Source of the DNA: Microvelia longipes
Taxonomy: Eukaryota; Arthropoda; Insecta; Hemiptera; Veliidae
Assembly: GCA_018340805.1 (NCBI GenBank)
Contig: JACMZG010001908.1
Span: forward strand, 18,214,722 to 18,278,721
Reading direction: 5' to 3'
Length of the DNA stretch: 64,000 bases
Positions within the stretch are counted from its first letter, which is position 1, and each line of letters opens with the position of its first letter. Below are positions 1 through 64,000 of the stretch, one piece after another. The notes under the pieces are model-generated. The model saw nothing but the letters and a program-made list of their open reading frames with translations, had not been told where the DNA came from and searched no databases. A program made the position numbers and the translations under genes.

Positions 1-335
1 TTGAGAAAAACCACAAGAATTAGATAATAGTGTCAGTTTTCTTTAATTTTTATGCTAATTTGTAACAGTAGTTGCGAATTACCTCAGTAAGATTACTTTA
101 TTTGCCGAAATAAAAATGGTTTATTTACTCACTTAAGTCGTCTTCCTAGGTCTTAAGACATTTTGATTAAAGTCTAGAACTAATAGTTCATATTCTTTTA
201 CGAATTTTAAGATACCGAAATATTTCTTTCGGTATAACTGAGTTCACTATTATTACGTATTTGTTACCTAAACGCACACCAAATATCGTTATGATAAACC
301 TTATACATCTGGGGGCAGTGTCCCTGTCAAGTCTA
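1..335. other. AT-rich non-coding flank
   Basis: I see no gene, inverted repeat or tandem array here. The stretch lies just outside the 3' end of the minus-strand LINE that begins at about 336. Confidence 0.5.
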
Positions 336-881
336 TTTATTTATTTATTTAATTTTACACCATTATAAGCATAATTGCCATAATAAGGTACAATACAATA
401 TCACAATAACTTAAAAAAAAGAGTAAACACAATAACTTAAAAAAAAAATAAGATATAACTAAATTTAAAGAACAAATACATAAAAATGTGTCTCTATAAA
501 GGATTTATGAGATAAAAAGGAGGAGATAGGATAGTAGCAGGAAACGCTAAAGGACGGAGTAGTGGACGCAGAACAGAAGATCTAAGCGTACTTTATAAGA
601 CAATGAGTTAAAATTACCTACTTAAACTACAGTTATGACTAGGTAGAGCAAGAGCTGAGAAAAATTAAAATAAAGAACTATAATTTAACAAGATTACTTT
701 AACACTGACATTATATAACATAGTATAACTAATTAAAAACTAAACTAGATGACTGAGTTTAATCAGTTTGAAGTAACAAAGGAATAAATAAATAAAAAAG
801 ATAAGAAACCAAGTTAAAATAATTACATTATTAATACTAAGAAAGACTAAGTTAATCGGAATATTGTATCATAAAGTAAAC

Positions 882-3702
882 TTAATTTAAGATGCTAATG
901 ACATTTTTTAAGGTTTTTATGGAAGGTACATCTTCTAATTTAACACTAAGACGATTAAAGCTCTGAACTGATCGAACCACAGGAGAAATATTGGACAGTT
1001 GACTAGAATAGAGATGTCTACCAGACCTACGACCAGGAGGTAAAATAGTGACCTCATTAAGGACACGAGTACATAAGATATTACCAGATAGGAGATTGGT
1101 CATAAATAAAGCTTCGTAAGCAGTTCTTCTTTTACATAAAGACTCAAGTTTTAACTTTATGCAAAACCTTTCGTATGAATAGAAGCATTTATGAAAAAAA
1201 TAACGAAAGTACACTGTTCTGATAAAAATACGTTGAACATTTTCTAATTGATTTGAGCGAGTTAAGTTGAGATTATTCCAAATGACGACAGAATATTCTA
1301 AAGAGGACGAACAAGAGCAACATAGAGACGTACACAAACAATCAAGAGATAGACCATTAGAGACAGAACGAACTAAACCTAAACAACGAAGAGCCTTTGA
1401 AACTATGAGATCAACATGGCTGTGAAAGTGAGTTTAGTATCGAGCAATACACCAAATCATTTACCGTGGACACTTGTTTCAAGTTAGTGCCAAATAACGC
1501 ATAGCAAGTAGGTATGGGGTTGGTACGACGCGAGAAAGATATAAAAACAGTTTTTTCAAAGTTTAAACTTCATCTTATTAAGTCTAGCCATAAAAGAATA
1601 CTGTTAATATTATACTGAACGAAATTTGAATCAGATTTTGAATCTATTGGCCAAAATATCTTCAGGTCATCTGCAAACATAGAAAATTCAGTGCTTATGA
1701 AATAGGAAAGATCATTTATGAAGAGTGAAAACAAGATTGGTCCAAGGACAGAGCCTTGGTGGACACCGGAAGTAATATGAAACGAATCGGAATAAGCATT
1801 GCCTAACTTCACTCTACATACCCTATTAGTCAGGTAACTTTCAAACCAATCAACAAGTTGAGAATTACGTAAAAACAGGGAGAGTTTATACAACAGAATT
1901 TGGTGATCAACAAGGTCGAACGCCTTGCTAAAATCGAAATAAATAGAGTCCACCTGCTTTCCCTTTATAATCAAAGGAACTATAAAAGAAAGATAATCTG
2001 CAAGATTAGTGGTGGTAGATCGATTCTTGCGGAATCCATGCTGGTTTAGATTAAGGTGAGGTTCAACATAAGGGACTAAGAAGGATCGTACAACTCTCTC
2101 AAATACCTTACAAAAAATATTGTTTAAAGAAATAGGCCTATAATTGGATGGAAGACAACGATCGCCTTTTTTATGGATGGGAACAATTAGGGCTTCATTC
2201 CAGAGTTTAGGAAACGTAGCAGTGGATAAAGACTTATTAAAGATAAAAGAAAGAATTGGAGCTAGCACGTGAGCTAGGCTTTTAACAACAAAGGATGGTA
2301 CATTATCCGGACCAGAACTTTTGGAAGATTTCAATTCTTTAATAGCCTTAACCACTGTTTCATTACTGATGGTAGGGATGATCAGATTATCACAAGGTTG
2401 ATCAGGGTTTTTAGGAAAAGGATTGTAAGGAAAGGTAACAGGGATATTGGTGGAAGGACTGTAGACAGAGGAAAAGAATTTGGCAAAAATGTTAGCAGAC
2501 ATTATAGGATCAGTTGATATACATCCTGTTACTTCATCTTTCACTTCTGCTGGCATATTTTTTCTTCCACGTTTAGACGAAACAAACTTCCAAAATTGTG
2601 ATGGATCATTCTTTAACGAGGCGTCTATCCTTTTATGATATAGCTGGCTCTCTTTACGATAGAGATGTTTATATCTTCGACGGTATATTGATCCCATATT
2701 GTAATCAAAACGATTCTGAGATTTAGCATACTTTCTAAAATATTTATTCTTCTTTTTTATATAAAAACGCATTTTAGAGGTAAACCATACTGGAAACTTA
2801 GAAGTTTTAACATTCTTTACAGGTATATGCTTATCTAATGCATCGTTGAGCAGCATGTTAAGAGCTAACGCGTTTTTATTGACATCTATATCGTGAAAGA
2901 CAGGACCCCAGTCTGCATTTTTAAGCGTTTCATATAGACCTACATAGTCACCCCTAGCATAATCTCGATAGCTATATTCAGTTTTGACGTGTGTATTACA
3001 GGGCTCTATTACAAAGTTCAGAAGTAATGTAGGATGATGGTCGTCTTCAGGTACAAAAGGGTCAATACTTCGCATAACATTAAGTCCATCCAGGGAAGAT
3101 AGCACTAAGTCCAAGATTACAGAGTTTTTATTACCAATATGGTTGTACTGTAAAAGGTTAAGAGTATGACTGAATTGTAATATAAGTTCAGCTCTATTTT
3201 TCTTAGGACCGTAAGAACCTATATACGAAAACTCAACCCAATTTATTTTAGGAGCATTAAAATCTCCTAGAATAACTATTTCATAATCATTGCAGGTTAT
3301 TGAGTCCATCAAAAACTGGAAATAGCTGAGTAACACAGCAGCAGAAATATTGTCTGGTATGTAGTGATTACCAATCAAAACAGTCTTGCATCCTTGTAGG
3401 CGAAGTTCAATCCATACACACTCAACATATTTTTCTAGGTCTAATCTTCTCAAATAGGAAAGACTATTGACTACAGCAGTGCAAACCCCACCGCCTTTTT
3501 CATTGATGGTTGAGTACTTCCTATCATTCCTCTCAACTTGAAAATGAGATGGAAAATAGCTAGAGTTAAGTGAAGTATCGTTGAACCAGGTTTCGGTTAA
3601 AAAAATTAAATCAACATCCGTTGCAGAAACTGCACAAAAAAAATCATTGGCCTTCGTTCTGAGGCCTCTACAGTTTTGATATTGAGTTTTTAACGAAGTC
3701 AT
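882..3702 (-). pseudogene. LINE ORF2: endonuclease plus reverse transcriptase, frame broken near the C terminus
   Basis: An open frame of 710 codons runs from 3702 to 1570, and a second block (1337 to 882) holds the rest of the RT C-terminal region. Between them, 1338-1569 still translates into LINE-like peptide (FGVLLDTKLTF) only if the frame is changed, so at least one frameshift has occurred. The N-terminal endonuclease shows ETWFND, GGGVCTAV, ILGDFNAPKINW and DDHHP. The RT domain shows PIHKKGD, NYRPISL, QHGFRKNRST, FDFSKAFD (motif A), GVHQGSVLGPILFSLFIND (motif B) and FADD (motif C, catalytic aspartates). It would prime DNA synthesis on nicked target DNA from its own RNA. The catalytic residues look intact, so the break is probably recent. 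Confidence 0.85.
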
Positions 3703-3767
3703 AGTAATAATGATAAAGTAACTACTCGGACTCTTCTGTATATAATTTGTCTGGGGTTAATTTACCA

Positions 3768-4850
3768 TTAAAGGGTTTGAACTAGTACGAATTTAGGCCA
3801 GATATCCGGAGATAGTAAAGAATTGAATAAATCATTTGGCAGTTCAATCCAAAAAGAGGCATAACTAGAATTTTTAGTTTTCAAACGTTCAATAGTTATA
3901 GAATCAGAGTTCTGAATATTAGGCCCATTCTCATCCTTGAGGAAAGATAACAAATCAGCTTTAGTTGTATCAGAATGTAGGCGAGAAACAAATATTGATC
4001 GTTTTCTTGGTGCAGCAGATAGTTTAGAAGATTGTGTATTTATACCATAAACAGCATTATTTTTTCTTCTATGCTTATGCTGAACGGGAATAAAATCATT
4101 TTTATTATTATTTGATCCATTAAAATCAGTTAAATTATACATAGAATTAGGAGCAGGAGAGGGAGTAATAAGATGATCACAATAACCGGAGGCGACTCCT
4201 GTATGGAAATTTATGTATGGGTTTTTCCTAGCAGGCTCAGATGAGGAGGGGGGCTGGGCGGAGTCTTGATTAGTGGCGAAAGATGAGGTCTCAGAAGGGT
4301 TCAGTAACGAGGCTGGGGCCGTTCCTACAGGTAGAGGGCCTAGACCAGGCTTGTTTGCAACAGCAGTTGAATAAGATCGCGGAAGTCCATAACTAGCATT
4401 CATATTCATACTATTAGAGATAAAAGATTTGAGAGCAGCATTTTCCTCAGATAATTTACTAACAGTTTTAACGAGACCATTAACAACTAATGTCAAGTTA
4501 CTCAGCATATTGTAACATTCAGCAGTATTTTTTAAAATTTCAGAAAGATAACCCTTATCAGGTAGGTTATTATCCGGTTGTTTATTAGAACAACCGGGTT
4601 CTTTTTTCTCCATTTCCTTGACAGGGCGAATGGGAGTGTTAGAATCCTTGCTAGATTTACAAGATTTGCACTTCCATTTTCCTACTATCAGATCAAATTC
4701 ATCAGGAGATATGCGATTATCAAAACAATCAGCATGAACAAAACATTGACAAGTAATACAGTCTAGAAAATTTTGAGCAGAGATAATAGGTTGATTACAG
4801 ATATTGCAAATAGAATTGGCTTTTTTGACCTATCTTGTAGTAGGTCCCAT
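3768..4850 (-). pseudogene. LINE ORF1: PHD-like zinc finger protein with in-frame stop
   Basis: The frame begins at ATG 4850 and is interrupted at codon 7 by TAG (4832-4830). It then stays open to 3768, and an uninterrupted 281-codon section starts at Met 4613. Just after the stop comes a cysteine/histidine cluster (CNIC, CITCQCFVHADCFD, WKCKSC) typical of the PHD-like finger in ORF1 of CR1/L2-clade LINEs. A leucine-rich section with likely coiled coil follows (about 40 residues, EILKNTAECYNMLSNL onward), then a low-complexity region rich in Ser, Pro and Asn, and a basic C-terminal domain. ORF1 proteins bind the element RNA. Only 65 bases separate it from ORF2. Confidence 0.75.
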
Positions 4851-5040
4851 GGTTGGGTGTAAGAAGGGCAGGCTAGACGCCGGCCGCAGCTAGTATAAAC
4901 ACTGTTTTGAAAGATAACGCACAGTAACAACAATGATGTTTACTCAACTACATTCAGTAGAACACTGCTGTCTAGCTGTCACTGCCGTACCAACCTTTAC
5001 TGGAAGGCTCTCGAAGCTATTTTCACACCCTCGTATCTTT

Positions 5041-5615
5041 TTATTGAGTACATATAAATGTATCATTTTAATAGCAATTAAAAGATCTTGATGATCTTAT
5101 TAATTCTACTGAATTTCATCTCTTTGCCATTCAAAGGTAATTAGATATGGAGGCTCAAAGTTAGGCAGTTTTGACACTCACTCACTCATCAAAATTTTAA
5201 GACACTTCCAGCACGTAGGCACTTGAAATTAGGTTTATAGATAAATGTTGATGTAAAAATCAATAAAAAATTATAAAAACCTAACATTTGCAGTTCCTTC
5301 TAAGTTGAAGGAACTGCAACTTTGATACGTTCTATCAAAGTTGAAAGGTAATCCTGACCTTAATTTCTCGTATAAATAAAATTTTTGACAACTAGCGCTA
5401 CCTAGTAGAGAACTTTAAAACTAAGAATATCAGGAGTTTTAATTTGACAAAACATAACACAATATTTTACGGAAATTACGTATCTAATGTTTATTAAAGA
5501 AATTGCTATTTGTTAATAATTAATTAATGGTGTAGTATACTAAAACTAATTAATAATATTTCTTAGCGGATTTTTGTAAAGCTTAAGTTTCAAGCTTACA
5601 AAAAGGAATGAAATC
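5041..5615. other. Non-coding spacer with short hairpins
   Basis: No gene is visible. Two adjacent short inverted repeats occur at about 5290-5345 (GCAGTTCCTTC with GAAGGAACTGC, then CAACTTTGATA with TATCAAAGTTG), probably a remnant of a small fold-back element. Confidence 0.4.
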
Positions 5616-5617
5616 CC

Positions 5618-5975
5618 AACAAAGACACACAAAAAAAGGAGCCAAGTCTAGCGTTAAAAGTTGTCTTACGAGGTCTTGGCGGTTTCACTTTGTGGCTTGG
5701 CCATTACGCAGCTTGAGGAAGTGTGGTACTAAAGGTTTAGGTCTAGATTATAGAGTGTAGACAGTAGACATACATTCTAAAAATTCATTCAGCCTATTTA
5801 ATAAGCGCACTATACATGTCTGTGTGTACTGCGCAATGGCCACAAAGTGAAACAGCCAAGACCTCGTATATTTACAAGCATAATTAGTAACTTTTGACTT
5901 GGCTTTTTCAATGATCTCACAAGTTTTTACGCTAGACTTGGCTCTTTTTTGTACACGCATGTGTTTTTGTTAAGA
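5618..5975. mobile_element. MITE-like element with long imperfect inverted repeats
   Basis: The left arm contains GAGCCAAGTCTAGCGT and, further in, GAGGTCTTGGCGGTTTCAC and TTTGTGGCTTGGCCATT. The right arm carries the reverse complements of these in reverse order, ending ACGCTAGACTTGGCTC at about 5930-5945. The centre is about 100 bases and non-coding. There is no transposase. The ends and target duplication are not sharp, so the boundaries are approximate. Confidence 0.6.
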
Positions 5976-8900
5976 CATTATCATAACAAAACATAATCAC
6001 TTAAAAAATTCGACAACTGTTTTTTGCGAGTGAAGTGTCTGCAAATATAACAAGCAGGAAAGAGAAAATTCATGAAAAATATCGATTTTCTTTTATTTTT
6101 TTTGCCTCCTGAAGGCTTGAAGTCATTCATCTTGATTTGCTCGAGTTCTTCGTCTGCTGTGGAAACATTTATTACTAAGTAGCTTTAGCTTTAATACTAA
6201 GCTGAAACCTCGACTGTTTTTATTGCTTTCTTGAATTCAAAGCATTCTTCAAACTTTAATGTCTTAAAAATGTTCTTTTTTATCTCAGAAATTCACAATA
6301 GAAAAATCTTGGTATAAACCACATTATCAAACCACTTTTTTAGTGTCGTTTACCAAAATTGCATCAACATTTCGTTCTTTCCAACTTCATCGACACCATG
6401 TATAATTGTTTTTCATTCCACTCTCCCTTTTCTTGCCTCTGTACTTATTCCTTTTTTTCTTGTTATTCATAGTCGATTACTTCATTCATTCGTTTTTTAT
6501 ACCTACTTTCATTGCTTTAGAATATTAGGGTAAGATTATTGTCATAAATGTTTCAAACTGGCGCTGGCAATTACTTGGTTTTTCTACATAATAATACTAC
6601 TAGTATTATACTAGTTTTAAAATGTCCTTGTTTTTTCTTCGTCACCATTTCTCATCTTGCCAAATACTACCATAAGCACTACTTTTACTTGAAACTGTGA
6701 AGAAAATCTTGCATAAAAGCTGAGCCAACTATGTTTAGGAATGGTTAGATTTTGAAAACTTCAATTCAATTTCAAGGGTTTTTGAGGCTACTCACGTCTA
6801 AAGTGTCAGGCCTTTTTGAAACCTTTATTTTTAGGTCTCGTTTTAAGTAAAATCTTATCAATCCCGAGCGGCTGGAATCGTCTTTATTCACTTCTCAAAT
6901 TAAAAAAAAAATGCTGGTAGCAATAAATAATGGTTCGTATTTTTTCCTTCCCTACCTTCTAAAAAGGATGAAGGAGCTTTGCATTAGCAAAAACCTCTCA
7001 CTGACTTTTTTCATCAAATGTCGAGTGTTTGTTGATTTTTGTTATAGAAGAATTAACAAAAGAACAAAATATGAACACAATTTGTTTATATTATTGTAGA
7101 TTTATTTGTAAAAACAATATTCTCACTGTTTAAGTATCTATAGTCTCTGATTCTGACATATAAGTCAATTAAATTTAAAACAAAACAAGCTGCCAATCAT
7201 GGAACTAGGCTTAAGGATTGTAAAGTATAACAAGCTTGCGTGTTTGCTAGACAAGAGCAAACTCGAGAGCTGTCCTAGCTACGGATGTGGTTGAGGCCTC
7301 TTTCTATTTAGAAAATTTTAAAGCATCGTTAGAAATACTTTTTATCAAACACGTATTTTCCGTAATTTATTATGCTTTTTTTTTTTTTAATTTAATGTGT
7401 TGCCATTTCTGTTCGCCGGGTTTGAATATTTTTTAAACCTGATCTGTTCTTTCTCTAATAGCACTTGATTTTGGTGCCGCTTGATTCATTAACATTTGTT
7501 GAGCCGTTTCAGCTGTGGTTTACAATAAATGTCCATTTCCTTACACATACAAACGTTATTTTTATTTTACTTTTGGGATCTGTTGGTTTTTAAACGTATA
7601 GGTATTTGATGGTTTCATTGATTTTTTTTATTGCCTAAGCAATACTCTCTTTTTTTAAGGATAGTAAGCAAATAGCAAATGTTACATTTTACTTTTTAAA
7701 TAATAAATACAATCTTATAGGATTTTAGCATTATGTGTATTGGACAATACGAGCACATGGTGTAATCTGTTACGTCTGAACGTTTAATGTTTATACTGCA
7801 GGTTGTTTCGACTGCTCGACCTTAGCCAAGTCCTATTTTGTAGGACTTAATGACAAGTCTGTCATTAAGTCTGCTGTATTGATTAACTACTGAAGCAATA
7901 TCAAGATCAATGTACAAAGATTTCCCTTCTCTTACTCGCACAACTGGTTTAACCGCTTGTGAATCACCCCGACAAATACTATCATCGAGTAAATTCTCTA
8001 GAGTGGTTTTACTCCACAATGAACGACTGTTCGATTTTTTCTCCTTTTCATTTCATGGACTTATTACTGTGTCTTCTCATATTGTTTTATGATATTTATC
8101 TATGGCCTCTTTCAGTATATACCTTTCAGAAAATTGTATGATATTGCTTATCGTCTTTATTTTGATCTTTTTAGTCTTTGATGAAAGTATTTTTTCCTAA
8201 TTTTGCCAATTGCATTTTAATGAATTACCCCTTTCTTTCTTCTTTGGCTATTCTGTTGTTTTAATTTTTTAAAGCAATTTAGGACATTAATTTTAAGACT
8301 TATAGGCGTGATTTGCAAGATATGAGTCTCACTCAAGCCTATATGATGTTCTAAATTCTAGATTCTCACCTTTAATATGTTATTACGATATTAACTCACA
8401 TTTGTGCTGGGTGTCATTCATTTTTAAGTCCTCTATATATGGTTTGCTTTCGAACTTATGAGACAGGTTTGAGGTGTTACTATTGACTGATTCTAATAAC
8501 GACTTTAGGAAAGATTCCAGGCATCGCTATGTCTTTTCATAAAAGTTTGTCCAAAATTATGAATTTCGAGCGTCTCATAATTGGCTCCTCTTCTTATGGT
8601 TAATAGTAGTTTTTGGTGATTCTATTTGTTATACTTAGACCCACAAAGTCAAAGTTTACCTACTCCTGATCTCAGTGAGGCATCTGGTTTTTTCAACAGA
8701 ATTCAACTTGCCTAATTGTACGTTCTATTCTACTCAAAATTATATTTTGTGCTATTCTTTAGATTTTATTAATGTTTGCTTAAAGAAGCCTGATTCTCCT
8801 ATCTTGTTTATCACCTGTTGAACTAGTACTAACCAGTTATTGGTTAAACATATTTAGAAATTCTAGTCCATGACTCTTATTTATGTTATTGTTATCAACT

Positions 8901-9939
8901 CTTATTTGGTTAATGTTTATTTATGATTCTCGAAATATAAATCTATATGCCACTTTGAGTTCTCTAGTGGAGCAATTGGTTCCTCTTAATTTTAGCATGT
9001 AACTAGTTACTTAGATCTATGTCTTCTCAAACTTCTAACCTTTAAAATTTGGTTTGTTTTGTCTTCCCAACTTTTTCAAAGCTATTGCGTTTTCTATTGT
9101 TTATATTTTATATTGTATGCTTTATTATATTTTGACAATTGACAATAGATATCATTCTCGTCGTCTACAGGTTGTCCTCCGTGTTATCAGTGTCCAGGTA
9201 TTTGTACTGGACATGTTGGTCTTCAGGTTATACAGGTAGCTGAGTGGGGGTGTCTCTCTGACCCTCAAAACTGTATCAAAACGTCAGTTGTATCGGACGC
9301 CTTCTCGTTGAATGTCACATTTTTCTACTTAATAGTATACTTTTTTGCTTAAAATCATATTCATGTGCTTTCTCATAATTTTATTATTTTGTGGTTTATA
9401 AGTAATTTTAGGTTTAAGACATTTTTCTCGGTTTTAAGTTATTTTTAATGTTTTGTGGGTTTTAAATCATTTTAAGTAAAGCAGTAATTTCGTGTGGTTT
9501 TTCGTGTTATTTATTTAATCAAAATTCTCTAAAGTTTAAGTAAGCTTAAAAATTTTAACTTTATTGGTTTTTTAATTTATACTTATTACTAGAATTATTG
9601 AGGTTTCTTTAATTTATCAGAGAAAATTATTAATTACACCTTAGAATCTTATTAATCGTTATAAAGTTGGCATTTAAACCAAGTAAAGTTTAAACTCCGA
9701 TGTAAGTTTTTGTCAGTATGTTTAATACTGAAGTTCTTTAATATTAGTTAACATTTTTTATAATCCTTACCATTCATGAAATTTTCATTCACTTTGATCT
9801 TATCAATTTTATATTTTCTTAGTTAAGTTATGAATAATTTTTCGGCTTTAATATCTTTGAAAAAAATAAGAATTGTTAAGAATGTGATTTCCAAATGAAG
9901 TTTAGGTGTGTTTTAGTTTTAAATTTCGATTCGATCTGA
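5976..9939. other. AT-rich region upstream of EVI5 exon 1
   Basis: No recognisable gene. A minus-strand frame of about 75 codons (8055-7822) looks protein-like but matches nothing I know. The last few hundred bases should hold EVI5 5' UTR and promoter if 9940 is in the first exon, but I see no clear TATA box or initiator to fix the start of transcription. Confidence 0.35.
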
Positions 9940-10093
9940 ATGAATTCGGGTGTGATGAAATTAAGTGAGCGAGTTAAAATGGTTTCGATGTCACTGCCAT
10001 CACTTTTTGATGAGATATTTGATTGGAGCGATGAGGATAAGAAGCTGAGATATGACTCGGGCAGGAGCGACTCCTTCGGATCTACCTGCGATA
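9940..10093 (+). CDS. Evi5: EVI5 exon 1 (N terminus)
   Basis: Encodes 51 residues plus one base. Start chosen at ATG 9940 because TGA lies directly upstream in frame (9937-9939); other in-frame Met codons follow at 9955, 9979 and 9988 and could be used. The peptide is acidic and Ser-rich (FDEIFDWSDEDKK, SGRSDSFGSTCDS). The donor A|GTAAAT at 10094 leaves phase 1, which fits exon 2 exactly and rebuilds a serine codon (AGC). The N termini of EVI5 proteins vary, so this exon rests on frame, splice phase and position rather than strong homology. An upstream untranslated exon may exist. Confidence 0.65.
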
Positions 10094-11224
10094 GTAAATA
10101 TCTTTTAACACTTATCCATACTTACGTAATACAGTATCATTGTGTCACTTATTTCATGCTTAGCAAAACTCGGTAGTATCAAACAATATATATTCAATGT
10201 TCTTATCCATGTACAGTTTTCCAGAGTAGGTATAGTTATTTATGAACCCAATATTACTTTCTAACAGTTAAGTTATTAACTTATTTATAACTTCGGTAAA
10301 CTTTTATTGCCTTTCCCTTTTTCTACATTTTAATAAAACCCTTGTTGAATAGAATGTCATAATTGTTTGCATGCTCAGTTCAATTTGGTTCCCATAATTT
10401 TTCTGATATCGTAACACATTTTAAATGTTTATGTCAATTACTTTGACTATTTCAACTGGAGCTTAACCGCTGATATTATAAATGACCTCCAATTGCTTTA
10501 AGTCTTAAATTAAATTTCCTCAGTAAGGTTTTTTGTAGAATTTAATCTGTAATTGTTACAAAAGAAATTTTTCTTATTTAACTTTATTCATCATCTTCTG
10601 CAATTCTACAGAATAATTAATTAGATATTTCCAAAAATTAAAAAGATAGGCTTCTGTTGGCAAAAAAATTCTAATAATGTAACTAACCTTGCATCTTCTT
10701 CTGTTTAATTTCCAAAATGTTTGCTGTACGAAAATTAAATATAAATTCACTTACGCATATATTGATATACTTTTAACTCTTAGCTATTGTAACTTTTATG
10801 ATACCGGATTTCTTCAAATCATACAGCAGTTATTTTAAGTATATATTTCCTTTCCTTAATGTACATTTTGAAAAATTTTAACTATGCTTGAGAAAATTTT
10901 CTATAAATAGTAACTTTTTTTGCTGTTTCATCTTAAAGAAAATTCGAAACTCATATTTCTTCTTTCTCTTTATATATTCTTCTTTAAGTACAAAGTTTTC
11001 ATATTCTGACTTTTAGAAACTTTTACGTATTCATATATTTACTCTTGTGTTTACTTAGAAAAATTAAATTTCTTGACAGACATTTATTTTAACCGATATA
11101 GGCGTTAAAAGTATTTCAATTCTAGTGCCAAGTGCCATTAAAAAACAACGTTCATTGAGACCTGGTTGTTTCGATAGTATTAACTAGCTTATATTCCCTT
11201 TTGAAATTCGCGAACAGGTATTAT

Positions 11225-11590
11225 TATTATTAAAACGAAAGGGATTCGGCCGCTCGGCGCTTCGCGGCCACATGGTCGTTGTCCTATGTCAGTTTGTGAT
11301 GTTACTAGTTTATATAAGTGCAGTATATCACTATATAAGCGAATTTTCTTATATATTAGTAAAAACGGGATTTGTTCACATTGTGTTATATATGTCAATT
11401 TATGAAACCGGAAGTAAAGCTGATAATAAAATGTTACTTCGTACTTTTGTTAACCATACAATAGCTTTACATGTGTAAAAAATTGAAGCCCAATCCTTAG
11501 ACATAGTTGTGATTTTTTGAAATGTTTAGTGGTTCATTATTGTAGGTTAATGACGTCACACATATTTAAAAACAATAGGGTTTGGGACAA
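11225..11590. repeat. Dispersed repeat fragment with TGACGTCA site
   Basis: The segment CGGCCACATGGTCGTTGTCC and the following 60 bases recur in inverted, diverged form at 59855-59950. The part at 11530-11580, including the palindrome TGACGTCA (11551-11558) preceded by GGTTAA, matches the dispersed family seen complete at 20151-21542. Confidence 0.5.
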
Positions 11591-13363
11591 CAAATAGGTT
11601 GATTTTTGTACCAAGTTTTATTTTCTCAAAAACCTCTTGTACACAACCATACTTACGTGTATACATCCTTGAGTCCCCACAAATTTTTTTTTAAAAAATC
11701 GCCCCCTCCCCTACCCCCTATAAGCCTACCCCTCATGGCCCCTACCTCATAAGCTCATTTCCCTTTAAAAACTCGCTAAAAAATTATACAATTAACCGAA
11801 CATACCTCTAGATAAATGATAAGTGATTATTAACAACAATTGACTGTTTGATAATAAATTAAAACAGACGCCTCATAACGACCTCATACGCCACTTGATT
11901 CCAATGTCATTCATCTAACATGATAAGCAATTTTTAATACTTAAATTTATAAATGTATACGGGTGACATTGCAAAATTGATTATGGTATCAAACAACTGT
12001 AATAGTCGTATGCCACCGTTTGTTTGTCATTAGCCAAAATTATCCACAGTATTGTTGTATTTTGTTAAAAAGAATAACTTTTATTAAATAAATTTAATTA
12101 TTTAAATAACTTATTTTTGGGGTTTAATATTTCCTTGTTTATATTAGCTTCCGTTAGTTAACCTTTATATTTTGGGTAATATGCTCTGGTCACCTGGTTT
12201 ATAGAGCCTTCGCTTTAGTTTTAGTTAAACTTCTTTTAATATTACTGTTGTTTACCGGTTATAGTTTTAGCTGTTAAAATTTACTGTTAAAATAACTGTT
12301 AGGAACCTGCGTATATTATATTTCTTCTATGTATTTATTTATTAATGGTCTTAGATTTTCATTAAAATGAATTATTATTAAAGTTATTGTGTATTGTTTA
12401 TGATGTCTGGGAGTCCAGGAGTGATAAGATTTATGAACCATTTGGTCATATAGGATTTACAAGACCATGGAGTAGAGTGAGAAAACCATAAGTTTGGTGT
12501 TTTAATTCGGGGCTGGAGTGTGCTGAATCAGCAAAATTTTAAAATTATTGCAACTATTTTATCTTTAAAAATTCCTAAAAAGCTTTAAATAAAAGTTGTA
12601 GTACTCAAAAATGCACAAACATTTTTATTTATGGTAATTTTTGCCTACGTCGATGTATATTCAAGATATAAAGGCACAAAGTTATACAAAAAAATATAAT
12701 TGTATAATCCTAATATAATTGTATAATCCAATTGATTAAAAAAGTCTGATGTTACATAAAGCCAGTGTCTTTTACCCAATGTAGTATGTTTTCGTGGTGT
12801 ATTAAATAAATTAAGTTGAACTGATCTTGTAAATTTAAAACTAACTTGTTTGCATTTAAAACTAAAAATTTCGGACTATATTACTTTTTAAGTGGTTAAA
12901 ACCAAAATGCGCGGCGCTTCAGAAGTGGGCAACACTTGAATATTTGTTTTGTTTTAAAATTAAATTACTAAAATAAATGTTGATTTTTATATAACCTTTG
13001 AAGATGCATCAGAAGTTAAAGTGAATATGCTATATTTTATCTAAAAACATACATCCACTCCAAGCGTATTATTTACATTTTTATTTTAATTTATGTTTAA
13101 AATGATATGGGGTGCTTGAACTCGTAAAAGCAAAATGAGAGAGTTAATCATTTTAAAATTAAAAAATAAACTGTCTCTCCGCAAAACAAAATAACAAGGT
13201 ACTACAGCCAACCACCTCTTATTTGGATCCATTCTTCGTAAAATAAAAATTATTCGGTGGACATTTTTCGATCGAATCAAAAAAAATTGTCGTTTCGAAT
13301 TCGCGAAAGATCTTTACAAACCTTACGTAACATTTAGCAAATATGGACTTCATTTTGGCCTCA

Positions 13364-13620
13364 GATAGTAAATTCATTCCTTTTATTATCTGCGGTCACC
13401 CATCCAGGCACTGACCACTCTCTATGCTGCGTAACCTATATGATCCAACAAAAACCATAGATATACTTTTCGTATTGAAACGAAACGTAGTGTACTTATT
13501 TATTACGTAAAGGTATATACTTGTACCAAATTTCAATTTCATTGGGTTATTTATCGGTTTTTTACAATTAAAAAAAATATTATACTGTCTTTCAAAAACT
13601 GTCCTGATCTGTCATAATTA
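13364..13620 (-). repeat. Fragment of the dispersed hAT-type family
   Basis: Contains GCGGTCACCCATCCAGGCAC, CCAACAAAAACCATAGATAT and TTATTACGTAAAGGTATA. These match, in inverted orientation, the centre and right half of the element at 20151-21542. No ends or target duplication were found. Confidence 0.6.
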
Positions 13621-14525
13621 ATATAAAAAACAAATCAAATTCAAGATCATCATTATCTCTATATTGTTTAGCTTGTTTTACCAATGTTAATCATAGTTGT
13701 CGCGTTTAGCTAATTATGTCTAATTAAGACCCGCAAGAAATAAATTTTGTAAAATATATTTATTGTGTAATTTAAAAAAATGTAATTTTGATATTAGATA
13801 ATATAAATATATACATAAAAATATACATAATTTAAAATTTATATTAAAAAAAATAAAAAGTTTGTTAGTAGTGAGTATTGTTGCAAAATCATGCAAATCA
13901 TTTAAAAAGTTTGTAAATATTAAAAAATAAAAGATTTATTAAAAAAAATTAACTTTTTGCTGACCAGTATATCGAATAACATAATATACTAATGTTTACT
14001 TTGTTAAAAAAATCCTAAACAAATATTTTTATTGCGTAATAAAACAGTAACTATAACTGCTACAAGTATTAGAGTTATCTTAGTTTTTGTGGCTTATTTG
14101 CCTCGGGAGAGAAACATTCCAATGACGGCACTCAGGCGGCTGTTCTGGAAGTATTACATCTAAAAGTCTAATTGACAAAAACTTTTGGCTTTTAAACTTT
14201 TTGTAATACAATGTAATGAATTATTTTAATAGCTGCTCTAGAAAGAAATGTAAGACCTAATAAAGATTTATAGCCTGAGTAGAAGCAGTCGGTACACACC
14301 AAAAAAGGTTGGAGCGCAATTTATTAGAGTTAAAATAAAAAATACTACAATACCTCTTAGCTATATGATCATAATGGATCTAAAAACCTTTATGTATAGA
14401 TGTTTCACTATGCTCTGTAAACTGTATTAATTTATAATTAACTGCATTTATTTTCATTTAAGATTTTTAATTTATAGTGACACTACCAATATTTTGAAAT
14501 CGCTAGAAAATGAACATTAACATCA

Positions 14526-14705
14526 GATTTAAGTCCGTTCTGTCTTATATTTGGTACAGTCTAGTGAAATATGTTCTGTTTCGTCTACTGTGGGGCAGTA
14601 GTGGCATGCTGGGGAGTCGCTTAACCCAATCTTGTAGTGATATTGAATGCATCTGGCATGTTGACTTCTTAATCTGTTTATGCAGACAATATCTCTTGAT
14701 AATCT
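14526..14705 (-). pseudogene. LINE ORF2 C-terminal fragment with CCHC knuckle
   Basis: Reading the minus strand from about 14700, the peptide RLRSQHARCIQYHYKIGL is followed by SDSPACHYCP and ETEHISLDC, ending in a stop near 14526. The C-x2-C...H-x4-C arrangement and the ETxxH context are typical of the C-terminal zinc knuckle of non-LTR retrotransposon polyproteins. Upstream sequence to about 14900 keeps only scraps of frame, so this is a 5'-truncated, decayed copy inside EVI5 intron 1, in antisense orientation to the gene. Confidence 0.65.
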
Positions 14706-16133
14706 TGATTTCCAGAACCAAGGTTAGCGGAAATTATCTTGATGATTTCTTTAAAAATTCTACCCTTTTCTGGTTATTTGTTGAGTTTGGTGTTCGAGTC
14801 TTCTAGCATTTTTTTGATATTCTTAATATTAGATGAAAACAGAGTGTTTATATCCCTTTGATAACAATCTTAATCTTCAACACGACCTTTAGATATTAAA
14901 ATTCATTCATTTAAAAAACTTCCCCTGTGCCTAATGTCCCTCTTTCCTTATTTAATTGTTTACTCCCGTGCTCCTTACCTACGATCGCAAGTGCTTTGTT
15001 TTTTACCAAGTTGAGTAATGCAAAATTCTTATTTTTCTCAGTTCTGTAACATTACGTCACTCTTGTGACGCAAAGTCACTTTTTCTCAAATTCATAAATA
15101 TAAATGGAATAGTTACTAAGTTGATAAATATATAATTTGTATTTCTCGGGTGTTATATTTACGTCCCTGGAGAGCTAAAGAGATAAGTTTTAACTTAAAG
15201 AAATCTCTTGGGGCATATTAAGTTGGAAAATTGTTGTGGATTTCAGGCTCATTATTTTATTTTTAAATCCTACTTGAAAACATTTTAGGTTTTTCCTAAG
15301 AATACGTTGGTTTTTTGCGAAAATTGGGAAAAAATGAAAATTGAAAAAAGTTTAATTTGGAAAAATCCTACGAATAGAATGTTTTGCAATTTTTTTTCTT
15401 TTAAAGAAAATTAAACGAAACATTTTCCAACCCTTAATGCGAAGAGAAAATGTTTAAAGCAAAGGATATGCTGTAGTATTAAAAAAAATGTACCGATTGC
15501 TAACATTTTTAAATTCCAATGCCAGTAAACAGTTATTACTTTAACGAGTTTTCCTGTACTTCGGGTTCAATTTTTTAAAATTTTCCTCTTGAAGTATGAT
15601 GTTATTAAGTCTTTGCTGTCGGTGAAGTGAAAACTTCTACTTGTTGCCCGTTAATTTAGCTTTCCTCTTAGGCATGAAATGATGAAATCTGTAGGATTTC
15701 CATCTTTATGGGACATTTCGTCAGAATACCATCTAGCATGGTATCTTAAATTTTGGGAGTATTATAATTTTTTGAATAAAAATCAAATTATTGAAGTTAA
15801 TAATTGTTTCAAATGAAAAACGTATAATACCATCTCAGTCTAGAATTTTATTGTGTGGAATGAAAATTTGAAAATCTCTTTGTCTTTGTTAAATCTAGAA
15901 ACATTGCTATTTAGGTTTATTTATTATTGCTAATAGGTTAGCTATATTAGGTTTAGGTGTATTATACATTTCACTCTCTCCCCTTTTATAACTGAAGAGT
16001 CTTTGCTTGGATATTATGTTATCTCAAAGCTAAATATCGGCATAATTTATTCGGATTTTTTTATTATTTTCTCCTCTTTATGTTTATTTTAACAAAAATA
16101 TCTAATGTTTAGATGGTTATGTTGGTCTTCTAG

Positions 16134-16255
16134 GCACTAGTTCAAGCCAGGACAGGGAGAAGGGAGATGAGGCTGATGAAGATGTCTGGTCAGAATGGGG
16201 TAGGATCGTTAACGACTGGGAGCAGACCAAAAAGAAAAATAATAACTATATCAAG
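16134..16255 (+). CDS. Evi5: EVI5 exon 2 (pre-TBC acidic segment)
   Basis: Acceptor TTCTAG|GC at 16134 and donor AAG|GTACTG at 16256. The exon supplies two bases to the split serine codon and then 40 residues. The core DVWSEWGRIVNDWEQTKKK matches the region just in front of the TBC domain of EVI5 family members (D-[LI]-W-x-x-W-x-x-I-[VL]-N-[DE]-W). It ends in phase 0, as required by exon 3. Confidence 0.9.
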
Positions 16256-16719
16256 GTACTGTTCTAGATTATTCTTAATATAGTAATGATCAGTCATTAT
16301 GGTCACCATGATCATGGTTATGATCAGTTAAAAGCATCCATGGAATAGAAATTTAAACTTTTTAGTTAACTGAACTTTTATTGTAGTATAATTGTCTAAA
16401 CTTAAGGATTTGAAAACTGAACCTTTCTTATATTTTGAAGCAATCTATATTAGAATTAAGTTCTAGTCTGCATTAATAGGCATGGTTATGATCAGTTAAA
16501 AGCCTGTCGAAAATCAGGGGGACAAGGAATTCTATCGGTCCATTAATGGCCCTACCTTGCAAAATTCAAAATGAACCCATATAATTCATTTTCTCCCTTG
16601 TTTTTTTACTAGCTGTCAATTGATATAACCTTATTTAAATAAATAGTTTAGTTGTTTATCTTAACACTAAATTGACAAGGTAGTAAAGGTTGTAAAATTC
16701 ATCTGACGTTTTACCTCTG

Positions 16720-16935
16720 GAGGTCAAAGATACTGGAAGTTTTACTTTGGAATGTAAAAGTCAAAAGCAGTTCCACTTCTAGAGGTACAAGTTACCGGAA
16801 GTTCTACTTCTAAAGGTAGAAGTTATCGGAAGTTCTACTTCTAAAGGTAGAAGTTACCGGAAGGTCTACTTCTAAAGGTAGAAGTTACCGGAAGGTCTTC
16901 TTCTTAAGGTAGAAGGTACCAGGAGTTTTATTTTT
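16720..16935. repeat. Minisatellite, about 30-bp unit
   Basis: Six to seven diverged head-to-tail copies of a unit containing TCTACTTCTAAAGGTAGAAG followed by TTACCGGAAG. Each unit is internally palindromic (CTTCTA with TAGAAG), so each could form a small hairpin. It lies just after EVI5 exon 2. Confidence 0.75.
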
Positions 16936-18910
16936 GGAGGGTTACTTTGCAACATTCAAAGACGAAATATTTATTTTTGTTCTCATAAGAAGCAAGATAA
17001 AGATATCTCTGATCCATTAGACGTCAAATCTATGATCCACTGTGTCTGTGTCATAAGACCTTTATCTTTTTACTAATACGGTAATTTTGACGAATTTATG
17101 CTTGACAGCAAGTTTTTCCTTTTTTAAGATTTAATTTAATTTTTATTTTTGATAAATAATTCTGTAAGTAGTTTTAATTTCGTAAATATAATTATTCTTT
17201 TGAATGATTTGTCTTAAAAATTGGAAATATCATCACATCTTTTCCGCTACAAGGCTCTCTATTATGGATCAGAAAGAGCAACTGCAAGGGTTCAGAAATA
17301 TGGTTACATTTTCCCTCTCGACCCTAAAAATATCGAATTACTGAAATATATTGGAAAATATCCTTCCCATATTTTCATAATTTATCTGAAAATTTCTTGT
17401 AATATTTTTTCTTTTTTGTAAATTTCGACTAGAATAAACATTTTAAGTTAAAACTAAAGCAAAAAGTTTGGGTGAATCTGTTGTTGTTAAGTCCCTAAAG
17501 CTTTTAATAGAGTCAGCTTATAATATTTTACTTAGTTAGTAATAGCAAAGTAAACTTTATTTTTTTTATAATTTTACTTTGTACTCTGAAATATACTTTT
17601 ATCCCTGTTCAAAAAGCTTTAACGAATTTTAATAAAAGCATGCGAGACCGAGACATTATCAAGCAGAAAAATTGTTGGTTTTAGAAGTTCTTACCGTAGA
17701 TAAAACATTACAAGATTTCTAAGACATTATAATTCTGCATAGTATATTTTTTACTTTTCCTCACGTCCGTAAAGTAATGTGTTCACCCTAAAAATCCGAG
17801 ATTTTATCAGAATTATCTATTTTAAAAGTTTTTGTGGTTTTCATTTTGATGTCTAACTGTATGGCTGTGTGTAAATGTGTTCCTGTTTCACGCATATCAG
17901 CCTCTTTCTTTTACTAAAGAGTTGAAGTTAGGCAAGATATAAAACTTTGGTCTATTGCTAGACTTTGGTCCTATTGTTCTTTCATCATAATTTAAAAAAA
18001 ATATAATTAAATATTAAAAAACTGAACAACGTAGTTGAAATTGGACAACAATTTATGTCTATAAATGATAAACAGATCTACAAAATTTAAAGTTCTTTTA
18101 ACCACGACTTTTAGAAGTCAGGGAATGTTCAAAAACATTACCCTTATGAGATCGTCGGCATTAAAACGTTAGAGGTGGGAACTGGAGGATCGATTAAGCT
18201 TGTCTTATTTGTTTCAAAAATATATGTTTGTCCATGTTTTATTAAAAAATTAACTCCGATTTATTATATTTTAGTAAAAAGATCTCGATGGACTTGATTT
18301 TCAACTATTTCTTATTTCTACATTACAAATTCATTTAACCTTGACTTTTTAACTCTTAGGTAACTGTCAAAGACCATAACTTTGTTTTAAGCAAAACATA
18401 GGGATTAAATAGAACATGTATTTCTTATTTTTTTGTTTATTAAAAATATATATTTTTGAAAAAAATAGTTATAACACTCTTAATACTAAAATAACAGTTG
18501 AAATTTAATGGAGTTTTATTTCAAAAAAACAATTTTGTTTATTCAAATTCACTATCTCTTCAATCTTTTTTGAAAATCATCTGATTGATGTTACCAAGGA
18601 GGCTTACTTATACTACTAGAGGGAGAATAGAAGAACTATTATCATTGCCTGGATAGCTTGGTACCATAACGGTACATTGGTGTCGCCATTATTTATTTTT
18701 TATGTATTCATTTTGATTTCTCATCATTTTTTGGCCATTTAGTCTTAAATTAAGTAAAACATAATTTTAACGAGTTTCTATTATTATCTATAGCATATAT
18801 TCTTTAGTTGTTTGTGTTTATAAAGTTGTTTAATGTGACATTACTGAAAAATGTCTGCTGTTAGTTGGGTGTATTATAAATATATGCGCCCGGAGAAGTT
18901 GTAGAAGGGT
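16936..18910. other. Non-coding, EVI5 intron 2 start
   Basis: AT-rich sequence with no gene, array or transposon end that I recognise. Confidence 0.5.
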
Positions 18911-18916
18911 TGGGAG

Positions 18917-18922
18917 TTTATT
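18917..18922 (-). promoter_or_regulatory. AATAAA poly(A) signal candidate, distal, deaminase gene
   Basis: AATAAA on the minus strand, 45 bases after the stop of the third C-terminal exon copy (18967). Its spacing suits a 3' end for transcripts that include that copy. In AT-rich DNA such hexamers also occur by chance. Confidence 0.35.
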
Positions 18923-18966
18923 GTCTCTGTTAAGTTGGAGTAAGTATAGTTATAGTACCTAATAAA

Positions 18967-19132
18967 TTATGCCACACTACCAAAAGCCACTCTAGTCCTT
19001 CCTCTAGTAATATAAGTCTGTTTGGTTGTAACACTGTTGAAACTAAAGTTGAATTTTTTCTTTGGGTTAGAAGTCCAGCATTCGAAAGACCTTGGCTTGT
19101 AGAACGTGTTGTCCCCAGTAACTGGATCAGCT
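18967..19132 (-). CDS. Candidate alternative last exon (copy 3) of the deaminase gene
   Basis: After ATCAG| at 19133 on the minus strand, the two bases CT complete a split codon with the last G of the deaminase core exon (phase 1), giving Ala, and the frame then reads DPVTGDNTFYKPR and stays open for 55 codons in all to TAA at 18967. The opening is nearly identical to ADPVTGDRLTFYKPR in the main last exon, so this is a tandem duplicate of that exon's 3' part with a different, basic C terminus (SNPKKKFNFSFNSV). An AATAAA follows 45 bases later. It may be an alternative terminal exon or simply 3' UTR. The pyrimidine tract before the acceptor is weak. Confidence 0.45.
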
Positions 19133-19212
19133 GATTTTTAGCGTATGTAATATTTGATGATAACAGTTGATTGTTTCAGCTCAAGTTATGTCTTTCCATT
19201 AAGTTATAAAGT

Positions 19213-19268
19213 CTACCTTACACCTTTATAAGGTCTCAGCTTATAGAACGTGATTATGTCTCTAGTAG
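19213..19268 (-). pseudogene. Decayed last-exon duplicate (copy 2) of the deaminase gene
   Basis: Middle copy of three. The acceptor TTTCAG| at 19269 gives the same phase as copy 3. The frame reads ATRDIITFYKLRPYKGVR and stops at TAG. It aligns with ADPVTGDRLTFYKPRNY of the main exon, but the conserved DPVTG is lost and the tail is cut short. Downstream sequence still resembles the tail of copy 1 (AATGGAAAGA against CTATGGACAGA) with stops. Confidence 0.5.
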
Positions 19269-19290
19269 CTGAAATTATTTTATAGCTTGT

Positions 19291-19296
19291 TTTATT
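19291..19296 (-). promoter_or_regulatory. AATAAA poly(A) signal candidate, proximal, deaminase gene
   Basis: AATAAA on the minus strand, 22 bases after the TGA at 19318. It would end transcripts using the main last exon. Confidence 0.35.
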
Positions 19297-19317
19297 TAAT
19301 TAAAAGATGTGATTATT

Positions 19318-19517
19318 TCAACTGAAGTTTAGTCTGTCCATAGAGTTTAAAAGCCCGTCGTTTCCCCTGTAATTCCTTGGTTTGTAGAATGTCAGTCTAT
19401 CACCAGTGACTGGATCAGCTGTTATCTCTTCTAATAGTATTTCTCTAGTGACTGCTGCCCACTCGCCATCCCAGTGATCTCTTTCCGGGTCTTCTATTAC
19501 CTGAGCGTGAGTCATAC
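19318..19517 (-). CDS. AID/APOBEC-like deaminase, last exon (main form)
   Basis: The acceptor TTGCAG| before 19517 leaves GT, which with the final G of the previous exon rebuilds a Gly codon. The frame then runs 65 residues to TGA at 19318. It is acidic and Trp-containing (VIEDPERDHWDGEWAAVTRE, then ILLEEITADPVTG, then a basic Tyr-rich end FYKPRNYRGN). It has no catalytic motif and forms the C-terminal extension after the deaminase core. The exact phase agreement with the core exon is the main reason for calling it. Two degraded or alternative copies of its second half follow in tandem. Confidence 0.75.
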
Positions 19518-20150
19518 CTGCAATGAAAGAAGATCAATTTTAAAGCTAAGGTTTAACTAAACAAATTACAGAGATAATGCTTTTTAAGGAAGTACATAGC
19601 TCAATAGATATTTTCCAAAAAATGCCCATTATACTAATTGTAGGTTGTCATCTGTACAATTTTAGCCACAATAGGCATACACATTGTTTAGTTATATATA
19701 ATTTTATTAGTTTAATTTATTTTATTAACTTTATTTTATCTTTCCTTAAGGAAACAACTAATTTTATTTTAAATTATATTTCTAGTTTTTTCGCTTTGTT
19801 AAAAAATCTAGTACAATAAAAGGCCATTCAACAATGAAGCAAATACCTAACTTCTTGTGATACTTTGCGTCGTCTCTTTCTCTCATTCGGCGCTGTAGCT
19901 TAAGCTAGAAGCCTCCTGAGCTATTGTATTGATTTATACAATATTTCCTTCTTTGTTTGTTTGGATATTTCATTTTTTTTTTCTTTTTTCTCTTAAAATA
20001 GTTTTATGAACCTATATTTCGGAATATACAACCTAATTTTTTTACACAATATCATTTTATAAATAGAAGAATCTGTTTTATAGCTCTAATAAAAAAGGGG
20101 TCTTAGCTTATTTTCGTATTAAACGAAACCGTGAAAGGGTTGTTCTAGAA

Positions 20151-21542
20151 CAGAAATACGCAAAGTGTGGTCCGCTGACCCTTGGGGGTCCATATAACAA
20201 TTTTCAGGGAGTCCGTAAGCCAACAAAAATTATGGCAACAAAAAATATAAAACATCTAAAGTTAGTGATATTAGCAATTTCCTTTTAACAATTTTTTTAC
20301 TTTTCCTTATTTATACCGCAGGTATGTATTACTAATCCTCATTTATACCGTAGTTATATAGGAAAAGTATTGTAATTGGAAAAAATCCGAAACCAGAATG
20401 ACACCGGATTTATCAGTTTCAGGTGTTTTTAAGTCCGCCTGAGTGGTTTTTACAAAGTCGTATGTGTGTGTGTGTGTTTCTGTGTAATCATCGTACCTCC
20501 TAGTGTATTTACACTAGAGAGTTGAAACTTCGTAAAAATCAGTCTACCGCTGCAGTTGTGCTATTCGGAAAATAATTTGTATATGACGTCATTAACCTGC
20601 AATAATGACCCAGTGAAAACTTGGAAAAATCATAAAACGTGGAAAAATGATGCGATCTGATTTAAATTTAGTTCTCATGTAGCTATATGGTTAAGACTGA
20701 CGTATGTGCCAGTCTTAATAGTTGTATCTTATTATCAGCATTAGTTCAATTTTTATCAAATGACTTGTGTACGTTTTTAAAAAATCGAAAAATAATCCAA
20801 TTTAGTTGACATGGTATACTCTTGTATACCATAATAAATTTTTATTTATTATTATTTTTCACCCCATGTTTCGTTTCAATACGACAAGTATATCTTAGAT
20901 TTTTGTATGATCATAACAGTTAAGCAGCATTGACTAAGGTCAGTCCTACATGGATGACCGCTGAGAATAAAACGTGTTGCAGTATAAATTAGGAAAAAGG
21001 ATGAGCGTAGTGAATCTGATGTAATAAGGAAAAGTTCCGAGGTACCCCAAACCCGATTTTTCATTTATCGATCTGAAAATAAATATTTTTGGTTACCAGT
21101 TTGCTATAATTTTAAATTGTATAATATTTAATTTTATACTAAAAAAATAAAAGGAACGCGATTAATTTTTTAATCATTGAAATAATAACGAAGTATCTAA
21201 TCTTTGATGCCAACATTCATCAGCTTGATTTAGCACCGACGTATGGGTATGGGTTACACCCATAGTATAAGTATACGGTATGGGTTTTGGTTTAAAACTG
21301 TTTTTAATTATTTAATTCTTATTCGTAGTTAAAGTGTCCCGTATTTAAAGTCTTCAGTTTTTTTTTCATTTATTTTTATTTCTTCAATTTATTAGCACGT
21401 TTTTATCATGAGTCGTTGGTTAAAAACAATTTCAGTAAAAATCCTGGTCTTGAAGATTTAAAATCAGATATGGTTGGGGGTCCAGCAAGTACCGTTAAGT
21501 CAAAAGGGGGTCCACAGAGCACTGAAAATTTGCGTTTTCTTG
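20151..21542 (+). mobile_element. Non-autonomous hAT-type element with 8-bp target duplication
   Basis: Left end CAGAAATACGCAAAGTGTGG, followed by TCCGCTGACC. Right end, reverse complemented, begins CAAGAAAACGCAAATTTTCA and later contains TGTGGACCCCC. The pattern of CAG start, CAAAGTGTGGTCCGC and GGGGGTCC blocks is characteristic of hAT (Charlie-like) termini. The flanks are TTCTAGAA at 20143-20150 and again at 21543-21550, a perfect 8-bp duplication. The 1392-bp interior has no transposase. It carries TGACGTCA (20584-20591), a GTGTGTGTG tract and the segment shared with several other copies in this window. It sits in the intron of the minus-strand deaminase gene. Confidence 0.88.
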
Positions 21543-21674
21543 TTCTAGAACATATAACTAAGTTGTTGTGTTATGCATTTGTTCATTTTAACACATTCTT
21601 CCTAATTTATAAGAAATCCGAGTGAGTATAAGAGTAATGGAATAAGCAGTTATAAAACTTAATTCTTCTTTTAC

Positions 21675-21898
21675 CTAATTTACTAGTAAGAATATCCCAT
21701 TGTTCTCTTGACCAGGTACCAATGTCCACCATCGGATGTCTGGCTAATCTCGCCAATGCTCTGGCTTCTCTTGATCTGTTATGTAGATACACAGATGTGA
21801 AATGGATCTGGAGCTTGATGTTGGTCGATGTGACTAGGTCTAATAACGAATCACTGCACTCGGCGCAAGGCGACTGTGATAAATACATCTCCACCTCT
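21675..21898 (-). CDS. AID/APOBEC-like deaminase, core exon with PCxxC
   Basis: Acceptor TTTTAG| before 21898; the first base completes a Lys codon begun in the previous exon. The donor TTAG|GTAAAA leaves phase 1. The 74 whole codons contain MYLSQSPCAEC: Cys 95 and Cys 98 of the assembled protein would bind zinc, and the SxSPCxxC form is that of AID/APOBEC rather than of free-nucleoside deaminases. After a helix (SDSLLDLVTS) comes strand LQIHFTSVYL, like the FxxRLY strand of APOBECs, then an Arg/Ala-rich helix and VDIGTWSREQWDIL, matching the parallel beta4-alpha4-beta5 order. Expected reaction: cytosine deamination in nucleic acid; the substrate is unknown. Confidence 0.85.
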
Positions 21899-22717
21899 CT
21901 AAAATCATAAAAATTACGTAAATTTTGGTGCTGTTAGATAGTTCATTTTACTTCTTTGGTGAATGGTGCATAAAGAAGTATTTAAAATGTTTAGAGTTAA
22001 AATGATATTTTGATTAAAGGGCTCTGTATTCATTTTGATTAAAGAAGTTTCAATTTAATATTTATGATTATGATATTTCGTTTTCCTGAAGCAATTTATA
22101 TTATCATTAATTGAACTCAAACAAATATAATTATTAAAACTCGTTTGCACACTTTTTCTTTTGCTAGAAGTATTAATTTAGGATAAAAGCTCGGTAATGT
22201 CTGTTATAAAGATATTAGTACCAAACTGAGGGCGTTAGGACTTTATAGCGTAGTGTATTGTAACTCACTCTTATCACGCTATCTGATCCTTTTAATGAGT
22301 TCTAGAAATAAATAGTCTTGACACGCCTTATTTTTGTGAGATTTCTCTCTAATTTTGAGGAGAAATGAACCTTTTAATTTTTCGGCGACAGGCATTAATG
22401 GTATTAGTATTGAGAGGTTGTGCCTAGGAAAAGTGCATATCTAGCATAGTCGAGATATACTCTTGTCAATTCCTAGATATGACTACAGCAGTACCCAGGT
22501 TTTTCTGGGACTAATGCAGTCTCTTAGATAGCAATTGTATGCTTCTCAGTATTATCTTGGATGTTTCCTAGGTACTATTTTATTCCAGTCCATAGTTTGA
22601 AAATAATATATTATTAAATTTTGCTGATAGTTGGAACTTTCGGCAGAATATTTCCATCTTTCTATAAAATCATGACTCTCCCACTATTGTTTTCAATAAG
22701 CCAATCTTTAAACTTAC

Positions 22718-22968
22718 TTTGGTTTAACCTCAGTTATCTCCTTAATGAGATGTTTTTCAACGTGTCCATACTTTCCGTTCAGCTTGCAAGCTCCAGCCCA
22801 TGCCTCTCTGACAGCTTCTAGTCCAGGAAGGAGCATTTTAGCGTAACCAAACGTAGTCACAACGAGTCTTTTGCCATCAGGTTCTCCCCGAGCGTTGTGT
22901 AGGTAGGATGAGTAGATCTCTTCGTTTGTCGCCCACTCTTCAGTTACTAACTGCTGCATTTCTGGATC
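22718..22968 (-). CDS. AID/APOBEC-like deaminase, exon with HxE catalytic motif
   Basis: The exon begins after TTTAG| at 22968 (DPEM...) or at its first Met, ATG 22959; an in-frame TAG just upstream excludes reading further into the flank. It ends at the strong donor CAAA|GTAAGT, phase 2. It encodes strand-like KRLVVTTFGYAKML, a loop or helix and, near the end, KYGHVEKHLIKEI: His 69 would bind zinc and Glu 71 would be the proton shuttle. With the next exon the spacing is HVE-x22-PCAEC, within the deaminase range. If ATG 22959 is the true start the whole protein is 221 residues, similar to single-domain AID/APOBECs. An upstream first exon, for example a signal peptide, cannot be excluded. Confidence 0.8.
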
Positions 22969-24837
22969 CTAAACAAATGTATGCTTTATAGAATAAATAA
23001 GACTCCTAAAATTGTTTAAGTAGTTGTCATTACATTTTTTTATATAATTAAGCTTCAACCATGAGAGTATGTATAAAATAATAGATCAACACTCTTCTTA
23101 GGAATCTTAATCAGCCAAATAAAGATCAATATTACAAATATTAAATCTATATTTAATATTTATTTATTATTTAATAAAGAGTTAATACCGATTTGTATGT
23201 ATCAATAGATATATCAATATAAATAGATATCAATAAATACATCAATAGTAGATTAATAGTAAAGACCAAATAGTAAATCAATAGTCCACCTACGATTTTT
23301 TATCAACCAAATATACCCGCAACCTTTTGCCTGGAGAGACTTAAGCTTTCAACTACCATTTTTTTCAATAAATTTATAAAACCATTGGAAAAATCGTTTA
23401 TTTTTATGATAAAGTGTAAGCAACTTGAACAATATCTTATTATTTATAAACGAACAACTATTTACAAACTGTTATACAAAATTAAGTAGCTTCAAACACT
23501 TCGCTCGATTCTTCCTGTTGGTGAAATTTGATCTTTAAAAGAAAGTTTAGTGACATCTCGGGTCATCATTCTATTAATTTTATAAATATATAAAATAAGC
23601 CTACCATACTAAATAATGGTAGGATTGGTAAGGCGGCTAAATGGTCTAGATTGCTATATTTTATAACCTTTCTGATGATAAACTGCTCTGTTTGTTCTGG
23701 TTAGAGTTCGAATCCTAGTCTGGATGGTTTCTTTTTAACTAGTTTTTTTGGTGCATAGTTTGTTATTAGTGTTTTACCAGCGTTAGTAAACATTTCCCTA
23801 ATAGCTTAATATACTTGGCTACTAAATATCCTTGGTGCTACTTAATATAAATTGAACATTTCGTTGCTTCTCTCTTATTTGCTACTAGTATCACTAATAA
23901 AAATTGGAATACTAATTTATCCTAATGATAATAAGTTTTTACCTACTTTGGACTCTTGGTGCTTTATAGATAAGATAAGTGCTTCATTACTTAACAATTA
24001 AAACATCATATGTACCTGTTTTTTTCACTGCTTGAAATTTTGCTGAATCGTCTTAATTTAGTAACCGCACTTTGGTCACACCGGAATAGGGTTTATTATT
24101 TTTTAATGCTTATAATTCTATTTTGATTTCAAACTTCTGATTAAATTAAATTTTTAAGTTTCTTTGGTAGCAACATTGATTTAATAGAACTCACATGTTT
24201 TCATTATGTTGAGTAGACTAGCTTAACACTTTATTTTGTAATTAACATTATACAAGGTTAAGTAATTCTATTTAAAATTATGAATAAATGAATTTAACTC
24301 TATGAATGAATGAATATTTATTGGATCATTAGTTTGTTTCACATTATCTTTATAAAACATTTAACGCATAGAAAAGATAAAAATTACTTATTAATATATA
24401 TAAAAACACTACAAGCACGAGTTTTAACTGAACTGCATGTGCCACTGTTTTTTCTAATTATGCTAGTTTCGTTAATTATTATTTTATCTATCATCGTTTA
24501 TTTAATTAATTAAATTAAAATTCATAGTAATAATTTTAATGCAATATGACAAAAAGAATAAATTGTATGAAAATTACTTTTAAAATCAAGATATATGCAT
24601 ATGAATATGACTTGGGATGAAATAAAATTCTTTTATTTATGATAAATATCTTGCCATTTTTTTATGATTCCATAAAAATTGTTTCAGATTCTATAGAAGC
24701 TCTCAATTGTTAAAAAATAAATTATTTGGTTCGACTCCTGCTTCTTCTGATAATTTTTTGTCGTTTTGTTCACCTTAAGAAATCCGCTAATCATTTTAAC
24801 AATTTGATTCGAACAAACTGAGCTTTAAATTCTTGTT
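22969..24837. other. AT-rich non-coding region upstream of the deaminase gene
   Basis: Contains a tRNA-like segment at 23625-23727. A minus-strand 25-codon frame (23569-23492) could be a first exon but has no supporting motif. Nothing else is recognisable. Confidence 0.4.
23625..23727 (+). repeat. tRNA-derived SINE head or degenerate tRNA-like sequence
   Basis: Shows an A-box-like GGCTAAATGGTCTAGA (23635-23650) and a good B box AGTTCGAATCC (23705-23715), spaced about 55 bases apart, followed by an AT-rich tail. The acceptor stem does not pair well and the anticodon arm is unclear, so this is not called as a functional tRNA. Confidence 0.4.
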
Positions 24838-25050
24838 AAAGGAGTAAATAATGTGCATAGTCTGTTATAGCAAATTGTTAAAGTAGTGAATTATGTGCAC
24901 GCAGTCTGTTATAGCAAATTTTTAAAGGAGTGAATTATGTGCATAATCTGTTATAGCATATAGTTAAAGGAGTGAATTATGTGCATAGTGTGTTATAGCA
25001 AATTGTTAAAGGAGTGAATTATGTGCACGCAGTCTGTTATAGCAAATTAA
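24838..25050. repeat. Minisatellite, about 46-bp unit
   Basis: Five head-to-tail copies of a unit with GTTAAAGGAGTGAATTATGT followed by GCA...GTCTGTTATAGCAAAT. Copies alternate between GCATAG and GCACGCAG forms, suggesting a higher-order pair. Confidence 0.8.
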
Positions 25051-25052
25051 AA

Positions 25053-26340
25053 AATCTCGGGACTTTTTCTTAACATACCGAATTCACTACGCTCAGCTCT
25101 CTTCTTCGGAATGGTTCCGCTCGTCCTCAGAACATTAAAAATCACATCTCATTAGCGATTTTTTCAAAGAAAATTCGCTAAAACCACCAAATTTTACTAA
25201 ACACGCCTTCGGACTCGCTTCGCTTTCGGTTTGATAATAAATACATTAACAAATAACAACACCAAAATCTCTCCACAAGACCTTTATTAAAACCAGAGCC
25301 GGCTTTCGACCTCACGATCATCATCAGTGCCAGAGTGTTGAAGAAAAAAAATCTTAGTCTGACTTTTTAGGCTAGAAAGTCTATAAGAATCCTATATGAC
25401 TCTGCCTAAAAAGTCAGACTAGGATTCTCCTTCTTCAACTCTCCGGCACTGATGATGATCGTGAGGTCGAAAGCCGGCTCTGGTTTTAATAAAGGTTTTG
25501 TGGAGAGATTTTGATGTTGTTGTTTTTAGCTGTGTTTACTCCACTGCTCAGTGTTCTGTTAATAAATACATTAGTTTTATTCCCTGCGGTCACCCATCCA
25601 TTAATTGACCTCGCTCGATGCAGCTTAACTTTTATGATACAACATAAAACATAGATATACTTGACTTATTGAAACAAAACTTAGTATACTAATTTATTAC
25701 GTTAAGAATACGCTTGTACCAAATTTGAACTCAATTTGATTTTTTTATTTTTAATTTTTTTTTAAAAAACGTATTCAAGTTATTCCATAAAATTGAACTA
25801 ATGCTGATAATGAGATGAAACTGATGTTAGTCTTATACGTGGCTGCATGCGTGCCAAATCTCAAACCGATTAATAATTTTTCCGCGTTTTATGAATTTTC
25901 CATATTTTTTCTGTCAAAAATATATATATATGTATGCAAATATGTATATATGTAAATATATTATATTATATACTATATACTGATTCATATATAATGTAAT
26001 AAAATTAATATAATGTATAAAATTAATTAAAAATATGTACAATTAAAAAAACTTTGAATGGCGTTACATAAAAATCATTTTCCGGATATCGTAACTAGAC
26101 CCAAAGATGATTTTTGTAGTAAGTTTCAACTTTCTAGTATAAATGTATGTACTGGAGATACGATAATAACAGAAACACACAAATACAGTGAGACAAAACA
26201 CCTATGTGTGAAAACACATAAAGGGCCTTAAAACATCTAAAACGGATAATGTCGGTAACATCTCGGATATAGATTTTTCGCTAGCAGCATAATTTTCCAA
26301 TAAATTATGCCTACGGTATAAATGAGGAAAAGTAAAATAT
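25053..26340 (-). mobile_element. Copy of the dispersed hAT-type family, inverted and interrupted
   Basis: In opposite orientation it carries the same landmarks as 20151-21542: the CGCTTCG-type motif near its left end, GCGGTCACCCATCCA, TTATTACGTTAAGAATACGC, CTAATGCTGATAATGAGATG and a right end matching ATGAGGAAAAGTA. It has diverged, the TGACGTCA site is mutated, and a fold-back element (25249-25559) has inserted into it. Confidence 0.65.
25249..25559. mobile_element. Fold-back element with 14-bp target duplication and hammerhead-like cores
   Basis: Flanked by TAATAAATACATTA at 25235-25248 and again at 25560-25573. The two arms are inverted copies: AAAATCTCTCCACAA...CCAGAGCCGGCTTTCGACCT on the left and its complement on the right, ending in AGAGATTTTGATGTTGTTG. 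Each arm contains CTGATGATGATCGTGAGGTC followed by GAAA (25449-25472 plus; 25327-25304 minus). The CTGATGA...GAAA pair with a possible GATC/GGTC stem resembles the hammerhead core found in Penelope-like retroelement ends. No protein is encoded. Confidence 0.65.
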
Positions 26341-26689
26341 ATGCATTTTCTTTGTAAAATCTTATTCTTAGTAAAGTCGAAGTGTTGCTGAGTATAGACA
26401 ATAACACATTAACCGAATTTTTAACTTAAAGCCAACATTTGTAATTTACGTAATAAGCTGTAAGTATAAATTCCAGTATTTTCTTGATAAATGTAAGTCG
26501 TGATTCGGTATGAATGTGTAACAGATTACGAATAACAAGGTCAGCATGTTTGGAAAAAGACAATAATTAGTTCGTTGACTCAATTACACTATGGGTATTA
26601 CTACTTATATTTACTGTAATTTAAGTTTGTTACGTGTCTTTTATTTACTCTTTACGAACTTATTTGAAATTTTAAGCGTATAGACAACT

Positions 26690-27180
26690 ATTCGTATTAT
26701 AGTATAAACAATTTTAAAAAGTTAAGTATAATTCATAATCATATTACAGTATGAACTATTTTAATTGATTACGTATGATTCTTATTCGTATTACAGTATT
26801 ATCTATTTTCATTGATAAAGTATAATTCTTATTCGTATTATAGTATTAACTGTTTTAATTGACTAATTATAATTCTTATGCGTTTTACAGTATTAAGATT
26901 AATTATAATTCTTATGCGTTTTACAGTATTAACTATTTTAATTGATTAAGTATAATTCTTATGCGTTTTACAGTATTAACTATTTTAATTGTTAAGTATA
27001 ATTCTTATGCGTTTACAGTATTAACTTTTTTAATTGATTAAGTATAATTCTTATGCGTTTTACAGTATTAACTATTTTAATTGATTAAGTATAATTCTTA
27101 TGCGTTTTACAGTATTAACTATTTTAATTGATTAAGTATAATTCTTATTCGTATTATAGTATTAACTATTTTATTTAATT
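26690..27180. repeat. Minisatellite, about 47-bp unit
   Basis: About ten copies of a unit containing TTGATTAAGTATAATTCTTA then TGCGTTTTACAGTATTAACT. Central copies are nearly identical and outer ones diverge. Confidence 0.8.
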
Positions 27181-27638
27181 AATAAATCATGAAATATTAT
27201 AAAAGTATATATTAAATTATTATACATTTTATTAATTAATATATCATATAAGTAAATATTAAATAAAACTATGTAATGAAACGTAATTATCAATTTTTTA
27301 GTGTTAATTAATATTGAAAGATATTATGGTTAATTATATTTTTTTTATAGATGAACAAAAATAGTTCAAAGATTTCAAAGAACAACAAAAGAATGTGACA
27401 AAAAATTAAACGTAAAATATGGATTCCTAAACAGCTACTATTAAGTAGTATCTGTTAAACCTGCTACTGATTATTAATTTTATTAATGTAGTAACTTAAA
27501 CAACTACCTATATGATTACTGCTATTAATGTAGTGACTTTAACAACTACATATATAATTACTACTGTTAATGTGGTAACTTTAACTACTACCAGTGGCGT
27601 AGCCAGGATTTAATTTCGGGAGGGGCTGAATGTTAAAC

Positions 27639-27762
<124 letters not shown>

Positions 27763-28169
27763 TTGTATATTGTTCAATGTTTTCAAATTATTTTTATATC
27801 TCTCAATTTCATTGTATATTTTTAGGGTTTCGAAGATAATCTTCGAAACCCTTATACTTTCTGTCGAGCGTCTGTCTGTCCGATTTCTCATCTCAGGAAC
27901 TACAATAGCTAGGAAGTTGAAACTTGGTATACATGTGTAACTATTTTATCCAACAACAGGAAAAATATAGCCAACTATCTCACACGCGCATCTGTCGATT
28001 TATGAGCGAATGCGCATATTCGCAAAAAATAAATATTTTTTTGAAAAATCATGTGGTTGATACCCCACATGTATTGTAGGTACCGATGGGTAGAACACAA
28101 ATATGCATCGCTTTTTCAAAATGGCGGCTATTACACCCGCCAAAAATATCGAAAACCCCCAAAAAATCA

Positions 28170-29410
28170 CATAAAGGCGAGCGAAGCGAGCCCTAGAATA
28201 TTATGTTATGTCTTTACTCTATGCTATAAAATTAGGTTCTGATAAACATATACAAAAAGGCGAGCGAAGCGAGCCCATGAATTTCATGCCTTGTTTTAAG
28301 TGTTTCTCTTAAAGTAGGTATTGACAAACAAGCACATAAAGGCGAGCGATGCGAGCCCTTGAAGTTTATTTTATGTTTTAAATTTTTTTCTATATTTAGG
28401 TATCGACGAAAGTTTTATAAGCGAGCGAAGCGAGCCCTAGAATGTTATGTAAAAGTTTGATTCAATACTTTAAAATTGGCTAGTACCAAACAAGCACCTA
28501 AAGGCGAGCGAAGCGAGCCCTAGAATATTATGTTATGTCTTAACTCTATGCTATAAAGTTAGGTTCTAACAAACGTATACAAAAAGGCGAGCGAAGCGAG
28601 CCCTAGAATTTTATGTTATGTCTTTACTCTATGCTATAAAATTAGGTTCTGATAAACATATACAAAAAGCGAGCGAAGCGAGGCCATGAATAAAATAGGC
28701 CTTGTTTTAAATGTTTCTCTTATAGTAGATATTGACAAACAAGCACATAAAGGCGAGCGAAGCCAGCCCTAGTATTGTATGGTTATTTTTATTATATACT
28801 CTTAAGTAGGTACTGATATGCAAACACATAATGGCGAGCGAATCGAGCCCTTGAATTTTTTTTTACGATTTAAATTTTTCTCTAAAATTAGGTAGCGACA
28901 AACAAACATATATAGGCCAGCGAAGCAAGCCCATAATATTTAATAAAAATTTGAATTTATAGTTTAAATTGGCTAGTAGCAAGTTTATAATGGCGAGCCT
29001 CAATGTATATGTATAATGTTTTTTTTATTTCATACTTATAAGAAGGAAATGATAAGCAAACACATAAAGGCGAGTGAAGCAAGCCCTAGAACTTCATGTT
29101 GTATTATAATTATTTTTCCTAAAATCAGTACTAACAGACATATATAGGCGAGCGAAATGAGCCCTAGTATATTTGGTAAAATTATATTTTTACCCTGCGA
29201 AATTTGCTTATAACAAACATACAAATGAAATGAGCACTTATATATTTTGTTATCTTTTCAGTGTAGATTCTAAATTAGGTAATGATTTCTGATACACAGA
29301 AACGCAAGCGTAGCGAGCCGTGGAATATTATGTTATAACTTATTTATTTTTTCTAAAATTAGGTATCGACAAATACTAACATATAAGCGATTGAAGCGAG
29401 GCGTAGAATA
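28170..29410. repeat. Minisatellite array, about 82-bp unit, GCGAGCGAAGCGAGCCC core
   Basis: About fifteen units. Each carries AAAGGCGAGCGAAGCGAGCC followed by CTAGAAT and about 55 AT-rich bases containing AAATTAGGT and GACAAACA. The GC-rich core is better conserved than the spacer. Later units (after 28900) decay (GGCCAGCGAAGCAAGCCC and similar). Confidence 0.9.
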
Positions 29411-29696
29411 TTAAGTATATTGTATGATTGTATAGTATTAATACATTTTATTTATGAAAATATCTGAGAAACCCTTATAATGCTTACAAAGCAAGCACTT
29501 TGACGGATTTTTTTTTATATTATGATATTTATATTATAAGTTTATTGTTAAAAAATATATGTAATTTATTATTTTTATATATTTTTTATAGGTTTTATTT
29601 TTTTTTCACTCATTTATTGCGGGTTTAGGTTATGTAAAAATTTCGGGGGGGCTGAAGCCCCCTCAGCCCCCCCCTGGCTACGCCACTGACTACTAC

Positions 29697-30267
29697 ATAT
29701 ATAATTACTAGTATTAATGTAGTAACTTTAACAACTACATATATAAATATTACTATTCAGTGTATAAACCCTATTATAGATTTTATAAGTAAATAGATAT
29801 TACCTTAAAAATGTAATGAAGATATGGAAAATTATAATTTAGCTAAGTGTACAGATGCAGCCCGCAGATGTTCTCGAGGACAAGTAATGGGTCTGTCTGG
29901 ATATCTGCGATGTACTCTCAGTCCACTTATCTCTAAGATACCCTTTTGTAACCCTTTGAGGGGGGTATACATGTTTTATCTTAGCTTAAAATTTGTATCT
30001 TAACGGAATTGTTTTTATCTGGTTATTTAACCCGAAAAATTAGGTTTATCTTTTTGTATTGCTGAAAGTCTGGATATTGAACTATGACTAATGCATATTT
30101 GTTTCACAAACTTTTTAAAATTTTGCTTACCTTTCTCCTAAAAGGGAGAGAAAGCATTGCATTAGCGACACGGTTTTTTCTTATCTAATGTCGAGTATCA
30201 GTTTCTAATGATCCCAATAATCCTGGTTTGTATACATTGATTTTTTTAATATGCGCTGTATTTGTCA
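29697..30267. other. Non-coding, EVI5 intron 2
   Basis: The first 120 bases continue a short TAGTAACTTTAACAACTACA-type repeat that also precedes the hAT-like element (27480-27590). No gene seen. Confidence 0.45.
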
Positions 30268-30760
30268 ACATTTTTACATTTCCTTATTTATACCGTAGGT
30301 ATATAGAAAAGTATTACGTTTGCAAAAAATTCGAAACCGTCACCGGAAATATTAGGTGTTTTTAAGACCTGCTGAGTTGTTTTTACATAGTTGTCTATCT
30401 GTATGTGTGTGTGTTTGTCTGTTATCATCGTTGCTTATAGCGTATTTATGCTAGAGAGCTGAAACTTAGTATTAAAATCAATCTCTTGGTCAAGTTGTAT
30501 TATTCGTACAATATTTATTTATGACGTCATTAACCCATTAAATTCATATAACAAGGAAAATGTTTTGATCGTGTTGAGATTTGGAACGCATGTAAGTGAT
30601 ACATAAGACAAATAAATGTACCAAGTTTCATGTCATTATTAGCATTAGTCCAAATTTTTAGTTCCAAATGTCAAAAATCAATATAAGTTGAAATCTGCTA
30701 CCAGTGTATTTCTTTACTTAATAAATATGTTTACTAAGTTTCGTTTTAATTACGTCATAA

Positions 30761-30859
<99 letters not shown>

Positions 30860-31260
30860 TTTGCGTGTGTGTGGTTTTTGTCAGATCATAAAAGTTAAGC
30901 TACAGTGACCAAGGTCAGTCCCTGGTTGTATGACCGCCAGGGGAATGAAACGGATGTATTTTACTATTTAAGGACGAGGGAAACTAGTCTGAAGAAGTGT
31001 TGCAGTATCAATTTGGCGAATTGTATCATCTGAGAGCGAGCGAAGCGAGTCCGAAGTAGGTATTGTGAGCGTAACGGATCCGATGTAGTAAAGAAAATTT
31101 TCAAAGTACCCAGTAACCGAATTTTCAATATACCCTACAGCTCAAACGGCTGGTTTGATTATAATGAAGTTTGTTCTCAAAAATATACATTATTTCCTTA
31201 TAGCCTGTCCAAAGTTGGGGGAAAAAAGTTCCGAGGTACCCCGTTCCCGATTTCTTAAAT
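30268..31260 (+). repeat. Copy of the dispersed hAT-type family with (TA)n expansion
   Basis: Starts with TTATTTATACCGTAGGTATA as in the copy at 20151-21542, then the GTGTGTGTG tract and TGACGTCA (30522-30529). A long (TA)n run interrupts it at about 30755-30862. It resumes with the GACCAAGGTCAGTCC, GAGCGAGCGAAGCGAGTCC and GTTCCGAGGTACCCC blocks. A further fragment with the same terminal blocks is at 31905-31995. Confidence 0.7.
30755..30862. repeat. (TA)n microsatellite
   Basis: About 100 bases of TA dinucleotides with two small interruptions. Confidence 0.95.
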
Positions 31261-32130
31261 AAAAAAATGGATTCCAAATTTCCCATCGGTTAAACCTTTA
31301 ACTAAACGGATTAATTAGTGGCTACAAATTGTTTAAGGTTGAATAAACCGGTTTTACCCTGTTAAAGTTCTATCGTGGTTTGAGAGTTAAACTATAGCTG
31401 GGGGTATATTCGAGAAGAGAATGGGGTTGGAATGTCGGTCTAGAGGTCTAGGGTTAGGGTTGATGGATTTTATGGTTGAATCAGTTCCTGAGGAATGGGT
31501 GGTTAAGCAAGGCAATTGATTAACTAGAGGAAATTGAAATGAAAATCCGTGTTTTTCTGAAGTTCTAAACACATTATTAAGCGGGTTTTCCTTTTAAGCA
31601 TTGCCTTAGGACCGTCTAATCTTGCAGAGAAATTCCATTGGACGCATGGTTTTTTTTACTTTTACTTAATTTGATCACTTAAGTACTTATTATTACTTAC
31701 ATATTTTATTGTTAACATAAGTATCTATCTACTTAGTATTATTTAGTATATTGTACTTTAATGTTTATTTTCTAATTTTGTATTAATACTTAATATTTAT
31801 GTTATTACTCAAGATGATTTAAAATATATACTTATAAAATATGTAATTTAAATAGAGACGCAAGGGTCTCTACAGTTCAATTGTCTTTCTCTGTAGTTCT
31901 CGAATTGTATATTTTGAGGACGAGTAAAGCGAGTCCGATGTAGGGAAGACTCAATGTGATAAGGAAAAGTTCCGAGGTACCCCGTACCCGTTTTTTTAAA
32001 ATTATATTTTTACTTTTTCTCGCCTACTATCTAGGAAATGTTTATTGTTTTTGGTTTTATGTAGGACTATACGCGTGCTAATTTTCAAATCATTTTTTAA
32101 GTTTTATGAATTGTTAGGTCATTAATTATA
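31261..32130. other. Non-coding with hAT-family fragments
   Basis: Contains GAGGACGAGTAAAGCGAGTCC and GTTCCGAGGTACCCCGTACC at about 31915-31990, the terminal blocks of the dispersed family. The sequence to 32130 belongs to another copy, inverted. No gene. Confidence 0.45.
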
Positions 32131-32648
32131 GTACGTTCACACACACTTCTAGATCCGCGGATCGTATTTGGATACGATCTCTCAATACGGTAATATTAGC
32201 TATTGAACCTAGCGGAGGGGATCCGATCGCATACGCTAGAACTAGGGAGATGGAATCTAAATGGATCCCCCGATACGCTGTATGTACCTTTAGAGACGAT
32301 CGTATTTAACGAATAACCTTCTCGTCGAACTTTTTAATTTATTTTATTTCACTTCAATATTACCGTTTTTGATCAAATAACTTTTGGAATATTATTTTTT
32401 TTTTTAGTGTAACTTTATTATTATGCAAAGAAATCACAATTTAATTAAATATATTTTTTGTGTTAAACTTCCTTATAACCAAGAGTGAACCTGCACTATA
32501 AAAGACACGATGTTTTGGCGGGATCAGTTATCACGTAATCTCACTCGATCGACTAAACAAAGACGCTGTAAGAACCATGAAGTTAGTTGATCGTATTGCA
32601 TCCGTATCCAATACGATCGCCTGTTAAATACGCTGTGTGTGCGTAGTA
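32131..32648. mobile_element. Small inverted-repeat transposon nested in a hAT-family copy
   Basis: The left end GTACGTTCACACACAC and, reverse complemented, the right end CTACGCACACACAGCGTATT form short imperfect terminal inverted repeats. Subterminal GGATCGTATTTGGATACGATC and GATCGTATTGCATCCGTATC blocks are also inverted. GC content is much higher than in the flanks. The flanking sequence (GGTCATTAATTATA before, AATGATGGTTAATGACGTCA after) is a dispersed-family copy split by the insertion. The target duplication is unclear, perhaps TAA. Confidence 0.55.
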
Positions 32649-34955
32649 AATGATGGTTAATGACGTCATAATATTATTTTCCCCGAAAGTAAAATAAACC
32701 TAACGATTGATTTTGTACTAAGTTTCAATTCTCCAGCATAAACACACTGAGAGCTGCGACACTCACACGTATACTACAAGTAAAGAAATATATATACAAA
32801 TTAGGGAAACTTATATACTGACACATGTAACAAAATGCAGACCTGTCCGATCAGCTGATAGCTGGCTCAAAAATAAAAAATAGCTAAAATTAAAATAACT
32901 GCGCATGCGTCTTTTCGGATTTAGGGTTTTTTATTTAATTTTATTGGCAACCCTGATAACATTACGTGAGTTTTACATTTTATTGTATTTTCGTACTTTA
33001 ATGTGTACGTGATAATTTAATGATTTTGTATTAAATTCTGATAAGTAATTGTTATAATAATTTAGTAAAAGAAAAAGAGACACTATAGTAAAGATAAACC
33101 TCATGTTTTTATTAAGATTTTGAAAAAAATGCAGACGACAGTGTATCGCCTTAAAATTACGATTGCTTTTATTACATTAAAAAATAAGTTAAATTTGTTA
33201 AATTACTAATTACAATTAATATTTGAACGGGAAAAAACAAATATCATTTGCAAAAATGTATCAAGTTAAGTAGTACACACGAAAAAAAAAGTTAAATTAG
33301 CCGGTTGTTTTAAGTCATTTAAACGAACCTAGTATTTCAAGATTTGGACTTAAACCACTATTGGATGTGGTAAAATGTATTTCTTACACAAATTATTAAC
33401 ATTTTAAACTGAACTGTTCAAATAAATGCAATAAAAACAAAAAAATTTAGTACCGTAAATAGTTTGTTTACCTTTACTATAGGGTAAAACAAAATGGCCG
33501 CGGCCATAGGAAAATTTGAGGAGGTCTGACAGAAATCGCGTTTGTTTCCCTACTTGGTTTATATATTACTTTAACTACAAGACTCGTACACACACGCATT
33601 CAGATAGAAAACTTAAGTAATTCAGTTTTTCGGATTTTTATTACGAACACAATACTTTTCCTTTGTAATTACAGTATAGACGAGAAAAAGTAAATATAAA
33701 AATTAAATTAAAAATAATAAAACGATGCCAAATGAGAAAAATTGTTATTTAGATAAAATTGATAAATATTGTTGGATAAAATGTGATTGAAAACTGGAAA
33801 ATTGTTGGAATACCGTGTGGAAAACTGGGTTTCTTTTTAAGTTATCACTGGTCGATTTGAAAATCCTACATCTAGCTCTATATGGGCGGAATGATGCTGA
33901 AATCTCCCTACACAAGAGACAGATCCATGCTTCAAATAAAATACTGTTCTCTCCCTTCACACTGAAATAAATTTTCTTGTTCTTTCTTAAAATAATTTAC
34001 TTTTTACTATTAGTGGCATTCGTTATTAGAAGCACAATAATGATTTGTTTCGAACACGGTTTGTTTATGTTCTAATATTTATAACTTAACTGAAATAAAA
34101 TGATTAGTATCTTGACAACACGACCTAACCAATGAGCGTGTTTATTTAGTTTCTGCGCTACCAGCAATGCCACTTAGTCACTTGTTTCCTATGTATGTAT
34201 ATATCGGAAACACGCATTCCAAAGGAAATTCGCTCGGCCTACTGAACGCGGTGTCAGAATTATTTTATCTAATTAAAAACACCTGTAGCATAAAGTTCAT
34301 AGCAAGGTCAACGCGGCTCTGCGTATAACTTACCTTATACACCAGTGATCCCATGATAACTTGTGGTTTACAACTGAAGACTACATAGTGTTTTCTATTT
34401 TCTTTAATTAATCCTCCATTTTCTCACTTCGAGGTCAAGTGAATTCATTTAAAGTGATTTAGTATCAGGAATTTAGTCACCCTGATATTGTTATTTCCCC
34501 TCACCTACTACCATAGGTTTATAGGAAAAGTATTGTGTTGCCTCTGCAAATCTAAAACCAAAATTTAATCAGAAATATCTGTTCAGGAAGCTTTTTATTG
34601 TGACGTCTTTCTGTGAGTCGTGGGGTTCGAACCTTGGTACCGGCGATAATTTTTACTAAAAAATAATTCTTGCTTCGCGGAGATAGTAAAACATAAATTA
34701 GTCGAGTTTTATATTGAGGTTAATTAGGTCGATGGGTAACAGCTACGAAGACTTGGAACTTTAATTATGACTCAAACTGTGACTTGTGACTTCACTGATT
34801 TAAAAAAAATTGCTTGTAATTAGTTTAAGATTGGGTGTTCACCCATCAAATGACCCCAATCAATACTGCTTATCGTTCATTTTCTAATAAGAACTGGACG
34901 ATAAGCAGTTCTTTGCCGAAACGGTGTGATTCATGTCTTATTTCTTGTTGCGCAG
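32649..34955. other. Non-coding, EVI5 intron 2 end
   Basis: The first 120 bases are family repeat (TGACGTCA at 32661-32668). A B-box-like GGGTTCGAACC occurs at 34623-34633 without a convincing tRNA. No gene seen before the exon at 34956. Confidence 0.45.
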
Positions 34956-35084
34956 GAGATGGTCAGGAAGGGAGTGCCACAGCATTTCCGAGGCATGGTC
35001 TGGCAGCTCCTTTGTGATGCCCATAACTCACCAGAGAAAGACCAGTTTGCTGAGTATATCAAAGCCACATCACCCTGTGAAAAG
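34956..35084 (+). CDS. Evi5: EVI5 exon 3 (start of TBC domain)
   Basis: Acceptor TTGCGCAG| at 34956, donor AAG|GTAATG at 35085, phase 0 on both sides, 43 codons. EMVRKGVPQHFRGMVWQLLC is the first TBC motif (RKGIPxxxRxxVWxxL); then DAHNSPEKDQ, EYIKATSPCEK. It is a near-exact counterpart of the EVI5 opening of the RabGAP domain. The preceding intron is 18.7 kb and contains the antisense deaminase gene. Confidence 0.95.
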
Positions 35085-35394
35085 GTAATGGTATTCTTTT
35101 GGAATCTGTTTTACCTTTAGAAAATAAAGTGATTTTTTATTTTATTTTAAATAAGAGAGGTATGCATCAAGCTCAAATACATTGGTATGTTATTGCAACG
35201 TTAGGCTAAAGGTCTGCCTAATACTTTTCCCCTCTCCCCTCCCCGATTCCTTTAATCGAGTCTGTAACTGTTATTCACATCACTTCAGGCTAAATTTTTT
35301 CGTTAGACACCTAGACCCCCCCCCCTTAATCAAATCAATGGAAAGTGATACAAACAAGAAACTTTTGAGTTGAATAATAATTTGAAACGTAAAG

Positions 35395-35705
35395 CTTCTG
35401 GTATATTACTGAGGCATGAAGTAGGCTTGAGTTATATTTTATATGACATGAAGTAGGCTTCAGTTATATTTTATATGACATGAAGCAGGCTTCGGCTTTA
35501 TTACTGAGGCATGAAGTAGGCTTTAGTTATATTATATAAGACATGAAGCAGGCTTCAGGTATATTACTGATGCATGAAACAGATTTCTATTATATCACTC
35601 AGATATGGAAGTAGGTTCCAGGTTTATTATCCGAGTCATGTAGTTAGCTTCAGTTATATTATCTGAGGCATCAAGTAGGCTTTAAGTATTTTATCAGAGG
35701 CATAT
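35395..35705. repeat. Minisatellite, about 30-40-bp unit
   Basis: About nine copies of a unit with GGCATGAAGTAGGCTTCAGT followed by TATATTA or TATATTTTATATGA. Copies are diverged, more so toward the right. Confidence 0.75.
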
Positions 35706-36263
35706 TTTTTTTTATTTTAATGATATCAAAATTGAGTAAGCAATTGCAAATTACCATGGTAATTTCATAGAGATTGTTCACAAACACAATGAACTGTAAA
35801 AGTTCGTAGAACAATTCTACTAGTTTTTCCCTGTTTTCTCCGACAGTTTTTTAAACTATTATAAATCATATTGTATATTATAATAAAGGGGTTGTTTAAA
35901 AAATATAATTATTTATACAGTGAATGACTTCTGTATGAATTGTACAAGTAATCTGAATCTGTTATCTTGCACTATGAAGTAATCTTTCTGTCACAAGTTA
36001 TTGACACGATAACGACTAAATCTTCTCTTATCTCTGCCACATTCTTGTTCTTTTCACTTCTCATTTATCTCAACCTTACATTTCTTAAACAATCAATATT
36101 GTCTTTGTTTTTGACTCATATCTTAAAGCTAAGTTATTGCAAACTTAATTCCCTACTTAAACTGAATTAAAAAATGATGTTTATGCTTTATCATTTTTTA
36201 GCGAATTTACGTCTGAAAATTTTCAAACTTGCCTTTAATTACTTTATTGTATATTACAATAAA

Positions 36264-37270
36264 AAAATCGGGTACGGGGAACATCGGAACTTTTAATAAT
36301 CACATCGGATTCGCTACGCTCATCCTCCCTACTTCGGACACGCTTCGCTCGTCCTCTGAATATAAAATTCGCCAAATTTTAATTCCTACGTGATTTCGGA
36401 CTCGCTTCACTCGTCCTCAGATAATAAATGCATCCGTTTCATTCTCAGCGGTCACCCATACACCACTGACAACGCTCAATGCTACTGAACTTTTATTATC
36501 CACCAAAAATCATGAATATACTTGTCGTATTGTAACGAAACTTTGTGTACTTATTTATTAAGTAAAGGTATACACTTCTACTAAATTTCAACTCAATTGA
36601 AATATTTTCTAATTTTTTACAATTTTTAAAAAACTTACCTAAGTCATTCTATAAAAATGAAACTAATGCTGATAATGAGATGAAACTTAACACATCTATT
36701 AGTTTTATACATAGCCACATGCGTGCAAAATTTCAATAGGATCGCATAATTTTCCAGCGTTTTTTTCAAAATGTTTGCTGAGTCATTATTGCGGGTTAAT
36801 GACGACATAAAAAAATATTTTCCGAATAGTACAACTACAGTGGTAGATTAATTTTTCTACAAAGTTTCATGACGTAGATAACCCGCAATAATGCCTTAAA
36901 AATTCATAAATTTTTCCATCGGTTTGAGATTTAGCATATACGAGCCACATATGTGCCAAGTTCCATCTCATTGTCAGCATTAGACAAACATACACAATGA
37001 CTTGTGTACGTTTTTTTTAATTTGTAAAAATCAAAAAATTATCAACCAATTGAGTTGAAATTCGGCAACGAGCATGGTCAGTGCGCTGGAAATGAAACGG
37101 ATGTATATAATACTATCTGAAGACGAACGAAGCGTGTCCGAAGAGGTGTTGCAGTATCAATTTAAGGACTTGTATATTCTAAGGACGAGAGGAGCGAGTC
37201 GGTAGTAGGGAGTGTCAACGCGAATTCGATGTGATGAGAAAAAGTTCCGTGATACCCTGTACCCAATTTT
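36264..37270. mobile_element. Fold-back (head-to-head) copy of the dispersed family
   Basis: Begins AAATCGGGTACGGGGAACAT and ends with the approximate inverse, GTTCCGTGATACCCTGTACC then CAATTTT. The left half runs in one orientation (ACGCTTCGCTCGTCCTC, GCGGTCACCCATACACC, CTAATGCTGATAATGAGATG); from about 36860 the same blocks return inverted (CATCTCATTGTCAGCATTAG, GACGAACGAAGCGTGTCC). This makes a large imperfect palindrome of about 1 kb with arms near 450 bases. Confidence 0.7.
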
Positions 37271-37712
37271 CTTTATTTTATAACAATATCATTTTGACAA
37301 TTTTTTAAAAAAATCTGTTTTGTTAATCAATTTTATCAAAGCAATAAAATGATTTTCTTATTTTTTTTTATTTTAGCTGTATAATGAAATGTTGGTATAT
37401 TTTACATGATATAGCTTTCAATAAATAGTTATAAATGGGAGCTATTCAAGCTGAAATATAGGCTTTCAATAGAGAAACCTATTAAAAAAACCTTAGTATA
37501 AGACTACCTATTCATTCTCCTTGAAGAAATTTCTTTTCCTTTCATAAAAATTTATATTTTTTCTCTAATTATATTTTAAATAATTCATAAATAGAATATT
37601 TTAAATATTTTAATGTAAATCAAAAGCAACTGATTTCTATTTTCAGGTCCAAAAACTGATTAGATTTTGGGGTTAATCAAACATAGCTTATCAAAAAAGT
37701 ATCTTTTTACTT

Positions 37713-38855
37713 AAAAAAATCGGGTTCTGGGTACCTCAGAACTTTTTCTCGTCACATGAGATTTGCTACGCTCTTCTTTACTACTTCAGGCTCGCTTCGC
37801 TTGTAATCAGACCGTAAATACATTCCTTTTATTTCCAGCTTGAAACCCATCCAGGTATTGTCCTCCCTCGAAGCTGCTTTACTGTTATGATCCAACAAAA
37901 ACCATTGATATACTTGCTGTATTAAAACAACGGACCTTAGTACACTTATTTATTGCATAAAGGGATATTCTTGTACCAAATTTCAAATCAATTGGATTAT
38001 TTTTCAATTTTTAACATGTTTTTTTTTTTTTTAAAACATATCTAAGTCATCAATAAAAGTATTAATTAATGCTGATAATGAGATGAAAGGTGGCATGTAT
38101 GTTGGTCTTCTATATAACCATATGGGTGCCAAAGCTTGAACCAATCAACAAATTTTCCCGGTTTTAATTTTCATAATTTTTGCTTTATCATTGTTGTGGT
38201 TTAATGACGTCATGAACAAATACGTTTCTAATTGCACAACTAGACCTAAAGATTGATTTTTGTGCTAAGCTTTAACTCTCTAGCATAAATACACTAGGAG
38301 ATACGATGATAACAGATACACTCACATATGAACACCCAGACATCTTTGTGAAAACCAATTGGGTGGTTATAAAAATATTTCTATCAATTTGAGATTTGAC
38401 ACGCATCCAGTTATATATAAGAGCATCATACGAGCCAAGTTTCATTTCATTTATCCGTGTACGTTTTTAAAAAAAATGTAAACATCTGAAAATAATCCAA
38501 GAATATAAGCCACGCACAAGCCTTAAGCTATGGGCTAGTAAATCTTATTTATAACAAATAACATTATGAATAAAAATATATCCAGTGTAAAAATATATCC
38601 CTCTATTTAATAATTATGTTAAGTTTGGTTTCAATATGGTGTCCTATATCTAAAGTTTTTGTTTGATGATAAAAGTTAAGAATCATCGAGGTCGAGGAAT
38701 AAAAAAAATGGTCTACTGTCTGGAGACAAGCATAGCTTGAATACTTGCTGCAGTACATGGTGACATTTATATTTTGAGGACGAGCGAAGCGAGTCCCAAG
38801 TAGTGAGGATGAGCATAGCTCCAAGTTCCAAGGTACTACGTACCTGATTTTTTTT
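37713..38855. mobile_element. Second fold-back copy of the dispersed family
   Basis: Begins AAATCGGGTTCTGGGTACCT and ends with CCAAGGTACTACGTACCTGA then TTTT. Left arm blocks (GGCTCGCTTCGCTTG, CCAACAAAAACCATTGATAT) reappear inverted on the right (GACGAGCGAAGCGAGTCC). TGACGTCA is at 38205-38212. It has the same layout as the copy 450 bases to the left. Confidence 0.7.
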
Positions 38856-40073
38856 AATTGCTTCTTCTTTTATTTTATTTATTTTTATTATTATTTATTT
38901 ATTTATTGTTTATTAAACATCATTAGCTCCACGCAACTCGTTATAACAATAACACAGTAAGATAAACAACATAAAGGTTGAGTTATTTGATCTGGCTTGA
39001 GGGTAAAAATAAAGTATTACTATGAAAATTGGCCTTGTATTATATAAAATGAATATTAAATGAAAATAGAATTGAACTGGTATTCAAATCTCGGACAACT
39101 AACACAATTTAAAAAGGTTGTGCAAAAGATAGGTAGGCCCAATTTAGATTTATTTGCTTTTTTTTTTATTTGTAATAAATAATAAATAATATAAATTATA
39201 AATTTAAAAAAATTAAATAAAATAAAATAAATAATTAATAAAATAAATAAAAATAAATAAAATTTATTTTATTTTATTTTGCTTTATATATTGTGAACGT
39301 TTTTTTTTTAAAACAAAAAATTGTCAATCATTAAATGCGAGAGGTCAGTTCAAAATTAATTTATCATGAGGTTTCTTTCTCACTTAAATAAGCTTTTAAA
39401 ATGTATAATAGTATTAGGTCGTTTGGATGGATTTTTAACTTTTCTATTTTTATATTTGTAGCTCCGAATTAATAACCTCAATAGTAGGTTCATTAAAATA
39501 ATAATATATCTGTGTCTCTACCTTATGGTTTGGCAAGTAATTAAGTTTAGTCTTACAGGGAGGAGAGTCGTGTTGTTCCTTGCTAGAGAAAGCTATAGGA
39601 ACTAGTTGTATGCTCGTAACTCTTTTGTGTAATTAGACAGAGAGTATCTTCTCTTGGAGTTATGAGAAATAGAATGTGGCCTACTTATGTATGCCATATA
39701 AGTGGCTAGGTTACTTATCACACCTTGCTAGGACATCTATCACCTCTATCGTTAGTCTCGTTACTATTACTAAGTAAAATAAACAAATGTAAGAGTATTT
39801 GGTAGTTGTATATATTAAGAAATATAAAACAATATTTAGCATATCCACATCGACAATCAGAGTCAAATCTCAGTTAGGGCCTAATTACGTGAGGTATAGA
39901 ACACTATCTTATATCTTTAGAAGATATAAGATTAAGCCACCCAGTTATGTGGCTTACTAGGTGATATATCACATCTACAATCATTGATATTAACACATGG
40001 CATAATCAGACATGTATGTTAACATTTGATACATTTATTAGCATATTATTAAAATACAAGTTTGTGGTTTTAG

Positions 40074-40193
40074 GTAATAAGAAGAGATATAGCACGGACT
40101 TATCCTGAGCATGACCTGTTCAAAGAGAAGGATGGTGTAGGGCAGGAAAGTCTGTTTAATGTAATGAAGGCCTACTCACTGCATGACAGAGAG
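40074..40193 (+). CDS. Evi5: EVI5 exon 4 (TBC domain, arginine finger)
   Basis: Acceptor GGTTTTAG| at 40074, phase 0. VIRRDIARTYPEHDLFKEKD contains the IxxDxxR motif whose Arg is the first catalytic finger of TBC RabGAPs. SLFNVMKAYSLHDRE follows. The end at 40193 is set by homology, after DRE, because no usable GT donor exists there. The frame continues as ASDHCWFIGSP to a TGA at 40239-40241, which does not match the family. The expected next segment (VGYCQGS...) is missing. The exon itself is certain; its 3' end is not. Confidence 0.88.
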
Positions 40194-40784
40194 GCTTCAG
40201 ATCATTGTTGGTTCATTGGTAGTCCTGTGGTTTTTAGCTGATCCAATAGAGAGTTTGCATGTTTAAAAAAAATTGTTTGCCCATAAAATGATTAAATGTG
40301 TTTAAAAAATATATTGAACTGTAAAAAAATATTTAATTTTAAATAGTTGAAATAAGCATGTTGAGAGAGTGGGGTGAAAACAGAAACTTCTGAAGTTTGA
40401 ATGGTTTAAGGTACAGATGGTAGTTTTAGTTGGAAATATTGTAAGGTCATCAGTTGTCAACAGTTCAATAGAATGTAAAGAAGACAGAAACAAAAACGAT
40501 CCTGTAATCCAGGTAATACAATGCCTAAGGAACATTATGTTTACAGTTATCTGTATCATCTTGTTGACAGTATAGAATATACTCTTACAAGTTTTGCTCT
40601 AGTGAATATTGTACTAGAGAAGTTGAGCCCATTTTACCACCAAAAGAACATTATTGAATATGTTTTTTGTTGTATCATCAATAGTATACTTTTTTCATTC
40701 TAATATTTTCAGGGTGTTTTTATATGACGTACTTAAAGATAATGCTACGAAAAATTGTGCAAATACTCTATTCTTTTTAGTCCC

Positions 40785-41215
40785 CTGCTGTTCATGAGCA
40801 GTGCTTTTACCTAACCAATTATTTTTAGTCCTCTGCACTGCTCATGAGTCCAGTGTTTTTACCTTCCAATTATTTTTAGTCCTCTGCACTGTCATGAGTC
40901 CAGTGCTTTTACCTAATCCAATTATTTTTAGTCCTGCACTGCTCATGAGTCCGTGCTTTTACCTATCCAATTATTTTTGTCCCCACTGTTCATGAGTCCA
41001 GTGCTTTTTACCTAATCCAATTATTTTTAGTCCTCTGCACTGCTCATGAGTCCAGTGCTTTTTACCTAATCCAATTATTTTTAGTCCTCTGCACTGCTCA
41101 TGAGTCCAGTGCTTTTTACCTATCCATTATTTTTAGTCCTCTGCATGCTCATGAGTCCAGTGCTTTTTACCTAATCCAATTATTTTTAGTCATCTGCACT
41201 GCTCTCAAGTGTGAA
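40785..41215. repeat. Minisatellite, about 52-bp unit
   Basis: About nine copies of CCAATTATTTTTAGTCCTCT-GCACTGCTCATGAGTCCAGTG-CTTTTACCTAAT (hyphens only break up the unit). Many single-base deletions between copies look like either unit drift or sequencing error. It lies where the missing EVI5 TBC mini-exon would be expected. Confidence 0.85.
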
Positions 41216-41402
41216 GTTTTCTGTATAAATAAAAGATTGTTAAGATTCCCCACTAAAGAAATGTTTAATCTGTGCCGGAAATTATTGCTGTTTAATGGAA
41301 ATATATTCATCAATCTTATTTCTTACTATTGGAATATTTAAAATCTTTCTTTGAGTGGGCTCTTTGTTACCATTATCTGATGTATAACTGTTTGGTTGTT
41401 AG

Positions 41403-41528
41403 ATGCCTGAAGAAGATGCTTTTGCAGTATTTGTAAAATTAATGAAAGACTACAGTATGAGAGATATGTTTAAACCTTCTATGGCTGAACTTGGTCTCTG
41501 CATGTATCAGTTGGAAAATCTTGTTCAG
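41403..41528 (+). CDS. Evi5: EVI5 exon 5 (TBC domain)
   Basis: Acceptor GTTGTTAG| at 41403, donor CAG|GTAACT, 42 codons, phase 0. MPEEDAFAVFVKLMKDYSMR and DMFKPSMAELGLCMYQLENL match the TBC segment after the YCQ motif in EVI5 family members. It should follow GLLLMQ directly, which confirms that a short exon or its sequence is missing before it. Confidence 0.95.
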
Positions 41529-41999
41529 GTAACTAGACTTATTTATTGGTCAAAATTAATTGATTGAAAAACATTTTAATAAATTTATTTATTGAAGCAC
41601 TTGATTGAAAAACTAAGTACAATTAATAATTTATACTTTTATAATATTTTAATATAATTCACTATTTGATATAATCAGAACTTGATATTTGCATGTTTTT
41701 AACACATTAACTATTTGGCATCTATAATCTATCTATTTATATACAATAACTTATATAAATAATTGATCTAATGATATTAATAAGAAATTTTAATTATTAC
41801 ATTACATAACCTTTATTACATTATTACCTTGAAAGTATAAATTTTAAGTGGCAAATTTAACATTACTTTTCTCACAAAAAAAGTATCCTGACAAAAGAAG
41901 TTTTAAAATCAAGGTATGTCTGTAATAACTTTAATAAAGGTATAACTGTAATAATAATTAAATAAAGTATTAAGTGTAATAAATAAATGAAGACCTAGG

Positions 42000-42110
42000 T
42001 CTTCAATAGCATAGATACCTGGGTCTTCAATAGCATAGATAGCTAGGTCTTCAATGGCATAGACCTAGGTGTCTATGCCATTGAAGACCTAGGTATTTAT
42101 GCCATTGCTG
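42000..42110. repeat. Tandem and inverted GACCTAGGTCTTCAATAGCATA repeat
   Basis: Three direct copies of TAGGTCTTCAATAGCATAGA are followed by their inverse (TCTATGCCATTGAAGACCTA), giving a hairpin-forming block of about 110 bases. Confidence 0.75.
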
Positions 42111-42234
42111 GCTAGAAGCAAGTGAAGAATCAGATTTCATCGATATTTGCTGTACTTGTTTTGTTGCTTTTTTAATGGGAAGGTACAAGATTCCCTCATT
42201 TATGTAGCAATTATAAGGTCATAAACTTCATAAA

Positions 42235-43032
42235 CTTAGAATAATACTATATATAGAAGGAGGGAGCACTACTGATAACAGCAAAGTCGTTTCACTGGTG
42301 GTCTTAAGTAATACTGCCACCATAACAATGTACAATTTTCTTATAACAAAGTTGGCAATACTTCCAGTTGCTAAATATATATATTTTATTATTAATTAAT
42401 GATCGATTATTCATAAAATACAATATATATACATCGTTGCATTAAAATTTTTTGAGCATTTTCAATTGTATTTTAACGTTTTTAATTAAAAATTATGTTG
42501 TTTTTTTTAAATTTACCATAACAGTATCCCTGCTATGGCTCTTTTTTTCTAAACATGCACCGCTTTCGCATAACATGTTGATCTTTTATCTTCTTTTTTC
42601 TTTTTCTGCATTTTCATTTTATTTTAGTTGTAGCATTTGGTTCAAAAATAATTATGATTCTTTTTTTTTCTTTTCTTTAATTGTAATCTTCTTTCTTTTT
42701 TGTAGCAATCTTCTGTTTATCATTATTTATCATTTAAGTTTTGATGAATTTAATGTTAAAATTATGTTAAAAGTAGTCCTCGTCAACTAAATGTAGATTC
42801 TTGTATTCCCCTACCCTTTTGCTATCTAAGACCGATTTTATTAAGTACTTAGCTAGGTTTTTAAGTAATTTTATTCGTTACTTAAGTTTTTTTTTCCTTA
42901 GTGGATAATTATAACACATTTAACAAGACCTTACCCCTACTTAAGACCACCAGTCAACCTGCTTTCGTGTTATCAGTAGAATTACTTTGTGTTTACAGTC
43001 CTATGCTCCTTCTATATTAGTATTATTCTAAG
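42235..43032. mobile_element. Non-autonomous inverted-repeat transposon, about 0.8 kb
   Basis: Left end CTTAGAATAATACTATATAT continuing AGAAGGAG...ACTGATAACA...ACTGGTGGTCTTAAGTA. The right end carries the same blocks inverted and finishes ATAGTATTATTCTAAG-like at 43032. Arms are 70-95 bases with small indels. The interior is T-rich and has no transposase; its open frame encodes only a Phe-rich string. No clear target duplication. Confidence 0.65.
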
Positions 43033-43197
43033 GTATTAAAGAAATATGAAAAGTATTAAATCAGGAAAGATGAATTTTAAATAATAGAATTAGGTTTTAC
43101 TCAAAGATATAAAAATCTTTTGAGAATGAAGATCTCTGCAATTCTTTATTTATTCTTGTCTCTTCATTTATTTACATCTATATTTGACCTGTTACAG

Positions 43198-43431
43198 GAC
43201 ATAATGCCAGAGTTGTCGAATCACTTTGCATCGCAGAGTTTTCACACATCAATGTACGCTAGTTCCTGGTTCCTAACGCTATTTACTACAGCTCTAGCTC
43301 TACCCACAGCATGTAGGATAATAGATGTGTTTCTATCTGAAGGCATGGATGTCTTGTTTAAGGTTTCATTAGCTCTCCTCACTATGGCTAAGGACCAGCT
43401 CCTTTCCCTTGATATGGAAGGAATGCTCAAG
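43198..43431 (+). CDS. Evi5: EVI5 exon 6 (end of TBC domain)
   Basis: Acceptor GTTACAG| at 43198, donor AAG|GTAAAC, 78 codons, phase 0. Contains SQSFHTSMYASSWFLTLFTT, the conserved TBC motif following helix 8, then RIIDVFLSEGMDVLFKVSLA and LLSLDMEGMLK. This completes the RabGAP fold. Strong match to the family with no gaps. Confidence 0.96.
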
Positions 43432-43499
43432 GTAAACATTTCCCTCTATTGTCCTAATTTTAGATTTATTTTCCATTTTCCACCAGGTAGTGACTAAAC

Positions 43500-44605
43500 A
43501 AAAACTGAAAAAATAGAATGTAAAATAGGAAAAATAGGATGTATAATAAGAAAAATAGGATGTATATAGAAAAATAGGAATAATAGGAATGTATAATAGG
43601 AAAATAGGTATAATAGGAAAAATAGGATCTAGGATGTATATAGGAAAAATAGGATGTATAATAGGAAAAATAGGATGTGAAATAGGATGCATAATAGGAA
43701 AAATAGGATGTATAATTGGAAAAATATTATGTATAATAGGAAAAATAGGATCTATAATAGGAAAAATAGGATGCATAATGGAAAAATAGGATGTATAATA
43801 GGAAAAATAGGTTCTATAATAGGAAAAATAGGATGAATAATAGGAAAGATATTATGTATAATAGGAAAAATAGGATCTATAATAGGAAAAATATTATGTA
43901 TAATAGGAAAAATAGGATCTATAATAGGAAAATAGGATGTATAATAATAGGAATAATAGAAAAATAGGATGGAAAAATAGGAAATAATAGGAAAATAGGA
44001 TGAATAAGGAAAAATAGGAATAGGTATCTATAATAGGAAAAATAGATGAATAATAGGAAAAATTATAATAGGAAAAAATAGGATCTGGAAAAATAATGAA
44101 TAATAGGAAAAATGTAATAGGAAATAGGATGCATGCGAATATTATGTATAATAGGAAAAATAGGATCTATAATAGGAAAAATAGGATGCATAATAGGAAA
44201 AATAGGATCTATAATAGGAAAATAGGATGCATAATAGGATGTGTGCGGTATGTTTATTTCAAGCCGAATAATCTGACTTGTTAAGCTATCTGACTTGTCT
44301 GACTCCAAGGTTGAAGGTCCGCACTACGTCGTGTTCAGCTCTGGTGAAGGTTTTATCGTTAAACTACTTAATAAAACAAGGCTTAAATCTCCTTAGCTGG
44401 CAGTGATCCTGTTTACTGGGCATTGGCTTCCTTAAGTTGCATTCTAGAGAGATGTTACTGATTCAAGTTTCTGAACTATAATGATAAAATGCGGCAAGTA
44501 GTCCGCCTTTTATACTTTTCTAAAATGGATGCGTATGCGCAGTAAACATTTTCCTATTATGCATCCTATTTTTCCTATGATACATCCTATTTTTTTTAAT
44601 TATAC
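43500..44605. mobile_element. Foldback-like element with tandem-repeat arm, or AGGAAAAATAGGATGTATAAT minisatellite
   Basis: From 43500 to 44240 is an array of ATAATAGGAAAAATAGGAT units (about 11-21 bases, 35 or more copies). A unique middle of about 300 bases follows, then short inverted copies of the same unit at 44545-44600 (CCTATTATGCATCCTATTTTT). Tandem repeats inverted at both ends recall Foldback elements, though the right arm is very short. It lies directly after the last TBC exon. Confidence 0.6.
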
Positions 44606-44663
44606 ATCTGTGGCGGCAGGCGCCTCCTTTCAAGCTTAATTGACTACCCACTTACCTAAGATG

Positions 44664-45789
<1,126 letters not shown>

Positions 45790-46045
45790 GACTGCGTCAT
45801 TTTAGATGAAGAATCCGACGTTTCGCTTCCACTGTTGGAGGCATCTTCAGGGATGTAGGACAACATGGATAGAAACACAATGCTCTACAAAATTGAACAG
45901 TTCAGTTTTGTAGAGGATTGTATTTCTATTTGTAGAGCATTGTTTTTTTTATCCATGATGTACTACATCCCTGATGATGCCTTCACAGTGGAAGCAAAAC
46001 GTCAGATTCTTCATCTAGATCGACGCTGTCACCACCGGAAGACAT
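45790..46045. mobile_element. Penelope-like fold-back fragment with hammerhead-like cores
   Basis: The two halves are inverted copies of each other. The minus-strand half has CTGAAGATGCCTCCAACAGT...GCGAAACGTC (45850-45821). The plus-strand half has CTGATGATGCCTTCACAGTG...GCAAAACGTC (45971 to about 46003). The CTGAWGA core, a pairing insert (GCCTTC...GAAGC) and GAAAC-GTC follow the hammerhead ribozyme consensus known from Penelope-like retroelement ends. No protein remains. Confidence 0.6.
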
Positions 46046-46348
46046 AAATCTTCATGACAATAACCGCAAAAGCCTAGTCAGTTTATCACTATTTTATTAT
46101 TTGTATATAAAAAAAAAGAAATCATCAAATTGAATGGATTTATTCTGTAAAACAAACAGCAGGTTTAGATTGTCTATTATGATGTCATATTAAGTAAAAA
46201 AACAACCTGAATTGTAGAACAAGTTTTGAAGAAGACATTTGACAGATATTTTTATTTTACACTTGATTGTAGATAGCTGAGGTGCACCCGAGACACTGGT
46301 TTTATCTCTTTACTAAAACATCAACCCTGTTCCTACCAGGGTTTGGTT

Positions 46349-46790
46349 GGAATATTTTTTTTTTTTTTAAATCTCTTTATTAGAAAATAAAATACAAAAT
46401 TATAAAAAAAGACTTAGCAAAATAAAAAATAAACTTAAATTAGAAAAAAATAATAATACATTAAACAAATAATAAAGAGTAGCTCCCATAATAAGAACAA
46501 AGTTCTGTGGCATGGGGAATTTGTATTATATAATTATGATGGAATTCCTGGAGTCCATCAGAATTTAGTTTTACATGCTTTGGCAGCACTATATGCTAGC
46601 GTATAATGTGCATAGCATATAAGTAGGAAATAAGTAACAAAGGCCCTAAATTAATTGGCTAGTTAGTAGAATTTAAACAAGTGGTTCCCCTCTCTATTTC
46701 TCATCTACATTTATGCACTAAATAAATAACTAGTGCTATAAAGTAAAGAAAATAAAGCTTTACTGTTTCTTGTTAAAGTTGTATGAAATT
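46349..46790 (-). repeat. LINE 3' end fragment with poly(A)
   Basis: On the minus strand, CTAATAAAGAGATTTAAAAA runs into about 14 A residues near 46349, a poly(A)-tailed end. Upstream, ATTCCCCATGCCACAGAACT and TTCTTATTATGGGAGCTACT resemble the 3' region of insect non-LTR elements. The 5' limit is uncertain. Confidence 0.45.
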
Positions 46791-46839
46791 ATGAAGTTTT
46801 TGAACGAACGTAAGTGAGTTCTTACATTTCAGAAGATTG

Positions 46840-49320
46840 GGACGGCGCGTTTGTTTGTGTGTTTGTGTGTTTGTGTGTTTGTTTGTACGTGTCGCGATAA
46901 CTGCCGTAAAAATTGACCGATTTTGATAAAATTTTGTATACAGGTAAAACTAATTATGTGTCAGAGCTGTATAGTTTTTGGTAATATTCCGAAAAATATT
47001 TTCAAAATGGCAGCCAAAATGGCGGACCGGATAAAAAAAAAATTTGAGCAAAAAAATCGTGTTGTATATCGTTTGAAAGCTCTTAAAGAGTAGAAAAAGA
47101 AAATATATGTTTCATGGTCAAAATTTAAAAATTTTTTGAAAAATTTAAAAATGGCGGCTAAAATAATAAACCCAAAAAATTTAAAATTGAAGGAATAACT
47201 CGAGTAATATATCGTTGTAAAGCTCTTGATTAGTAGAACAAAAAATGTTATATACTAAATTCCGAAAAATTCAACATGGCGGCCATAATTTAATATAATA
47301 ATTAGTTTTTACTAATTTTATAAGAATTTTCAAGATAAAGATCTATTGTAATATACTTAGGTACTTTTATACAAGTAAAATTAACTATATGTCCGAGCTG
47401 TATAGTTTTTGGTAATATTCCGAAAAATATATTCAAAATGGCGGCCAATATGGCGGACCGGAAAAAAATATTTAAGCAAAAAATCGTGTTGTATATCGTT
47501 TTAAAGGTCATAAAGAGTAGAAAAAGAAAATATATTTTTCATGGTCAACATTTCAAATTTTTTTATTAATTTAAAAATGGCGGCTAAAATAATAAACTCA
47601 AAAAAAAAATTTAATGCGAGCCTTCTTTTACCATTTATTATTATAAATATACGCGAGCCTTTTTTAATATGCATTAATATTAAATATAAGCAATCTAGCG
47701 AGCGAAGCGAGCCTATTTTTAACGTTGTATTATAACAATATCTGAGCCTTTTTTACTATACATTAATATTAAATATAAGCAATCTAGCGAGCGAAGCGAG
47801 CCTTTTTTACAATATATTTTATTATAAATATAAGCAAACTAGCGAGCGAAGCGAGCCTATTTTTAACGTTGTATTATTATAAATATAAGCAATCTAACGA
47901 GCGAAGCGAGCATTTTTTACTATGCATTAATATTAAATATAGCAATCTAGCGAGCGAAGCGAGCCTTTTTTATATATTTTATTATAAATATAAGCAAACT
48001 AGCGAGAAGCGAGCCTATTTTTAACGTAGTATTATTATAAATATAAGCAATCTAGCGAGCGAAGCGAGCCTATTTTTAACGTTGATAAGCAATCTAGCGA
48101 GCGAAGCGAGCCTTTTTTACTATGCATTAATATTAAATATAAGCAATCTAGCGAGCGAAGCGAGCCTTTTTTACAATATATTTTATTATAAATATAAGCA
48201 ATCTAGCGAGCGAAGCGAGCCTATTTTTAACGTTGTATTATTATAAATATAAGCAAACTAGCGAGCGAAGCGAGCCTTTTAACGTTGTATTATTATAAAT
48301 ATACGCAATCTAGCGAGCGAAGCGAGCCTCTTTTACTTGCATCAATATAACGCAATCTAGCGAGCGAAGCGAGCCTTATTTACAATATATTTTATTATAA
48401 ATATAAGAAATCTAGCGAGCGAAGCGAGCCTTCTTTTACATGCATGAATATAAATCTACGCAATCTAGCGAGCGAAGCGAGCCTTCTTTTACCATTTATT
48501 ATTATAATATACGCAATCAAGCGAGCGAAGCGAGCCTTTTTTACTATGCATTAATATAAATCTACGCAATCTAGCGAGCGAAGCGAGCCTTTTTTTACAA
48601 TATATTTTATTATAATATAAGCAATCTAGCGAGCGAAGCGAGCCTATTTTTAACGTTGTATTATTATAAATATAAGCATCTAGCGAGCGAAGCGAGCCTT
48701 TTTTACTATGCATTAATATTTAATATAAGCAATCTATAGCGAGCGAAGCGAGCCTTCTTTACTATGTATTATTATAAATATACGCAATCTAGCGAGCGAA
48801 GCGAGCCTCTTTTACTTGCATCAATATAAATCTACGCAATCTAGCGAGCGAAGCGAGCCTTTTTTACAATATATTTATTATAAATATAAGCAATCTAGCG
48901 AGCGAAGCGAGCCTTCTTTTACATGCATGAATATAAATCTACGCAATCTAGCGAGCGAAGCGAGCCTTCTTTTACCATTTATTATTATAAATATACGCAA
49001 TCAAGCGAGCGAAGCGAGCCTTTTTTACTATGCATTAATATAAATCTACGCAATCTAGCGAGCGATGCGAGCCTTCTTTTACCATTTATTATTATAAATA
49101 TACGCAATCTAGCGAGCGAAGCGAGCCTATTTTTAACGTTGTATTATTACAAATATAAGCAATCTAGCGAGCGAAGCGAGCCTATTTTTAACGTTGTATT
49201 ATTACAAATATAAGCAACCTAGCGAGCGTAGCGAGCCTTTTTTTTTACTATTTAAATGTTAAAGATACCTAAACTAGCAAGCGATGCGAGCCTTTTTGAG
49301 TTTATACTTTAAAATAGTAT
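46840..49320. repeat. Composite repeat: duplicated leader plus GCGAGCGAAGCGAGCC array
   Basis: Begins with a TTTGTGTGTTTG-type tract and CGCGATAACTGCCGTAAAAA. A block with GAGCTGTATAGTTTTTGGTA, AAAATGGC(A/G)GCCAA and TCGTGTTGTATATCGTTT occurs twice (about 46937-47170 and 47371-47590). Then comes the long array. The plan (GT-rich tract, leader with AAAATGGCGGC, array with the same core) parallels the hAT-like element at 27592-29688, but I could not find matching terminal repeats or a target duplication here. Confidence 0.7.
47690..49290. repeat. Minisatellite array, about 53-bp unit, CTAGCGAGCGAAGCGAGCC core
   Basis: About 30 units. Each has CTAGCGAGCGAAGCGAGCC followed by TTTTTTAC or TATTTTTAACG and an AT-rich spacer (ATTATAAATATAAGCAAT). 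Several spacer types alternate, giving a higher-order pattern. The core is almost unchanged from copy to copy while the spacers vary. Short frames found here only translate the repeat. Confidence 0.93.
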
Positions 49321-51183
49321 AGCATCCGAATGTTTTGATAAACTCATTTCGCTTGTTTTAAATTAATATTTTTTTTTATGTATTCTTTGCCGTGAGTTCT
49401 TGATGCAACGCATTACTAGTTTAAAATATACTTTTGATAATTATTAGAAACATTTTCTCACTGTGGTCGAGGTTGTGAAAGAGTTAATATTTTTACAAAT
49501 ATTTTACACCATCAAGGTTTGATAACTTTAGAGCTTTTTTGACGTGACATATAAAACATTCAACATTTTATTAATTTTAAAACTTCCTCATTTTGTCATT
49601 TTAAGAACTGAAGAAGCTCTGGATCCCTGGGCGAAAGCTCTTCGTGGATTTATTTTCAATAAGTTTTAATAAAAAAAAAAGGATTGAAGTCTTCATTAAT
49701 TTAATTGATATCAAGGTTTGAGATGAGATTATGTAAAATAATTATCGCCAAGTTTATATTTACGTTAATTTAAAAGTTAAAACTTCTACCTAAGTGGTTC
49801 CTGCAGGGGTTGTCTCTTATGAGTTATAAGAATCTAAACAAGCACTATACAATTACTATATGGTTTAAAAAATGGCATTACCAAGATTTCCAGGAAGCTT
49901 TCTATGAAGTTTTATATTTATTAATATAAATTAAATTTGTATTATCTAATTCAGAGTTGTATACTCAAGGTAGTGAATACTCATGATAAAACTGCTCACC
50001 CAGTAATTAATGTTTTATCTCTTATTTCCATTATAAACTCGCTCTTGAGTTTTTAACTACGTTGTGTTCTGGTGTCATTTCCATTATGCAAAAGTCAGCA
50101 TTTCAGTGGTAGAATTATTTATTAAATTAAATTTATTTATTTTTTGAATAATAGTGATGCAATATAAAGTAATTTTTCTTTTTTTGTAATTAATTTAATT
50201 GCAATATTTTATTTAAAATTTTTATTGTGTTTTTATTTTTTCTTAATTTATTTTAATTGTGATTGTTGTTTTTTCTCTCTTTTTGATAAAGAAGTATTAC
50301 TGATCAATAATTATATAATTAACAGTGGAATTACTTAATAAAAAAAATAAGTATATTCTTGTTTGACTTTTTTAAATGATGAAATATGACAGATGATTTT
50401 TAATGATCCATTAAAAAAAAGGAAAGACAGATATGTCAGATTTTGTAAAAGTTTTGGTTGATGGAATCAATGAAATTGAGCAGGCGAGATATTTTCTTTT
50501 AATTTATAGTAACAATTTTGGTTTTGATCTGTTGACAGTCCACCAAAAATTTTGCGAGGGAAGGAATTTCATTGTTAAAACACTGCTTCTTTCAAGGGGT
50601 TGGATCAAAATGAACCGATAGAATCTCTTTCTTTACTTTTGGCATACTGTCAACTAATAAAAACTATCATTCCGTCTACAAAATATGAATCAATTAAGTT
50701 TTGATAAACTGTTATAAAAGTTCATAACAGAAATAAAACAACGTTCTTAAGATTTATTTAAATCCGAAATTGAGATAAAAAAATATTTTCTTTTGGACTA
50801 GACATTAAGCTGTCATATCATAGGCTGCATGCTCCACTCAAAATGTCTTCTAGTCCATGTTTTTATCAATAAAAATTGACAAAAACTAAAGTTTTGTCAA
50901 CCCACCTCCCAGATTTTCTAGTTTGTAGGAATTAGACCTTGTCCTCACTAGACTATATTGATTTTATATTTGATCATACAAGCAACTTAATAAGCACCAT
51001 GTTCTTAAAAAAAATCTAATAGTCGAAATGACCGTCAGAACTGAGTTGAAATGCCTTTTTTAAAGGTTATTCTTTCACTTCTACATATAAGAGGTATTTG
51101 CGCAGTGAGTTGTCTTTTTTATTCCTTGATTAATTAATTGGTTAGTTTTTGTTCAAATTTAGCTGTAAAATCCACTCTATATA
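49321..51183. other. Non-coding, EVI5 intron 6 end
   Basis: Holds one hammerhead-like retroelement tail at about 49600-49680. Otherwise AT-rich. A plus-strand 62-codon frame at 50433 has no recognisable motif. Confidence 0.45.
49600..49680 (+). repeat. Penelope-like tail with hammerhead-like core
   Basis: CTGAAGAAGCTCTGGATCCC...GGGCGAAAGCTC (49608-49636), then TTTATTTTCAATAAGTTTTA and an A run. The core and tail match the other fold-back pieces in this window. Confidence 0.45.
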
Positions 51184-51784
51184 TTGGGTTGAGGAATAAT
51201 TCATGAGCGTTTTTTCAAATTTATTTTAAACAAAAAAACTACAACGATTTAATCAATAATACTCTCCGTTGTTGTTTACAACTTCCTTCCATCGTTCAAT
51301 AAGTTTTTCGATGCCTCGGTGATAGAAATCTCCCGGTCTTGACTCAAAGAATTCGTACAATCAAGCCCTCTATTCCACGTCATTATTGAACAATACACCG
51401 CGCAAAGCGTTCGAAAGCGATCGAAACAGATGAAAATCTGACGGCGCCAAGTCTGATGGCGCGAAAACCAATGGCGGGCGGTACTTTCAGGCATTGCTCC
51501 TTCTCCATACAAAGCACAAATCTCACGAACAGCTTCGGCGGCCTTAACACCTTGATTAAATGCAAAAAGCAAATGGTGTCGAAAATGCTCAGTTTTGTCC
51601 ACTTGACATTCCATTTTAATGATCTGAAAATACACAAAAATAAAAAAAATACAAATCAGAACACACTATCTTGTAGAGCAAAACATTCTCTTTCAAACAA
51701 CATAAAACATTTTGCCGATGCATTTTATTTCTGCGTGCATTTTTAAATTTGAAAAAAACGCTCATGAATTATTCCTCAACCCAA
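51184..51784 (-). mobile_element. Internally deleted mariner-like transposon, 601 bp
   Basis: Terminal inverted repeats of about 40 bases: TTGGGTTGAGGAATAATTCA continuing TGAGCGTTTTTTCAAATTTA on the left and its inverse (one indel) on the right, ending CCTCAACCCAA. The flanks are TA at 51182-51183 and TA at 51785-51786, the mariner target duplication. The remaining coding sequence is the transposase start and end only. It stops about 50 bases before the EVI5 exon at 51837. Confidence 0.92.
51253..51614 (-). pseudogene. Mariner transposase remnant
   Basis: From Met at 51614 the helix-turn-helix region is clear (MECQVDKTEHFRHHLLFAFN, then QGVKAAEAVREICALYGEGA, STARHWFSRH). The middle, including the catalytic DD(34)D section, is missing. 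The final residues LIERWKEVVNNNGEYY before the stop at 51253 are the standard mariner C terminus. The joined parts lie in different frames, so no working protein is possible. Confidence 0.88.
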
Positions 51785-51836
51785 TATTTATGAAAATTTT
51801 TCTACTCGAAATAAAAATGTTGGTGGTTTGTTTCAG

Positions 51837-51995
51837 TTCTTCCAGAAGGAACTGCCTGGTAGGGCCGATTCCGACCCTGAGTCGATGATGAATTTAGCTT
51901 ATTCTATTAAACTTAATGCTAAGCGAATGCAGAAGCTTAAGAAAGAGTATACAGTCATGAAAACTAAGGAGCAAGAGGATATGGTTGAACTTAGG
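51837..51995 (+). CDS. Evi5: EVI5 exon 7 (TBC to coiled-coil linker)
   Basis: Acceptor GTTTCAG| at 51837, donor AGG|GTAAGT, 53 codons, phase 0. FFQKELPGRADSDPESMMNL, AYSIKLNAKRMQKLKKEYTV and MKTKEQEDMVELR align with the EVI5 segment that leaves the TBC domain and begins the coiled coil (KMKKLEKEYxxxKTKEMEE in relatives). Confidence 0.95.
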
Positions 51996-53781
51996 GTAAG
52001 TCCTGTTTTTTTTATGGTAGTTGTTTTGACACAAAAAGACAAAAAAACCATTGGGAGGGAATCACTAACTTTATGATGGTGAAAAAAGGTCTGGGAGTGT
52101 AGTATTCTTCCGTGGTACACTGGTGGTACCATCTAGGAATTAACCTCTTCACCCCTTCTGTCAAAACTTGATTTGTTACTGTTATACATTACTGCATTAT
52201 TTATAAATCAGAATATTAAAGAATACAACCTATTATTAGCATTTTTAACTTACTTTTGACTATTATTTTATTTAAATTAGAAATAAAATATAAAGAAAAA
52301 CAAGCTGCCAAATACAGAATACTCTTCTATCGTATCTATCAAACTTAAAAGAAAATGACATGCTGTTCCATGGCCTAAAGAAATATTTTAGTCACAAGTT
52401 AAAGTTATGTTGGACTCGGAATACTTCAAACTACTCTTAAAAATCATTTCTAAGTTTAATTTAATTTTATTGTGTTTTGGCTTGTACCACGTTTGGTGGA
52501 TGTGGACCACGTTTGATGTGGATTCTGTAGGTACTAATATATGTACAGGACTACAGTACAGGATTACAATACTACCAACCTCAGAACATTTTGAAGCAAT
52601 ATTCTAATGAATAAGTAAGGTTATAATACTAACAAAGAAAAAGAATGTCTGTCCTCTTAATCAATTAGACATTGAATCCTGGCCATCAATGATTGGAGCT
52701 ATTTTTAATCATGATTATAAAACTAGACCAGTGAACTAGACATAGGAAAATACTTACCATTCCGGAGCGCAGGCTATAGAGGGCTAGACTGGATCAATCT
52801 GTCCTGGGTATAAAGATTTATACACTTAGACCCATAGAAATATATTACTAGAGAGGCCCCTATGGGTTAAAACATCAAAATTTAACCTGACCACCTTCGC
52901 TAAAAACAATCAAATAATCTGTACAAAATTACAATAACTTTTATTGTAAAACGTTAAAAATACAAATCAAAACTCAATCAATGTGTGGGATTGATTTATT
53001 ATAACCTTAACTCACTCTTAAAAGAGGTTTCAATGAGGTTACACAGAGCCCCTGAGAGCCCCTACAAGATGTTGCAGATCTCTCAATGTATTGTGATAGG
53101 CTATGTCCCCTCTAGTACATATCTCTATGCATAGACCAAAATAATTATAAAAAAGAAGTAATACAAATTTTATTTGATAGTCCATTCTATGACCTTCAGG
53201 AATATTTTAACTTAGAGGGTTAAATAAGGAATCTTTTAATTATGTATTTTTATTTTGACACAACCTATTGTTAAATTGACTTATAGTTTAATTTAATGGA
53301 ATAAAGCGCAATTTTTTTTTCGTCTCCTTTTTTCGTTTCTTCTAATCAAAAACCAGATTAGAAGAGGGATAACAAAATAGACCTCTTCTCTTTTAGAAGA
53401 ATTAGGTGCTGTCAATTCTCTTTGTTGGATATAGATATTCTAAGACTGTCTTAATGTCATCATTAGCAGGTTAGGCAATGTTTAAAAGCTGAACTAATAA
53501 AGTTGTATCAGTGAATAACTTCTAGTCTCAATGAACAGGACAAGCCCCTTGAAGATATGTCTTTATTATTCACTGATATATCTTTATTATCCGAGTGCTC
53601 AAATGTTGTTCCATCTGTTAATGATTGCCTCTAGTATACTCATATCCAACTGCAAGTATCTACGGTAGATGCTTTTTCAACTTGTAGTAAATTTAACCAT
53701 TTCAAGTTTTAAGTTTTTTTGTTTGACAAAATTACATATCTTTAAGTGGCAGAAGAATTAGAAGGACTCTCTACATTGAGA

Positions 53782-53931
53782 CCACTCTAATACTGCTCTT
53801 ATAATTATGACACAGCACAACTTTGATTTAAACAAGTCAAAGTTTAGATTAAAAAAATTGTAATAACAAGGTAAAAGAAAAAAAATATTCAAGGTTATTT
53901 CAGATAAAGTAATATCTCCCTCTTACAAAAT
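53782..53931. repeat. 150-bp direct duplication, first copy
   Basis: CACTCTAATACTGCTCTTAT through AATATCTCCCTCTTACAAAA is nearly identical to 55649-55798, with only a handful of differences in a central A/T run. Either a recent local duplication or two copies of an unrecognised repeat. Confidence 0.85.
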
Positions 53932-54234
53932 AAGTATTTTTTTAATTAGCCTTTTTTCTTTTAGTGGGCGTCTTAGTAAAACAGGGTTTACAAATAAATA
54001 AAAACTCATAGTTATGTACTACTGTGATTGCATGTTGTTAGTTGGATCCCTTCCGTTAAGTTGAATAAGCATCTTTTTTGGACCATTTCCAAGTCCTTTT
54101 CTCATGTTTTGGCACTTGAAGTTTGACCCTCCTTACAAATTAGATATCAGAACCCCAGCCAATTCTATTTAGTATCAATTTAACAATTTTTCTATGGGTC
54201 ACTATGGAAAGAGGTTATTGGAATCATCCATCTG

Positions 54235-54490
54235 AATGTTATAGTTAAATGAAATTCACTTTATAGTTAAATAAAATTTACTTTATAGTTAAATAAAATT
54301 CATTTTATTATTAAATAAAATTCACTTTTATAGTCAAATGAAATTCATTTTATTGTTAAATGAAATTCATTTTATAGTTAAATGAAATTCATTTTATAGT
54401 TAAATGAAATTCATTTTATAGTTTGAAAGCAATAGTTAAAAATTCATTTTATAGGTTAAATGAAATTCATTTTATAGTTAAGTTGAAGGG
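54235..54490. repeat. Minisatellite, about 20-22-bp unit
   Basis: About twelve copies of TTTATAGTTAAATGAAATTC with A, with AT-only variants and one longer interruption near 54425. Confidence 0.88.
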
Positions 54491-55021
54491 AGTTTAACTA
54501 AAATTTCAATATTTTTTTTTATCAAATGTTTTTATGGTATAACACACACTGAATTGAAAATAATGCTAACGAACCCATGAGGTCAGTCCTGGATGTTAAA
54601 CCATGTTCACAATTTCATATCTGACAAACCTCATCTGTTGCTCAAAAATATTTTGCAATTCTGTCAACTGAATGTAATTGTGTGTAATACTACAGTAAAT
54701 AACAATGCAAAAATATCTTTCTTTAGCTGGATATTCTCAAGAAATATTGTAAAAATATTAATTAAGCAATCATTGATATGTGTTAATAAATATCAATAAT
54801 TAATGCTTTTTTAGTAATTGCCTTTAATTAAATTTTAAATGCTGAGCAATAAATGCAGTGTTAAAAAGAAGCAATTCCTTTCTAGTTAACTTTTGAACAA
54901 AGTTAATAATAAATATGATAATGATTGTTGTAATAATTATTATAATTTTAATTATAATTATTATAATAATGATTACTATAACTAAGATAATGAGTAATGG
55001 AGTTAAGTTATAAAGTCAAAT

Positions 55022-55258
55022 AAAACACTAAAATCTCTCCTTAAAACATTTATTCTTTATATAAAAATATCTTTTGATTACTCAAGAATCATCAGTGCTG
55101 GTGAGATGCTATGAAGACGTCTTAAGTTTAGAGGGTTTGATTGAGGTGTCTTCATTGCATCCCACTAGTAACGATAATGGTCGAGCAATCGAAAGCCATC
55201 TCTGTTTATATAAAGAGTAAACCTCCTGTGGAGAGATTTTGATGTTTTGTTTAGCTTT
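55022..55258. mobile_element. Fold-back fragment with hammerhead-like cores
   Basis: The left arm starts with AAAACACTAAAATCTCTCC and the right arm ends GGAGAGATTTTGATGTTTTG, inverted. The left carries TCATCAG (55089-55095, CTGATGA on the minus strand). The right carries GATAATGGTCGAGCAATCGA followed by AAGCC. It is a diverged relative of the element at 25249-25559. Confidence 0.55.
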
Positions 55259-55648
55259 AATTATTATTATAATAATAATATTTTAAGAGCAGAAGTAAAT
55301 AATTGTCTGCCACAAAAAATTATTTTTTTTTTATTTTATTGTTGTGGTTACTAATGCGTGATTTGATTATCCCACAAACCAACATCCTTATTTCAGAGAT
55401 CTTTACATGCACTCTCTAAAAAATTGTATATTGGAGAGATTTGGAAAGTAATTATTCATTCACTGTCCAAAACCAAACTAAAGGGTTTCCAGAGGGAAAC
55501 CATGCTTTTAAATGCTAAGTCCGCTTAAGTCGCTCATTTGGGGAGCTGAGACCCTGGTTGCCTTATTTTTCCATCTTGATAGAGAAAAAGTTGGTTATTT
55601 AATAAAACCCTGATGCAACATTTGGGAGGGATTAGGCACCCTAACTCC

Positions 55649-55798
55649 CCACTCTAATACTGCTCTTATAATTATGACACAGCACAACTTTGATTTAAAC
55701 AAGTCAAAGTTTTGATTAAAAAATTAGTAATAAGAAGGTAAAAGAAAAAAAATATTCAAGGTTATTTCAGATAAAGTAATATCTCCCTCTTACAAAAT
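55649..55798. repeat. 150-bp direct duplication, second copy
   Basis: Same orientation as 53782-53931, about 1.9 kb away, with the fold-back element and the minisatellite between them. Confidence 0.85.
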
Positions 55799-55950
55799 TT
55801 GATTGGTTTTATACAAAACCATTTAAATTAAAAATTTAATTAATTATAATAATATTGGGAGTAGACTGAACAAATTTCTAAGTAATCGTCCAAATGAAAT
55901 GTATGGATTGTTTTCAACTGTATGTATGTTTTGATTTGTTCTGTTCACAG

Positions 55951-56043
55951 AGGTTGAGACAAGAAAACAGACTGCTGAAGCAGAGAGTAGAGCTGTTGGA
56001 GGCAGAGTCTTCTGAACTAGCTGAGAGACTTGTCAGGGGACAG
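55951..56043 (+). CDS. Evi5: EVI5 exon 8 (coiled coil)
   Basis: Acceptor GTTCACAG| at 55951, donor CAG|GTAACA, 31 codons, phase 0. RLRQENRLLKQRVELLEAES then SELAERLVRGQ: clear heptads, matching RLRxENRLLKQRIExLExES in EVI5 relatives. Confidence 0.95.
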
Positions 56044-56549
56044 GTAACATTAGTTTTGCTCTCTTAACTTTTGGGTTGTTATTCTTATCTCCATAAGGGA
56101 CTAAAACAGCACAGCTTTTTGATATTAGTTGCTAAAGAAATTTTGTCCCTTATCTTTCAATACAGGATTAAGAGTAAAAACATTTGTTAGGTGTTAATAA
56201 CTTTCAGCAGAAGACACTTGTTTTTGAATCTCAAAGTTGTAGGTTCACATTTCACTTGCTGAATTATTTTTTATCAAGTTACCTCCTAATTTATTATTCC
56301 TCATTTTTATTTTGACTAGAATCAAATTAAGTAAATAAAGTAGATTTCCATGCTGTTTAGTTACTTTACAAGATAAGAGAATTAATTTACTTAAAGTGTG
56401 TGTAATGTATCTATTACAATAATGTATTTATTGAATCACTAATTATTATTTCCTTTAGTTCACCATAGGAATAAAATGTATAATTCTCTTGGCTACTCCT
56501 CGAAATTTAAAATTCATGTTTTCTTCAAACATGTTGTTTGTGTTGGTAG
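56044..56549. other. EVI5 intron 8
   Basis: Ordinary AT-rich intron of about 500 bases; nothing else seen. Confidence 0.6.
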
Positions 56550-56693
56550 GTGTCTAGAGCTGAAGAAGAGGAGACAGCGTTTGTTCTGCAGAGAGAGCTA
56601 ACAGCTCTCAAGATGACTCATCTTCATACAACACATCAACTAGAGCTCTCTAGGGAAGAAATCAAACAACTTTCTCTACTTATAGAAGAAAAT
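56550..56693 (+). CDS. Evi5: EVI5 exon 9 (coiled coil)
   Basis: Acceptor TTGGTAG| at 56550, donor AAT|GTAAGT, 48 codons, phase 0. VSRAEEEETAFVLQRELTAL then KMTHLHTTHQLELSREEIKQ: coiled coil, matching the QVTRAQEAEExYxIKRELA region of EVI5. Confidence 0.95.
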
Positions 56694-58178
56694 GTAAGTC
56701 TGTCTGTTTCCTTTAGTTTCTAAATTCAGAGTGCAATCACTGGATTGTTTCTCTTATGAGACTTCTCAAGCCAACGAAACTATACTTTCCCTAATATTTG
56801 TAACAATAATTTTTGCTGTATTACTCAATGTGAAGTGTCAAAATTTAAAAAAAAATTATATCATTTATATGCAATAATATATTTTCAGTAGATAATGAGG
56901 TAGGTTGCATGAAAAGTGAGGGATGCCTGGGAGGGGGGAGGCGATTATACCAACTAAATACATACACACTCTCACACACTAAAGTCACGAATTTTAAGTT
57001 TGGATAAATGTTTAAGGTCCTTGTTTAAGCCAAGTATTAAAACTTAAAAATAATCAGATCGAAATAATTTACTCTATCTATTATTAGGATACAAATTATG
57101 GTAGTTCATAAAATAGTTTTAGAATGAATACTTGTTTTTTTTTTTAAAAAAAGGTCAATGTTTAATCTTGTTCAATATGAATACATCCAAGCTTATCAAC
57201 TTTAGAACTTCTAGACTGTTTGAATTATAGATAAGATAATGAGGACTTCCGTCCTTTTTTAAAATATTCATTTATAAAAATATATAACAGCTTTGCCCGG
57301 ATGCTCTATAAACAAAAATTAACATAAAGAAAGATTTGTAATGCCTGCAATAATTAACAATATAAACCCTGGGCCGTAAGCAAGGTTGCCCCCTGGGGGG
57401 CAATCAATATATATATATATATATATTGTGGATTTTTATTTTGTACTTAAGAGCTTTGTTTTTTAACAAAACAAAACCTTAATTTAATTTTTTGTAATAC
57501 ATACCATACAGACACACACACACACCTAGGGAGGGCATCATCATATATAGTATATATATATATATAGTATAAATATGATATATATAGTATATAAGTGATA
57601 ATAAATATATATATATATATATATTATATATTATCCCATAATTTGTATATAATTTTTGCACAAACCTGCTGGCTGGGAGGGGGGGGGACCCCTCCTTTTC
57701 CCCTGTCTACGCTCATAAATATAAACAACATAAACTCAGAAATAAAACGAATATAATTTTAAATAGTTAAACAAGAAATATCATTAATACATTTAAAATA
57801 AATCAGCTTACATAAAATTATGTGAAATAGTCTAAATTGAAGTTTGAAAAAAAAAAAAGTTTTTATAGATTCTTGTAGGTTACAATATGTTACATTGCTA
57901 ACCGAACTGCAAGTAATTTTAAGATTAAAAAACTAGAACTAAGTCCGAATTTAAATTGAGGGAACAAATACAGAAAAGGATAAGAAGGAAGGGTACTGGA
58001 TAAATATATATTTCAAAAACTGAAGTCTTCATTATCTTAATTATCTTAAAATAATTATCTTAAAAATCTTAATTATCAAAATCCAAGCTTATCTATTTAA
58101 TATCTGGTTCTCCATTTATCCATATTAATTTTAGATAGCTTGGTAGACTTAAATTATGGTATTATTTCCTTGTTCCAG
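56694..58178. other. EVI5 intron 9
   Basis: Between 57366 and 57716 is a TA-rich block bounded by GCAAGGTTGCCCCCTGGGGG on one side and GGACCCCTCCTTTTCCCCTG then TCTACGCTCAT on the other, possibly a decayed hAT-like element with GC-rich ends. The rest is unremarkable. Confidence 0.4.
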
Positions 58179-58352
58179 CACAACTGCCGACAGTCATCAC
58201 TGGATGAGATCAGTGTTAGAAATGAGCAGTTATGTCAGAAAGAAGACATGGTTAACTGCTTGCAGAAAGAGCTGTGCAGAGTCCGACTCAGGGAGGCAGA
58301 GAACGATGCTATTATCAAAGATCTTAGAACCAAGATTCAAGATGTTGAGTCT
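58179..58352 (+). CDS. Evi5: EVI5 exon 10 (coiled coil, LREAE repeat)
   Basis: Acceptor TGTTCCAG| at 58179, donor TCT|GTAAGT, 58 codons, phase 0. HNCRQSSLDEISVRNEQLCQ then LQKELCRVRLREAENDAIIK. The LQKELxxxRLREAE signature is the first of the family's repeated coiled-coil segments. Confidence 0.95.
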
Positions 58353-59297
58353 GTAAGTCAGAGTATTTTAATTAATATCCTTAGATCATCTTATAAAAAA
58401 TGATAAATAAAAACCCCAATTTATTTTCGGTTTCTAATAATTTGCATTATAAAAATGTCCTCTGTTAAGGTATATTCATTTTGATTCATACTTTGTATGT
58501 TATGGGACATAAGGTATGCAATTATTTGGGGTCAACCAAATATGGCCTATCTGAGTAATGACCTGCTGGAACGGCTTCAGATGGGTCACATTCACATTCT
58601 CTCTGCAATAACTAAAGTTGCCATGATCTCTTTTTAACAAATAAAATACTACCAACTTTTTTAATCATACCTTCACTTTTTTGTCATACCTTTACTTTTT
58701 TACGTCATTCTTCAAATAATTAAATTTTTTATGTAGTGTTAGTAGGCACTACACAGCCTTAAAAATACTATTGCTTTTGATGCTAAAGCTATTAAAAATT
58801 AGTTCACTTTGCTACTTCTCCTCCCTGAGTGAAACAAAACATTTTTATTCGTTGCAGCCCTCACAAAAATTGTGTATGCAACATACCTGTAACGTTTATG
58901 CACCTGTAACATGATTTTTATTGCTTTAAAAATTGATTATTCCCTCACTTTGCTTGCCTATAATTTTTTTTTGAAGATAGCTGTAAAGTGTCTACAGCCT
59001 CAAAAATGTCAGTGAAGAACAATTTTATAGCTAATGCGATAAAACATTTACTTTATATCCACCTGCTGTAAAATGTTACTTTTCAGCCTCTATGCAAATT
59101 GCCTCTATAACTGTTTTTTTATATTTTAATGACTGCACCCTCCGAAAAAATAGTATATGCACTGATTAGGATGAGATTTTACTGCCTAGTTACATAATCT
59201 ATAATTTTGTAGCAAAACAACATATTTTAATGCTGAGTTACTTAATCTACTGTTTTCCAATTATTTTTGGAACGACTAAATTTGTGATTATTTGTAG
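58353..59297. other. EVI5 intron 10
   Basis: AT-rich intron. Dispersed-looking phrases such as GCAAATTGCCTCTATAACTG suggest old repeats but no defined element. Confidence 0.45.
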
Positions 59298-59459
59298 GAT
59301 AACAAAACTCTGCGGGAGAGTCGAGTAGATCATTCTGTGGCTCATCTGCAGGAGGAATTAATAGCAGTCAAGCTGAGGGAAGCTGAGGCCAATCTAAGTC
59401 TCAAGGAGATGCGACAGCGTGTTACTGACCTTTCTAATAAATGGCAAAGCCATCTTCAG
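59298..59459 (+). CDS. Evi5: EVI5 exon 11 (coiled coil, LREAE repeat)
   Basis: Acceptor ATTTGTAG| at 59298, donor CAG|GTAAAG, 54 codons, phase 0. VAHLQEELIAVKLREAEANL then KEMRQRVTDLSNKWQSHLQ, nearly identical to the EVI5 consensus RLQEELIAVKLREAEA...LEEHWQRHL. Confidence 0.96.
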
Positions 59460-60146
59460 GTAAAGCTTAATTACTTTAGTCTAAGAAATGTTAATAGTAT
59501 AGAGTTGGAGCCCAAGGAACGATTTTACTTTTTTTATTTCTCTCTCTGGTGTGCTCTGTTCCTGCAAGAACAGAGCAATGATATTTTTTTTAAAATGATA
59601 TATATCTAAACCCACAATAATTACCCCATAAACATTTCGAAAAATCACAAATCTTCATATATTGTTTAGTTTGGCCTGAAATTTTTTACACATGTACTAA
59701 TTTATATAGCTCAGAAAAATGTGAAGGTCCATTTTATTATCAGTATTAGTTCTGGTTTTATTAATTGACATATATATGTCAAATAAAACATTTTAATTAA
59801 TTAACATAATGTAAACAAATCAAGTTTATTCTCTAATACATTTGAAAATTTGCTTATATTGTGGCCGTATGCCACTTATATAAACCAATAATATGGCAAA
59901 CTGATAGAGTACAACAACCATGTGGCAGCGAAGGCCTCTTGTTTTGTACAACTTGTACAGAAAAGAGAACTTTAATTGACAGAAAAATACCTGTATCTTT
60001 CTTGGCAACATGTTGCAATGGATTTGTTTAGATTGGAAAAATGTTATATTGTAATTATTTATCATTTTTCAAGGATTTAAAACTATTACCTGTAAATAAT
60101 TATATCAACCTTAAACAATCTGTGGACTATTATTGTTTGTTTTTAG
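59460..60146. other. EVI5 intron 11
   Basis: Contains at 59855-59950 an inverted relative of the repeat at 11225-11470 (TGTGGCCGTATGCCACTTAT, GTACAACAACCATGTGGCAG). Confidence 0.5.
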
Positions 60147-60305
60147 GAGCAGAGGCCTGAAGCAGTACCTCCCCCTGATTCAACTCCAAAGAAACTTGGT
60201 CTATTTAGAGACTCTAAAACTATAAAGAATTTAGAAGAAGAACTCATGACTTCTAGGCTTAAAGAGATGGAAGCTGTTATGGAACTTAAAGAACTTAAAC
60301 TTAAG
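60147..60305 (+). CDS. Evi5: EVI5 exon 12 (coiled coil)
   Basis: Acceptor TTTTTAG| at 60147, donor AAG|GTTAAT, 53 codons, phase 0. A Pro-rich linker (EQRPEAVPPPDSTPKK) interrupts the coil, then NLEEELMTSRLKEMEAVMEL, matching the NELQDELMTIRLREAE repeat of EVI5. Confidence 0.93.
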
Positions 60306-62412
60306 GTTAATCTAATTAAAGTTAAAATTAAATTAAAATAATATAGAAAATTTAAAAAATCGCTCATACAAAAGGGATACTCATTTTGCTCAGCTTTTGA
60401 TATTCATATTTTTCCTAGGTGTAATTTAAGTATTTTATGGCAAAATAGACAAACTTAGATTTTCTAATAACGTGAAAGGCAGGTGACACATCAATGGCAT
60501 TTTACCAAAACCTGAGTTAGGTTCTGAATGACTGAGTGGTCTAAGGAACAGCAATAGAAATTTAACATATATTTAGCACTGGATAGACAAATTCCTTCTT
60601 TTATTTTAAAAAAAAAATATAAACAAATAGCTTGGATTGAGTTTATGAAGGTGTTAGTTGCGACACAACCTTCTGCTCTTTTAGCTTAAAGTATCTCGGT
60701 CTGGGCTTTGCTGTAAGCAAATAAGTTGCATCGAATTTCTATTGTTACTTGTTTTTTAGATTTTTCACTGATGATGGCCTCTTGCTAGGTTGAAAGCCCT
60801 TTGCCAATAAAGTTTTATTTTGTGGAGAGACTATTCATTTAATGATTTATGATGAACTCTATTCACGTTCATTGTCAAGATGTTTATAATTAGTTATTTG
60901 AAAATTAAGTGATATATTTGCCAAATATTTTAAGCACTCTATTTCTTGCTTAGGTGTCCTGGATAAACCAAATATCTTCAATTGGGTCTTTTGATCATTT
61001 TAATTTTTATTAAATTAATGAATGATTCAAAATTTAATTTTAAATTGTTCTCTTACTTAGTTTAAGTAATTTTAATTTATGATAATATGTAATATTTAAA
61101 CTTAATTAGTGTCTTTTTACTCTGGTCATAGAGCCTCAAAGGTTCTATCTGGTTCTACTTGAAAATATTTATTTGTTTAATATTATCATTTTTGTAATTT
61201 TACTAATTAAAATGTTGATATTTCTTTATAAGTTATAAGAATTTTTCTTTCAAGTTATAGTCTTGTTTAAAAGGTAAAACTGTTTAGTTTTTGATACTGT
61301 CCAAATACTCTAATGTATTTTATTTAAATACAATATAATTGCAATAACAATATGTGTGAGAGACACTTACGAATGTTATTGTCTAAGAGCTATACCTGAA
61401 ACGTAACTCATTTTGTACTGCTTTAAACCAATTATTTTTTTTTAAATATACCTTAAATGATGAAGGAAAAACATAGTCTGCCTGTCCTGAGTGAAGTCCT
61501 TCAAATGATTGAGCATTTCATTTGAAGAAATTCGCTCCAATTTTAGGTCTCTTAAATAAATTGGTTCCCTGTTAGTGCACAATACTTAAAGAGGACATTT
61601 TTTAAAGCAAATAAAATTTTCAATAAATTGAGTGTGCAATCATCAAAATTAAATAGCTAAAAACAAATTTATGGCATTCGAAAAATCATCAAAACAATTG
61701 ACAATTTTTGCAAAATCAGCTAATTTCTTTCAAAAAAATGTTAACGCTTTGTGCATTTTGCAAATGCTATAACTTTGGTTGTTGTTATCCAATTTTTGAT
61801 GCTTTAAAAAATGTCTTCTTCAAGTTTTGCCTACAGCTGCCAGGGAACTGCTTATTTAAAAAAAACCTAAAATTTGTGCGTTTTCCTAAAATTTTGAGCG
61901 TACATAATTATATGAAGGGCTTCACTCTGGATAGGCAGACTATGTTATTTCTTCATCTTTTAAGATATAGTTTCAAAAATATTAGGTGTAAGATGAGTCA
62001 TATTTTTTCAGGTCTGGCTCCAGGACTATTAGAAATGTCTGAAAGAAATGTCGAATGTTGAATTATGTAACAGTTCACAGATGTAGCAGCATACCATTCT
62101 GCTTCTTACATTTCATGCATCTGTTGCACTGTATTGTTGTAACAACTATAAATGTTTTTCAAAACTCTGTAGTATTTAATGACATATCTATTTAATTACT
62201 TTAAATACATACTGAGTATTTATTTACATACATTTTACACTGTTTATTTTATTCAAAATACGGATAAATAATTAAAATATTTATTTGCCCAGCCCTAGTT
62301 ATTGCTTTATATTCATTAAGCAAATAACTATATAACTATAAGCTTTTTTATTTATATTTTTTAATTGTGACTTGTTGAATTATAAAAATAATTTATAATT
62401 ATTGTTGCTCAG
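60306..62412. other. EVI5 intron 12
   Basis: A hammerhead-like tail lies at 60768-60835. A 117-codon plus-strand frame at 61708-62061 is low-complexity with no motif, in a stretch that looks like an old dispersed repeat. No gene. Confidence 0.5.
60755..60840 (+). repeat. Penelope-like tail with hammerhead-like core
   Basis: CTGATGATGGCCTCTTGCTA then GGTTGAAAGCCC (60768-60799), followed by CCAATAAAGTTTTATTTTGT and GGAGAGACT. It shares the CTGATGA/GAAA core and the GTGGAGAGA tail with the elements at 25249-25559 and 55022-55258. Confidence 0.5.
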
Positions 62413-62580
62413 GTTATGGAATTAGAAGCTCAAGTAAAAATCAGCACAAACCAAGCTCGAAGACAGGATGAGCAGAATAAAGCTTTGGAAGAGAAATTAG
62501 AGCAGAGTGTTAAACTAGCCAGAGAGCAAGAAGCTAGGGTTAGGGATCAAGCAAGGAAATATTCTGATCTCGAGTCTAAG
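62413..62580 (+). CDS. Evi5: EVI5 exon 13 (coiled coil)
   Basis: Acceptor TTGCTCAG| at 62413, donor AAG|GTAAGT, 56 codons, phase 0. VMELEAQVKISTNQARRQDE then QNKALEEKLEQSVKLAREQE: coiled coil, matching the EVI5 section MEMETQNQINSNQLRRAEQE. The next exons lie beyond the window. Confidence 0.92.
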
Positions 62581-64000
62581 GTAAGTTTTATTATTATAAA
62601 AATAAGACTATTTAAAAATATTTATATTGTAACAAGAAAGAAAATATAAACCAAGTAATGAATAAGAACAAGTTAATATGAATAATAATATGGTACTTGC
62701 ATATGCCTCAGATTAATATAACCATTTTGAATGAAAATCTTAAGTTACATTTTTTTGACTGGAATATTAGAATGATGTGACGGCCTTCATAGATCTTGTT
62801 TTAGTTTAAAATAGTGCATTTATAGCAATATAGAGTTGTTTGTAGAATCAGTTTATTCCTTTCATTGGAATATATTTACTCCGTTGAATTTTAAAATATC
62901 GAATATTTAATAAATAAATAAATAAAATCTTTATTTCTCATAAATTTACATCAGGAAATGTCTAATAAATTATTACTTTTACTGCCTTGGCAATAAGATC
63001 GCATTTTACTGACTTTTTAAGTCAGTAAAATACCTACTTTATTGCTGCTTTTTCTAAAAAATAACATTTTCATTTTATATTTTTATATCTTAGCATTAAA
63101 GTATTCTATGCTATAAAAGGCTCAATCTGTTTTAATTTTTTCTTTAAATTTATTTATTCTTGATTGATTTATTCCTCAAAATTATTTAATAAAGGAAGAT
63201 TCCTATCTTAAACATTTGGTTTGTTGAACAACCTTATAACTTTATGGTATGATAAGCTAATATTGCTACAATACTTTCTTTTGAAGATGTAATTACAGGT
63301 TTTAAATTTATTTTTATTCATAGTAGGGATTTATAAATAAATATGTCAACAGAAGCCATAATTTTTAAATTCTTAAACATTTTTTTGCAAGATGTTTTGA
63401 AATTTTGTGTAAGGTAATGCTTCCAGTAAAGCTACTCATAAAAGTAAAGAGACAGTTTGTTGTGACATGCCCCCAGAGAAGGACACTATGGCTTAACCTA
63501 CTCTGAGAATTTCTTTTGATAATTATTCAGAAAAAAATAACTGAACGGCTTAGATTATGTTATCAAATAAACGTGCGGCATAGAGGAATATATACTAAAG
63601 TATATACAGTGACATGCGGTATGATTTTTGTTTATACTCATATATTTACTGGAAACTCAAATGAACATTTTGTTGTGATATTCTTTCATTTTATGGATTG
63701 ATCCAAAAGTAACTTATTAATGTAATGGTTTTGATGGTTGCCTGGTTAGGAGGGTGCAGTTTCAGGGATTTGTTTGTTCGGTAGCAGCGCCGGTCCCCCA
63801 AGGTAGCTGAGAAAATATTAAGCTTGTCGGTTATAATGGGTAAGACATGCATTTCCAAGGTGACAGGTTAACTCGAGTATATAATTTTTATTTGATTGTT
63901 AGACATGTGTCATGACATAAAATTGCCATAGCAATTTGTTTTTTAACTTAGAGTGTACGGTTGATTGATAATTTTTCTTTTAGTTTTTCTTTTTGATAAT
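62581..64000. other. EVI5 intron 13 (partial)
   Basis: Contains a LINE tail on the minus strand (about 62912-63010: GAAATAAAGATTTTATTTAT then ATTTATT). No exon is visible before the right edge. Confidence 0.5.

What the first reader, a model, noticed from the sequence alone, without database searches (positions are those of the whole stretch)
19318..22968. AID/APOBEC-like cytidine deaminase gene in an apparent insect, antisense inside EVI5 intron 2
Three minus-strand exons join with exact phase agreement (2, then 1) into about 224 residues. The assembled protein has HVE (69-71), SQSPCAEC (91-98) and, after it, the FTSVYL strand and the VDIGTWSREQWDIL strand-helix expected of the AID/APOBEC branch. 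Family knowledge: this branch is well known in vertebrates and in scattered invertebrates, but I know of no established insect member, so it could be a lineage-specific mutator or antiviral/anti-transposon enzyme, or a transferred gene. The function is inference; the motifs and splicing are seen directly.
Basis: partly seen in the sequence, partly recalled or inferred. Interest (0 to 1): 0.88.

Follow-up and report, generated by a model that had tools for sequence, protein, structure and literature searches.

The report
Insect gene for an APOBEC-like deaminase
An insect chromosome carries one intact-looking gene for a relative of the vertebrate DNA/RNA-editing APOBEC enzymes, tucked backwards inside another gene, which suggests that mutation-based defence may exist in at least one insect.

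Summary
Three minus-strand exons (22718-22968, 21675-21898, 19318-19517) with GT-AG introns join in phase (2, then 1) to 224 codons ending in TGA, 221 from the first ATG. The product passes the curated cut-off of eight Pfam families, all AID/APOBEC (best SNAD4, 6.7e-12). Exon 2 alone gives 2.5e-10; the 50 best rows of Foldseek and of VIA-align 2 for its AlphaFold2 model are all AID/APOBEC entries, at modest scores. The gene lies antisense in an EVI5 intron on a 64-Mb contig. The host is an insect: 43 odorant-receptor-family matches, one with the Orco C-terminus (recognition recalled). Three answered searches of the 664.6-Mb genome found only this locus. HVE and PCAEC are intact and no convincing signal-peptide exon was found, so the best reading is an intracellular, probably active polynucleotide cytosine deaminase, perhaps antiviral or anti-retroelement. 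Expression, activity, species, conservation and origin are untested. AID/APOBEC-like genes are reported in other invertebrates (and, recalled but unread, in arthropods): a new member of a known kind.

The parts
22718..22968 (-). Exon 1: first ATG at 22959 (CCAGAAATG), N-terminal region and the HVE half of the zinc/catalytic site (His69, Glu71 of the 224-codon joining); an acceptor-like TTTGTTTAG lies just upstream, implying an upstream, probably non-coding exon
   Evidence: SNAD4 rises from 40.9 bits (exon 2 alone) to 46 (joined); exon 1 alone has no Pfam match and its single-sequence fold is uninformative, pLDDT 44
21675..21898 (-). Exon 2: catalytic core SQSPCAEC, then strand FTSVYL, helix, strand VDIGTW, helix; order E-H-E-H-E-H
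   Evidence: Pfam SNAD4 2.5e-10 for this exon alone; AlphaFold2 pLDDT 81 for the best of five models; AID/APOBEC entries in the 50 listed Foldseek rows and the 50 listed VIA-align rows
19318..19517 (-). Exon 3: C-terminal region and tail, stop TGA at 19318-19320
   Evidence: no Pfam match on its own
21899..22717 (-). Intron 1 (819 nt), GT-AG, splits HVE from PCAEC
19518..21674 (-). Intron 2 (2157 nt), GT-AG; holds a hAT-like element (name recalled) with inverted ends at 20141-20164 and 21529-21552
19291..19300 (-). Overlapping ATTAAA/AATAAA poly(A) signals 17 and 21 nt after the stop codon
18960..19300 (-). Two decayed tandem copies of the last exon's 3' part (spacing 144 and 141 nt; residues TFYK recognisable)
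   Evidence: (family D2)
16100..43500 (+). Host gene EVI5 (TBC RabGAP): exons at about 16.2, 34.97, 40.08 and within 43.1-43.5 kb; the deaminase is antisense between the first two. Later EVI5-like coiled-coil exons lie to about 62.6 kb
   Evidence: TBC Pfam match; motif scans with recalled EVI5/TBC motifs; later exons recognised by eye

Best explanation
This is a genuine, intron-bearing insect gene, single-copy as far as searched, for an AID/APOBEC-family zinc-dependent cytosine deaminase of about 221 residues. Shown: an intact reading frame with canonical splice sites, an HxE-PCxxC metal/catalytic motif, the core strand-helix order of AID/APOBEC in a predicted model, and a place on a chromosome-sized insect contig. 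Inferred: His69, Cys95 and Cys98 hold zinc and Glu71 activates water, so that cytosine in single-stranded DNA or RNA held by the loops around FTSVYL (loop 7) becomes uracil. Lacking an evident signal peptide it would act inside the cell, most likely mutating viral or retroelement nucleic acid; a housekeeping RNA-editing role is the next possibility.
Against: No transcript or activity evidence. The usual W of SWSPC (recalled; seen in the A3G/A3H alignments) is Q here. Exon 1 has no profile match of its own and could not be folded; joining it raises 7 of the 10 AID/APOBEC profile scores but lowers 3 (APOBEC4, AID, NAD2). Foldseek E-values of the model are 4.4e-3 at best, none under 1e-3; VIA Z stays under 8, where the tool warns of common arrangements; three of five models had pLDDT 42-45. 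PDB sequence matches are weak (best 0.003). The SNAD4 profile also rang, under its cut-off, in 2 of 14 prokaryote control genomes. Being single-copy is unlike the expanded antiviral APOBECs (recalled). Decayed exon copies lie downstream. No relative in another species could be examined.
Confidence: 0.68

Rival explanations
1. It is a secreted deaminase of the SNAD type whose signal peptide is on an unrecognised upstream exon; it would act on extracellular nucleic acid.
For: Best Pfam family is SNAD4; an acceptor-like site lies 9 nt before the ATG.
Against: The N-terminus from the ATG is not hydrophobic. In the 11 kb upstream (22969-34000) only two phase-0 ATG frames of at least 12 codons end at a donor scoring at least 7 of 9; they are of 12 and 20 residues, about 10 kb away, and both are fairly hydrophobic, so they are weak but not excluded. 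Scores for SNAD4, APOBEC_N and NAD1 lie within 6 bits.
Confidence: 0.12
2. It keeps the fold but is catalytically idle or has an unknown substrate, as APOBEC2 and APOBEC4 are in bacterial mutator assays.
For: APOBEC2 and APOBEC4 profiles score over their cut-offs; APOBEC2 heads the VIA table, tied with A3G and AID; some invertebrate relatives, and APOBEC2 and APOBEC4, were inactive in bacterial assays (PMC5956068, section 10).
Against: The metal-binding and proton-shuttle residues are all present.
Confidence: 0.25
3. It is a recently transferred vertebrate gene or assembly contamination.
For: AID/APOBEC genes are best known from vertebrates.
Against: It lies inside EVI5 on a 64-Mb contig. Best PDB sequence match to a mammalian APOBEC is only E 0.003 (0.0009 for a 153-residue piece); structural alignments show 20-31% identity. 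The intron falls between HVE and PCAEC, whereas vertebrate AID/APOBEC3 keep both in one exon (recalled).
Confidence: 0.03
4. It is a young pseudogene.
For: Decayed tandem copies of part of the last exon follow it; no expression data.
Against: All three exon frames, the four intron-boundary sites, the stop and a poly(A) signal are intact.
Confidence: 0.07

Closest known systems
SNAD4 (Pfam PF18750, Secreted Novel AID/APOBEC-like Deaminase 4, identified only in sponges according to PMC11004436, passage seen)
   Same: Best profile match, 46 bits, positions 19-119 of 130
   Different: No convincing signal peptide; the margin over APOBEC_N and NAD1 is under 6 bits, so subfamily is unresolved
Invertebrate AID/APOBEC-like deaminases SpAIDL (sea urchin) and LaAIDL (brachiopod), PMC5956068
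   Same: Invertebrate members of the same family with conserved active site; some are active polynucleotide deaminases (sections 9, 10)
   Different: Other phyla (that paper's tBLASTN of protostome genomes reported two hits, both brachiopod); sequences not compared here; LaAIDL1 has two domains, this has one
Vertebrate AID, APOBEC1, APOBEC2, APOBEC3
   Same: HxE-PCxxC site and core fold; 68-73 of 74 core residues superpose at 1.7-2.6 A
   Different: Identity 20-31% over the core; the AID profile stays under its cut-off (24 of 27.3 bits); zinc site split by an intron

Membership tests
AID/APOBEC clan | Score above curated cut-off of a clan profile | tested here: met
   Eight of the 12 families listed pass their cut-offs, all eight being AID/APOBEC families; AID and NAD2 stay under theirs
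AID/APOBEC clan | HxE and PCxxC zinc/catalytic motifs in order | tested here: met
   HVE at 69-71, PCAEC at 94-98
AID/APOBEC clan | strand4-helix4-strand5 core (parallel last strands) rather than the strand pairing of free-cytidine deaminases | tested here: inconclusive
AID/APOBEC clan | Cytosine deamination in single-stranded nucleic acid | not testable with these tools
   needs an enzyme assay
SNAD (secreted) subfamily | N-terminal signal peptide | tested here: inconclusive
   No hydrophobic N-terminus from the ATG; two weak short candidate exons about 10 kb upstream
AID (Pfam PF18767) | Score above curated cut-off | tested here: not met
   24 bits against 27.3; 26 for exon 2 alone
Free-cytidine/dCMP deaminases (PF00383; NCBIfam TIGR01355) | Score above curated cut-off | tested here: not met
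   14.9 bits against 25; 11.6 against 275

The most novel reading that the evidence does not exclude
An insect lineage keeps an active, intracellular, single-gene AID/APOBEC mutator that edits viral or retroelement nucleic acid, a mutation-based arm of insect immunity beside RNAi and piRNA, possibly with alternative C-terminal tails from the tandem last-exon copies.
Probability: 0.35. Interest if true: 0.8.

Novelty: new member of a known kind. Interest (0 to 1): 0.55.

Why it matters
Insect antiviral and anti-transposon defence is usually described through RNAi and piRNAs (general knowledge). An intact AID/APOBEC gene in an insect would extend mutation-based defence to this group, would make its absence or loss in other insects datable, and offers a single-gene system for asking what ancestral AID/APOBEC enzymes edited before antibodies existed.

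Tried and rejected
Homologue search in the 5.8-billion protein database: switched off. Relatives in viral contigs: 1 pattern match, none confirmed; in bacterial/archaeal genome contigs: 14 pattern matches, none confirmed; both scans reach close relatives only. Signal-peptide exon upstream: two weak candidates. Exon 1 fold: uninformative. NCBIfam: nothing near a cut-off. Free-cytidine deaminase reading rejected. One non-APOBEC chain (conjugal transfer protein TraF, E 0.85) is the last of 17 PDB matches; I take it as chance. A test for C-to-T/G-to-A hypermutation in retroelement copies and a mitochondrial COX1 search for the species did not complete. Papers: no paper in the held library has both 'Ctenocephalides felis' and 'APOBEC'. 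Searches touching insect, arthropod or invertebrate AID/APOBEC listed none that I recognised as describing an insect member; for most papers only title and abstract beginning were seen. Passages without such a claim were seen in PMC13428168, PMC2881922, PMC6650417, PMC7601171, PMC12211885, PMC13337447, PMC11599104, PMC5579523 and PMC6466128. Krishnan et al. 2018 (PNAS) is not held; that its abstract lists arthropods is recalled.

Full report
Observation. The minus strand of 19318-22968 carries three open stretches bounded by canonical splice sites. Exons of 251, 224 and 200 nt join in one open frame of 224 codons ending in TGA; the first ATG is codon 4, giving 221 residues. HVE lies at 69-71 and SQSPCAEC at 91-98. 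Moving the last acceptor two bases upstream breaks the frame. In sequence simulated from the introns' dinucleotides, frames of 66, 74 and 83 codons stayed open in 70, 46 and 26 of 20000 trials. Coding GC is 0.45, both introns 0.30; four EVI5 exon pieces of the same window have 0.40-0.52 (their boundaries are approximate). Poly(A) signals follow the stop by 17 and 21 nt.

What it is. Against Pfam, the product matches 12 families at E up to 10; eight pass their curated cut-offs and all eight are AID/APOBEC families: SNAD4 6.7e-12, APOBEC_N 2.9e-10, NAD1 4.2e-10, APOBEC4_like 2.2e-8, APOBEC2 2.8e-8, APOBEC4 5.2e-8, APOBEC1 1.2e-6 and APOBEC3 1.2e-6. AID (24 of 27.3 bits) and NAD2 (24.2 of 27) are under theirs; the general cytidine/dCMP deaminase family is at 0.025 and far under; Myf5 (0.1) is noise. 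Exon 2 alone reaches SNAD4 at 2.5e-10 with seven families over cut-off; exons 1 and 3 alone match nothing. Joining exon 1 raises seven of the ten AID/APOBEC scores (SNAD4 from 40.9 to 46 bits) and lowers three (APOBEC4 from 37.2 to 33.4, AID from 26 to 24, NAD2 slightly); the matched parts of these three profiles start after HVE. This favours the splice without proving it. By sequence alone the best solved structure is APOBEC3G, E 0.003, and all 14 chains listed are AID/APOBEC.

Where it is. The window lies on a contig of 64,166,213 bases in a 664.6-Mb assembly of 1470 contigs. EVI5-like + strand exons, found with recalled motifs, lie at about 16.2 kb, 35.0 kb and 40.1 kb, with a Pfam-confirmed TBC domain within 43.1-43.5 kb, so the deaminase is antisense in a large EVI5 intron. 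The assembly holds 43 matches to the odorant-receptor family 7tm_6, none in 14 prokaryote control genomes; the best lies in a frame encoding [23 protein letters not shown]...SGAKFFTVSLDLFASV, which I recognise from memory as the Orco C-terminus; that 7tm_6 and Orco are confined to insects is also recalled. The species was not identified. Three answered searches of the genome (SNAD4 and NAD1 profiles, the protein itself) found only this locus; the SNAD4 profile also rang under its cut-off in 2 of 14 control genomes, NAD1 in 0 of 14. Two further profiles (APOBEC_N, APOBEC4_like) did not complete, so a divergent paralogue is not excluded.

How it most likely works. From family knowledge, His69, Cys95 and Cys98 would hold zinc and Glu71 shuttle the proton in hydrolytic deamination of cytosine, with the loop after FTSVYL choosing the neighbouring base. 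That chemistry is inferred from intact residues, not shown. No signal peptide is apparent from the ATG, and a scan of 11 kb upstream found only two weak short candidates about 10 kb away, so an intracellular enzyme is more likely than a secreted one, although the best profile is a secreted subfamily; the margin over the next two profiles is under 6 bits. Relatives in sea urchin and brachiopod include enzymes active in bacterial mutation assays and enriched in immune-related tissue, and also inactive ones (PMC5956068, sections 9 and 10 read). The most economical role is mutation of viral or retroelement nucleic acid; an idle or differently specialised protein is the main rival. The stated odds overlap: a secreted or idle enzyme would still be a member of the family.

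Origin. Contamination and a recent transfer from a vertebrate are unlikely: the gene is in a host gene on a chromosome-sized contig, has host-like composition and two introns, is 20-31% identical to the solved (mostly primate) enzymes over the core, and has its zinc site split by an intron, unlike vertebrate AID and APOBEC3 (recalled). No close relative was confirmed in viral contigs or bacterial and archaeal genomes. Vertical descent with loss elsewhere, or an old transfer, cannot be separated here, because no other animal genome could be searched.

Known or new. AID/APOBEC-like deaminases outside vertebrates are established: PMC5956068 describes echinoderm and brachiopod members and reports, from its search of protostome genomes, two hits, both brachiopod; PMC11004436 (passages) and PMC8201067 (passages) place SNAD4 in sponges. 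The 2018 PNAS survey by Krishnan and colleagues is not held; I recall its abstract listing arthropods. The kind is known; an intact, chromosome-anchored insect gene is a new member as far as the papers seen here go, and no claim of first discovery is made.

Against this reading. There is no expression or activity evidence; the W of the usual SWSPC is Q; the last exon is followed by two decayed tandem copies of its 3' part, which may mean local instability; the fold evidence covers one exon at modest scores; and the gene is apparently single-copy, unlike the expanded antiviral APOBEC sets (recalled).

Noticed in passing
L023, L024, L025, L027, L030, L034, L040, L041 (starts of contigs C10, C50, C120, C240, C420, C720, C1100, C1200): 8 of 20 sampled contig starts hold long tandem arrays of mostly one tRNA gene (Ser, Met, Lys, selenocysteine, Glu, Met, Pro, Ala), units about 245-530 nt; 19 tRNA-Sec copies in 10 kb is striking, as several insect orders lack selenocysteine (recalled).
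   Followed up: partly
L037 (C900:1-10000): Tandem array of U2 snRNA genes, unit about 975 nt, 11 copies (one cut) in 10 kb.
   Followed up: no
L029:2347-4137 and L031:6231-8025: Compact 18S rRNA of about 1.79 kb beside a 5.8S match spanning the whole model; might help to name the insect.
   Followed up: partly
window 18960-19300: Two decayed tandem copies of part of the deaminase's last exon; by my reading both keep CAG|CT in the register that would join exon 2 in phase, so use as alternative last exons is conceivable.
   Followed up: partly
window 20141-21552: hAT-like (recalled) element with 24-nt inverted ends, 88% complementary, inside intron 2.
   Followed up: no
window 882-4829: Non-LTR retrotransposon on the minus strand: ORF1 with a sub-cut-off PHD-finger match, ORF2 with endonuclease and reverse transcriptase; an ORF at 882-1433 may be its 3' part.
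   Followed up: no
window 51276-51665: Mariner-type transposase N-terminal fragment (HTH_48, 2.8e-17).
   Followed up: no
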